Positions 1 through 64,000 of a DNA stretch of 64,000 nt are shown here, in pieces. The notes below the pieces were generated by a model. The model was not told the DNA's origin and searched no databases. It saw only the letters and a list, made by a program, of their open reading frames with translations. Source of the stretch: Lantana camara (lineage: Eukaryota; Streptophyta; Magnoliopsida; Lamiales; Verbenaceae). Every line of letters begins with the position of its first letter. Positions within the stretch are counted from its first letter, which is position 1. The position numbers and the translations under genes were made by a program. The stretch spans positions 49,858,501 through 49,922,500 of the forward strand of contig CM074860.1 in assembly GCA_037501455.1 (NCBI GenBank), written 5' to 3'.

Positions 1-1028
1 CTCCCAACGCATATGCCCTACCTGGAATTGCAGGCCTCGGATTGTCTTTCTTTTTCGGGCACGTGCTCACCATATGATCTGGTGCTCCACAAATGAAACA
101 CCTTTTATGAAGTCTGAAGCAATTATCCACGTGGTGAGGACCCTTGCAATAGGTACATTGCACTTTAGGTGGCGCCGGAAGTGCTAAAGGTTGCTTGGCT
201 TGAGTTGGTCCCGCTGGTCTGAATGGTTTGTTCTGAGGCTTAGCCTGTTGAAAAGTTTGAAGGCTGGCCTCTTCCCAAATTTATTCAAAGTCCCTGAGCT
301 GGACCCTTGCCCTGAATGTGCAGTCTTTCTCCTCAAAACCACTCTATCTTTGACCCTTAGAGCCTTATCAACTACTTTCGCCCACGTGCTCGTATTACCT
401 GCTTCCAAAGCATCTTGCATATCTTCACGTAATCCTTGGAGAAACTAAGAGGCCTTCGCTTCATCATCATTGGCTATATTAGGGGCATAGCGGGAGAGTC
501 TCTCAAATTCGTTGATATACTCAGTCACAGACATACTCCCTTGTTTGAGATCCATAAATTCCCTTGAGCGCCGATTCCTGGTAGCTTTGGGAATATATTT
601 GGTCTAAAATTCCTGAACAAATACCTCCCACGTTATCTCTTGCCCGGAGGCTTCTAACTTCCCTTGCACACTCGACCACCAATTGTAGGCCTGACCCTGG
701 ATCATGGTATGAGATTCCACACCCGATTGGTTTGCACGAGCCATTCTTCCGTTGGAACGTCATTTCCACCAACGAACACCGGTGGATTCTGATTTTTAAA
801 CTCCCGAAGAAGAGCAGTAATAGCATTCCCTCCATGATTCCCGGCCTGAGGTGCATTATTCCTTTCCTGAGCTCTTTGATCCAAATACACCGCTAATCTT
901 TCCATAAAATTCTCGGGGTCCATTTGCGGTGGTGGTGGAGGGTTATTATTTCCAGGTTGTGGAGAATAATCCCGGTGATGTCGATGTTCCGGAGATCTAT
1001 CTCAGCGATGATGTCGACGTGGAGGCAT
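1..1028 (-). pseudogene. gag: gag polyprotein of element A (broken)
   Basis: This is the retrotransposon capsid/nucleocapsid gene, read leftward. The start at 1028 gives MPPRRHHR, followed by an in-frame TGA (probably CGA to TGA). A Pro-rich linker then leads to a capsid domain that is clear at about 702-923 (MDPENFMERL onward, with EEWL near the end). Frames shift at about 700, 520 and 430. Nearest the window edge (1-160) are two zinc knuckles, CTYCKGPHHVDNC and CFICGAPDHMVSTC, which is usual for chromovirus nucleocapsids. The frameshifts and stop mean no functional Gag can be made. The family is certain; the exact frameshift positions are approximate. Confidence 0.85.
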
Positions 1029-1033
1029 ATTTT

Positions 1034-1167
1034 CTGCAAATCAAAAGATTCCAATTCATATGCGTGCGGGTCAGTACATGTTCATGTGCACTATTAACAA
1101 AAAATAAGCAAATAATCACATAAATGCACATAACCACATTGTCCTAAGCCATACGACCTAGACTCAC
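1034..1167 (-). other. Candidate leader intron between PBS and gag, element A
   Basis: On the minus strand a perfect-looking donor (CAG|GTGAGT, cut at 1168/1167) is followed by an AT-rich 134-nt stretch. It contains a CTGAC branch-point-like motif and ends TTTGATTTGCAG at 1034, just upstream of the gag ATG at 1028. The same order (PBS, donor, CTGA(A/C), CAG, gag ATG) recurs in B, E and P with varying preservation. No transcript is available here, so splicing is inferred. Confidence 0.55.
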
Positions 1168-1204
1168 CTGACTCGACTCTAGAGCCCCGGTTTTGAAACC
1201 AAGA

Positions 1205-1216
1205 GCTCTGATACCA
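1205..1216 (-). other. Primer-binding site, tRNA-Met type, element A
   Basis: The minus strand reads TGGTATCAGAGC, complementary to the 3' end of plant initiator tRNA-Met. It lies 8 nt from the LTR edge at 1225, which identifies that LTR as the 5' LTR and sets the direction of transcription (leftward). Confidence 0.9.
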
Positions 1217-1224
1217 CTTTAAGA

Positions 1225-3673
1225 TGTAGCGCCCGGAACGGTGGGCCACCACATCCCCCGCACCTAAACCCGAACTAACATATAGTAAGAAAAGAACCTA
1301 TCTCGATCCATAATCTATCAGTCAAACAAAAACACAAGCCCGGCGAGAACGGACTATCCCTTACTCCTTCAAACATACATATCAAATCACAATTCCACCC
1401 TTGCATCCATCGTGTATCGGGAATCAAACCCTAGCACCTACATTACCAAAAACACACGGGGTAGCTAACCCACGATATGCCTTCCCCGGTTATACACCGA
1501 GGGCTCAAGATATCACGCCTTCCCAACCTCCCTAGGTCGCACGTGAATATCTCAAATGAGAGCGTGCACAGGGGTCAAACCCGGCGACCCCGTGGTCGTC
1601 CCGGGTCTTCCTTACCCACGTCTCCAGGGCCCACAAACCATATCAAACCAACATCCCATCTTTTAGGGCACACTCGCTCAGCATAACATAAACGTATCCA
1701 AAGAGATTCAAACTCAAGCTTATATATGCTCTTACTTATATCATTTCCATAAAGTTCAAATCTTCCACAAGATCATAAACATAATTTAGGCACTCATATT
1801 TAAATATGTATAACATATCCGTATGCGAGTGAGAAATCATCACATTAAAGGCCATAGTTTAATAGCTAATAAATTCCTAACCTCACCTTAACAAAAGAGA
1901 TAAAAGAGTAGGATCGAACGACAACCAACCACCTAAGCTTCGGGCTCTTGCGCAATCAGAAGAGACTCTGAAACGCCAAAGAGAACAAGACCCAAGACTT
2001 AGACTCCAATATGAACCAAATAGACACTCGGCAATGCTTGTGAATGCAAAGAATGTAAATGAAATACATAAACATGCCAAATAAATCCTACCAATTCTTA
2101 TTCTCACAATGCATATCAAATAAGGTCATAAGTTCAAAACAAGGCACATAACGAATAATATAACAAGCTAATAATGCACACAAGTCATAAATGAAGAAAG
2201 AAAATACAAAGAAAAACAACGAAGCGATAAAACGAGCAATTGCCGCCGCCATATTTTCAAATGACACGACCGTGTTGGGTTTTAGTTCAAAATGGACACG
2301 GCCGTGTCCGATTAAAATTAATTCAGGAGCTTAATCCGAGACGCTGACACGGTCGTGTTGAGTTTTAGTTCAAAATGGACACGGCCGTGTCCGATTTTAT
2401 AAAAATAATTTACTCCAAGTCGAGAGGCTGACACGGCCGTGTCCAAAACACGTACAAAGCTGACACGGCCTTGTTGGCCCTTCGTCTTCGAAAAAAAATA
2501 CAACAACAACAGTAACTCTGCGCCAAAAAATGGAGGAAGAAGCAGAGAAACAAGCAGCAACATCAAGCAACCATATCAAGCTACAAAACTCATGCAAACC
2601 AAAGCAAATCACCTCATGATCATCATATAATCTCCCAACTATCACAAAAGTTCAAGAATCAACATATATCTCAAGTTCATCCAAGCAAGGATTTGAATTC
2701 CATTAATGGTAACCTTCACCATATTCAACCATCAGTAAAAAGGGGTTCATGTAATCAATTTAGAGTCAAAAGGGATCACATATACAACTTCAAATCAAAG
2801 CTTAACTCTAAGAAGCACAAGAGATCATCAAACCCTCAAGATACATGCCATGCTCCATAAATACCCCAAATATAGCTTAAAGCATGGAATTAATAGCTCA
2901 AAATGATCATATAATCATGTACATATCAAATACTAACTTACCCCTTGAAGAAGATGGAAGAAAATGGAGATTAGAGCTCAAATTCTCCCTGGGGTGAATA
3001 GTGACGGGTTGAAGGGTTGAAGCCCCAAAGTTGCTGCTCCTTTTTCCTCTCTTCCTTGTATGTACCGTGAATGAAAGGGGAGAGATGATAGTGTATGGTT
3101 TTGGTGGGTTGTGGGACCAAGGTGGAGGGTAATATGTCAAAAATTGAGGGACTAAAGTGCAAATAGGTGAAAGGTAGTCATATAGGAGCGAGGTAAGTTT
3201 CCGATCGGATTTCGGAGTATCGAATAGGCTTAAAAGGTTATGAGGCTTAGTCCATCGAACCCGAATCGTCGAAACGAGTTCAACGGTAGTGACGGAATTA
3301 AAATCCGAATTCCCGAGCTCAAAACACACATATTGGAACCCAAGGTGCGCTAAAAACGTTTTACGCTCCTTTAGGTTCCAAACGAAACAAATAATTCAAA
3401 AGCTCAACAAATAGATTCGAAAACATAAACGAATAAAAATCAAAGTTCATAACACGTAATTCTCCAACACACTAAAACGACGAAAAATTCCGAATTCAAC
3501 TCAAGCATAAACGAATCAATCCATAACAAATTCCATACATATTCAAATAAGAATCATTAGAATTCATGAGAAATATTTAAAATAAGAATTAAAAGAATAA
3601 AGAATATGTATTTAAATAATGTAAATCACGCACATACGCCATACCTGTACGGTCTGGAAGTCGGGGTGTCACA
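1225..3673 (-). repeat. 5' LTR of element A (2449 bp)
   Basis: The LTR is bounded by TG...CA in both readings: TGTAGCGCCCGG at the low-coordinate end and GGTGTCACA at the high end. A PBS follows on the internal side. The terminal region carries the module shared by most LTRs here (CACATCCCCCGCAC near the end). Putative splice sites on the minus strand are donor GTAAGT at 2941, acceptor TTTCAG at 1968 and second donor AAG|GTGAGG at 1886. A palindrome cluster lies between the first two. Confidence 0.88.
2263..2475. repeat. Palindrome cluster of element A LTR
   Basis: There are six 14-16 bp palindromes or near-palindromes based on GGACACGGCCGTGTCC, with perfect copies at 2294-2309 and 2377-2392. 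Spacings alternate at about 31 and 51 bp, so the array is built from duplicated units of about 83 bp. It lies within the first putative LTR intron (2941 to 1968). Confidence 0.9.
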
Positions 3674-3865
3674 TATTATGCTTCCACTTTTAACCTTTAT
3701 GTCTTAGTTTTGTATTACTTTGGGGTATAGTCCCGCCTAGCTAGCCAGTTCCTTTTATTTGTCACCCGTTCGCTATAGGTTAGTTCATGTACGGATCATC
3801 CATTTCGTATGTGGATCGGCCTATAGTGCGGGGGTGTGGCATCACTACGTATAAGGGGTGCTACA
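3674..3865 (+). mobile_element. Element C: 3' end of a plus-strand gypsy LTR
   Basis: This 192-bp fragment ends with the terminal module seen in the plus-strand LTRs of E and M: TCACCCGTTCGCTATAG, then CATTTCGTATGTGG, AGTGCGGGGG and GGTGCTACA. It stops exactly at a CA LTR end and element B's LTR resumes at 3866. C is therefore an LTR inserted into B, and A is inserted into C. The remainder of C is left of the window. The expected target copy is AACTC (3866-3870). Confidence 0.75.
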
Positions 3866-5986
3866 AACTCCCTTCCCCAAACCTCCCGAGGTTGGGTGAG
3901 ACTCTCAAATGGAGAATGTTGATGGAAGAGCTCGCGACCCCACGGCCGACCCGAGATTACCATACCACTCTCCGTGGCCCAAAACTTATCACAAAAATCA
4001 CACTTAGCAAGGCTTATCTTTCAAAGCCACATATCTCGCTCACACACGCACACACACACACTCACACTTAACCAAACTTTTCCAAAACAAAAGCAAAATA
4101 GTTTATATACGTATACAAAGCGTTTTCAACATCTTATAACAAACGGGACAAGCCCACAATATATATATCACACACGTATCTATCATATAGTATACATAAT
4201 TCATATGCGAGGCTTCAAACCATATAAGGGTTGTAGGTCAGATAACTAAAAGGAACAAAACCACACCTTAACACGGGGTAGCTGAGACAAAAGAGTAAAC
4301 CGGGCACTCAAGGGGCAACCTCGTCGTCCACGGGAAGATCCTTTGAACAAAACAAACAACAAGGGGTACTCTTAGACTTAACATGAACCACATTGACGCT
4401 CGGTAAATGCATATGAATGCGTTTGATGCGTATGAGATGCCATAAGCGTAACAAAGTAATAATGAGAGCAAAACTTGCACGTTTCTAAACAAATGAATTC
4501 ACAACATGGAAAAGAACAGCAAAACATATAGCACAACACAACCCCAACACATAAGATACAAGTAAACATGGTAAGGGACCAAGAAAGGGGTGGGGAAACG
4601 AAAGGAAAGGAAAGCGAAACAGGAGAACGAAGTTCGGAGCGAAAAATAGGCCTGCTCCACATCTATCGCGTGGATTTTTTTCAAAAGGATTATCCACGGA
4701 CGTTGATATGAAGACAAAAAGTCCCCAAATTCGGCCACACAAATCCACGGGCGTGGATTTATCAAAGCACAAAATCCACGGCCGTGGGTTTGGTCCGGAT
4801 GCCAAATTTTCGAAATTTCAAGCCCCAAACGCTGCCAAAACTAAACCAAACCAACAAGGGACTAAGGCAACACATAATAGCAGGTATAGGAAGTAATAAA
4901 CCAAGCAATCCAAGTCATATAATGGCTCAAAGATGCAATAATTCAAGCAAAAAGGGTGAAAGGGGCAAAATCATCCAAAAACTCAAAAATCAACAATGGT
5001 GGAAGCAAGGATTCAACTCTAATACATAAACAAAGTTCTAATAACTCAAGAAGGATGTCTTAGGCATACCTATCATCCATTAAACCTAAGAAATTCAAGA
5101 GGAAACAAGCTAAAATCCATCAAAGCCCATAAACCCTTACTATTCACCTTATGTGCTAACATTCATGCAAATCAAGGCTATAGCTCAAGAGATTACACTT
5201 AAAAGAACCACATAACCATATAGGACTCAAAAATATGCTCGAATTTGATAAGAAATGGAGGAGCTAAGAGTGAAAAATCTTCAAATTTGGAATAGTGTCA
5301 CCTTCTTCTCTTGTTTCTTCTTTAGAGCTGAAGTTGGGGAACTTTTCTCTCTTATTTTTGGTATGGGCACGAAATGGGGGGTGTGGGAGTGGGTATAGCT
5401 GAGTTAGTGGTCATAAAGTCAAGGTTAGAGCTCAATTAGGGATAAAAAGGGGCCCACATGAAGACTTGTCAACAAAAGAGGCTATTCTTGTCACAAGGGC
5501 TCGTTCCAGTCGGTTTTCGGAGGTCTAAAAGGGCTTAGAAAAGTGTGAGGTTAGGCTCCAAAGCTTAAAAATCCCGTCAAAAATCCAACACCTCTTCCGG
5601 AATTCGAATCCGAATTCCTTAGCTCAAGATACGCCGCCCGGAACCCGAGGTGCGCTAAATACCATTTAACCGTCCTCTAGGTTCCGAAAAAATTCGAACA
5701 AGCGAACCCAAAACCATATAACGAGCATGCTAACACGTACATAATTCACATAGTTCACGTATATCCAGAATTCACAAAAATCTGAATCAAATTCGAGCAC
5801 GTTGAGAGAAAAATTCAAGCAAAAGAACATAAACGTTCAAGGTAATCAAAAAGGAACTAAAGAAGTAAATTCCAAATTAACAAATAAGCATTAAAAGTAA
5901 TTCAAACGGTATACTTAAATAAATAAATTGGACACGTAACACCCCGTAAAGGCATACCTGTAGATCCGGATGATCGGGATCTTACA
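3866..5986 (-). repeat. 3' LTR of element B (truncated by C)
   Basis: It matches 9396-11531 over its whole length with many substitutions and indels. It ends GATCTTACA at 5986, followed by a polypurine tract. Compared with the 5' LTR it has lost the putative splice donor (a 7-bp deletion near 5238) and the paired acceptor (CTCTGAAC to CTTTGAAC near 4352). Confidence 0.88.
4691..4791. repeat. Palindrome cluster in the 3' LTR of element B
   Basis: There are three copies of an ATCCACGGNCGTGGAT-type palindrome: a decayed one at about 4691, AAATCCACGGGCGTGGATTT at 4741-4760 and AAATCCACGGCCGTGGGTTT at 4772-4791. The position matches the cluster at 10216-10315 in the 5' LTR. Confidence 0.85.
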
Positions 5987-7977
5987 ACCTCCCCTCCTTC
6001 AAAAGGACTTGTCCTCAGGTCCGAAGCGAGGGTCTTAAAAAGATCCGGATACAACTGTACCATCTTAGCCTCTGTCTCCCAAGTGGCTTCCTCGGATTTC
6101 TGATCTTGCCACAACACCTTAATAAGAGGTATTTTCCGGTTTCTCAATTCTTGCATCTTTCGTTCCAAAATCTTAATCGGGTGCCTCTTGATTGTCAAAT
6201 CCGGCTCAAGTTGTACCTCTTCAACCGGTAGAATAGAAGACTCATCGGGATAATGCTTCCTGAGTTGAGAGACATGGAAAACATTATGAATCTCGGTTAA
6301 GCTCGGTGGTAAATCAAGTCTGTATGCTACTTCCCTAACTCGATCAAGGATCTCAAAGGGGCCTAAGTAGCGTGGGTTAAGCTTCCCACCTTTACCAATC
6401 CGAGGAATCCCTTTTCTAGGAGATGTATTTAAAAAGACCTTATCTCCGACTTCAAACTCCAAGGGACGTCTTCTCTTATTCGCATAACTTTTCTGTCGAT
6501 CTTGGGCTACTTTCAACCTCTGTTTAATCACCTTCACTTTATCAATGGTATCCTAAATTTCTTTCGGTTTCTTAGCTCTCTCGAGCTTTCCATCTTTAGA
6601 CCATCTCCACTCAGCAATATCCTAAAAGAGAGGGGACCGACACTTTCTTCCATAGAGGGCTTGATACGGGGCCATACCAATTGAGGACTGAAAACTGTTA
6701 TTATAGGCATACTCGACCAAATCCAACTGCTCATCCCACGAATCCTGAAAATCCAAGGCACAAGCAAGAAGCATGTCCTCGAGATATCTTATTAACCTCT
6801 TGGATTGACCATCCGTTTGTGGGTGAAAAGCAGTGCTAAACTGAAGTTTCGTTCCCAAACATTTCTGCAACTCTTGCCAAAAATTTGATGTGAACCGAGG
6901 ATCCCTATCTGAAACAATACTGACCGGTGCACCATGTAACCTGACAATCTCTTTCCGATACAACCGGGCGAGCTTAGGCACCTTATCGGACATTCGGACT
7001 TTGAGAAAATGGGCCGACTTCGTCAACCGATCAATAATAACCCATATCCCGTCGAAACCTCCTTTGGTCCTTAGTAAGCCGGACACAAAGTCTATTGTCA
7101 GTTGCTCCCACTTCCATTCGGGAATTGGAAGTGGTTGGAGAGTTCCTCCAGGCTTTTGGTGTTCGGCTTTCACCACTTGGCACGTTTGATATCTCCTCAC
7201 GTAATTAGCGACATCTCTCTTCATACCATTCCACCAATATAGAGTCTTCAAATCTCTATACATTTTGGTGGTACCGGGATGTACCGTATAGGCCGACTTA
7301 TGTGCCTCGTCCAAAACTAACCTCTTCAACCCTTCCGAAACACAAACCCGTGCCTTAAACCGAAACAAACCCGAATCATCAAACCCAAACTGAGTCTCTG
7401 AATCAATCTTTGCTTTCGCCACCAATCTCTGTATTTTCGGATCATTAGATTGAGCTTCGATCAATCTTTGCCTGAAAACCGGTTGAACAGAGATATTTTC
7501 TAGGCGAGCTTCTGAAACTAGAGTTACCGAAACCTTCTTGCTCAAACTCGATTCCAAACCCGAAACACTAGCTTTGCGGCTCAAAGAATCCACAACTACA
7601 TTGGCTTTACCCGGATGGTATTGAATTCGACAATCATAATCCTCAAGAAGTTTCACCCAACGTCGTTGCCTTACATTCAAATCCTTTTGGGTGAACAAGT
7701 ACTTCAAACTCTGGTGATCGGTAAACACATCAAAAGTAGCTCCGTAGAGATAGTGACGCCACTTCAACAAAGCGAACACTACCGCCGCGAGTTCCAAATC
7801 ATGAGTGGGATAATTTCTCTCGTGATCCTTTAACTTCCTTGAGGCGTAGGCCACTACTTTGCCATTTTGCGTCAACACACAACCGCCCTTCCTTCGGAGC
7901 ATCGGTGTAGACTGAGTAACCTTCTGAACCTTCGGGTAAGGTTAAAACTGGTGCCATGCAAACGAGTTTCTCATGAG
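5902..7977 (-). pseudogene. pol: pol of element B: RNase H, integrase and chromodomain (broken)
   Basis: Read leftward, this covers the end of reverse transcriptase and RNase H ([19 protein letters not shown]; 7977 to about 7500). Next come the integrase zinc-binding region (about 7330-7170) and the catalytic core with [15 protein letters not shown] and the HPQTDGQS segment (about 7110-6780). The GPY-like region is GPFEILDRV (about 6350), and a C-terminal chromodomain ends in EATWETE (about 6080). Breaks are a frameshift near 7900, TAG stops at 6622-6624 and 6553-6555, and a frame change between. The last frame runs through the polypurine tract and stops 84 bp inside the 3' LTR. RT is missing because of the gag-pol deletion. 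Confidence 0.88.
5987..6000 (-). other. Polypurine tract of element B
   Basis: The minus strand reads GAAGGAGGGGAGGT directly before the LTR edge at 5986. It is the plus-strand priming site for reverse transcription, and here it also lies inside the reading frame of pol. Confidence 0.85.
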
Positions 7978-8281
7978 AAGGAGCGGGGCAGATTTCCCAA
8001 ATTCCCATAATCTCTGACAACCATTCCTCAGCTTTGATATCATCGCCTCCATACCATTTAGGCGGGTTGTTATTTCTGAACTCCTTGAAGGCCGGAGTTA
8101 CTTGTCCCTCTTGCCCGTCCCATTGAGGGTTATTCCTCTGATTCTACTGAAGTTCATTCAAGAGAGCTTGTACAATATTCTCGACATTCAAGGGAGGTGG
8201 AGGAGGTGGTCCTTGCCCTGGTGGTGGAGGATGATTAAGATCGGGTGTTTGCTCCCTATCCACTCTTCTTCGTGGAGGCAT
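7978..8281 (-). pseudogene. gag: gag start of element B, fused to RNase H by deletion
   Basis: The start at 8281 gives MPPRRVDREQ and then a Pro-rich linker. A TAG stop (8144-8146, CAG to TAG in context) follows, then a capsid segment ending near WEICPAPS. At about 7978 the frame passes into sequence matching K's pol ([16 protein letters not shown]), so the rest of gag, protease and most of RT are deleted. The leader upstream ends GATTTTCAGGATG, a splice-acceptor-like context conserved in E. Confidence 0.82.
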
Positions 8282-8469
8282 CCTGAAAATCACAATTTCA
8301 AGAAATATCGATGCATGTGGTTCAGTACATGATCATGAGATTAAATGTCAAGAATTTAGGCACATAAGTCACATAAGAAGGCGAGTGAATGCAAAGAATC
8401 ACATTGTCCTAAATCGAACGACCTGGACAAACTCAACACGACTCCAGAGCTCCGGTTTTGCAACCCAGA

Positions 8470-8481
8470 GCTCTGATACCA
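8470..8481 (-). other. Primer-binding site of element B
   Basis: The minus strand reads TGGTATCAGAGC (tRNA-Met type), 8 nt from the LTR edge at 8490. It marks the right-hand LTR as the 5' LTR. Confidence 0.9.
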
Positions 8482-8986
8482 CGCAAGGATGCAACACCCC
8501 GGAGCGAAGGGTGCCACATCCCCCGCACTATGGTCCAACCCGAGTAACGAAATGGGGGGTTCGCACCCGAATCCAACCATAGCGAACGGAAGACACACGA
8601 AACTCACACCCTCGCTAGGCAGCCTAGACCCTCAAGAACCGAACAAAATTAAAACAGGAGTAGCGGAAGCGTTAAAACATTCATACTTAATTCCCAAGAT
8701 CACATAACATGTAATAAGAGGGTTCAAGTTGTCATGCTAAGTCATAAATGGATATATACAACATATACAATTCCCATCGGGGCCAAAATATCATAAGTAT
8801 TCGGATTACATAAATGAAAAGTGCATAAAGGTAAGGTACAAAACCACTACATATGCATGTGACCCGAGCTACACCACATGTAAACTCGACAGACACTTGC
8901 CGCCTAGCTCGACTCAGAAGGTACCTGCAAACTCAAAAGAAAAGGGGAAAAGGGGAAACAACGAGGATTAGTCCTACAGACTAGTT

Positions 8987-9002
8987 GGGGGGGGGGGGGG
9001 GG
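8987..9002. repeat. Poly-G run
   Basis: Sixteen consecutive G residues lie in B's 5' LTR. Homopolymer length in an assembly is uncertain. Confidence 0.9.
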
Positions 9003-9865
9003 TTAACTCACATAACCAATATACATATAGAGCATAGCACTTATTCAAAATCGAAAGGATCCATGAACTAAGAGTGCTTGTTGCAAGCCAAAGATTTTAT
9101 CTGTGGTATACATATACATACAAGGATTTTAGGCTAAAGGCCACACATCAAGTTTTAGATACTTAGAAGTCCACTCTTGTTTCATAGATCATACACAACC
9201 ACCCAACTCGGCGAGTACGAGTCACACATCCAAACTTCCATAAACGAAAGGCATAACAAAGCAAAACAAAGCATAATTCAACCTTAACACCGGGTGATAG
9301 AAGGGTTGATCGACCCTAGCTATCCAAAAATCACAAGAGACAAGGTTTAATCATGACCTTGAAACCTTCGACGGTTACCACCGCCGGCTCAAGAGAAACT
9401 CCATTCCCCAAACCTTTCGAGGTTGGGTGAGACTCTCAAATGAAGAATGTTGATGGAAGAGCTCGGCGACCCCACGGCCGACCCGATATTACCATACCAC
9501 TCTCCGGGGCCCAAAACTTATCACAAAAATCACACTTAGCAAGGCTTATCTTTCAAAGCCACATATCTCGCTCACACACGCACACGCACACACTTACACT
9601 TAACCAAACATTTCCAAAGAAAACCAAATAATTTATATACTTATACAAAGCATTTTCAAACTCTTATAACAAACGGGACAAACCCACAATATATATATCA
9701 TACATATCGTATAGTATACGTAATTCGTATGCGAGGCTTCAAACCATATAAGGGTTGTAGGTCAGATAACTAAAAGGATCAAAACCTCACCTTAACACGG
9801 GTAGCGGAGATAAAAGAGTAAACCGGGCACTCAAGGGGCAACCTCGTCGTCCACGGGAAGATCCT

Positions 9866-10765
9866 CTGAACAAAACAAACAACAAGGGGTACTCTTAGAC
9901 TCAACATGAACCACATTGACGCTCGGTAAATGAATATGAATGCGTTTGATGCGTATGAGATGCCATAAGCGTAACAAACTAACAACGAGAGCAAAACTTG
10001 CACGTTTCTAAACAAATGAATTCACAACGTGGAAAAGAACAACAAAACACATAGAACAACACAACCCCAACACATAAGATACAAGTAAACAAGGTAAGGG
10101 ACCAAGAAAGGGGTGGGGAAACAAAAGGAAAGCAAAACGAAACAAGAGAACGAAGTTCGGAGCGAAAAATGGGCCTGCTCCTCATCCATGACATTGGATT
10201 TTTTCCAAACGGATTATCCACGGCCATGGATATGAAGACATAAAGTCCCCAAATTCAGCCACCCAAATCCACGGGTGTGGATTTATCAAAGCACAAAATC
10301 CACGGCCGTGGGTTTGGTCCGGATGCCAAATTTTCGAAATTTCAAGCCCCAAACTCCACCAAAACTCAACCAAACCAACAAGGGAATAAGGAAACACATA
10401 TTAGCAGGTATATGAAGTAATAAACCAAGCAATCCAAGTCATATAATGGCCCAAAGATGCAACAATTCAAGCAAAGGGGTGAAAGGGGCAAAATCATCCA
10501 AAAACTCAAAAATCAACAATAGTGGAAGCAAGGATTCAACTCTAATACATAAACCAAGTTCTAATAACTCAAGAAGGATGTATTAGGCATACCTATCATG
10601 CATTAAACCTAAGCAATTCAAGAGGAAACAAGCTAAAATCCATCAAAGCCCTTAAACCCTTACTATTCACCTTATGTGCTAACACTCATGGAAATCAAGG
10701 CTATAGCTCAAGAGATTACACTTAAAAGAACCACATAACCATGGAGGAATAAAAAATATGCTTAC
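9866..10765 (-). other. Putative LTR intron 1, element B 5' LTR
   Basis: The donor GTAAGC begins at 10765 and the acceptor TTTTGTTCAG ends at 9866, about 900 nt apart. It is positionally equivalent to introns proposed in A, E, I, K, M and Q. Splicing is inferred from conserved sites only. Confidence 0.5.
10216..10315. repeat. Palindrome cluster in the 5' LTR of element B
   Basis: ATCCACGGCCATGGAT lies at 10216-10231, AAATCCACGGGTGTGGATTT at 10265-10284 and AAATCCACGGCCGTGGGTTT at 10296-10315. It is equivalent to 4691-4791. Confidence 0.88.
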
Positions 10766-11531
10766 CTCTCGAATTTGATAAGAAATGGAGGAGCTAAAAG
10801 TGCAAAATCTTCAAATTTGGAATAATGTCACGTTCTTCTCTTGTTTCTTCTTTGGAGCTGAAGTTGGGGAACTTTTCTCTCTTCTTTTTGGTATGGGCAC
10901 GAAATGGGGGGTGTGCGAGTGGGTATAGCTGAGTTGGGGATCAAAAAGTCAAGGTTAGAGCTCATTTAGGGATAAAAAGGGGCCAACATGAAGACTAGTC
11001 AACAAAAGAGGCTATTCTTGTCGCAAGGGCTCGTTCCGGTCGGTTTTCGGAGGTGTAAAAGGGCTTAGAAAGGTGTGAGGTTAGGATCGAAAGCTTACAA
11101 ATCTCGTCACAAATCCAACACCTCTTCCAGAATTTGAATCCGAATTCCCTAGCTCAAGATACGCCGCCCGGAACCCGAGGTGCGCTAAATGCCCTTTAAC
11201 CGTCCCCTAGGTTTCGAAAAATAAAATGAACACAAAACTCGAAGAAGCGAACCCAAAACCACATAACGAGCATGCTAACACGTACATAATTCACATAGTT
11301 CACGTATATCCAGAATTCACAAAATTCAGAATCAAATTCGAGCACGTTGAGAGAAAAATTCAAGCAAAAGAACATAAACGTTCAAGGTAATCAAAAAGGA
11401 ACTAAAGAAGTAAATTCCAAATTAACAAATAAGCAATAAAAGTAACTCAAACAGTATACTTAAATAAATAAATTACACACGTAACACCCCATAAAGGCAT
11501 ACATGTAGATCCGGATAATCGGGATGTTACA

Positions 11532-11683
11532 ATATTATATATAAAAAAATTAAAATATTATTTTTTAATTAAATATGTTGGCTCGCGAGCCACGAGCCAG
11601 ACTCAAAATGGCTTGGATTCGGGTTTGGCTCGAGCTTGCTCAGAAGGCTCACAAGCCGGCTCGGTTAGTTTGCATCCCTACAG
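11532..11683. mobile_element. Possible hAT-like transposon terminus
   Basis: A block rich in GGCTCG/GAGCC words ends TTTGCATCCCTACAG at 11683. On the minus strand that is a CTGTAGGGATGCAAAC start, like the CAG-type ends of plant hAT elements with GAGCC-rich subterminal repeats. Element B's LTR abuts its other side, so only one end is visible and no TSD can be tested. Confidence 0.35.
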
Positions 11684-13172
11684 TCTCTTCTATTTCATTG
11701 ACATCTTCCATTCCTTCACAAGAGCATGTCTAAAAGAAATGTCAAAATTTTAAACCTAGCAGATTATTTTTGTTAGGCTGGTGCCCTCAAATAATCATAT
11801 GGTTTAAATTTTTGTTTTTTAAATTACTGTTTTTAGCAGTGATTGCTAAAATCGATAAAATAATTAAAATTATCTTTCGAAGTTGTTTTGATATTCATGG
11901 TCAATTCATCTTTATCTTTTTTAAATTTATGCAATTAGAGACCTTTCTTATTATCGGTAAGTGTACGACATTTATTAGTTCTCATTTGCCTCTATGTGTC
12001 ATTTTTGTAATCCCATCATAGGTCATGATTCAGGAGTCCCAACTAAAAGCCTTTTAAATCTACATTTAACTTTACTTAGTTTTCTCTCACAAGACAACTA
12101 TGGAATCTCAAGTCCGATGATCAATTAAACACATCATTAACTTGTGTGGTTTCCTAATCTGATAAATTACTGATGAATGTTTTTTTCCAGTGTTTACACT
12201 AAACAATCCACAAACATTAACATGGATCAAATCCAATACCCCTTTGGCGAGATCCATGATTCCATTAAACTTGGTCTTCGGCATTTTTCCCTTAAGAAAA
12301 ATTTACAGGAAGTTAACTCTTTAAGTTCATTTTCATAAAACAATCCTATGTTGGTAAACTTACTAATCTTTTTCTTGAAATTATGTTCAAATCTAGCATG
12401 TTAAAGTTTAGTTGAAACTTTGTCTTCTCTTTTATGTTTGTTATCTTGTTAAATATTGAAACTATTGGCACTTTGAGTCTGATAAAGTTCGTTTATTAAT
12501 GTAGAACGAATAAAGGAAGAACTATTCTTCTTTTTGTAAAAAGAACCATTACAAATATAAGTTTCATATCCTTTGTAGTCTAATATTGGAATATAAATTA
12601 TATTTCTAATAATATTTGGTAGGTAAAGGACATTATTTAGAACTAAGTCAAAACTACTTGCATCTAATCTAACATGCCCTGAAGCTTAGCCTCAACCCTT
12701 GTGTCGTCACCAATCTTCAAGTTGCATTCTTCAACTTTTAGTTGTTTCACATCACTTTAAACCTACAAGTTATTATAGATGTGATATCCAGAATCGATAT
12801 CTAATTACCCGTAGGTGAAGTTAATTGACAAATTTATTTCAACAAGAAAATATCTTCCTTTAGAGTATCCTTATACCATTAGAAGTTCCTCTTCCAATAC
12901 CCCAATTTGCCATAATGGAAGCAAACATCCTTTTTTTTTTCTTTGTTTTTTTTTTTTTTTTGGGCCATTCTTTTCTGCACACTTCGTCAGGTTTCAAGGG
13001 CTTCTTCTTCATCGGGGCCTTCTTGCCTTTGCCCTTCTTGGGCTTAAAAGAATAGAAGGTTACAATCAAAACCTTCTGGTCCTTCTTAAGTGTACTTTCA
13101 ATAGTCAGAAGCTTAGTGATTGACTATGCTACAGTAACATCGGTGTGGTTCATGTTGAAGTTGAGCATAAAA
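11684..13172 (-). pseudogene. Decayed Ty1/copia gag-protease-integrase remnant
   Basis: Read leftward from 13172, short in-frame pieces match the gag-pol of element N in order. They are LNFNMN (gag), a Lys-rich tract, and a decayed zinc knuckle (CFHYGKLGYWKRN, about 12875-12915). The protease active site survives as DSG near 12800, the pre-integrase region as LVLNNVLYLPN near 12620, and the integrase start as LDLIHVNVCG near 12230. Many stops and frameshifts separate the pieces. LTR D interrupts its gag at 13173. It is the oldest identifiable layer between B and the right-hand stack. Confidence 0.72.
12931..12961. repeat. T-rich homopolymer tract
   Basis: Two T runs are separated by CTTTG. 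On the minus strand this expands the Lys-rich AAA stretch of the copia gag remnant. Confidence 0.85.
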
Positions 13173-13703
13173 TGTATCGTCGGGAACGTAATGGTGGGCC
13201 ACTACATCCCCCGTCCTAGGACCTGACATATATACGAAACAAAAATCCATAAACATGTACAAGTCATAGCGAACAAGGACCGACAGACTGACCTAAACTA
13301 TGCGAAACTTAAATCAGCACTCAAAGTGCACAATACAACATTAAAATACGAAAGCGTAACACAAAATCGTAAATAACAAGTAATAACCACGGGCGGATAA
13401 TATAGAAACATATACTAACATCATAACATGCTTGGCCCATAGGCTACAAAAGAAAAGTAATAATCTATCAGCACTAGGGCCAGTCGAAATAACAAGTAAG
13501 TATGTAAATGGCGTGCAAGGTTTACAATCTAAATTATATAAAAATTATGATAATAGTGTACACTGACTGTATGCATAAATAAAAGAAACGACCTAGACAA
13601 CTAAGTACGACTACAAATACATACTTCACCGCCTAGCTCGAATCAAAACCTATACTTCCAACTCTAGAAGAGAAGCAGAAAAAGATGTAACAAAGAGAGG
13701 GTC
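13173..13703 (-). mobile_element. Element D: gypsy LTR fragment
   Basis: It begins TGTATCGTCGGGAACG, followed by CACTACATCCCCCG. This is the terminal module of the minus-strand LTRs (compare 1225), here inserted in the copia gag remnant. About 530 bp are present before the plus-strand LTR E interrupts it at 13704. The expected TSD is TAAAA (13168-13172). Being the left-most end of a minus-strand element, it is a 3' LTR or a solo LTR. Confidence 0.75.
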
Positions 13704-14456
13704 TATAACATCCCGATCGTTCGGACTTCCAGGAACGACGTTACAGGAGTGATAAGTGCGCAATTTAATTATTTATTTATGTAATTATGTGATATTTTAA
13801 TGTTTATATGATTATTTGAATTTATTTGAAATTATTTGTTTAAGTGTGAATTTGATTTTTGAACGTTTACGCTTTTATGCCTTGTAATTTGACCTATATG
13901 TATCCGAATACAATTTCGATTTTTGTGAATTTTTTATAAACGTAAATTACATGAGTTATGAACATGATTGTATGCTCGTTACTATTTTAGAGCTTGTTTG
14001 GTTTGTCTTTAAATTCATTTTTTGGGAGACGGGACCTAAAAGGGCTAAAGGGCATTTAGCGCACCTTGGGTTCCGGGCGGCATAACTTGAGCTCGGGAAT
14101 TCGGATTCGAATTTCGTCACTCCCATTGGAATCGTATTCAATGAACAAGCCTCATATTTTTCTAAGTCCATTTGGACCTCCGAAATTTCACCGATACGAG
14201 CCTCCCTTGCAATTTAGACCCTTCTTGACTATTTTAGCCATATCTTGAGAAATATTTGACTAAATTGCCTCATTCTTGGCCCCACATTCTCATGAATTAA
14301 TACTCTTTCATCCGTTAGCCTCCCATTTCATTCCAAGTAGAAGAAAAGGAGGGTTTCATCAGCTCCAAACCGAGATTGAAGTGAAGGGGAAAAGTCACTA
14401 TTCACAATTTCACCTTTTGAGCTCAATACCTCATCAAATCACTCAAAATTTGAAAG

Positions 14457-15412
14457 GTAAGTTTATGAATTTGTTCTCAAGCTCCTCCTCTTTCATTTGA
14501 TACCTTATTTGCTGAAATCCATGAAGAAATGAGTATGATATTGAATTCTTGGTGAATAGTAATTATTAGGACCAATTTGATGATTTTACATGATCTCTTG
14601 TGATTTCTTTGGAATTTATGCATCCTATTTGATCCTAAGACATCCTTGAGTACTTGTATGAACTATTTTACATGGTGGTTAAGGAATTTTTGAGATACCA
14701 TTCGAGTTGAAGCTTTTTGGCATGAAGAAGATGATGAACTTTGCCTTGCACTTACTTCATGTATATCTTCAAGTTTAGCCTAGATTATTGCATGAAATGA
14801 ATGAATTCTTGCTACTTTAACTTACCATTATGTGTTCATTTTATGTTAGTATGATTTACCTTGAGTTTTGGACTGAATTTTCAAGTTTTGCCCTGCTGCC
14901 GCGAGGGGTTGCGGCCGCGATCGTGCCAAGTTCATTCTTGGTCGCGGCTACAACCCATTTTCCCCCTTTTTTCGACTTCAGGTCATGCCCGTAACCATCC
15001 TGAGTTGTTTTTAGGTCATGGCCGATACCTGTTTTTGCCTGACTTTCGATTTTTAGGTCGCGATCGCGACCATTTCTTGAAGAGAAAGAGTAGCGGCCGC
15101 GACCACCCCCTGCGTGCATGTATGTTATTTTCCTCCTTTCGTTTGTGGTTTGCTTGCTCTTCATGGTTTGTTTATGACTCGTATGTTATGTTAACATGTC
15201 ATATTATGTGTTAAGATTTATGTTATGAATTTATAACTCATTTTATGTCCTCGTTAATGAATTATGATCTCATATGCTAATATATGTCTTTATATGACCT
15301 AAGTATGGTTTCACTTCATTTCATTCGCATCATTTACATTCATACGCATTTTCCAAGCGTCTATTTGGTACATTTTGAGTCTAAGAGTATCTTTTGTTAT
15401 TTTTTTGTTCAG
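14457..15412 (+). other. Putative LTR intron 1, element E
   Basis: This 956-nt stretch runs from GTAAGT to a T-rich TTTTTTGTTCAG. It is the clearest donor/acceptor pair among the gypsy LTRs. The region upstream (about 14276-14456) would be exon 1. No transcript evidence is available. Confidence 0.55.
14895..15106. repeat. Palindrome cluster of element E LTR
   Basis: GC-rich self-complementary words include GCGGCCGC (14911-14918), the perfect 16-mer GGTCGCGATCGCGACC (15056-15071) and GCGGCCGCGACC near 15093-15104. Decayed relatives (GGTCGCGGC, GGTCATGGCC) lie between. All are inside putative intron 1. Confidence 0.85.
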
Positions 15413-15490
15413 TTCACCCTCCTAGTGATGACGAGGTTGCTCCTGAGGCATCCGATTCACTCTCTTTTGTCACCACTACATGTCTGAAAG

Positions 15491-16344
15491 GTGAGGTTTT
15501 GTTCGTTTAGATATAATGACCTAAAACCCTAAATGTTTTGAGTCCCACATGCGAGTTATGTATATTATATGTTAGATACGTGTATGATATGTACTTTGAG
15601 GGCTTATCCCGTTTGTTATAAGACTTTGAAAATGATTTGTATAAGTATGTAAGCTATTTTACGTTTGATTTGAAAACCTTTGATAAGTGTGTGTGTGTAA
15701 GCGAGCTATGAGCTTTGAAAGATAAGCTTTGTTGGAAAATGTGATTTTGAACTATGATTTGGGCCTCGAAGAGTGGTATCTGGGGACGGCCGTGGGGTTG
15801 CCGTGCTTTCCCATCAACACTTTCCTTTGAGAGTCTCGCATAACCTTAGGAGGTTGAGGAAGGGCTTTTCTCTTGATCCGGTGGAAACAACCGTTGAAGG
15901 TTACAAGGACGTGATTAAGCCTTATCTCGTGTGAATTTTGAACGATAGTTAGGGCCGTCATCCCTTCTATCACCCGAAGAAATGATGGTTTATGAATTAT
16001 GTTTTGATTATGATTATGTTTTGAATAAGAGAAGTTTGGAAGGGTAACTCGTACTCGCCGAGTTGTGGGACTTTCTATGACATATGAAACGGGAATGGAT
16101 TTATAATTGCTTAAAATTGGTTATTTTGGCCTATGACCCTTAACTTCTTCTAAGTATATATATCTATTATCACGGGAAACGTCTTAGCTTGCAAAAACCC
16201 TCCCCTGTTCATGGATCTCTTTATGAATTTTTTATAAGTTCTTTGTTCTATACGTATTATGAGTGTATGTGTTAGCCCCCTCACTAGTCATTAGGACTAA
16301 CCTTCGTTGTTGTTTCCCTTTTTCCCCCTTTCTTTAAGTTGCAG
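15491..16344 (+). other. Putative LTR intron 2, element E
   Basis: The donor AAAG|GTGAGGTTTTG starts at 15491 and the acceptor TTTAAGTTGCAG ends at 16344, giving 854 nt. The same donor word recurs in M at 37478 and on the minus strand in A, B, K and P. Confidence 0.5.
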
Positions 16345-16789
16345 GTATCGTCAGAGTTGAGCTAGGCGGCAAGTCTGTCTTTGAGTCTCACTTGTTTCTT
16401 AGCTCAGCTCTTCATTCTTGCATTTTTAGTGGTTATGTTTAGTACTTATGAGTTTATTAAGTTATGTATTATAAACCCTTTAACACTTAGAATACTTTGG
16501 CCTGGTCGGGCATTGTATATTTGTAAATGAATTTAGCATGATCTTTATGACTTTATGTATATATGTTGATCTTGGGTATGTGATATAAATTATTTTAATA
16601 GCTTCCGCTATAATTTTGTTATATTATGCACTCTGATTGAGGGTCTAGTTCGCCTAGCATAGGAGTATGTTTTGTTTGTCACCGGTTCGTTATTGTTTGA
16701 TGCGTGTGTGGACTCTCCATTTCGTTACATGTGTTGGACTCTAGTGCGGGGGATGTGGTGCCCATCGTTCGGGGTGCTACATCCTAAAG

Positions 16790-16800
16790 TGGTATCAGAT
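16790..16800 (+). other. Primer-binding site of element E
   Basis: TGGTATCAGAT differs from the usual TGGTATCAGAG by one base. It lies 8 nt after the LTR end at 16781. Confidence 0.82.
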
Positions 16801-16988
16801 CTCTTGGTTGCAAAATTAGAGCTCTAAAGTCGTGTCGGGTCTGTCTAGGTCGTTCACCTTAAGATCATGTGATTATTTGCATTCACTTACATATTTATGT
16901 GAATTATTTGTTTAAATTTATATTAATTGCTTACATGAACATGTACTGAACCCCATGCATCAATATTTCTTGATTTGTGATTTTCAGG

Positions 16989-17017
16989 ATGCCTTCACGA
17001 AGGAGAGATAGAAAACA
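16989..17017 (+). pseudogene. gag: gag N-terminus of element E (cut by F)
   Basis: ATG at 16989 encodes MPSRRRDRK, matching the MPPRR start of the A and B gags. It is preceded by TTGATTTGTGATTTTCAGG, a splice-acceptor-like context, and a CTGAA branch-like motif near 16948. Copia LTR F begins at 17018; the expected TSD is AAACA (17013-17017). Confidence 0.75.
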
Positions 17018-18604
17018 TGTTAGGAATAGTGCCCTTAAAGTAGAATTTATGCTTTACTTTTTGCTTGTAAAATCATAAACAGTCTTTAAATAATAAATGA
17101 GATGATTTTGTTCATAGTCAATCACTTCTTTAAGTGCTTATTTATGTCTGTTTGGGCTGACTATGTTTTGCATGTTTTGAACTCCCCTAATCCGATGAGA
17201 CCGTTAAGAACTTTGCCCTTATGAGAACGACACATGGAACAAATTCTTAACTCTATAGGCGAGGATTAGAAATTTCTCCAAGTCGATGAGTCCGACAAAC
17301 TGTAGGAGTTCGACTTTAAATCCATTGAGACTTGCTTATGTGATTATGCCCTTTTGAAGGATCTTTCAGTTTCATGGAATGATAAGTGCATACGATGATG
17401 CGTTCATAATACATGAGGGTGCTTTTTACAAGAACTTCATCACTGAGATGTCCCGCATGAGAACATTCCTAAATGGGAAAGGAAGTCTCCTAGATACTCC
17501 AAATTAGGAAATATCTCACAGGTCAATGACGTGATTAACAATCCTTTAACTTGAGATTCTGTAATGTCTCATATGAGCTAACTCTGTAATCTTTGATATA
17601 GGCTCAAAAGGGTGTCATCATATAGACACCTGAACCACAGCCTATGTTGGCATTACTCAAGTGGCATATGTAGAATCGATAAAGGACCTACACTTGTTAA
17701 GACCAAGAATGATCTCTTACTGATTAAGTTATTTGTAGTCCATTAAATATTAAATACTTGGCCAAGGTGGATAAAAGATCAAGACAACAAGAAAATGGGG
17801 TTTTCTTGGATTGAGATCTAAATGGATATGAAATGAGCTTAACTTTAAAGATCAAGAATAACAAGGCTCTGAGAATATTCCCATGCCTTAGTTCTTGATT
17901 AAGAGATGGAGTTGTAGGAGGATCGTATTTCACTGATTGTCATTAACTAAAAGGTTCATTGATTCTTTTCGCTATTCGGCTAGGGGTCACACACCCATTG
18001 CTAGATTACGGTAGTGTGATATGTGAAGTGATTAATTAATTATGGGAATTAATTAATTACTTTCACTGCTAATCGAATAATGAACCTAAAGGGTCACACA
18101 CCAATGCCAGAATATGAGGGTTATGGTAGGATGTTAGTTGGATTAACGAAGGATCAAATTGTTGATCAAAATGAGAGCATTTACACGTGGACTGCTGCCA
18201 CGTGTCAAGCTCACGTGACTACCACGTGTCACGCGACCTGCGTAGCTGCCACCTGTCATGGATACGTGGCTTCACATGTGGCTCCCAAGTGTAATTATTT
18301 TACATGTGACTTCTTTTCTAGAATTAATTAATTAAATTGTAATTAATTAATTTTGGTCTTTTAATTAATTATGAATTAATTGTTAAGACTATTCTCAAAA
18401 TAATTAACCCAATAAATAATTAATTATGGATTAAGTTATTTATTGAATAAATTGAATTTTGACTTTAATGAGTAAAGGTTGAAAAGTCAAACTTCCAATT
18501 GTAGGAGAGAGAAAGCATCTCTTGCTAGACTTGGAGAATAAGTTAAGAACTTATTTTCCAATTAAAAGTTAATAATTAATTAGTTAATTAGTGAGCGAGA
18601 AAAC
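17018..18604 (+). mobile_element. Element F: Ty1/copia LTR, 5' part
   Basis: It begins TGTTAGGAATAGTGCCC, a copia-type LTR start. Blocks in the same order as the reverse complement of N's LTR include TATGTTGGCATT near 17642 and GAACCTAA.GGGTCACAC near 18080. It contains long TTAATTAA-rich stretches (18030-18600). G interrupts it at 18605 before its end. In a plus-strand element the left-most LTR is the 5' LTR. Confidence 0.75.
18183..18270. promoter_or_regulatory. G-box / ABRE-like cluster in LTR F
   Basis: Four CACGTG cores lie within 45 bp (18184, 18199, 18212, 18223), two in CCACGTGTC context, plus TACGTGGC at 18263. G-boxes bind plant bZIP and bHLH factors, and the ACGTGTC/ACGTGGC forms are ABA-response elements. 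No activity is shown here. Confidence 0.6.
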
Positions 18605-20397
18605 TGTAGCACCCGAGTGCAACGCACCACATCCCCCGCACCGGGACCCGACCAGCATATGAAATGGGTAGTCCATACACGTTCCAAGTCACGGCGAACG
18701 GGGACACAACACACACTCTATATTAGGCGGGAGCTAGCCCTTAAACCATTCATGAATGAGAAATAATAAATCAGAGCAAGAACATAAAAGCGAAAGCAAT
18801 TCATAGCATATAAATACGATGAGCTTTCAAGCTCCAAAATAACAAGATATATCCAATGTACAAGTATTAACGGCCCACGCGGCCTACAAAATCAATAAGT
18901 GCCCAAAAGTCATAATCTTAATACAAAATAACAATATGAGTGTAAGCGTAACTGAAAGAAAGTGCTAGACCCAAATGCAAGACCTAGACAACTCGTATTC
19001 CCGCCTAGCACTCCCCAAACCTATACAACACAACTAAAAACAAACCGGGTTCAGTCTAAAAGGAGACTGGTGGGTACAAAATGGGGCATAATATATAAAT
19101 ATCGCAGAATTTAAACACATTCATGGAAGCCGTAACCCCGTGTGAATTTTTGTAACAATTTTCCAAGTGGGTAAAACAAAGAAAAACATCAACGGGATTA
19201 AAACTATCATATTCGTTCATTAGGGTTTTCATGGCCCGGCGAGTGGGCGTGCATAATCTCCAACCTACATCTTGTGTAATCATAAAAATTATTCATTCGT
19301 TATCACACATATAATCTTTTGTGCACATTCATACGGTTCTTTTATAATCATACATATATACACTTTTTTCCTTCGAGTGGTGGACGGGGTTTGCAAGGCC
19401 CGACCACCCATACATAATGGGAGGTACATGAATTCTCAGAAGCCCGGTTCCCCTTCCTCGCCAAATCTCCTAACGAGGTCGGTTTCACCATAGTTTGATT
19501 GGAACTAGTACATGGGATCACCGTCGGCCCATGCCTCCCAGGATAGCCACATGCACTAAGTGCCTGGCCCCGTGTATCATTCATGCTCTCTCCAAAATCA
19601 TAGGTAGGGATACATAAAAGAATAGCTTTACGTTGAAAATCATTTACTCTAAAGTGACTCGATATATAAATATACTAGTTTGGCTCAAAACTTTTCACAT
19701 AAGGGATATATTACGCCACCATAGTTATTAGAAGAGAAACCCACCTTAAAAGAACAAAAGAAGAAGGACAAGAGTCTCAAGGATTGCCCTCGTCTTCGAC
19801 CGGACCCAAATCTGTGCAAAAGAGGTAGTGTGAGCCTCAAAATAACCATATATGAGGCATGTCAATGCTATGTACATGATATGAAATGCATAATCAAGTA
19901 ATTCATTCAATACGTTAAATACTTGAAGGTTTCACATTCAAACGTTTCATAACTCTCATGAATCATATCAAAGCGGGCCATAAGCTTAATACATTAATCA
20001 TAACACATATACCGACATGTATATAATGCATATAATAAGTATAGAGGCAAGAGGATTCATTTAAAACATCAAAGAATGTAAGAAAGCACTTAATGTTTCA
20101 TGTAGAAGCACGTAAGCCACGTAAGAGCACATTAGTTCGTTACCCGACAAAATCATATCAAATCACCCCATAAATTTAATACAACAATTATATCACATAA
20201 TACAACATGTTAATGAAACATATAAGTCATAAACGAGTCCAAGGAAACAAGGAAAAAAGGAACAACATAAGGAAATCCAATGTCAAGCCCTATCACTCCC
20301 CTCAAGGGCAAAATGGGTGACGGCCGTGAGGGGACACAACAGCTTCTCCTCAAGCTTGGTGACGTGGGTCACCAGGCAGCAGTTCACTGTTGGTGAC
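18605..20397 (-). mobile_element. Element G: gypsy LTR fragment
   Basis: It begins TGTAGCACCCGAG with CACATCCCCCGCACCGGG, the terminal module of I and Q. About 1.8 kb are present until Athila LTR H starts at 20398. Putative minus-strand sites are acceptor TTTTGCACAG (19812) and donor AAG|GTGGGTT (19744), giving a 67-nt exon. The expected TSD is AAAAC (18600-18604). It is a 3' or solo LTR. Confidence 0.78.
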
Positions 20398-20399
20398 TG
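20316..20399. repeat. Palindrome cluster of LTR G (interrupted by H)
   Basis: Near-palindromes are GGGTGACGGCCGTGAGG (from 20315), GGTGACGTGGGTCACC (20358-20373) and CAGTTCACTGTTGGTGACTG. H inserted at the end of this cluster. Confidence 0.7.
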
Positions 20400-21437
20400 T
20401 TGTCATTTTAATTTAAACTATTCGTGCAAGTGTACACTGTAAAGACATGCGTAGCACATTAGGATCGTACCCACAGGGAAGGCAAATCAATCACTACTTT
20501 TATACTTAAATCTAATCTAAAGACCGAACAATTATCAAGTTGGTTGTTTAACTACTAAAACGAAATTAAACAAATAACTAGAAGAAAACGCAATTAACTG
20601 ATTTAGGCACGGATTAAAATCAATAAACTAATTAGGCCGGGGAGTAATAACTATGTATTCATGATTCAATATAATACTCGTTTGACAAGTGCAATTCTAC
20701 AACCTAGTCACTTAGATTCGTATTATCCTTTTTCAAAGTATAAATGAGTGTTCAATTAATTTCAACGTTGTTGTCACAATCATCAATAATCAATTAAACC
20801 AATATGATCAAGACTAGTGCAAATCAAACTCTAGCGGCTCGACATGGTATAAGAATTACAAGTCGTATGGATTATAAGTTAAATCTCTTTAAATCCTAAA
20901 TCCACTAGTTACAAAAACATCACAATTACCATCAATCTTTCGACACTTAGGTAATCCTAGATTATGCTAAGGTTGGCCAGACCGTTGCAATTAAAGTAAA
21001 CTAAGTTTTCACAACTAAGAATTAGCACAAGTCATTCAAGCATTATATCAAACACTTAGCATGCATTCATCATCACTCCTCTAGCCCTAGGGATTTAGCT
21101 ACTCATAATTAACTGATAACTCATGAAAATCAGAGGAATTGCATTAATTGAAATCAAAGTCTTCATGTCAAAATAAATTCTCAAAAACAAACTCATAAAC
21201 ATTCATAAACTAAGAAAAACGAATATAAACGTCTAAACCAATTAAAGCTAAAATTGGAGGAATTAGTTTGATGATTAAATCAATAAATAAAATTGAAAAA
21301 ACTGAATTTTTTTGCAGAATTTGATCATTTCATCTTCTCGAAATTCTCTGAAAAACTCTTCCCGAAGCTCCGTATCTCTCTCTCGATGCTAGGTTACGAA
21401 CTGAAGAAAAAACTCTCAAAATAATCCATCTCGCACA

Positions 21438-21445
21438 TTTATATA
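21438..21445 (-). promoter_or_regulatory. TATA box in H LTR
   Basis: The minus strand reads CTATATAAATG within a T/C-rich leader, about 500 bp from the U3 edge of the LTR. It is the most TATA-like sequence in this LTR. Confidence 0.5.
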
Positions 21446-21474
21446 GTTGCTCCAAACTCTCTCTCGCCGCCATT

Positions 21475-21790
21475 GGTAACGGGCAAACACGATTTTAGTT
21501 GGTAACGGGCGTCAATGAAGATTGTGCACGTATTGGTAACGGCTAAAATCATGTTTGCGCTTTTATTAGTGGTAACAGGCGTTACCACTTTTACACTGCC
21601 CAGGGGTAACGGGCTTTACCGCTTCTTCGCCAAAATTCTCCACTATTGCCTCTGGTAACGGGTGTTACCAGATTTCTTCTTCCTGGGAATAATGAGCGTT
21701 ACTCTCTCTCTCTTTCGCCAAAGACTACCCCCTGCCTCCGTTAACTGGGGTTAACGATTTAGTTCTTCCAAGGAGTAACGAGGTCACTCC
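21475..21790. repeat. GGTAACGGGYGTTACC palindrome cluster in H U3
   Basis: About eight copies are present, perfect to degenerate, including CTGGTAACGGGTGTTACCAG (21652-21671) and GGAGTAACGAGGTCACTCC (21772-21790). Unlike the clusters of the other families they lie upstream of the TATA box. Related words recur in the spacer at 25459-25730. Confidence 0.85.
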
Positions 21791-21949
21791 TTTTTCCTCC
21801 AAAAATGCGTGCATTCGCCTAGTTTCGCCGTTTCTTAACTCCAACTTCCTAAACACCTAAATGGAGCAAAATAAACATATAAACACATCAAACAACACAA
21901 AAATATACTCTAATTAACGCTCAAATTCATGCGAATTTTACGCTCAACA

Positions 21950-21963
21950 AACTCCCCCACCTT
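21950..21963 (-). other. Polypurine tract of element H
   Basis: The minus strand reads AAGGTGGGGGAGTT adjacent to the LTR edge at 21949. Confidence 0.82.
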
Positions 21964-23559
21964 GTTTATTGCTCGTGCTCGAGAAATACGAAAATCATAA
22001 AAACACATCCCCATCAAACCTCGCCTTTAAAGCAATCATCGAACCTTCACCTAAACAAGTCTAGCTTATGAAATCAAGTACTCATAAACACAAGATCATC
22101 AAAAATAGTGTGAAAAGTACACCCTTGTGTAGTGTGTGAATTCGAACGAAACAATGTACAAGGACTTGAATGAAACATTCACAATTTTCGCCTAAGTTCC
22201 AATCATCAACTTCGGAATACTCTTCGCACCAATCACCACTAATGGAGTTAACTCAAGTTTCGGGATTGGTGGGTCTTTCGAGCTTGTAATGTAGGCTTTG
22301 GGTCAGGTTATGGAATTTTTGGATAAAAGTGACTAACACCAAGCTTACATCCTTTAATCTTTACAACACAAGGCACTTTCAATTTGCCCACTAAATTTCC
22401 CCCCCACACTTAGACATTCCTATACATCCACTCTTTCAATTTCACACTTTGCATAATATTCTCTTTTCTTTTCTTTTGCTCTTTTTTTTTTCCTCAACTT
22501 TATCTTTCAACTAGTTTTTCTCATTCTCTTCTTTTTTTTCATATTTTCTCACTTTCTGCTCAAGAACAATCAAAAGGGTCAAAAGCTATTCTCAGTCTCA
22601 AAAAAAATTCTCAAGAACGATCAAACGAGCAAGTCTTGGTGTAAAATTGATAAGATGGGTTATACTTTGTTGTGCATTCGGCTTATAATGTGGCTACAAA
22701 AAAAATTCTTGCACAACAATTAGGCTCAGAGGGGTCAATAAGACAACGCTATTTAGTGAAAAACGGCTAAAAGAAAGGCTATAATCCTCCGACAACAATT
22801 GCCTACTTCACTTCCCTAATCTATCATCAACTCAAAATTTTGCCTCGATAGGACTAAAATACACCCTAATCAATTCTTAGGCTAATTTGAAAATCATCAA
22901 TTAATCTTTCAAACCAAAGTCGATCATCTCGTTCAAAAGTGCTGAATGTGTAAGGGTATACTAACACACTAAATTATCCAATCTCATGCAAACTTTCATT
23001 AATTCGAAAAGCCTAACTCATTCTAGCAAAAGCTAAACAATCAAACCTCAAAAAAAAAGTTCAAGACGGGGGAAAATTTTCAAAATTCTCATATTTTCTC
23101 AATTCCTAACCAATTCACAAGTTTCAATTTTGTCACCCCGAAACACAAGCATCTTATCATGCAAATTATAACATGCAAGCTCGTAATCAAAATCATCATC
23201 ACACATGCACTCCTCCCCCACACTTATTCTTTGAATGTCCACATGCAAAATGGAAAAGATAAAGCTCATGAAAACTCCCTGAGCAATTGTAGACCCAGCA
23301 ACGCGCTAGCAAAGCTTCCAATTCCTGAAATAGGTGACTAGAAAACACGAATCAAGTGCAAAAGCAAATGACAATCAACATGCATCCTTAAGCAATAACA
23401 CAAGTCACAAACTCAAGTAAAGAAGGGCACATACGCATAATAATTCAAGGAGTTCATAAGACAATTAGCAAAGAAAGAAGTAGCACAAAATATCAAAATA
23501 GCAGTCATTACAGACCCAATTTCATATTCAGGAAAGCAAATAAAGCAAGGCAATCCTAA
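21964..23559 (-). other. 3' non-coding region of element H
   Basis: There is no convincing ORF. Two additional purine-rich tracts of the form TAAGTGTGGGGG on the minus strand lie at about 22400-22414 and 23211-23226, besides the LTR-adjacent PPT. T-rich runs lie at 22450-22550. Confidence 0.6.
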
Positions 23560-24852
23560 TTAAGGCTCGGGGGGCGCCTGGGAAGGATCCTGGGGGCCTC
23601 GGAAGTACTGATCCAGGCACTGATGGAGGCTCTGAAACTACTCATCGACATGAGTCCGCCATGTATCAAACCTCTGATCCACATGAGCTCGAAAATCCCC
23701 TATCTCAGCCCTCCAATCCATCATCCCTGTCTCAATCCTCTCTAAACGAACATTAGAAGCTGTTAAATCTACCATCATCTCTGCCAAACTGATATTCAGA
23801 GCTCGCATATTCATGGGCTCGTCTTCCTCCTCTTAGGGCACATTTCTAGGAGCATCATTCTCGCTAAACGGCATCGGGAATCTCATCAAGGCCAGCACGT
23901 AAATGGTCGAGAACCTCTCCATAGGATGTGAACCCCCACGAATACATCTGAACAAATCTATCCCTATCCTTCTTAGGCCACCAAGGCAACAACCTATCCT
24001 TTAGCGGCCCCTCATGCCACTTAACAATCAACTGCATATGCTTCCAAGTGGCCTCATCCACAAACAGAGACCTAGCTAATGGCTCGACCTTCCTAGGTCT
24101 CCGACCTAAACTCTTGGCAATCATAGTAACATAACCCCCGTGGCCTATATCACCCTTTGTGCGGTTCGCCACATCTTGCATCCTCTCAATTAAGTCCTTC
24201 GTTCTATCAAACTTCCGCCCCTCCTTGATCATCCACATTATTCCAACTTAGTGGCCTGGATGTTACCTTCACTTTCATTACAAGAACAGATGCTACCACT
24301 CAAAATTTTGTGAACTATTCTGCACACCAAACTATCCAAATAAGTAGCCTTCGTGTTCCGCACGTGATAGTTGGGTGCATTGGGTTTCAACAGGAATGAC
24401 CTCCAAACGGTCTCTCTCACCTCAGGGCTCCAATTAGGAAGACAGTCTTCACCCGTACTAGGAAAACCAAACACACCCCTTAAATTATGTGTGCGATAAG
24501 TGTACATCCGTGTGGCATCGAGGGAAAAGGAGAGAGCCTCATTCGAACTAAGACCCCACTTCATTGTGGTGGAGAACGTAGCGGTAAGTTTCGGATATGT
24601 GAGCTCTTCTTCCTCCAAAAACTTCAACCACCCAACGTTGTTAAATAGCCTCTATATCTCATGCCACACTCCTATTTACACCAACACATCTCGTTTAAAG
24701 AACTTTGTGGGAAAAATTATTCTTGAGGGGACTCGATCATATTGATTTCCTACTCTTTCTGCCACCACTTTCCTAGTTTCACTTTGTGGGCAAGACTTAG
24801 TAGCTCTTGAAGTTGAGGCCCCCTCGGTACGAGCACGCTTGGTATGCCTCAT
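23560..24852 (-). pseudogene. Athila-type env-like / ORF1-family protein (broken)
   Basis: Read leftward from ATG at 24852 (MRHTKRARTEGAST). A basic, Ser/Thr-rich N-terminus leads to the Athila ORF1-type domain (FLEEEELTYPKL, YTYRTHNLRGVFGFPS, LPNWSPEVRE) at about 24650-24240. Stops at about 24690 and 24665, and a TAATG frame change at 24238, break it. The second segment (23864-24238) has MIAKSLGR and WKHMQLIVKWHEGP. A further stop precedes a probable coiled-coil tail (ISLAEMMVDLTASNVRLERI) ending at 23560. The function in Athila elements is not established; env-like is a positional label. I see no signal peptide or transmembrane segment. Confidence 0.72.
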
Positions 24853-26108
24853 TTAAGCTGCAAGATAATCAAACATTTGGCGAGCACCATTCTAGGTGAT
24901 GAGTTGTTAGCCAAAAATTCTCTATTCTTCCCAACTCAAATCAACACTACCTTACATTATCAAAATTCAAGCTCAACATTTCTCACATTCGGCCCTAATT
25001 TCGGATTCAATTAACAAGGGACAATTAGAGAATAGGGTGTTCTACAAATTCAACTAAATTCAAGTTAAATTCACTCCAATTCATTTGCCCTAACTCTAGC
25101 ATGCATTAAATCGAAATTACTCCCCAATTAACCCAAAATTTCATCCAAATTTTCAATTTCTAAATCCTAGGGTTCAAGTTCCTTATTGAAGGAAAACTAG
25201 AATTTAAGGGGCAAAAAAGACTTACCAACAGATGAGAGGGAAATAGTGTGTGTCTGTGTGGGGCTGCGTTTCCGTCGGGAAACCGGCACCGGAGATGGTG
25301 GCGGAGTGGTAGCGATGTGAGAGAAGAAGCAGAGGGTCTCTGTTGTGTGCTAATCTCGCGCGTTATGTGTTGCGAGGAAGGGGGAAGTTAAATTAAAAAC
25401 AAATGTTTTAGCCCCAAAAACGTGTTTCCGAACCCATTCATGTTTCGCGATTAAAGCAGGTAATGGGGGTTAACATGTTTGGCCTTCCTGGGAGTTACGC
25501 CAGTTACTCCCACTCCCCAACTTGCCTGTGACTAGTAACGAGCGTTACTATAAATGAAATGGAAATGGGCAATGCCCGTTACCTACTCTGCCTAACACGC
25601 CTGCCTCTATTAACGGGTGTTACCAAGAATTGCCTATAAGGGGGTAACACCCGTTGCCTTGAGGAAAATGACTCTTATGTTCAGCAACGGGGGTTACTGA
25701 TTTTACCTAAGGAATTGGTAACCCCCGTTTCTAAAGTTTGCCCAAAAACTCAATTTCAGTACAACACAATTTGGACGGTGCTTAATCACATTAATTAACA
25801 CAAATTACCTCACAATCACATAAACATCTCATAACATATTTTGCAATAAATCGCATCAGTTCATTCTCCACACAAGCAATTCATCTCATGCACACACATG
25901 CTCACAACCAAAGAAAATAGACCTCAAAGACGACATTAAAGCTCAACTCACGGTCCTCGCATTTATTTCGAACTCCAAAAAGCGCATCTACTAACCTGCA
26001 TCAAGAGAAATGAAAATACAAAATTAACGAAGAGAAAACCGAAGACGAAAGAAAAGAAAAGAAAGAAAGAAAAGAAGGGAGAGAGAAAGTAGTTCTAAGT
26101 TATAGTCA
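24853..26108 (-). other. Non-coding spacer between integrase and env-like ORF of H
   Basis: No ORF is recognised. It holds GTAACG-type palindromic words (25459-25730) shared in style with H's own LTR, and a purine-rich GAAAGAAAAG stretch at 26046-26090 next to the integrase end. Confidence 0.55.
25459..25730. repeat. GTAACG-type palindromic words in the H spacer
   Basis: Examples are AGTAACGAGCGTTACT (25534-25549), TAACGGGTGTTACC near 25612, GGTAACACCCGTTGCC near 25643 and GGTAACCCCCGTT (about 25717). The motif class is the same as in the H LTR at 21475-21790, but the surrounding sequence is not an LTR copy. Confidence 0.72.
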
Positions 26109-27272
26109 TTAGCTTGACTTCAAAACCCATATTAGTTTGAGGGAAAGGTTAACACACAGGAGGTCTGTTTTTTGATGGGCTCGCCAACTAGATACGGCTT
26201 CAACCTCTGCCCATTCACCACAAACGTGCCAGTAGCCTCGTTTTTTTTTTATCTCCAACGCCCCACTTGGCATTACTTTAACAACTCGAAATTGACCGGA
26301 CCAACGAAACTTCAATTTCCCAGGAAAGAGCTTCAATCTCGAATTGAAAAATAACATCAATTGTCCGACTTCAAACTCCTTTACCCGGATGTGTTTATCA
26401 TGTCATCTCATCGTTCTCTACTTGTAAACCTTAGCATTCTCGTACGCATTTAACCGGAACTCCTCTAACTAATGAAATTGGAGTGCCGTCTTCTCTCCGG
26501 CTTGCTTGAGATCAAAATTAATGGCCCTAATGGCCCAATATGCCTTATGCTTGAGCTCAAGCGGAAGATGACATGCCTTACCATAAACCAACTTATACGG
26601 GGACGTTCCGATCGGTATCTTAAAAGCAGTTCTGTACGCCCACAATGCATCATCCAACTTAGATGCCCAATCCTTCATCGAGCTACTCACAGTCTTCTCT
26701 ATAATCTACTTAATTTCCCTATTGGAAATCTCAACCTGCCCACTCGACTAGGGATGATGCAGCGTCGCCACTCGATGAAGGACTCCATACTTCTTCAAGA
26801 GGATCTCAACAGGCCTATTGCAAAAATGGGAACCTCCATCACTAATAAGTGCTCGTGGAACTCCGAACCTACTAAAAATATTCTTCCTCACAAATTTCAA
26901 CACAACCTTCGAGTCATTTGTTGGAGTTGCCACGACCTATACCCACTCAGAAACGTAGTCAACACCCACGAGGATGTACTTATTTCCATAGGATGACGGG
27001 AATGGACCCATGAAATTGATGCCGCAAATGTCGAAAAGCTCAATCTCCAAAATATATCTCAAAGGCATCTCGCCCCTCTTTCCTATATTCCCCGTTCTCT
27101 GACATGCATCACACTTAGTCACAAACTTATGCGCATCCTGAAACAGTGACGACCACCAAAAGCCAGCCTGCAATGCCTTTGTAGCTGTTTTACTCGCATT
27201 CGCATGACCTCCATAAGGGCTAGCATGACACTGATACAACACTTTCTCAATCTCATCCTGAGGTAAACATCT
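26109..27272 (-). pseudogene. pol: Integrase of element H (Athila-type, broken)
   Basis: Read leftward. The zinc-binding region has HASPYGGH and CDACQRTG (about 27220-27080). The catalytic core has INFMGPFPSSYGNKYILV (about 27020-26970), ISDGGSHF (about 26840) and the GQVEISNRE segment (about 26730). The first catalytic Asp of the DDE triad is Asn here (codon AAT, 27015-27017), a G-to-A change that would abolish catalysis. TAG stops at 26748-26750 and 26706-26708, plus later breaks, also inactivate it. The C-terminal part ([20 protein letters not shown]) ends at 26109. Element I interrupts the upstream side. Confidence 0.85.
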
Positions 27273-28535
27273 TGTAACGCCCCAAACGGAAGGCACCACA
27301 TCCCCCGCACCGAGACCCGACCCGTATATGAAATGGAAAATCCATACACGTGCCAAGTCACGGCGAACGGGGACTCACTCAGTCACTAGGCTAGGCGGGA
27401 ACTAGAATCTCGAAACCCCACAAGCCAAACAATAAGATAAAAAAATACACGTACGGAAGCATTTCATATAATCAATCATGAATATAGGTAGCAATGGACG
27501 GGTTCAACTAGCATAAATACCTAGTCTCGAAATTTCAAACATAAATCATAAATCATAAACTCTACGTTTAACCATGTTTCAATATGACTTAAACAAATTA
27601 CAATGTGCGTGAGGAAAGACTCTGACTTAACTATAAAACTTGACCGACACAAAATCCCGCCTAGCACTCCAAAACGTGCAAAAGAACTGAAAACAAAGCC
27701 GAATGTAAACAGGGCATAAAATAGGGCTTACTATATTTATATTTTAGAATGTAAACACCCTCACATGCAAGATATAATCCCGTGTAAGGTTTTAAAACAT
27801 TTCCCCAAGTGGGGTGAAAACAAAGGAAAACGACGCTCGAGATTACAACGATCAATTTCATTCATTCATAAAAAACATGAGGTCATTTCGTGAGCCCGGC
27901 GAGAGGGCGAATTCTCCAACCTCCACCTCGTGTGTGCATTTAATCACTCATTCGTTCATTCATTAGTGATCATACCACATTCATTCATTCATTCGTTCAT
28001 TAACAATCATACATAACCATTAACATTCATAAACATAAACACTTACACCTTTTTCCTCTGGGTGGTGGACGGGTTAGCAAGACCCGACCCCCTCATTCAT
28101 TGACCAAAAGGGGTTACATGACTCCCCAGATGGCGCTCAGCGTCCATTCATCGCTAACTCCTAACGAGGTCCGGTTACGCCGTCAATGTTTGTTGGGACT
28201 AGTGCACGGGGATCACCGTTAGCCCGAGCTTCCCCGGATAGCCACGTACACATAGTCCCAGGCCCCACTAAACATTGTGTTCACTGATCTCGCCAAAACA
28301 TTGGGTAAGGTTTCATGAAAGAAAGGTCTACGTTTGATATCATTTACTCGAGAAAAAGACTCTATATACGTAGTAAATATATTTTGGCTTAAAACTTTGC
28401 ACGTTGGTTTATATAGGGTCGTTTTAGCTAATAGAAGAGAAACCCACCTTTACACCTTACCGACCAATACCAAGAAAACAACAAGAGGACTTGAAAGTGT
28501 CCTATGAACCCGGCATATCTCCGTCCTGGAGAAAA

Positions 28536-29603
28536 CTGTACACAAGACGAAACAATGCATTCGTGAGACTCAAGACTCTAAATGAACCATATATGACAAA
28601 CGACAATGCAATGATTGTCTTATGATATGCATAAGAGAGTAAGTCATGGTATGGAGATGCATTAAGGCACATAATCAATCATTTCATTCATTCTTGGACA
28701 TTTCATAGTCACTCGAGTTCATATCTCCCATGTATAGTATCAAATCCATCCATTAATTCCGAACAAAGATCATAACATATATTTCAACAAGTATACAATT
28801 CATATGAGCAATAAAAGAAAAAATAAATACGCAAGTAGGGTTCCTATTGATAGTAAAGATCCATATATGCACGTACTTGTAGCATTGACGACATATTAAA
28901 TCATAACTCGTAAAATATTCCATGAAAATCATGAAAATTATAATAAATAAGATAACACATTATAGAACATGTTAATATGGCATAGAAGTTATAAAAGAGG
29001 TGGAGGAAGATCGAACAAGCAACGAAAAACGGAACCAGACTCATGAGGGTAGGCTGGACAGAATCCACCCCCATGGATTTTTCCAACGGGAAAAATCTAC
29101 CCCCAGGATCTGTTCCAGAAGCCCACTGACCCAAATCCACCCCCGTGGATTTGGCTCAATAGCTAAAAAAACACAACAACATGGCAAAACGAAAGGGAAA
29201 GGAAAAGAAGCATATTACCAACTTATAACTCAATAAAAAGCATATAAATATACAAAGATTCATGTCCTAATTCATACAAAAACCGAAGCTAAATCATGAG
29301 AGTGGAAGAGATGCTCACAAAGGTTCATATTCTTCAAGTTTCATGAGAATCCATTAATGGTAACTTGCAAATAACTCATTTATCATGCAATATAAGTTCA
29401 AGGAAACTCAAGTGGAAGTCTTAGAATCATATACCATGCTTCATACTAAAAGAAACCACAAGAACTCATGCAAGATTCATTAAAGTTTCACAAACCCTTA
29501 CTATTCATCATCTTCTCCAATACTTGATCAAATCTTGGTGAAATCATGTAATATAGGACTTAAAAGAACCACAAAGAGATACACAACATAAAAATGGGAT
29601 TAC
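28536..29603 (-). other. Putative LTR intron 1, element I
   Basis: This is 1068 nt from GTAATC (29603) to GTGTACAG (28536). It contains the palindrome cluster 29062-29152. Confidence 0.45.
29062..29152. repeat. Palindrome cluster of element I LTR
   Basis: AATCCACCCCCATGGATT lies at 29062-29079 and AAATCCACCCCCGTGGATTT at 29133-29152, with a decayed copy between. The arms are self-complementary around a C-rich core. Confidence 0.85.
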
Positions 29604-30364
29604 CTTTCAAATTGGAGAAGAAATGAAGGGAGTATGAGCTCAAATACCCCAAGGTTGAATAGTTTCCTTCTTCCCTCTTTTCTTTTTCTTCTTTTCTCTT
29701 CTTTCTCTCTCTTTTGGCTGAATTGATTGAATGAGAGAGAGAGTGGCTCGGTTTGGGGCTGAAAAGGGGAGAGAGAGAGGTACTCCAAGTGGGTATAGGT
29801 TAAGGGTTAGGGTCTAGGGGTGTTATTTAGGTCCATAGGCTCATAAATTGTCAATGGTTGTCATTTTAGGCGTGAGGTGCTCGTTTCGGTTGAAATTCGG
29901 GAATCTAAATGGTCTTAGAAAAATGTGAGGCTTATTCCATCGGATCTGAGTCATCGATATGAGTCCAATGGAGGTGACGGGACTCAATTTCGAGTTCCCG
30001 AGCTCAAGGTATCACATACGGAACCAAAGGTGCGCTAATTGCTCGTTAGCCCCCGTTTTGGTTTCCAAAACTCAAAATAAATTCAAAACTCAAGCAAAAG
30101 AATCCAGAAACATAAAACGAGCAAAAATATATGGTCATAATACACATAATTCACTCATACCAAGTTTTCATGAAAAAGAAAAATCAAATCTAATAGAGAC
30201 GACACTCAAACACAATCACATAGGCATAAACGTTTCTAGAATTCATTTTCAAAATTAAACTACTAAGAGAAATAATAATTGAAATTATATAAAACTAATT
30301 TAATTACACATATTGTTAAACATATACGTCATACTCTGAATAACGGAAAAACTGGGGCGTTACA

Positions 30365-30378
30365 ATCTCTCCCCCTTA
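30365..30378 (-). other. Polypurine tract of element I
   Basis: The minus strand reads AAGGGGGAGAGAT next to the LTR edge at 30364. Confidence 0.82.
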
Positions 30379-30422
30379 AAAGAATCCGTCCTCGGATTCA
30401 CTATACTCCCGGAACAAACAAT

Positions 30423-30589
30423 GAGAGAGCCCCGTCTCTCACAAGCAACAAGGAGAGAACCCCGTCTCTCGAACAACAATAAGAGAACCCCGTCTCTCGA
30501 ACAACAAGGAGAGAACCCTGTCTCTCAAACAACAAACAACAAGGAGAGAACCGCGTCTCTAAAACAACAAGGAGAGAACCCTGTCTCTC
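30423..30589 (-). repeat. Six-unit hairpin array of element I
   Basis: Six units of the type GAGAGAACCCCGTCTCTC lie at starts 30423, 30453, 30481, 30509, 30544 and 30572, separated by CAACAA-rich spacers. Each can fold as a 5-6 bp GAGAGA/TCTCTC stem with a six-base loop. It is close to the PPT and matches the array in element P at 50811-50968. Confidence 0.85.
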
Positions 30590-31990
30590 GAACAACAATA
30601 CAAAAGGGCTCCAAGGAACAAAACACAGTTACAATAGAAAATAATAAAACAAGTAGAAGGCAGCAAAACATCGATTATACAACAGTAGTTAACACACCAA
30701 AGAGTCAAAGCACATATTATTAAAATTATATAAATTAAAAATGCATGTATGCATATGCCATGAATATATGAGGTACCGTTCACCGTGGAAATGAATTTGA
30801 AGCTAAAGCTTTCATTGTAGCACCCGGAACGCTAGGTGCCACATCCCCCGCACCATAGCCTCAATCCACATATGAAATGGTCAATCCATACATGAGCCAA
30901 AGCTATGGCGAACGGGAGACAATAAAAAAAACACTACACAAGGCTAGGCGGGTACCCTCAAGTAAAACCAAACCAACAATGCAGAGTAGAAAGAAGTGGA
31001 AGCAATAACTCATTCAATATTTATAGGTACCATATTTATTTATTTACTAATAGATACCAACGTTCCATATCAATACAATATCATCTCCAAAATAAATATC
31101 AAGGCATGCTACAAAATACGTAAAATATCTGTACATGAACAAAGTGTGAGATGAAGTGTGCTAGACCCGAATTAAAGACACTCTAGACTCTAATTCCCGC
31201 CTAGCACGCCCTGCAAAACAACTGAAAAGTTGAGGTGTCAGTCCAACACGGACTGAGCGAGGGGTTATAAATAAATATAAGAGCACATACATGCAGGTTA
31301 TAATCTCGGGTAATAATTTTGGGAAACAACAACAATACAATTTATAATAAAGCAAAAGATACTATCGCCCGAGATTACAACTAATTCAATTTATTAATTT
31401 AACCAAATCAATACAATCAATTTGTGGCCCGGCGAGTGAGGGCAATTCTCCAGCCTTACACCGACTGTGTACGATCAATCAATCAATTGTTCAATAGTTA
31501 GGTGATCATGCAATTCATTACGGTGCACAATTAGCAGTTTCAGTCCATCCTTCTTCCTCCGGGTGATGATGGGATTGCAAGGCCCCACCATCCAATCAGT
31601 CTAGGCAGAGGGTACATGAATCCCTAAGCCCGTAACTCCTTCCTCCCCTAATCTCCTAGGGGGTTCAGGGGTCATCCCAATTTGGTGAGAGTAGCTCTCG
31701 AGTTACCCGTTAGCCCATGCTTTCCCGGTTGGCTCGAGCCACTACCCTCGGGCCCATAGTGCAATACAATACTCGCCCAATCAATCAATCAATCAATTCC
31801 TTCAAAAGTTTGATAAATCATTTGAAACCCAATCTCATTTGAAACTATAGCTATGTAGATAAGTTTTGGCTTAAAACTTCACATAGGGTTATACGGGTTC
31901 TATGTATCTAGAATTAAACCTCACCTGAACGACCCAAAACAAACAAGGAAACAGCTCACGGGGCCTGCTCCTCGTCACCAGAAAGCTGGT

Positions 31991-32872
31991 CTGTGCAAGA
32001 AAGACAATTGTCCGTGAGACACGACTAAAAATGTACCAAATAGGACGAACGGCGAAAATGCAATGATCATGATATGAATATGTAAAAGACAAGATTATGT
32101 TCATGTGCACTATTAATAAAATTAAATCATATGTTCAAGTCATTCACTCATTCATTCAAGTCACAATTAGGGAATAAACAATTAAATACAGTCAATTAAA
32201 CCAAATAACAACTAATATATAACCAACATATATGTATATATAACACCTACACGTACAGCCATGCATGCAAAACAATATATGCATGAAACAGAATGTGACA
32301 CGCCCGTGTCACCAAAATACACTAAGCCGTGACACCCCCGTGTCACGGTACAGCGGACAACATGCATGCGAACAGAAGGTGACACGCCCGTGTCACCAAT
32401 GCAAAGCAACCCGTAACACCCCCCGTGTCACGGTACAGAAAAGTCCAACCAACCAGCATGCACCCCCGTGTCACCCAGAAGAGAAGAAAAGTGACACGCC
32501 CGTGTCACTGTGCGTAACAGGAAAAAAAACAGAGCAATAGCAGCAACAGCAACGAACCAACAACAACAACCCACAAATGAATTCAAACTAAGATGAAATG
32601 CATATATATCATGCAATACACACACTATCCTACATATAAATCAATATCAATTCATATAAACATCCATTTCCATGTTAGATCATCAAGAATCATCAAATGA
32701 AACCCATTCCATCAACCATGCTCCAAGTGCAATGTCAACAAGTTGAATACATATAACTTAAGCTTAAAGTTCCTAAACATATTTCCAACAACCAATACAC
32801 AATTTAACAAACAAATACTAAAGCCCTATCTAACCTACATATGCAAGAAAATCATCAAAGTTCCATAATTAC
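31991..32872 (-). other. Putative LTR intron 1, element K
   Basis: This is 882 nt from GTAATT to TTGCACAG and includes the palindrome cluster 32295-32508. Confidence 0.45.
32295..32508. repeat. Palindrome cluster of element K LTR
   Basis: Near-perfect copies are GTGACACGCCCGTGTCAC (32295-32312, 32491-32508), GTGACACCCCCGTGTCAC (32329-32346) and GGTGACACGCCCGTGTCACC (32379-32398). Two variants lie near 32413 and 32461. Confidence 0.9.
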
Positions 32873-33448
32873 CTCAAATGAAAGAAAAGAGAGAAGAGAA
32901 GAAGAGATGATGTTGATGATGCTTCTATGATCACAAAACCCACAAATATGAAGCTTGAAAGATGAAATCTTCCACCTAGCTTGAAGAGGGTTTGGTCTCG
33001 GTTGGGCAAGGAAAGCAAGAACAATATGTATCAATATTTGTATGAAAGGGAATGTAATGGTACGTGAAATGCTGCTAATGAAGGGGAAGAAATGGCCAAT
33101 TTTGCTATTGAGTCCTCCAATTATTTAAGTCATGCAATGAAGTCCACTTCCATAATAATTGATCAATTAGGTCCAATGCAATTAAGTCCCAAAAGTTCAT
33201 GAAATGATCAAATAAGGCCACAAAAGAAATTAACTCATGTTCGGGAAATTAATTCACGTTACAATCACGTTCAATATATGCAACAATTATAATATGATAT
33301 GAATTTCACAAAAATACTAAGAATATAATTTTATAAAGTTATGTCATGAAATGGAAAATTAAAGAAATGATCAATTAATAATTAAAATCTAACTCTCAAA
33401 CGCACACGTGTCGATCATACCTTAATCGCCGAAAGCTGGGGCGTTACA

Positions 33449-33463
33449 ATCCTCCCTCCTTAA
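33449..33463 (-). other. Polypurine tract of element K
   Basis: The minus strand reads TAAGGAGGGAGGAT against the LTR edge at 33448. Confidence 0.82.
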
Positions 33464-33482
33464 AAGAATCTGGTCCCCAGAT

Positions 33483-35978
33483 TCACTGATCGAAAGGGAA
33501 CAACTCTGGATGGAACCTTCTCATCTTGTCTTCGGTTTCCCACGTGGCTTCTTCGGTCTTGCCACTTCTCCAAAGAACCTTAACCATGGGAATCTTCCGG
33601 TTTCTTAATTCTTGAAACTTCTTATCCAATATCTTAACCGGTTTCTGAAGAAAGGTTAGATTCAGTTCCAATTCCACTTCTTCAACGGGAATGATCTCAG
33701 TTTCATCGGGGTAGTATTTCCTCAGCTGAGAGACGTGAAATACATTATGAATCCTCGTGAGGCTCGGTGGTAGGTCCAATCTGTAAGCAACTTCTCCAAC
33801 TCTTTCCAAAATCTCATAAGGACCTAAGTAACGAGGCTTAAGCTGACCTCCTTTTCCAATCCGAGCAAATCCTTTACGTAGAGACGCCTTCAAGAAAACC
33901 CGGTCTCCAACCTCAAACTCGAGATCCCTTCTACGACGATCGGCGTAGCTCTTCATCCGTTGTTTTATTAATTGGACTTTCTCAATCATAGCCTCAACGG
34001 CCTTAGAAGGTTTTTCCAATTGCTCACTTTTCTTAACACCTTCTTGCTTAGTCCATTTCCACTCTTCCAGGTCAAAGAACAACGGAGAACGACACTTCCG
34101 GCCATAAAGTAGCTCATACGGTGCCATTCCAATCGAAGCCTGAAAACTGTTGTTGTACGCAAACTCAATCAAAGGTAGCTGATCATGCCAAGAAGACTGA
34201 AAATCCAAAGAACAAGCTCGAAGCAAATCCTCGAGGTATCTTATTAATCTCTCGGACTGACCATCCGTCTAAGGATGAAATGTTGTACTAAACTGGAGCT
34301 TCGTACCCAAAACCTCTTGTAATTCACGCCACAACTTAGAAGTGAACCGTGGATCTCTGTCTGAAACTATACTAACCGGAATCCCATGAAGTCTAACAAT
34401 CTCCCGGTTATAAAGCTCAGCTAGCTTGTGAATCTTAAACGATATCCGAACCGGCAGAAAATGTGCAGACTTCGTCAAACGGTCTATAATCACCCAAATT
34501 CCATCGAACCCACCTTTCACTTTAGGCAATCCGGACACGAAATCCATCGTCACCTATTCCCACTTCCACTCAGGAATAGGTAACGACTGAAGAAGACCTC
34601 CCCGTTTCTGGTGCTCGGCTTTCACTTTCTGACATGTGAGACAATGCTTCACATACTCGGCCACATCCTTCTTCAATCCACGCCACTAATAATATTGCCT
34701 TAAGTCCTTATATATCTTGTTTCCTCCGGGGTGGATGGAATAAGCCGATCTGTGAGCTTCCTTGAGTAATACCCATTTCAACTCCTCGGGTACAACCACT
34801 CGGTTCTTGAAACGAAGAAGACCGGTTTCATCGAACCCGAATGGACATTCCGGATCAGCTCTTTCTTGCCTTAGCTACCAATCTCTGAACTTCCACATCC
34901 GTACTCTGAGCTTCAAACAACCTGTGCTTCAAATCCGGCTGAACCGAAATATTAGAAACTCGAGCCCTTACAACAAGTGGCTCGATTCCACCACTTTTAC
35001 CCACTTCCAAGCTCGATACACTAACCTTCCTACTAAGTGCATCGGCGACCATGTTGGCTTTGCCGAGATGGTACTTGATCGTGCAATCATAATCTTCCAA
35101 CCTTTCCATCCAACGCCGCTGCCTCATATTCAAATCCTTCTGAGTGAATAAATACTGGAGGCTTTTGTGGTCGGTGAAAATATCGAAAGACACCCCGTAC
35201 AAATAATGTCTCCACTTTCCAAGTGCAAAGACTACGGCGGCGAGCTCAAGATCAAGTGTCCGATAATTCTTCTCGTGCTCTTTCAACTTCCAGCATGCGT
35301 AAGCAATTACCTTACCCTTCTGAGTCAACACACCTCCCAAGCCTTCCTTAGAAGCATCCGTGTAAACAGCATATCCTTCTGAACCTTCCGGAAGGGCTAA
35401 CACTGGAGCAGACACCAACTTTTCCTTCAAGAAAGTAAAACTCTTCTTACAATCTACATCCCAATCGAACTTCACATTCTTCTTCGTCAACCGTGTTAAA
35501 GGCGCTGCTAACTTGGAGAAATCTTTAACAAACCTCCGGTAATAGCCTGCCAATCCCAAGAAGCTCCTGACCTCTGAGGTATTCCTAGGTTTCTCCCACT
35601 TCAAAACCGACTCAATCTTTGAAGGATCAACTTCCAAACCACTACCTGAAATCACGTGACCCAAGAAAGACACCCTGTCAATCCAGAACTCACACTTACT
35701 GAATTTGGCAAATAACTGATGCTTCTTCAAAGTCCTCAATACCAACTGAAGATGCCTTGCATGCTCCTCGGCAGACTTAGAGAAAACCAGAATATCATCA
35801 ATGAAGATAACCACGAACTTATCCAGAAAAGGTCGGAAAATCCTGTGCATCATATCCATAAAAGCTACTGGGGCATTAGTTAAACCAAACGGCATCACTA
35901 CGAACTCATAATGCCCATACCGAGTATTAAATCCTGTCTTAGAAATATCCTCAGCTCGGATTCGCAGCTGGTAGTAGC
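33483..35978 (-). pseudogene. pol: pol of element K: RT, RNase H, integrase, chromodomain
   Basis: Read leftward. RT begins in [14 protein letters not shown] at 35978, where M's LTR cuts it. The active site [11 protein letters not shown] is at about 35785-35815. RNase H has [15 protein letters not shown] and FTDHKSL (about 35380-35150). Integrase has a zinc-binding region (about 34770-34630), then [14 protein letters not shown] and a TDGQSERL segment (about 34550-34240). GPYEILERV lies near 33820, and the chromodomain ends EATWETEDKM near 33540. Stops include TAG at 34554-34556 and at 34269-34271, the latter replacing the conserved Gln of HPQTDGQS. Otherwise it is well preserved. It ends at 33483, 20 bp before the PPT. 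Confidence 0.9.
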
Positions 35979-36585
35979 TGTAATGCCCCGGTTCCGGATG
36001 AAGAGGTAAGCACGCCACGTGTGTGTTTTGAGCCTAGGATTTTATTTTCGTTCTTTAATTTTATAATATATTCTTACGTGGCATTCATATTTTTATAAAA
36101 TTCATGAAATATTGTTTATATAAATTATTTGAATTCATATCATTGGATATATTATTCACGACAGGGAAAAATATTTATTGCATGAAATAATTACCGAGAG
36201 TATTTTAAATTACCAAATTGTCCCTAGTTGAATATTTCTTTAAAATTCTAGGGACTTAATTGCATAGTCTTTTAGGGACCGAATTGATCATATTTTAAAA
36301 CCATGCCTATTCAATTGCATAACTTCATGAGTTGAGGGATTAGTTGGCAATTGGTATATTTCACAAAAATCAAGAGGAATGAATCACGTAACATTTTTAT
36401 CTCCAAGCTTCCTAGTTCAATTTCATACAAATCTCCAACATATTCATCCCTCTCACTCTCGGTTTGTTCAAGAAAGAAAAGGGAAGAGAATTTTATCATT
36501 TACTTCAAGAATTTCCAAGAAAGATTTCAAGAAATCAAGTTTGAGCATCATCTTCATCCATTTCTTCACTTCTTGAACTTCAAAG

Positions 36586-37412
36586 GTGATAGTTGCATGA
36601 TTTCATGATTCTTGATCATATTTGGTTGGCTAGGGTTTGTGAATTATGTACCTTGAGGATTATTTGCTGAACAAAGAGTGATTAGGTGAATATATGTTGA
36701 ATTATAGCATGATTTATTCATGAAATCATTGAAAATTTGAGCTTTGTTGATCAAGAGGAGCATGGGCACGAAACTTGAAATTCTTGATAACATCTCATGC
36801 TTTGAGTGTTTAAATGTTATATTATCATCTTGTGAATATAGATGCATCATATTACCAGAAATAATAGCATTTGGGGATCACAAATTGGATTTGGTTTGCT
36901 TTGTTGATCATTGCCGAGAGCCTCCCCTGTTTTTGCTCTGTTCTGTAAATTGCAGAAACAGGGAACGGCCGTTCCCATCCTCAAGGCATTTTGGGAACAG
37001 CCGTTCCTCTTTTTTTAAACAAAAAGGAGGCGGCCGAGCATGGGAACTGCCGTTCCCCTTTTGGCCTTGGAGCTGGAAGGGCCGTTCCCAGCTAGGCGCA
37101 TTTTAAAACCAAAAACGTTGGCGTGATTTTGGGGATTCATGGGAACGACCGTTCCCATTTTTCAAAGGGATCCGGAACGGCCGTTCCCATGTCAGTTGCA
37201 GAACAAAACATTCTGCATAAAATTACGAAAATAGCCCCTCGATCCGACGACTTCTTTGACCCCGAATTGCTATAATATGTGCTAATATGTAGTGAAACAA
37301 CATTTTATCATGCCACATTGCATTTTCATCGTCATCTCGATACATTTCCTCCATTCGTCATATTTGGTCCATTTTAGGTCTTGTCTCATGTATACACGTC
37401 TTGTTTGCACAG
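36586..37412 (+). other. Putative LTR intron 1, element M
   Basis: This is 827 nt from GTGATA to TTTGCACAG and contains the palindromes 36961-37189. The donor is weaker than in E or A. Confidence 0.45.
36961..37189. repeat. Palindrome cluster of element M LTR
   Basis: There are six copies of GGGAACGGCCGTTCCC with single-base core changes: 36961-36976 (perfect), 36993, 37042, about 37076, 37141 (GACC core) and about 37174. Confidence 0.9.
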
Positions 37413-38638
37413 GTCACGAGGGCGTGGACGAGGAGCAGGCTCAGTAGGGTATATCCTTGTCATATTTTGTAAGAAAGGTGAGGTTTTGTTGAAGTAAATC
37501 GAACCCTATAACCCTTATATGCCACTTTCGGCCAAAACATATTAAAATTATAAACGTTTTCAAAGTTATAAACCTTTTAAGCAAGAAAGCAATGATTGTC
37601 ATGATTTTCAAGCAAGTTTGGCGAGTACATGATTGCACGTGGGCCCGAGGGTAATTCTTGAGCCAACCGGGAAAGCAAGGGCTGACGGGTAACTCTTAAA
37701 TTATCCTCACATTGTTGGGATCACCCCCGAATCCACTAGGAGATTAGTGGTGGAAGGAGTTCCGTGTCTAGAGAGTCATGTCCTCTACACACACCATGTC
37801 GTGGAGAGTCGAGCCTTGCAAACTCGCTATCACCCAGAGGAAGAAGGAGACTGGGGATTAATCTGGCATGTCGGGTTATCCTCGGGTTATTGCATGATTT
37901 CAAGTATGAAACTGTCTATGTGAGCACTAAATGGGATTGTATGATCATGTATTGAATTGATAAAGCAAGAACGTATTGTCACGTTTGGTGTAAAGGTTGG
38001 AGAATCGCCCCTACTCGTCGGGGTCACATGTTCATGAAATGTTCAAGTTAAAATGTTAAAGTGATTGGTTGTAATCTCGGGCAAAGATTAAGTTTCTTGA
38101 ATTATATATCCATTTCATTTCCAAAGTCTTCACCCGAGGCTACAACTTGCATGTGATGTGTGATACATATATATTTATTGCCCCTCACTCAGTCTTCGGT
38201 AGACTGATACTTCACTTTTCAAGTACTTGAGCGCTTGGTCGTGCTAGGCGGGTGTCCGGTCGAGTTTTGCATTCTCACGTAACTAGTACCATACCTTCAT
38301 GTATAACACTTTTAGTATCTCATGTTATGGTCGTTATTAGTACTTTTGTATACCTGAATATGTATATTATTAAGAGATGATAATGTATTGATAGTTAAGT
38401 TGGTATCTATACGTATCTATTCGGCAAATATGGTACCTATATGTATGAATGATTTTATTGCTTCCGCTTTCATTATCATGTTTGCTCTAGTTTTGTTTGC
38501 TCTGCTTTCATTATCATTTTTATTGTCACCCGTTCGCTATAGTTTTGATTTATGTATGGACTTTCCATTTCATACGTGGATCGAGGCTATAGTGCGGGGG
38601 ATGTAGTGCCCTGGGGGTTAGGGTGCTACATCTACAGG

Positions 38639-38650
38639 TGGTATCAGAGC
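38639..38650 (+). other. Primer-binding site of element M
   Basis: TGGTATCAGAGC lies 8 nt after the LTR end at 38630, tRNA-Met type. Confidence 0.9.
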
Positions 38651-38786
38651 CCGGTTGCAAAACCGAGGTTCTCGAGTCGTGTCAAGTCAGTCTAGGTCGC
38701 ACGGCATAGGGTTATTTGATACTTGAGAATCTGCATTTCACTGAATTACTTGATTACTTGAATTTCTGCCTTACTTGAGCTATTTG

Positions 38787-40747
38787 TGTTGGAATTCATC
38801 AACCCTAACGCAACGGAAATTAAAAATTTTAGGGATTCTAAAAACAAGTTTTATCGGAATTCCAATTAAGATCAGTCTTTGATTCAAGATTTACGATTTA
38901 AACAAAAGAAGAATTAAATACCTCTTTCGCTTCCGATTGATGACGATGACAAGAAGGTTTTCCAAAACCTACCCGCTTCTCTTCTATCCGATCTTCTTCC
39001 AAGAATCCCACGCGGAATTCCTCTAAGGTAGTCCACGACCCGTAATTGAACAACTATTCAATTAGCACACTAGAACACTAATTAGATATTGATTATCTAA
39101 TAGCATTCTCAATACTGTATTGAGAAAAGAGAGAGAAGAGAGAGACTTGGAGAGAAAGCAGAAAAGAAGAAAAACAACGATATTTGATTTCTCTCCCTTA
39201 TCTTTCTTAAATACTCAGCCCTAGGTCAAAACCCCTATGGGCCAGTCTTGGGCTTATATTTAATTACTACTTAATTAAATTAAAAACCCAATATTCATTT
39301 TAATTAGTAGACTTAATTTAATTACATTAATTAAATCACAAGTCCAATATCTAATTAAATTTGTGGACTTTAAAAATTAATTACTCCTAATTAAATTTCA
39401 AGTCCAATTAATTTAAATACACTTATTTAAATTAATGTTAACTCTTTAACATCTATTCTCAATAGCTTAACAATTAAGCATAAATTAATTAATACAATTA
39501 TTAATTAATTACTCTCTCATAAATTAAACTCTTTTATTTTATCAATCAATATCTATTGATCTTTAGATAATTTTGTTGTTCAATTCGAGTCATTGTGTGA
39601 CCCCTTAGGTTCACCAATAAATAGTAGTAGGCCCACATTCTTAACGTGGTATTTTAGATAACAATTTATCTTGTTGATTCAATTAAACCCTTTCAATTAA
39701 TCATTGTTTAATTAAAACTCCTTTTAATTAATCAGTACCTACAGATCATGATCGATGTCTAGTGACAAGCTCATGACCACCCATCCAACAGGTGAAGTTT
39801 ATACTGTGAACCTTTCAGTCTCATGGATAGCGTGAGATAAGATCCTTCTATCGTCCAATCCCAGATTAGGACCTAGGGCATGGGAATGATAGAACCCTAT
39901 TAGTCCTAATGCTATGAATTAATTCTAATAGCAATTCCATTGATCTAACACTCTAGGAAACCCATTTCCTAATTTAGATCTCACTACCTTGCGCAAGGAT
40001 TTAAGTGGAATGTGCTACAATAGAACTCATGGGTGATTCACTCGTTCTTCTAGACGAGCGATAGATTCTATGTTGGACTCTCATATGCCCCCATACATGA
40101 TTCGAACAATGCCAACATACAACCGTAACGAGATTCATGGAACCCATGAATCTCTAGGCGCATATCAAACATTACCCTTGTCATGCACAGAGCATCAATG
40201 GAGCCTCAAGTCTAAGGACCGTTTAGACACTACCATAACCAGGGAACCAACCTCATCATTAAGGCATAAAAGCCTTACCCCATTGAGGTGTCCCCATCGG
40301 GATCCTCAGTGTACTTGTTCCCTAAGAAGCACCCCCATTCGCATGTGAATGTCTCTACATTCAATACTTATGAAACAAAGTAACCTTTCTAAAAGGCACA
40401 TCGTATGAGCAAGTCTCAAACGAGTCAAGTCAACATCCCCGTGCTTATTAGACTCTTCGACTTGGAATTGGTTTAGGTCACGCCATAGAGACTTGTTTCA
40501 TAACCTCCATCCCTATGCGAGGTCAAGTCCCGTAGCTTAATGTGACCTTGGGGTTTCATCCATACACAAACCGTTATAATATGCAATTAATAAACTTGAA
40601 TGAGATATGATGAATTGGCCACATAGAATTAAACGACTATGAAACGTTACATTTATTATTCCATTAATGTCACAAATTGCTGCTAATAAGAGTAGTTTAC
40701 AAAAAGAGGCCTAAACTATTTGGCTCTTCTAGGGCACTACTCTAACA
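38787..40747 (-). repeat. 3' LTR of element N (1961 bp)
   Basis: The ends are TGTTGGAATTCATC and ACTACTCTAACA, followed on the right by the purine tract. It is nearly identical to 59626-61587. Confidence 0.93.
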
Positions 40748-40764
40748 ATCTCCCACTTGCCCTC
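40748..40764 (-). other. Polypurine tract of element N
   Basis: The minus strand reads GAGGGCAAGTGGGAGAT adjacent to the LTR at 40747, typical of copia elements. The pol stop codon lies within about 20 bp. Confidence 0.8.
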
Positions 40765-42090
40765 AGAGCCAATTGCCCATAGCCTTAAGACCCATCTCCT
40801 GGAGATGTCCTTCAAAGACCTTTTGGCTAAGAGGCTTAGTAAGCGGGTCTGCTACGTTTTCTGCCGAGGGTACACGTTCCACAATAACGTCACCTCTTTC
40901 TACGATTTCTCTAATTAGATGAAATCTTCTTAGGATGTGCTTTGACCGTTGATGAGCTCTTAGTTCCTTTGATTGTGCAATCGCTCCGTTATTATCGCAG
41001 AAGACAACGACCGGGTCAGCAATGCTAGGCACTACATCCAACTCTTGGATGAAGTTTTTCATCCACACACCTTCTTTCGCTGCCTCTGATGGAGCTATAT
41101 ACTCCGCTTCACAAGTGGAGTCGGCAGTAGTTTCCTGTTTGGAACTTTTCCAACTTATTGCACCACCATTTAACCGGAATATGAATCCGGACGTGGATTT
41201 AAAGTCGTCTACATCCGACTGGAAGTTTGAGTCGGTGTATCCTTCTAATTTCAGTTCTCCCTTTCCGCCGTATACAAGAAATAAATCCTTAGTCCTTTTC
41301 AAGTACTTAAGGATGGATTTCACGGCAGACCAGTGACTCTCACTAAAGTTTGATTGAAATCGACTTGTAACGCTCAAAGCTTATGCGACATCAGGTCTAG
41401 TACATAACATAGCATACATTATGCTCCCTATTGCAGATGCATAGGGTATACGAGACATCTTATCCTTCTCTTCTTCAGTGTTAGAACACATTGATTTAGA
41501 GAGGATCAACCCATGTCTCATTGGCAGGAATCCCCTCTTAGATTCCTCCATACTGAACCGTTTCACTACTTTGTCTATGTACTGAACTTGAGACATACCT
41601 ATTAATCTCTGTGATCTATCTCTATAGATTTTTATGCCGAGAATAAAGGAAGCTTCTCCCAAGTCCTTCATGGAAAACTGAGTAGACAACCAAGTCTTTG
41701 TTGTTTGCAGCACATCTTTCTCATTCCCAATGAGTAGATATCATCTACATACAACACCAAAAATTGTATGACTCGCCCACTGATTTTCTTGTAAACACAT
41801 GGTTCATACTCGTTCTTGATAAAGCCAAACGATTTGACTGTCTCAGCAAAACGGATGTTCCAACTTCTAGACGCCTGTTTGAGTCCATATATGGATCTCT
41901 GGAGTGTGTAGACTTTCTGTTCGCTCCCACTGGATGTGAAACCTTCTGGTCGTTACATATAAATATCTTTGTCTAAATCTCTATTTAGAAAAGTCATTTT
42001 CACATCCATCTGCCATATTTTGTAATCATAGTACACAACTATGGCTAAAGTATCCAAAGGGATGTAGGCAATCTAATCGTCCTCGCGGAT
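40763..42090 (-). pseudogene. pol: RT and RNase H of element N (broken)
   Basis: Read leftward. RT starts partway in with YYDYKIWQMDVK (about 42020). It continues with EGFTSSGSEQKVY, SIYGLKQASRSWN and the active site VLYVDDIYS (41726-41755), then MKDLGEASFILGIKI and RPDVA. RNase H (41377-40763) has GYTDSNFQSD, CEAEYIAPSEAAKE, CDNNGAIAQSKE and SKHILRRFHLIRE. A TAA follows RPDVA (about 41380), a TAA interrupts DIYM-RPEGF (about 41952) and a frameshift lies near 41720. The N-terminal third of RT normally found between the connecting region and this point is absent, with the junction near 42075-42107. Confidence 0.86.
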
Positions 42091-42106
42091 CTGCGAGGGC
42101 TTGTGT

Positions 42107-43938
42107 TTACTTCTCGTTGTGGGAAAGAGGAAGATTCCATTGCTTGATCATTTGTAGGTTCTGCAATATATTTGCTTGATCTTGTTGAACTTCAGTAAGT
42201 TCTGCAATCTTGCCTGACTTTTCAACTAGAAACTCTTTTTCTAGAAAAGTGGCATTCCTCGAAACAAACACCTTTTGTTCCGAGGGATCATAAAAATAGT
42301 AACCCACAGATTCTCTTTGGTATCCTACAAATTTGCACAAACTGGATCTGGAATCCAATTTGTCTCCCACTAGTCTCTTGACGTATGCAGGACATCCCCA
42401 AACTCTAAGGTATGAATAAGTGGGGGGTTTTGAAAACCACATCTTATATGGTATTTCGGGCACAGATTTGGAAGGAACTAAATTAATTATCTTCGCGGCC
42501 GTTTAAAGGGCATAACCCTAAAACGATATTGGAAGATCCGTGAAACTCATCATGGATCGGACCATATCCAATAAAGTCCGATTTTGTCGCTCGGAAACCC
42601 CATTCAGCTGAGGAGTCCCGGGCGGAGTGCACTGTGAGATAATCCCATTATCTTTCAAATAACCAATAAAGAGATCACTTAAATACTCGCCACCTCGATC
42701 TGATCGAAGAGCCTTAATTTTGCGGTCTGTTTGGTTCTCAACCTCTGTTTTAAACTCTATGAATTTCTCAAAGGCTTCAGACTTATGCTTCATAAGGTAC
42801 ACATACCCATATCTACTGAAATCATCAGTAAATGTGATGAAGTAATTACAACCGTTTCGGGTACTAACATTTAGTGGTCCGCAAACGTCTGTATGGATCA
42901 AATCCAGAAGATTTTGGCTTCGCTCTACATGCCCTTTAAAAGGGGACTTAGTCATCTTTCCCTTCAAACAGGATTCACAAGTGGTTAACTCGTTTAGATC
43001 ATCCGTACTGAATGATCCTAAGTTTCCCATCTTTAGAAGCCTATTCTTGGAGATATGTCCAAGTCTAGCATGCCAAATATTTGCTGAAGTTTGGTCATTT
43101 GATTTTCGTTTGTTTTCTCGTTCGACATTTAGGAGATTTAAATTAGTATTAGTTAAATACAGACCATTTTGCAAAGACCCTAATGCATGTGAAGAACCAG
43201 TCTTCAAAATGTAAAACATAGCATTAGAAATAGAGAAGGAAAAACCTTCCAAGTCTAGTACAGGAATGGAAATAATGTTTTTAACTAACTCAGGAACAAA
43301 TAAAACATTGTTCAATACTAAAATAAAACCATCTCCTAATATTAACCTAACATGTCCTTTGGCCTTTGCTGCAACTCTTGCTCCATTGCCCACTCGAAGA
43401 ACATGTTCTCTTTCATCAACCTCACGGACGTTGCTCATTCCCTGTAACGTATTACAGATGTCAGAAACGCATCCAGAGTCTAATAACCAATTATTAGAAT
43501 TGAATGAAAGGTTAATTTCGATGAGATTTATACCTTTTGTAAGAGTAGCTAAGTACTCCTTACAGTTCCTTTTCCAATGCCCTTGTTTCTTGCAATGGAA
43601 GCACTGAACCTCAGCTTGATTGGTCTTTTTCTTAGTGTTCGTTTTCTTAACCCCACCAGTGGGCTTAAGAGTCTTTTTCTTCTTTTGGAAACCCTTTCCC
43701 TTACCCTTCTTTGGCTTTGCAGCCTTAGTTTGGGATGAAGATGAACCTACTAAGAAAACAACCTTATCCTTCTTCATAGTTCGCTCGGCAGTTACGAGCA
43801 TATTCATCAGTTCCTCAACTGAAACTTCAGCTCCATTCATATTGAAGTTTATTATGAACTGTTTGAACGAAGGTGGCAGAGAGGTTAAGATCAAATCTAC
43901 ATAAAGCTCATTATCCATGATCACCTCGAGACTTGCAA
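42107..43938 (-). pseudogene. gag-pol: gag C-terminus, protease and integrase of element N
   Basis: Read leftward from O's insertion at 43938. The gag C-terminal part has INFNMNGAEVSVEELMNML, a Lys-rich linker and a zinc knuckle CFHCKKQGHWKRNC (about 43560-43600). The protease active site is LLDSGC (about 43470). The integrase HHCC region is HARLGH...CESC (about 43070-42970), with catalytic residues in HTDVCGP (about 42890), LRSDRGGEY (about 42700) and ERQNRTLLD (about 42580). It is continuous to a TAG at 42518-42520 where W is expected, then TAA and a further frame to 42107. Largely well preserved. The gag N-terminus is lost on the far side of O. Confidence 0.9.
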
Positions 43939-45020
43939 TGTAACAGCCCAAAACAGGGCCTGGATGAAAACAGTAAGTTAAGGCAGTGGTAAAGAGTTTA
44001 TAGACCGTGATCCAACTTTTTGAATCATCATGCATTGCATTCTTACATGAACTTTGTGCTCGTACATGTTCTGACATGCTTTAAGGGGGAATTCTTGACC
44101 TTTGATTCAGTTTACTATTCATAACCCGAGCCTACCTTGTTCATATTGCTACTCGAACCCTAGAGGTTCATCACACATGTTTCCCAATCATTTGAACTGG
44201 TTTCCCGAACTCAGAAAGTCTTTCTTGAGCCATAAGGGTATTTTTGGAACTTACCGACAAAAGTTACTATTCATCAGAAAATGAGCTTTTGATTCTGATA
44301 CCTTTTCCTACCCAAGTTACAGTCGAATCGATCCTTGAGTCGAGACGAGTCTTTTGAAATCATTCTTGGCTTGGAAATCCATTCCGGAACTTTGTTTTAT
44401 TGAAAACGTTTTTGAAAACCCTAGTTTACTATTCCTTTTACGAACGGTTTTCATTCAGAAAATGTTTTCTCTTCGGATTTGCACTACTTGAGCTATTTCA
44501 AGATTTTTGAGATGTTTTACAACTTTTGATTCAAACCCTAGCTTGAAATTTTGAAGCGTACGTTCGTAAGTGAGAATTCACTATTCACTCTACGTTCTCA
44601 ACTTTTTAACGGTAAAACGTTTTATAGTCGATTTTGGACTGAAAACGCTTCTCGATTTATTTCTTGAATTTTAGAAGCAATCCGGACTTGAAAATCATTC
44701 TAGAAAGTCGTTTTTCACTCGTGTCGAGTTTCGAGCTCAAAACTTTTATTCACTAAAACTAATGTATCTTTCAAACGGTAAATCCGATTTCGATGAATGA
44801 ATATGCGTTTCGAAGCTAATTTTCTTGCCGTCGGAATGGTTATACTTCCAGCCACTTATCCTCGAGCCTTGGGGGATGAAATTACAGAATTACCCCCAGC
44901 AGTCCCATTTTTACCTTCTTAATCCCTAAAGGTTCTAGAAGATACAAGTGGATGAACTCTTGTTTTGCTCTCCTACCCTTAAGCCATCTCTAATTGCAAG
45001 GTGAGGGGCTTCTTCACACC

Positions 45021-45030
45021 TATATATACC
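45021..45030 (+). promoter_or_regulatory. TATA box of O LTR
   Basis: TATATATACC lies about 1.08 kb into the LTR, followed about 30-40 bp on by a plausible start and a C/T-rich leader. Confidence 0.6.
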
Positions 45031-45828
45031 CCTCCCATGGCATTTGAATCCTTGCTCAAAGTTGTGTTAACAACACCCTTTCTTCTCTCCCTCTCCCCCT
45101 CTTTGCTGTCGGCCACCCCCCCTTGTAGCTAGGTTAGTTTGTTTTGTTTTATGTTATGTTTAGTTTAGTTTATGCTTTTATGTTATGGTATGTTTATATT
45201 ATGTTTAGGTTGGGTCTTAGGGTCTTCCCTAAGCCATATAGGATTTTATTTTATGCATTTATATATAGTTTTCATGATATGTTTGTGTAGATGTTTATAT
45301 GTTTTAATTGTTTAGTATATGCTTGAATATGTTATGAATTGCTCTAGTATATGCTATGATCATGTGATATGATTGTTATATTATGAGAATTGATGCATGA
45401 TTATGGAATTTAAATTATGTTCATGCATGTTAGCTAATGGAATAGTGATTTACAATTAATTATGTCACAACTTGTTGCATGTTGGTATTAAATTAAATTG
45501 TTACATGTTACATGCCTAAAGGTTTATGATATATGATATGATATGATACGAGATATGTTGTGACATGTTGTCACATTGTTATATGACTTTTGAATTATGA
45601 ATTGAGCTTATGATATGATTTGGATTAATGGATTAGTGCATTGATTATGTTATACATTTTAATAGTGTCGCATGTTATAACCTAAGATAGATTAGTGTTT
45701 CATAACTTGATCTTATGCCTTAATTGGACCTCTTAACTATAGGTTATACCTTTAACCTAGATCACACTTGATTATATTAACACGAACTTGAAACTATAGG
45801 TTATAATCAAGATCATAATTTAATTAGG

Positions 45829-45916
45829 GTGTGTGTGTGTGTGTGTGCATGCCGTGTGTGTGTGTGTGTTCGTGCATGGTGTGTGTGTGTACCGTGTGTG
45901 TGTGGGTGTGTGTATA
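45829..45916. repeat. (TG)n microsatellite in O LTR
   Basis: An interrupted GT/TG run with CATGCCG and CGTGCATGG interruptions. Confidence 0.9.
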
Positions 45917-45949
45917 GTAAGGGTTTGACCCGACCCTTTGACCCGACAT

Positions 45950-46032
45950 GTAAATAGTAACCTGTGAATAGTAATCATGAATAGTAATCTAGAATAGTAC
46001 TTTTGAATAGTGCTTTTGAATAGTAAAAATGA
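45950..46032. repeat. Short GAATAGTA-type tandem words in O LTR
   Basis: Seven imperfect copies of (T)GAATAGTAA at intervals of about 11-15 bp. Confidence 0.7.
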
Positions 46033-47090
46033 ATTAAAACTTGTGCTTTCTTAATAGACATTTGCACCTAGGGTTTCCATATCCAGGGTCTAAAATGTGT
46101 TTTCAAAATGTGTTTTCTTTCGTGGACTTGTTTCTTAACCTAAGGTTTGCGATAGGATTCATAATTTGACTAAAGCTTACTCGGTTATTGTAAGATCATA
46201 GTCTCTCGTTAAGAGTAACTCACTTTGACGTATTCCTTTGTGTGTTACCTTTCTTGAATACCTTAAATGGTATTACTCTCTTGTGTTACATGTTCTTTAC
46301 ATGTTCCTTGTTCATTTGTTTCTTGCATTTCATGTGCATCTTGGTTAGTAGTGGGTCTTAGTAGTTAAGCTCACTCTAGTACACCACCTACAGGAGTTAA
46401 AGTTGAGCACTGGGATCCCCAGGGCACCGCATAATCTGTCTACCTACCTTTTGTTACTATTAGGTCAGGTGAAGTTATAAATGTTTTCCAACTGGAACCA
46501 CGATATACTATCGTATCATATGTTTTGAAATTCAAAGCTAAACCTCGTTTTGAACTATCCCTTTTATCGGGACATTCTCTTGAAAGGATCATTCATACTT
46601 TAATAGTATACCTTGATCTACAGCACATGTTTTCCAAAGTTCTGCATTCTTGTTCAAAGACAGTTACATGATTTGCATATGTTTTCAAAGTACAGTTTAC
46701 AGACAGAATCACATGTTTTCAGACAGAATAATATGTTTTACAGACAGCATCATATGTTACAGTTACAGTTTCACATGTTATAGTTAGCATACTGGAGTGA
46801 TACTCTGGTCACTGCTAATCTTAAATGCAAGCATACAGTTTACAGTTTGGGCCCGGCGGTTATGTGTGGAGGTGATGCTCGGGAGGTGAGCGCCAACGAC
46901 ATCACCAATACCGGCCGCCACACTTAGACAATTGACACCGACTTTTAACAGGAGGTTTGTTAAGTCAGGACAATCTGTCTGGGAATGGACAGCAAATCTG
47001 TTCCCATTACATGTTTATAGGTCGCCTAGGGCTAGCTACCCGAAGTGACAACCGGTGGAGGATGGTGCATGTTTGTATGTGTTGGTAAGA

Positions 47091-47235
47091 GTTGACCTTG
47101 GTCCAATAGTCTACTGTCTGCGGAGTTGTCGTTGACCTTGGTCCAATGCTCTACTTTATGTGGGTTTATTGTTGATCTTGGTCCGATGCTCTACTATACG
47201 CGGAATTATTGTTGATCCTGGTCCGATGCTCAACC
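47091..47235 (+). repeat. 40-bp tandem repeat in O LTR
   Basis: Four units start at 47091, 47131, 47171 and 47211, each beginning GTTGA(C/T)C(T/C)TGGTCC(A/G)AT. The period is exactly 40 bp, the last unit is partial, and the copies have diverged. Confidence 0.88.
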
Positions 47236-48107
47236 AAATCATGTTTTCTGGAGTAAGGATAGAGGAGCCTAGCTTGCGGGCAAAATTCTGTTTCTTAAAG
47301 GATGGTTCATATCTGGAAAAGTTCACTTTACCCTTATCCCGTTTTATGAAAGAACTATGAACCATCAACAGCATATTTGTGCGCGTGTGATAGCATTCAT
47401 GAAAATGTTTTATAACGTGCATTCTTTTACAGCATCGCATTCAAAGAGTTTTATCAACCGAACTTGTTTCGAGTTCTTCTTTAAAGCATCGCATTTAACA
47501 GTTTCGAACTTTACTTCAAGTTCTTTAATTCAGTACTTTCTTTAAAGTATTCCCTCACTTAGTCATTTTGACTAATACCTCTCCCGTTTTCTTGACTCGT
47601 GGTTTCAGGTCTTGCAGCCGCAGTCTAGAGGTATCTTGAAGCTCTAGATTGTCATTTTTGTTTCAGTCAGGACTTAGTATTACTTCCTTTTGTGTCCTGC
47701 ATATGTTTTATGGCTGCATCACTTTATACTTCTGTATATGTTTCTGAATACTTGAGTATCTTTGTTATACTCTTTCTGCTACTCTGTTATCGATATTTTG
47801 AACTCTGCTGTATCGGTACTTATATGTGAATCTGTTATATGTTCTGATATGCCGAGTCTCTCCTACACGATCAATATGTTCTTGCTTGTTACATGCCATC
47901 ACGCACATGTTTTGAAAAGTTTTAAAATACTCTGATTTTCCGCTGCATAGCCACATCGTTGTACATGTATAGTTCTGATAGACAGCCGTTCGCTGGAGTA
48001 TTTCTTGAGTGATGGCTCACACCATTACTTGAGAGGTGCTTCAGTGCGGGGGTTGAGACGCCGCTCTCCTCTTGTTCTGGTACGGGTGGGGGCGTTACAG
48101 CCTGAGG

Positions 48108-48119
48108 TGGTATCAGAGC
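48108..48119 (+). other. Primer-binding site of element O
   Basis: TGGTATCAGAGC lies 8 nt after the LTR end, tRNA-Met type. Confidence 0.88.
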
Positions 48120-48285
48120 ATCAGGTTAAGTAAGAAGAGACTTAACCTAGATTGCTCTCATGTTGCATCATGGATTGTTCACGCATTGCATCCAGGATCA
48201 TTCTCATATTGCATCGAGACAGGATTATTGGGGATTGCATGGTTCTGTATCTGGATTTCATATCTGTGGTATCTTCTGTATAGCT

Positions 48286-48408
48286 ATGGCAGTTCAGCCA
48301 CACCAGGATCCTAATCAGCAGATGGATGAGGCTTTCTTTGAGCAGTTTGAGGCCCCGCGTACTGTGGCAGTTTCTCGCCGTGGAGGCACTCGTTTCTACA
48401 CTTGTTGA
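48286..48408 (+). pseudogene. gag: gag N-terminus of element O (truncated)
   Basis: ATG at 48286 begins MAVQPHQDPNQQMDEAFFEQ, then APRTVAVSRRGGTRFYTC and stops at 48406-48408. The Arg-rich end resembles gag leaders of chromoviruses but is too short to classify alone. The sequence after about 48400 no longer belongs to O. Confidence 0.6.
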
Positions 48409-48522
48409 TCTCGTTTCTACCCTAAAGAATTATTTTAGTTCAATTAATCTTGTCATCTCGTATCCCACGCCTCGTGGTCAATACTTAATGATTTGATCAA
48501 TTCTAAAACAAATAATTCTATT
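48409..48522 (-). other. Piece of element N leader between O and P
   Basis: AT-rich, non-coding. With P removed it joins to 57934 through the single target copy GACAG, so it belongs to N. Confidence 0.65.
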
Positions 48523-48527
48523 GACAG

Positions 48528-50741
48528 TGTAACACCCCTTACATGTGGAGGTGTCACACCCCCGCACTATAGGTCAATCCACGTACGAAATGGGCGATCT
48601 GTACATGAACCAACCTATAGCGAACGGGTGACAATGCAAAACACGACCGGCTAGGCGGGATAACTTACACATGTAACAATATAAAGCGGAAGCATAAGAG
48701 CATTATATCATCATAGCAATACATTATCATCTTCCAAATTACATTCACATATATGTACTTAGAACTATTAACATGATAATCTGAACGGTTAATACATGAG
48801 AAGAAAAGCTATGCTAGACTCAGTTGGACTGAAAGACACGACCCGACTCCCGCCTGGCACGCCACGAACAAAACCTGAAAGGTGGAGGCGTCAGTCTGTG
48901 AAGACCGAGTGAGGGGCATAACATATATGAACACAATTAACATGCAAGTTATAATCTCGGGTAAGGTTTTGTAATTAAAATAATATAGATGCAAGAATAA
49001 CATAAAACTCGCCCGAGATTACAACTATCAGGTTTAACACGATAATCACGTTTATTATAGCAATCAGTGGCCCTGGCGAGGGGCGTGCACGATCTCCAAC
49101 CAACCTCGACAGTGAACAAGGGTTGCACTTTCATTTAATTAAGTTATCACGCAAGTCATTAAAGTGCACACGATCAATAACACGAAATCCACCCTTCACC
49201 ATTGGTGGTGGGTTTGCAAGGCCCGAACCACCCACGATAACACGGTGCACGTCGGGAGCATGACTCCCACGTACGGGACTCCTTCCTCAACCAAACCTCC
49301 TGGTGGATTCAGGGGGCATCCCCACGGTGTGAGAGAGGTGTTATGAGTTACCCGTCAGCCCTATGCCTTCCAGGTTGGCTCAAACACTCACCCTCGGGCC
49401 CATAAACACGATACACGATACACGGTACACGATAGTTCGCCAAACACGATCACGGTAACACAATGACACGATTCATGGCTTGATTATAACACGATTTGTA
49501 ACATGATACACGAGTAGGTATTAAATCCTTTGTTGTTGGAAAACGATTATAAAGATATACGCATGTGTAGTTTGGCCGAATCCATATAAAGGTTATAGGG
49601 TTCTAGATAATTAATAACTAAACCTCACCTTTACCGACAAACGTAAGTGGAGACACGGCCTACGGCCCCTGCTCCACGTCACGAGAAAAGGATCTGTGCA
49701 AACACGACGTGTAGACGTGAGACATGACTCTAAAATGGACCAAATATGACGAACGGCGGAAATGCATCGAGATGACATGCAATATACAATGTGGCATGAA
49801 AACCTGTTGTTTCAGTACATATTAGATCATATAATAGCAAATCGGGGTCAAAGAAGTCGTCGGATCGAGGGGCTAAAATTGTAATTTTATGCAGAATATT
49901 TTGTTCTGCATGTCAGGTGGGAACGGCCGTTCCGGGTTCCCTTTGTAAATGGGAACGGTCGTTCCCATAACCCCAAAGACGCGCCAACGATTTTTAATTC
50001 GAAAAGTGCGCTTTGTCTGGGAACTGCCCTTCCGGCCTCAAGGCCAAAATGGGAACGGCCGTTCCCAGGCTCGGCCGCCTAGTTTCATTTGAAAAGATGG
50101 GAACGCCCGTTCCCACAATGCCTTGAGGCTGGGAACGGTCGTTCCCAGTTCTGCAACTGAAGAAAAATAGAGCAGAACAGGGGAAGAGTTACGGGAATGA
50201 TCAACAAAGCAACCAAAATCCCAATTTCAATCAACAAAGCTATGATTTCCAAATTTCCTTGAACTATTTCTTGAAATCTTGATGATGGAATGAAAAGTCA
50301 CTCCTTTCCCTTTTCTTAAATATACCGAGAGTGAGAGAGATGGATATGTTGGAGAAACTTTGATAGAATTGATCAAGGAAGCTTGAAGAAGCTTATACCG
50401 TTATATTCCATTCTTGATTTTTGTAAAATATGCTAATTGCCAATTAATCCTCTAAGAGTTCAAGTTATGCAATTAAGGATATAAGGTTTTGAAATATGGT
50501 CAATTAGGTCCTTGAAACCCATGCAATTTAGTCCCCAAGTTTAAAGAAATATCTATCTAGGGACAATTTGGTAATTAACTCATACCCGGTAAATATTTTA
50601 CGAAATGGATATTTTCAAGTCATGAAAGAAATTCTCAATTTGTTATAAATTCATAAAATTTTCATGAAAGTATTGTAAAATATAATTTATAAAATTATTT
50701 TAAAACATAAGATATTAATAAATGGAAATCGGGGCGTTACA
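48528..50741 (-). repeat. 3' LTR of element P (2214 bp)
   Basis: The ends are TGTAACACCCCTTACATG and GGGGCGTTACA. Minus-strand acceptor TTTGCACAG is at 49694, second donor AAAG|GTGAGG at 49628 and second acceptor CACCTTTCAG at 48875; exon 2 is 65 nt. The intron 1 donor is not evident (GAAATT replaces GT at the aligned place). Confidence 0.92.
49919..50146. repeat. Palindrome cluster in the 3' LTR of element P
   Basis: GGGAACGGCCGTTCCC-type copies lie at 49919, 49951-49966, about 50018, 50051-50066 (perfect), 50099-50114 (CGCCCG core) and 50131-50146. Confidence 0.9.
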
Positions 50742-50755
50742 ACTCTCCCCCCCTG
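50742..50755 (-). other. Polypurine tract of element P
   Basis: The minus strand reads AGGGGGGGAGAGT beside the LTR edge at 50741. Confidence 0.85.
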
Positions 50756-50810
50756 AAAAGGACCTGGTCCCCAGGTCCACTGTCAAGTCTTAAAATGATG
50801 TACAAGCCAT

Positions 50811-50968
50811 AAGAGACCCCGTCTCTTAAACAAGAATGAAAGAACCCCGTCTTTCAACAAGAAGTGAGAAAGCCCCATTTCTCGGTAAGGATGAGAGTGC
50901 CCCGTCTCTCGAACAAGTTAGGAGAGAACCCCGTCTCTCGAACAAGTTAGGAGAGAACCCCGTCTCTC
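50811..50968 (-). repeat. Six-unit hairpin array with covarying stems, element P
   Basis: Units lie at 50811-50827 (AAGAGAC/GTCTCTT), 50838-50855 (GAAAGA/TCTTTC), 50866-50883 (GAGAAA/TTTCTC), 50893-50910, 50922-50939 and 50951-50968 (GAGAGA/TCTCTC), at a spacing of about 28 bp. Stems change in both arms together while the C-rich loop is kept (CGGGG in the sense RNA). It is located in the 3' non-coding part of the element, just upstream of the PPT. Confidence 0.9.
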
Positions 50969-51146
50969 GAATATACACCAAGTAATAATCTAAAACAATG
51001 ATAGAAACATTTATCACAAAAGAGACAGGTATAGTCACGCCAATCACATCTATTTATCTTTTACACCGAAGCACATTGTTGCTAGCAATAATTTTATTAA
51101 TAGTAAAATTCATGATGCTCGTGATATGCATGTTTGAAGGTACCGT

Positions 51147-52195
51147 TCACCGTTGTTCTTGCCTGTTAAGTGAGCTCTGACCCCTGGTGGACCGCTCTTT
51201 CCGTTTTGGACACGTATCAATTTGATGTTCGGAACTTCCACAACGTAAACACAACCGCAAACGCTTTCTACACCCATCATATGTATGTGTATCCCATCCA
51301 CAATAAGTGCAAAGTGGTTTCCCTGATCGTGATGGCAATGTAACAGATACCTTCTCTGAAGTTGATTTATCGATCTGGGACTTTTTCCTTTTGGCCCTTC
51401 CCTGGGAAAGTGAAATTGAAGCAACATTGGACCTTTCCATTGTGTTGGAATCCTGTCCTGATCCCGAAGCTGGCTCCGGTTCAAAGCGAGGAATAAAAGT
51501 TCTTGCATTGTCCGAATCTTCGACTTTCAATGCTTTAGTGGTAGCCTTGGCCCAGGTGCTCGTGTTGGCAGCTTTCAAGGTATCCTGGATATCCGGCCTA
51601 AGTCCCTGCACAAATTGTGTCGCCTTGTGAAAGTCGTCGTTTGCTATGTTGGGAGCGTAACGAGACAATCTTTCAAACTCTGCAATGTACTCACCAACTG
51701 ATCTCCCTTCTTGTTTTAACTCAGTGAACTCCCTCAACCTATGAGTGTGGGAAGCTGGTGGAATGAACTTATTTTTGAATTCCCGAACAAATACTTCCCA
51801 AGTAATAGCTTCCCCGGCAGCCTCTAATACGATCTGGGTACTCTCCCACCATGAGTAGGCCTCGCCCTGAATCAAGGTGAGAGTGCAACGAGCTTTTTCC
51901 TGAGTATCACACGGAATAAGTTGCCAAATCCTTTCTATCTCCTTTAACCACATCTCTGCCTGGATATCATCACCCCTATAAAACTTGGGAGGTTGCTGAT
52001 TCTGAAATTCCCGTAGTATAGCAGAGATAGGTTTTTCCTGTGGGGCTATTGGTGCAGGTGGTGCTGGAGGAACCCGTTCTTGAAGTCTCTGATCAATTAA
52101 CCCGACCACCGCATTCATAAATCTTGTGGCTGAGCAGGAGGGGGTGAAGGAGCACGAGGAGAATGATCATGACGATGTCTCCTATGTCGACGCAT
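51147..52195 (-). pseudogene. gag: gag of element P, nearly intact
   Basis: The start at 52195 gives MRRHRRHRHD and a Pro-rich stretch. One frameshift then occurs near 52115, and a single frame runs to 51147. The capsid domain has ILREFQNQQPPKFYRGDD, WLKEIERIW, TLIQGEAYSWWEST and FKNKFIPP, followed by a Ser-rich basic linker. Two zinc knuckles follow, CTYCGWDTHTYDGC (about 51295-51255) and CLRCGSSEHQIDTC (about 51230-51190). If translation starts at the internal ATG (52118), a 323-residue Gag lacking only the basic N-terminus is still encoded. There is no protease or polymerase, so its role would be in a particle supplied with Pol in trans. Confidence 0.88.
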
Positions 52196-52196
52196 C

Positions 52197-52407
52197 CTGT
52201 AATTGAAACACTAGATATGTATGTTGGATTAGGAAATGCTAATGAACATAATTACGGTCACAGAATACAAGTATACCACATAATTCAAGATCAATTAATT
52301 GAAATTAATAGTAGAAATCAATGCAAGGCACAACTTATTGAGTAATTTAGCTAATTCAAGTAATTTCAGGTAAGTCCAAGTAGCTCCAAATAAGATGCAA
52401 GACTCAC
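52197..52407 (-). other. Candidate leader intron between PBS and gag, element P
   Basis: The donor TTG|GTGAGT is at 52407 and the acceptor TTTCAATTACAG ends at 52197, one base before the ATG, giving 211 nt. It is equivalent in position to the intron proposed in A. Confidence 0.5.
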
Positions 52408-52482
52408 CAAGTATCAATTAATCCTATGCCGTTCGACCTAGACGTGACACGACACGACGGGAGAACCTCGGTTTTGCAACCT

Positions 52483-52495
52483 GGCTCTGATACCA
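52483..52495 (-). other. Primer-binding site of element P
   Basis: The minus strand reads TGGTATCAGAGCC, 7 nt from the LTR edge at 52503. Confidence 0.9.
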
Positions 52496-52502
52496 CCTTA
52501 GA

Positions 52503-52651
52503 TGTAACACCCCTTACATGTGGAGGTGTCACACCCCCGCACTATAGGTCAATCCACGTACGAAATGGGCGATCCGTACATGAACCAACCTATAGCGAAC
52601 GGGTGACAATGCAAAACACGACCGGCTAGGCGGGATAACTTACACATGTAA
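52503..52651 (-). repeat. 5' LTR of element P, part 1
   Basis: The first 149 bp match 48528-48676 and then solo LTR Q interrupts. The TSD of Q (TGTAA) occupies 52647-52651. Confidence 0.93.
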
Positions 52652-53873
52652 TGTAGCATCCGGGACGATAGGCGCCACATCCCCCGCACTATGAGCCCGA
52701 TCCACACATGAAATTGAAAATCCATACTTGAACCAAGCTCACAGCGAACGGGGACTCACTCACTGGCTATGCTAGGCGGGAGCTAAACTTAAAACCAAAA
52801 GAACAAGACTGAAATACATGAAATTTCAAAAACAAATCATACCATTCATAATAAACATAAGAAGCAATGACGGGTTTAACTAGCATAAATACCTAATCCC
52901 GAAATTCAAACATAACTGTAACCATAATTCATAATCATAACCATAACCGTGATTCATACATACATTCTTTCATCCCTGAATCAAATACAAAGATGCGTGC
53001 AAGTGACTCAAACTAAGACATAGAACTTGACCGACTCGGAACCCCGCCTAGCACACCAAAACCTGCAAAACTGAAAACAAAGCCGGGTTCAGTCTATAGG
53101 AGACTGGTGGGTATAAAACAGGGCATAATATAATATAAGACAGTATTCAAACATTCACATGCAAGTTATAATCCCCAAATGAGGTTTTCAAAGCATTTCC
53201 CAAGTGGGTGAGATAAAGAAATCATCAAAAGGGATTATAACCATCAAATTCCATTAATTAGGTCATTTGTGGCCCGGCGAGTGGGCGTGCATTATCTCCA
53301 ACCAACACCTTGTGTAATCCATTAGTCATTCATACATTCGTTCATTCATTCATTCATACATATCATTCTTTTGTGCACAATCATAACATTTACACCTTTT
53401 TCCTCCGGGTGATGGCCGGGTGATCGGCCCGAACCATCCATGCATGGACCAAAAGGGTTTCATGACTCCCCAGATGGCACTCAGCGTCCATTCCCCGCTA
53501 ACTCCTAACGGGGTTCGGTTATGCCGTTCTATAAATGGAACTGGTAGAAAGGGATCACCATCGGCCCATGCCTCCACGGATAGCCTCTAACACCAAGTCC
53601 CTGGGCCCCATTGTGCATTCATTCATTCATACATTTCTCGCCAAAACATTCGGTAGGTATTCATAAAAGAAAGGGGTATACGTTCAAAATCATAGACTCG
53701 ATAAATGACTATATATATATATAATAATTTTGGCCGAAATCTTTACATGTTGGGATTATATAGGGTCATTAATTAGTAGAAGAGAAACCCACCTGTTACA
53801 CCTTACCGATAATACCAAAAGAAGGAAGACTCATGGTGCTTTATGAACCCGGCAAGTCTCCACCCTGGAGAAA

Positions 53874-55139
53874 CTGAACAGAAGACAATGTAGTGTACTT
53901 TGTGAGACTCAAGACTCCAAATGAACCATATAAGACGCACGGCAATGCATTAACGTGGTATGAGATGCATAAGAAGTAATACAATGTCATGGAGATATAT
54001 AATCAAGCACTCAACCCTTGTACATTCAATACATGAAGGTTTCACGTTCAATCATATCGTATCATTCATAATTCAAATCAAAATGATCCAACAATTCCAT
54101 ACAATAATCATAAGATAAATATCAACATGTTTACAATTCACATGAATCATTTAGAGGTGAAAGGAATCCATTGAACACATAAGGGATGCGTTAGTTATAA
54201 GAGGAATCGCATTATCACGTAATTCATTCAAGTACATTCGTTCATAACTTTCATAATCCATACCAAATTAATCCAAGAAATTCAATTAACGAGCATAACA
54301 CGTAATATAACATGTATACACATCATACAAGTCATAAAAGAGGAGATATATAAGCGATTAGGGTTCACATTGGAAGCAATCATCCATGCATGCACATATT
54401 AAAAGCAATGAAGATATTTGAATCATAACTCATAAAATATTCCACGAAAAATAATAAAAGTTCATAACACACAACATAATACATGTTAGCATAGCATAGA
54501 AGTCATAAAAGAGGTGGAGGAAGATCAAACAAACGAAGAAAAATGGAATCGGAGTAACAAAAACAGGCTGGACAAAATCCACCCCCATGGATTTTTCCAA
54601 AGGGAAAAATCCACCCCCATGGATTTGGTCCAGAAAACTGCCATAAATCCACCCCCGTGGATTTTTCCAAAGGGAAAAATCCACGCTCGCGGATTTAGGT
54701 CAGTGGCGAAAAACACACAACAAACAGGGCAAAACTCATGCTAAACCATATAAACATCAAATTAACACACATAGGTAAGTTAGGATAGAAAGTATTTATG
54801 CATTTCAATCCATTAAAACATCCAAAGATGCAACAATTCAAGCAAGGAATGAAATTGGAACAAACTCATGCTATCTCTTCAAATTCCATAAATGGTAAGG
54901 CCATGAATTCTAACCTAGAAACCAAAGAAAGTTCATACATATCACAAATAACATCTTAGGAGCAATATAAATGCATCATAACAAAAGAATCCACAAGGAG
55001 ACATGCTAGAATTCATCAATTTCCCCCAAACCCTCACTATTCATCATACATGCCATGTCTAACCCAAAGCTTGGAGAAATCATGCAAACCTTAACTTAAA
55101 ATGACTATAAGAAGATGTACATCACAAATATGGGCTTAC
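53874..55139 (-). other. Putative LTR intron 1, element Q
   Basis: This is 1266 nt from GTAAGC to TCTGTTCAG and contains the palindromes 54575-54697. Confidence 0.48.
54575..54697. repeat. Palindrome cluster of solo LTR Q
   Basis: AAATCCACCCCCATGGATTT lies at 54575-54594 and 54608-54627, and the CCCGTGG form at 54645-54664. AAATCCACGCTCGCGGATTT is at 54678-54697. Spacing is 33-37 bp. Confidence 0.9.
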
Positions 55140-55857
55140 CTTTCAATTTGGAGTAGAAATGGTGGGGGTAGGAGCTCAATACCCCAAGGTTTGAATAGTG
55201 TCATCTTCTTCCTTCTTCTTTCTCCCTATTTCTTCTTTCTCTCTCCTTTTGGCTGAGTTTGGGGATAAATGGGAGGGGTTGGTTCGGTGGGGGGGCCAGA
55301 TATGGGGGAGAGAGAGAGTGTGCAAGTGGTTATAGGTCAAGGGTTAGGGTCTAGGTTCGTTAGGTTAGGTCCGTGAACGTGAAATAGCTATTATTTGTCA
55401 TTTTTGGCGCAAGGGGCTTGTTTCGGTTAAAATTTGGCAACCCAAATGATCTTAGAAAAATGTGAGGCTTATCCCATTGTCTCTGATTCATCGATCCGGA
55501 TCCAATGGAGGTGACGGAACTCGATTCCGAGTTCCCGAGCTCAAGATATGCCGCCCGGAACACAAGGTGCGCTAAATGCTCTTTAGACCCCTTTTTGGTT
55601 CCGATCACACGAACGAATCCAAACCACACACATACGGGAATAAAATCATGCGACGAGCATATAAACATAATCATAAGTCACATAGTTCACTCATGCCAAG
55701 TTTTCACGACATCAAACATAAACACACATGCTCAAACGTCTCAAGAATTCACGATCAATTAATAAAATCAATAATGAAGCATATATCGTTAATTAAATTG
55801 CGCACATTGGTAAACGAATACGTCATGCTCAAACCTCTGAAAAACTGGGGCGTTACA

Positions 55858-57928
55858 TGTAACAATATAAAGCGGAAGCATACGAGCATTATATCATCAT
55901 AGCAATACATTATCATCTTCCAAATTACATTCACATATATGTACTTAGAACTATTAACATGATAATCTGAACGGTTAATACATGAGAAGAAAAGCTATGC
56001 TAGACTCAGTTGGACTGAAAGACACGACCCGACTCCCGCCTAGCACGCCACGAACAAAACCTGAAAGGTGGAGGCGTCAGTCTGTGAAGACCGAGTGAGG
56101 GGCATAACATATATGAACACAATTAACATGCAAGTTATAATCTCGGGTAAGGTTTTGTAATTAAAATAATATAGATGCAAGAATAACATAAAACTCGCCC
56201 GAGATTACAACTATCAGGTTTAACACGATAATCACGTTTATTATAGCAATCAGTGGCCCTGGCGAGGGGCGTGCACGATCTCCAACCAACCTCGACAGTG
56301 AACAAGGGTTGCACTTTCATTTAATTAAGTTATCACGCAAGTCATTAAAGTGCACACGATCAATAACACGAAATCCACCCTTCACCATTGGTGGTGGGTT
56401 TGCAAGGCCCGAACCACCCACGATAACACGGTGCATGTCGGGAGCATGACTCCCACGTACGGGACTCCTTCCTCAACCAAACCTCCTGGTGGATTCAGGG
56501 GGCATCCCCACGGTGTGAGAGAGGTGTTATGAGTTACCCGTCAGCCCTATGCCTTCCAGGTTGGCTCAAACACTCACCCTCGGGCCCATAAACACGATAC
56601 ACGATATACGGTACACGATAGTTCGCCAAACACGATCACGGTAACACAATGACACGATTCATGGCTTGATTATAACACGATTTGTAACATGATACACGAG
56701 TAGGTATTAAATCCCTTGTTGTTGGAAAACGATTATAAAGATATACGCATGTGTAGTTTGGCCGAAATCCATATAAAGGTTATAGGGTTCTAGATAATTA
56801 ATAACTAAACCTCACCTTTACCGACAAACGCAAGTCGAGACACGGCCTACGGCCCCTGCTCCACGTCACGAGAAAAGGATCTGTGCAAACACGACGTGTA
56901 CACGTGAGACATGACTCTAAAATGGACCAAATATGACGAACGGCGGAAATGCATCGAGATGACATGCAATATACAATGTGGCATGAAAACCTGTTGTTTC
57001 AGTACATATTAGATCATATAATAGCAAATCGGGGTCAAAGAAGTCGTCGGATCGAGGGGCTAAAATTATAATTTTATGCAGAATATTTTGTTCTGCATGT
57101 CAGGTGGGAACGGCCATTCCAGGTTCCCTTTGTAAATGGGAACGGTCGTTCCCATAACCCCAAAGACGCGCGAACGATTTTTAATTCGAAAAGTGCGCTT
57201 TGTCTGGGAACTGCCCTTCCGGCCTCAAGGCCAAAATGAGAACGGCCGTTCCTAGGCTCGGCCGCCTAGTTTCATTTGAAAAGGTGGGAACGCCCGTTCC
57301 CACAATGCCTTGAGGCTGGGAACGGTCGTTCCCAGTTCTGCAACTGAAGAAAAACAGAGCAGAACAGGGGAAGAGTTACGGGAATGATCAACAAAGCAAC
57401 CAAAATCCCAATTTCAATCAAGAAAGCTATGATTTCCAAATTTCCTTGAACTATTTCTTGAAATCTTGATGATGGAATGAAAAGTCACTCCTTTCCCTTT
57501 TCTTCAATATACCGAGAGTGAGAGAGATGGATATGTTGGAGAAACTTTGATAGAATTGATCAAGGAAGCTTAAAGAAGCTTATACCGTTATATTCCATTC
57601 TTGATTTTTGTGAAATATGCTAATTCCCAATTAATCCTCTAAGAGTTCAAGTTATGCAATTAAGGATATAAGGTTTTGAAATATGGTCAATTAGGTCCTT
57701 GAAACCCATGCAATTTAGTCCCCAAGTTTAAAGAAATATCTATCTAGGGACAATTTGGTAATTAACTCATACCCGGTAAATATTTTACGAAATGGATATT
57801 TTCAAGTCATGAAAGAAATTCTCAATTTGTTATAAATTCATAAAATTTTCATGAAAGTATTGTAAAATATAATTTATGAAATTATTTTAAAACATAAGAT
57901 ATTAATAAATGGAAATCGGGGCGTTACA
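55858..57928 (-). repeat. 5' LTR of element P, part 2
   Basis: After the TSD of Q the LTR resumes and runs to GGGGCGTTACA at 57928. It matches 48677-50741 with about 20 substitutions by eye. Confidence 0.93.
57106..57333. repeat. Palindrome cluster in the 5' LTR of element P
   Basis: The same six sites as 49919-50146, with changes at three of them (for example GGCCATTCC at 57112), so some copies have lost symmetry since insertion. Confidence 0.9.
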
Positions 57929-57933
57929 GACAG

Positions 57934-59611
57934 AATGCTTGGAAATTTATAAAATCGAATTTTATCCTTCCATTTCCATTTGGATTTAATATTTGTTTTG
58001 TCTAAGACTATCTAAGACGGTTCGGGGTACAAGAATTTCAAAAATTCTACCAAGACTCATCAATTGTAATTATTATCTTATTTTATCTTATTTAATGCAT
58101 GAGCACATTTATGCACATCAAGATAACATTCATAACAAGATAATAAAGCCTAGCATGCTCCTATAAAATGGACAATCATGGGCCTCCTATGCATGGTCCA
58201 TAATAGCCATTTTATGGACCATGGTTCTATTCATGCATCAAACGGAATTAAACACACAAGGAAAGCACTCAAATAGAATCCTATTCTATTACATTAAAAT
58301 AATTGCACCCAAACACTTTTGGGGCCTTGATGGGCTTCTTATTCCGTTGCTTGCTCCGTCTTGTTTCTCCATCTCCTAATCTAATTAGAGATCTCACCCT
58401 AAAACTACTCTCTTTACAAAATAAAGGGGGATTACATTTTAAGGGGGAGAAAATAAAAAACAATGCTTACAACAATTGAATAAGAGGCTCGCAGGCTCTC
58501 GTTAAAACCAATATCAAAATGCATAAATAAAATAAAACCATACATATTGCAAATAAAGCCCATGATTGATCCAACCATACATCCAATGCATTGCATAAAA
58601 TAAATTTACCAAGTAAATAGTCATTATGCGATTTAAAGTCTTTAAATAACTTCTAAAATTATTTATTGACCAAGGATTATCTTTTAATTCACAAATTAAA
58701 TTAATCCTTCAATTTTAATTAAATTGAATTCTCTAATCCAATTTAATTCCAATTAGATCTCTATCTAATATATCATGCTTCTATTTTAACAATTCTATTT
58801 TGGGCAAAAATAATTAATTTTCAAGTAAAACAATGTTACAAAATTAATTAAAAAGGATTTAGTTTTAAAACAATTTTAAAACGGTGCCCAATAAGTTAAA
58901 ATCAAATTTTACTCCAAACTAGACCAACAATTAAGGCTTCCCAGTTGGCGAGACAATCAACCTGCATGTATGGGGTCCTGGGTTCAAAACCCAATATTCC
59001 CATTTTGCAGGAATTATGTGCTGCAATGAAGCTTTGGACCATGGCCCGACTCCTTCAGTCGGGTTTCGGCCTAAACTCCCGTGGGCCTTGCTTAGGCCCA
59101 ATCACTGGATGCTAGCCCACAGTTCAGGCGGGCCCAGATCGCCGCTGACTTGTAGGCCTGCTGGTATGTGGCCCAACTAAAATTGGGCTCCTCCAATGCA
59201 AGCCCTAATCAGCAGCCAAGGTCCGCAGCCCTTGAATTTGGCGGGCTATAAATTCCATGGCTAGGGCACGGCTAGCCCGTTTCGGATCCGACCCGGATCT
59301 GCTACTGCACTGAAGCAGCAGCAGCCAATTTCATTTTGTGCACTCGACGTTGTACAGTGAATCACGCCATGCACTGTAAAGTCCAATATATCAAATAAAA
59401 ATATAATTTTTTTTTATGAAAGTATGAAAACAAGGTTTTTCACGATTTCATAAAAATCTCATAATTTTCATATTAGTTTTAAAATAAGAACTTTTCTTCA
59501 AATTTTAAAACTTATGCCCAAACGAATATCAAATTAAAACAAGCATGACACGCATCAACATATTAATCAAATTAATACAAGGAACTACAAATCGTAAATC
59601 AATCAAAGTAT
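57934..59611 (-). other. Leader region of element N (non-coding)
   Basis: About 1.7 kb between P and N's PBS. I find no credible ORF. It contains AT-rich sequence (57934-58920) and a GC-richer block (58920-59340) with a tRNA-like segment. This is long for a copia leader, so an extra insertion may be embedded. Confidence 0.55.
58935..59000 (+). other. tRNA-like segment (possible SINE head)
   Basis: CCCAGTTGGCGAGACAATC resembles a pol III A-box region, and GGGTTCAAAACCC about 35 bp later resembles a B box with its stem. A tRNA-derived SINE head is possible. A T-rich tract at about 59406 could be its end, but no TSD was found. Confidence 0.35.
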
Positions 59612-59624
59612 GGCTCTGATACCA
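59612..59624 (-). other. Primer-binding site of element N
   Basis: The minus strand reads TGGTATCAGAGCC directly beside the LTR start at 59626, tRNA-Met type. Confidence 0.9.
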
Positions 59625-59625
59625 C

Positions 59626-61587
59626 TGTTGGAATTCATCAACCGTAACGCAGCGGAAATTAAAAATTTTAGGGATTATAAAAACAAGTTTTATCGGAATT
59701 CCAATTAAGATCAGTCTTTGATTCAAGATTTACGATTTAAACAAAAGAAGAATCAAATACCTCTTTCGCTTCCGATTGATGACGATGACAAGAAGGTTTT
59801 CCAAAACCTTCCCGCTTCTCTTCTATCCGATCTTCTTCCAAGAATCCCACGCGGAATTCCTCTAAGGTAGTCCACGACCCGTAATTGAACAACTATTCAA
59901 TTAGCACACTAGAACACTAATTAGATATTGATTATCTAATAGCATTCTCAATACTGTATTGAGAAAAGAGAGAGAAGAGAGAGACTTGGAGAGAAAGCAG
60001 AAAAGAAGAAAAACAACGATATTTGATTTCTCTCCCTTATCTTTCTTAAATACTCAGCCCTAGGTCAAAACCCCTATGGGCCAGTCTTGAGCTTATATTT
60101 AATTACTACTTAATTAAATTAAAAACCCAATATTCATTTTAATTAGTGGACTTAATTTAATTACATTAATTAAATCACAAGTCTAATATCTAATTAAATT
60201 TGTGGACTTTAAAAATTAATTACTCCTAATTAAATTTCAAGTCCAATTAATTTAAATACACTTATTTAAATTAGTGTTAACTCTTTAACATCTATTCTCA
60301 ATAGCTTAACAATTAAGCATAAATTAATTAATACAATTATTAATTAATTACTCTCTCATAAATTAAACTCTTTTAATTTATCAATCAATCTCTATTGATC
60401 TTTAGATAATTTTGTTGTTCAATTCGAGTCATTGTGTGACCCCTTAGGTTCACCAATGAATAGTAGTAGGCCCACATTCTTAACGTGGTATTTTAGATAA
60501 CAATTTATCTTGTTGATTCAATTAAACCCTTTCAATTAATCATTGTTTAATTAAAACTCCTTTTAATTAATCAGTACCTACAGATCATGATCGATGTCTA
60601 GTGACAAGCTCATGACCACCCATCCAATAGGTGAAGTTTATGCTGTGAACCTTTCAGTCTCATGGATACCGTGAGATAAGATCCTTCTATCGTCCAATCC
60701 CCGATTAGGACCTAGGGCATGGGAATGAGAGAACCCTATTAGTCCTAATGCTATGAATTAATTCTAATAGCAATTCCATTTGATCTAACACTCTAGGAAA
60801 CCCATTTCCTAATTTAGATCTCACTACCTTGCGCAAGGATTTAAGTGGAATGTGCTACAATAGAACTCATGGGTGATTCACTCGTTCTTCTAGACGAGCG
60901 ATAGATTCTATGTTGGACTCTCATATGCCCCCATACATGATTCGAACAATGCCAACATACAACCGTAACGAGATTCATGGAACCCATGAATCTCTAGGCG
61001 CATATCAAACATTACCCTTGTCATACACAGAGCATCAATGGAGCCTCAAGTCTAAGGACCATTTAGACACTACCATAACCAGGGAACCAACCTCATCATT
61101 AAGGCATAAAAGCCTTACCCCATTGAGGTGTCCCTATCGGCATCCTCAGTGTACTTGTTCCCTAAGAAGCACCCCCATATGCATGTGAATGTCTCTACAT
61201 TCAATACTTATGAAACAAAGTAACCTTTCTAAAAGGCACATCGTATGAGCAAGTCTCAAACGAGTCAAGTCAACATCCCCGTGCTTATTAGACTCTTCGA
61301 CTTGGAGTTGGTTTAGGTCACGCCATAGAGACTTGTTTCATAACCTCCATCCATATGCGAGGTCAAGTCCCGTAGCTTAATGTGACCTTGGGGTTTCATC
61401 CATACACAAACAGTTATAATATGCAATTAATAAACTTGAATGAGATATGATGAATTGGCCACATAGAATTAAACGACTATGAAACGTTACATTTATTATT
61501 TCATTAATGTCACAAATTGCTGCTAATAAAAGTAGTTTACAAAAAGAGGCCTAAACTATTTGGCTCTTCTAGGGCACTACTCTAACA
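59626..61587 (-). repeat. 5' LTR of element N (1962 bp)
   Basis: Nearly identical to 38787-40747. A TATTTAAG word on the minus strand (60045-60052) is a possible TATA box. Its right edge is followed by the TSD ATTTG. Confidence 0.93.
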
Positions 61588-62017
61588 ATTTGTGTAGCGC
61601 CCCCTAACACAACAACTCCCGCACCGTACTACCCTCGAGCGAATGTGAGACCTAGAACTCGAGAAATACTACGGCGAACGGTATAGACAGTACTTAAGTA
61701 GAGCGTAGGGTAAAATGCAGCGGAAAATGGAAGAATTTAAAATTTGCAACAAGCAACATGATAACACACAAAATAGCGCATGATATTGTAAGGGGGTAAT
61801 ATAATAGTGTAGTGTACGGAGTTAATGTGAGAGCAATTTATTAGCAATATATACATGATCAGGATTAAATGCTCTTAATCTAAACCTGATCTAATAAATA
61901 TGACACCTATAGCTTCAAGATACCTCTAGGTGTCGTTATCCTCGCTCCCTGAAACCATGTGTTTGAAACAGGCGAGGAATTAGTCAAAGTGACTAAGTGA
62001 AGGAAGATTAGATTTAG

Positions 62018-62039
62018 ATATATATATGGTTATATATAT

Positions 62040-62078
<39 letters not shown>
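62018..62078. repeat. (AT)n microsatellite in LTR R
   Basis: An almost pure TA run with two early interruptions. Confidence 0.9.
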
Positions 62079-62080
<2 letters not shown>

Positions 62081-63306
62081 GATAGCAATAGGATATAGCA
62101 AATATGATACGGTTCATAAGTTAGAAACCGGGATAGGGGTATTTGGAGTTTATTTATAAATGATGAACCGTTTAATAAAAGATTTGTACCGCCTGCAAGT
62201 AAGGCGTCTCCCTCCAATCTCCTTAAAATATTTGTAAAATAGTACCGGGCTGATCAAGGCACCAGTACTTTAATAAAACTAAATATGATAATAACTCCGC
62301 AACACCGTAGTGTCAGTAGGGGAGCAAACCCTACCGACGATATGTAATATGTGGGAGGAAGCTATCTCTCCCAGGGAGGTTATTCTCCCTTGTAAGTCTC
62401 TTGGCGTGGAGTAACTAACCTCCAGCTAAACCACGACCAAGAGTTGGTGGCGGGCTGTGGCACCAACAATACCCTCGGCTCGATACCTTCCGAGTATTGC
62501 TCGACACAGCTGCACGCCGGGCCCATTTTGATAAATAATAATGATTTACTTGCTTAGTCAGGAATCAGTTCTTAATATTAATAGGACTGAAATATATAAT
62601 GTCCGGATAAGATCCTGATTCCGACTTATTGGTATTTTCCTCATAGAGAGGAATACGTATTATATTGATATGTATAGATAGGAAATCAAATAATAGATAG
62701 GTACATTTGGAAATCATTTTATAATTAGATATAAATATATACATGATTCCAGTTGAAAATGTTTTAACCCTCACCTAGTACAGAAATTCAAATAGGATGG
62801 AACAGATCCCACTGTTCAGAGCAATTGTCGCGTGAAAGTAATTACTATTGACTTAGAACTAGGTTCTTATGATTCTAATCACATAATCACATAAGGTTTA
62901 AGAAATATAACATATTAGAGAATTCTTAAATCATTTAGAAATTATTTCCCGGTAAAATTTAATTTCATTTGTTTAAGGGAAAATAATTAATTTATTAGGT
63001 TTCATAAATTCTTTAACCACTTAAATATTTATTAATCATGTCATAACCTTAAATAGAGTATTAGGAATTAAATTTGGAATTTAATTCCACAGTGTAAGTT
63101 GATTTTGAAATTATTTTATAATTTTATTAACTTTTGAATTAATTTGGAAAAATAATTATTTAAAATTCCAAAATCATATTTTATAATTAAAATTAAATTA
63201 ATTTCGAAATTAATTAATTAAATGTTGACCAAAAATTCAAAATTACTATTGAAAACATTTACTATTCAATTTCTTGTGAATTAAACACTTAATAACATAA
63301 AATCGA

Positions 63307-63326
63307 TCACACACACACACACACTA
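63307..63326. repeat. (CA)n microsatellite in LTR R
   Basis: A run of about ten CA dinucleotides. Confidence 0.88.
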
Positions 63327-63825
63327 TCAGACGTGCACATGAATTTGTTCAAGAACATTATGAATGTGTTCTTGAGCTCATGAAGATGTTCATACTAGTT
63401 CATGATCATATTCACCAAGTTCTATGTCCATAACACATGATTAAATTCAAATGTAACACTTTAATCATAAAATTAAATCTAAATAAATTATTCTAATCAT
63501 AAATTTAATTAAACAAGAACATAATTATTTAAATATACATTCATATTATATCATATCACATTTCATGCATTTAATTAAATAAAATTTCATAATGTAGGCA
63601 CATTACGCATAAAGTTCCCAATTATGCATATATATTATAAAAATAAATTCCTAAAGCATAATTTTATTATTCCTAAGCATGCTACTAATATTATAATATT
63701 AAAATCATAATATAAAGCATGAAATAATAAAAGAAAATTGCACCTTAGAGTGAGATTGTGGTTGTGCCGTGACTTTCGGGAGCAAATGTGATGATTTTTG
63801 TGTGAATTTTATGTTACAAGTTCTA

Positions 63826-63837
63826 GGGTATTTATAG
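63826..63837 (-). promoter_or_regulatory. TATA box of LTR R
   Basis: The minus strand reads CTATAAATACCC, about 80 nt upstream of the putative splice donor at 63743. It matches the TATA-exon-donor spacing of O. Confidence 0.55.
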
Positions 63838-64000
63838 TTGGTATTTAGGGGCTTATGTTGCAATTAATTAGATGAATCATATAGTGAATAAGCTAGGTTC
63901 ATTTATTAGGGGGGTTAAGTGTATACTTAGGTGTAAGTTTAAGAAATAATTAATTATTTTAGTAATCATGACCAAATAAAAATAATTCTAAAATAGGATG

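Follow-up and report, generated by a model that had tools for sequence, protein, structure and literature searches.

Many chromovirus-type LTRs of the Lantana camara genome carry a cassette of roughly 90-290 bp that holds up to three doublets of 16-20 bp inverted repeats. The unit is the doublet, in which two dyads, each with arms of 6-8 bp and a centre of 4 bp, are set 31-34 bp apart. This regular pairing is the main regularity overlooked in the original prediction, which had described palindrome clusters in the first LTR intron as candidate dimerisation or packaging signals. As judged from LTR alignments, the block holding the cassette has been exchanged between element backbones. We favour, with a probability of roughly 40%, the reading that the cassette acts as DNA, as an exchangeable regulatory array of the enhancer or operator type.

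The window analysed here is a whole stretch of 64,000 nucleotides, in which LTR orientation was taken from PBS positions and LTR alignments. The cassette of its M LTR lies within the first intron, as follows.

36042 to 38638, plus strand, M LTR; the 5' end is approximate, from alignment to the P LTR, and the 3' end is set by a tRNA-Met-type PBS at 38639
36586 to 37412, plus strand, M intron 1, between the exon 1 end CAAAG at 36585 and the exon 2 start GTCACGAGG at 37413; placed by exact exon-exon joins elsewhere in the genome and by donor- and acceptor-side matches
36961 to 37008, plus strand, M doublet 1, dyads at 36961-36976 and 36993-37008
37042 to 37089, plus strand, M doublet 2, dyads at 37042-37057 and 37074-37089
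37141 to 37188, plus strand, M doublet 3, dyads at 37141-37156 and 37173-37188
37413 to 37477, plus strand, M exon 2, followed by the donor of intron 2 (AAAG/GTGAGG); placed by sequence and by the distance from acceptor to AGGTG[AGT]GG across loci

The six dyads of M, which start at 36961, 36993, 37042, 37074, 37141 and 37173, have the arms GGGAAC/GTTCCC or one- or two-base variants of them, and their centres are, in order, GGCC, AGCC, TGCC, GGCC, GACC and GGCC. The 16-mer GGGAACGGCCGTTCCC has 15,128 exact occurrences in the 1.27-Gb assembly, as compared with 0 for its reversed control. Further cassettes occur elsewhere in the window.

2262 to 2476, minus strand, A cassette, arms GGACAC, TGACAC and CAACAC, doublet distance 32 bp
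4661 to 4789, minus strand, B cassette in the 3' LTR copy, arms ATCCAC
10184 to 10313, minus strand, B cassette in the 5' LTR copy, arms ATCCAC
14907 to 15104, plus strand, E cassette, arms GGTCGC, pairs at 33 bp
21475 to 21790, minus strand (orientation from similarity to Q), X cassette, arms GGTAAC, pairs at 34 bp
29063 to 29150, minus strand, I cassette, arms ATCCAC and ATCCAT, doublet distance 32 bp
32296 to 32507, minus strand, K cassette, arms TGACAC, pairs at 34 bp
49919 to 50146, minus strand, P cassette in the first LTR copy, arms GGGAAC
54577 to 54694, minus strand, Q cassette, arms ATCCAC, pairs at 32 bp
57106 to 57333, minus strand, P cassette in the second LTR copy, arms GGGAAC

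Doublet distance is 31-32 bp in B and 32 bp in M and P. Clusters had been predicted in A, B, E, I/Q, K and M/P; all are present, and X carries a further one that the prediction did not contain. The 16-mer given for B is absent from the window, where the actual B sites are ATCCACGGCCGTGGGT and its relatives. The supposed palindromes of I/Q and K are indeed inverted repeats, but their centre is non-palindromic. M and P do have common arms, as had been proposed. P (50160-50300) has no counterpart of the stretch of ~318 nt that bears donor 1 in M, so P would use another donor or leave this intron unspliced.

We sampled LTRs independently of the motif by searching the genome with the conserved LTR end and PBS, which gave 7,886 and 7,989 matches (about 15,900 places; control 0). 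From 100 listed places we took 40 with differing LTR ends, all within the first 24 Mb of one contig, and used the stretch 2350 to 950 bases upstream of each. Dyads were called like-armed at four or fewer mismatches in 12 arm positions, and 50 shuffle rounds were performed. Three or more like-armed dyads were present in 31 of the 40 stretches (shuffles 2.9), at least one like-armed pair at 31-34 bp in 30 (shuffle mean 0.16), and two or three such pairs in 23 (shuffles 0.0). The 30 include L034, which has a pair with differing arms 31 bp apart. Palindromes are therefore in excess at this position in this one genome, as the prediction required, but not every LTR has such a cluster, as 10 of the 40 PBS-anchored stretches have no pair at 31-34 bp.

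Combining the 40 stretches with the window and random loci, 43 of 53 sense stretches had a cluster of at least three dyads, of which L055 and L066 were dropped as spurious, leaving 41 loci with 204 dyads in 15 cassette groups. Of the 204, a small number at the edges of clusters, with centres such as AAAA, resemble chance matches. Under the like-arm rule most cassettes have three to eight dyads, usually four to eight. Among the 53, no cluster was called in L032, L034, L048, L049, L057, L059, L061, L062, L065 and wI; wI has two family dyads, and L032 and L059 have one each. Because members of one family cannot be treated as independent loci, one representative per group was used to rerun the tests of covariation and spacing. 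Neighbouring dyads were spaced at 31-34 bp in 29 of 58 gaps among the 15 representatives and in 88 of 163 across all loci. In the window and 20 random 10-kb stretches, 48 same-arm dyad pairs lay within 400 bp of each other, as opposed to 0 in each of five Markov shuffles; 15 of the 48 belong to an unrelated 29-bp array in L010 and one comes from L023.

Exchange of the cassette is apparent both from a tree and from pairwise alignments. A tree of 36 downstream LTR flanks bearing nine arm-type labels (5 of the 41 loci were left out as having no anchor, and three long branches are uncertain) has 16 arm-type changes, as compared with a minimum of 7 and a shuffled mean of 18.8, with a value as low in 2 of 200 shuffles. 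Arm type is thus weakly tied to backbone. We then compared cassettes with upstream and downstream flanks in 16 LTR pairs. L044 (arms GGGAAC) and L054 (ATCCAC) have unmatched cassettes and flanks at 87.7% identity over 284 nt upstream and 74.3% over 284 nt downstream. The same pattern was found in L046/L067 (flanks 76% and 82%), L028/L033 (74% and 87%) and L038/L058 (76% and 92%). The unmatched block of these four pairs extends past the cassette by at most ~220 nt, on one side, and in L046/L067 it is almost confined to the cassette. The cassette of L054 is common to Q (84.8%, 125 nt), L052 (81.1%, 95 nt) and L037 (77.5%, 138 nt), and with none of these three do the adjoining sequences match, as compared over roughly 400 nt in each direction (for L037, 206 nt upstream). 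Three control pairs, each with a common arm type (L029/L039, M/L029 and K/L038), aligned throughout. L042/L028 resembled the four swapped pairs with weaker flanks; L047/wB2, wE/L037, L031/L054 and L041/L040 matched in one flank or in short pieces only; and L033/L046, both with GGTCGC arms, had 51 nt of cassette and a 71% downstream piece in common.

Six gag stretches were compared, together with the Q and B pieces from the window. The gag regions of L038 and L058, which have unrelated cassettes, are identical at 94.0% of 884 nt, and those of L046 and L067 at 84.4% of 877 nt. L054 and Q, which have the same cassette, match at 67.1% of 386 nt, and Q is 79.8% identical to L067 and 79.1% to L046, both with other cassettes. 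The gag pieces of L044 and B had no match to any other gag stretch compared. In the pairs tested, gag tracks the LTR backbone and not the cassette. These comparisons disfavour the idea of Gag as an arm-specific reader.

Some spacers are kept where arms differ. The spacer CTTAGTGYATTTT is common to K (TGACAC), L031 (CCAAAC) and L067 (GGGAAC), and ATTTTGAACTAAAA to A (GGACAC) and L042 (TGTCCC type). A spacer like TTTTTCAAAGGGAA occurs in M/P and, in the opposite sense, in Q (ATCCAC) and L041. The best spacer match scored 14 and the opposite-sense matches of M/P with Q and L041 scored 11.5-12, relative to maxima of 8.5-13 in 20 shuffles, 19 of them at or below 11; a score of about 10 or less is thus no better than chance. 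Six comparisons chosen from among the highest spacer scores had 6-14 of 24 arm positions identical, as compared with 11-15 of 15-16 spacer positions. Furthermore, doublet 1 of P is roughly the reverse complement of its doublet 2. Spacers matching in both senses partly show what would be orientation independence of the cassette. The strand count of cassette matches (36 plus vs 22 minus) was set aside as evidence because an arm that is palindromic will match on either strand, and because, of 14 minus matches listed, 13 link groups with the same arm type.

Across six arm pairs in 204 dyads, 1051 of 1224 cells are Watson-Crick, 39 G-T, 36 A-C and 98 other. Pairs 7 and 8 are independent of detection, which used the six-pair arm. 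When partners were shuffled within each element (15 representatives, 73 dyads), Watson-Crick pairing exceeded expectation at pair 6 (53 vs 45.5, p 0.006), pair 7 (40 vs 31.1, p 0.002) and pair 8 (35 vs 24.7, p 0.002). There was no excess at pair 5 (57 vs 55.8) or, in the same representatives, at pairs 9 to 11. Pooling pairs 6-8 gave 128 Watson-Crick pairs vs 101.0 expected (p 0.0005), with 11 G-T vs 16.8 and 23 A-C vs 25.1. Self-complementarity thus extends to about 8 bp and includes sequence that differs between dyads of one element. Moreover, 31 of the 44 arm pairs that differ in the six comparisons of spacer-sharing doublets are Watson-Crick in both. Together with the excess at pairs 6-8, this bears out the proposal that arms diverge between families yet stay self-complementary, and arm covariation is found above within-element shuffles.

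The pairing is of a type without the wobble tolerance expected of a sense-strand RNA stem, although private decay of old copies weakens this test both ways. G-T is not preferred over A-C, and in pairs 6-8 G-T is low and A-C is not, which indicates strand symmetry and favours an array acting as DNA. The predicted palindromes are real as self-complementary sequences, but several of the dyads have mismatches. Many of these probably arose by decay private to single old copies, and some are found again from copy to copy. In the M/P group, C-C and G-G mismatches recur in particular dyads, for example CGGAAG...GTTCCC in the second dyad of doublet 2, and since they recur across copies, conserved half-sites fit them better than conserved pairing. 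Dyad centres vary while arms stay; many are GGCC, GACC, GGGC or GGGG, which places CGG or CCG on at least one side, and GATC, GACT, GCTC and others also occur. An excess of T-G over C-A at the innermost pair (15 vs 2) is probably no RNA signal, as a GGGG centre makes CpG on one side only. Symmetry is usually dyad by dyad; one doublet of L030 instead shows complementarity over the doublet as a unit, with 15 of 16 positions of TGACACccccGTGTCT pairing with AGACACgggcGTGTCA.

The cluster had been placed between a donor and an acceptor, and both the layout of splice motifs and exact exon-exon joins in the genome agree with this. Downstream of the cassette, a pyrimidine-rich CAG lies ~60-90 nt before AGGTG[AGT]GG in 29 of 41 loci, or 29 of the 32 in which AGGTG[AGT]GG is present, and in ten loci a good donor is located 289-599 bp away on the upstream side, both being raw counts. 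A 32-base pattern of the M exon 1-exon 2 junction, at up to three mismatches, has 7 matches in the genome (control 0), which are places rather than counted splicing events. Unspliced matches number at least 147 on the donor side and at least 3,230 on the acceptor side, the patterns being not equally broad. Three of the seven junction places were read; all align to M on both sides, lack intron 1 exactly, keep the intron 2 donor and have neither GGGAAC nor GTTCCC. Of these three, two lie on the same strand at a distance of 5.2 kb, agree at 99.6% over 825 nt, and are interpreted as the LTR pair of a single element. A distance of 6.6 kb separates two others of the seven places.

By the testimony of these genomic copies, intron 1 is spliced in the M group. 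At the level of DNA, the joined junctions also support, for this group, the predicted confinement of the cluster to unspliced RNA. Since two of these copies read as the LTR pair of one element, reverse transcription and integration do not strictly require the cassette. RNA without the cassette is evidently reverse transcribed and integrated, though rarely; this rarity may reflect poor packaging or dead-end copies, and an unspliced partner RNA may help cassette-less RNA in trans. The counts suggest that most successful copies derive from unspliced RNA. According to a 2025 review, introns are generally absent from plant LTR elements, Ogre and EVADE being exceptions (PMC12786077), which makes the leader intron itself noteworthy. 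Genomic copies here show its splicing in an abundant plant LTR element.

No TATA box was found at a fixed place after the cluster. In X alone (21400-21900), TATATAAA lies close downstream on the presumed sense strand, and the array there could lie upstream of a promoter. An ordinary U3 enhancer is rejected, because there is no TATA at a fixed place after the cluster. The splice layout puts the cluster downstream of exon 1.

Strand symmetry, free exchange, first-intron position, variable centres and spacer matches in both senses point to a cassette that acts as DNA. In this reading a dimeric DNA-binding protein of the host would bind the two inverted half-sites of a dyad, and two such dimers would sit about three helical turns apart on each doublet. 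The cassette would be swapped between backbones by recombination, probably through template switching of reverse transcriptase, and a swap would change the binding specificity of an element in one step rather than by a dozen separate mutations. Effects on transcription, and selection for novelty through a new expression niche or escape from silencing, would follow in this model. In favour of a DNA array are the recurrent C-C and G-G mismatches, which fit half-site conservation, the 31-34 bp spacing across 15 groups, and a gag that does not follow arm type. Intron-less copies also favour it in that they exist, though they are few (7 joins as compared with the unspliced matches above). The cassette has a CpG o/e of 0.99 (0.78 outside dyads) and a GC content of 53.8%, relative to 0.45 and 36.0% in the upstream flank.

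Several observations weigh against a DNA array. The downstream flank (GC 35.8%) has a CpG o/e of 0.88, nearly equal to that of the cassette. With nine arm-type labels, one host protein reading all of them is unlikely. Simple protein binding would not predict covariation at the seventh and eighth pairs, which suggests that pairing as such, or a palindrome-perfecting copying process, matters. In addition, the 34 bp spacing of some families misses three helical turns by about a quarter turn. Should the array set expression or silencing, an element could gain a new regulatory identity in one step by swapping its cassette. A natural experiment on the evolution of retrotransposon control regions is offered by related LTRs that differ in cassette, unmatched LTRs that have the same one, and copies that lost it by splicing.

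Retroviral dimerisation and packaging signals are structured motifs of the leader. Under an RNA reading, the dyads would be hairpins in unspliced leader RNA through which genomic RNAs of the same family dimerise and are packaged, with arm divergence keeping families apart. The cassette resembles the retroviral signals (PMC5035971) in being made of structured or palindromic leader motifs that mark unspliced RNA. Its removal by splicing, the covarying arms and the large majority of unspliced copies are all consistent with such a role, and a module that pairs with itself could do without a matching protein and would still function once swapped. BARE keeps separate RNA pools for translation and packaging (PMC3735527). 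Predicted folding of the nine window clusters is strong (sense z -3.2 to -10.3, 60 shuffles each), but the antisense folds nearly as well (z -1.2 to -9.9). Unlike in the retroviral case, a few or more intron-less copies have replicated here, two of them read as the LTR pair of one element, no wobble tolerance was seen, and gag is unlinked to arm type in the pairs tested, with 94% identity despite unrelated cassettes. Among the centres of the K and Q groups, most (GGGG, GGGC, CGGG) are mutually non-complementary and cannot kiss, and kissing-loop dimerisation as a general mechanism is therefore rejected for most K and Q sites. Integrated cassette-less copies, a gag that follows the backbone, the lack of favour for G-T (39 vs 36 A-C) and non-kissing K and Q centres together disfavour the originally proposed dimerisation or packaging function, and we consider the RNA reading unlikely.

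A second explanation, which we hold to be improbable to a similar degree, is that the cassette is a silencing interface, with palindromes that are folded or dense in CG/CHG being recognised by the small-RNA and methylation machinery of the host. Swaps would then give temporary escape, and diversity would be driven by the host. Palindromic LTR regions of maize Sireviruses are reported as fast-evolving small-RNA hotspots (PMC5311732, PMC10760457), and VANC target motifs are partly intronic and fast-diverging (PMC5735166). The CpG-rich cassette and an arm type that is almost decoupled from backbone (16 changes in 36 rows) fit this explanation. However, it accounts for change and not for self-complementary arms, likeness within an element, or the 31-34 bp setting. 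A silencing interface may be compatible with a DNA regulatory array, both operating together.

It is likewise doubtful that the cassette is an exchangeable identity tag, in which self-complementarity and geometry alone are conserved, arm sequence is free, and swapping is wholesale. An element's own arm type would be recognised through nucleic-acid pairing or by a host repertoire of dimeric readers, and rare types would be favoured, as in other self/non-self systems. Least probable is a functionless by-product of copying, whereby strand-switching of reverse transcriptase or polymerase at hairpins perfects inverted repeats and spreads one arm to its neighbours. This would predict the Watson-Crick-only covariation and like arms within an element as templated correction, and palindromes could also promote exchange, but it does not yield 31-34 bp doublets in 15 groups, spacers kept under differing arms, or a constant region of the LTR.

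The nearest known kind to the DNA array favoured here is the repeated motif (RM) of Sirevirus (Ty1/copia) LTRs, which PMC2829016 describes as palindromic with a CGG-CCG core and element-specific arms. Both are CpG-rich clusters of palindromes with dyad symmetry in the LTR, present in several copies per element with element-specific arms (PMC2829016). According to the same source, the CGG-CCG core is found in most RMs, whereas here CGG or CCG is found on at least one side of many centres, and GATC, GACT, GCTC and others are found as well. RMs are present in at least eight copies a short way upstream of the TATA box, whereas most cassettes here have three to eight dyads and lie in an intron downstream of exon 1 (PMC2829016). 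The hosts here have Ty3/gypsy-type rather than Ty1/copia proteins, and pairing at 31-34 bp, spacers in common and swapping of the cassette between backbones set the present system apart from RMs (PMC2829016).

The target arrays of VANC in VANDAL elements are also family-specific arrays of short motifs in non-coding sequence, including introns, and diverge fast (PMC5735166, PMC10398659). Unlike here, where gag does not track the motif, the reader protein of VANDAL is encoded by the element and motifs are in one orientation; the word palindrome is absent from this VANC paper (PMC5735166). A control region that moves by recombination is described for non-coding regulatory sequences of pararetroviruses (PMC5491270), and movement of sequence between elements for recombination within an LTR family (PMC5668417). 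In those accounts, exchange homogenises partners or stays within one family, whereas here it joins different backbones and many arm types are kept (PMC5491270, PMC5668417). Searches of the open-licence literature turned up no description of such doublets in the LTR introns of chromoviruses, nor of cassette exchange. Listed matches to motif letters as text in papers were unrelated, and IMG/VR held no relatives by protein and three 16-mer matches that we took as chance. The BII boxes of Tnt1 are laid out in tandem. Like the present dyads they are LTR boxes, and they bind induced nuclear factors, but they are located in U3 of a copia element and are not paired intronic palindromes (PMC3316501).

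Profiles of reverse transcriptase, RNase H and SH3_Tf2-1 scored above cut-off beside the K and B LTRs, and Ty3_capsid did so in the Q gag. Chromo matches at the expected place were sub-threshold, at 23.6 and 20.0 bits relative to a curated cut-off of 25.1. From the long LTR and tRNA-Met-type PBS, we take the host elements to be Tekay/Del-type chromoviruses. In the window, the P LTR copies (48669-50741 and 55855-57928; 98.9% identical) enclose the Q LTR and gag, and the inner end of the second copy has no detected PBS, so this is not a simple element. Another LTR pair (38787-40749 and 59626-61589; 98.5% identical) contains a copia-type gag-integrase piece and encloses the nested P and Q material. 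Arrays of other kinds were met in the sampled stretches. At L010:3027-3220, an array of GGATCG-N4-CGATCC dyads repeats every 29 bp exactly, with 13-nt spacers that vary in sequence, and lies apart from the LTR cluster in that stretch. L016 has a tandem array and L013 has repeats, presumably CACTA-like, both unrelated to the cassettes. A viral contig at L025:4400-4650 has several repeats resembling GGGAAC/GTTCCC around one exact 16-mer and is probably also unrelated.
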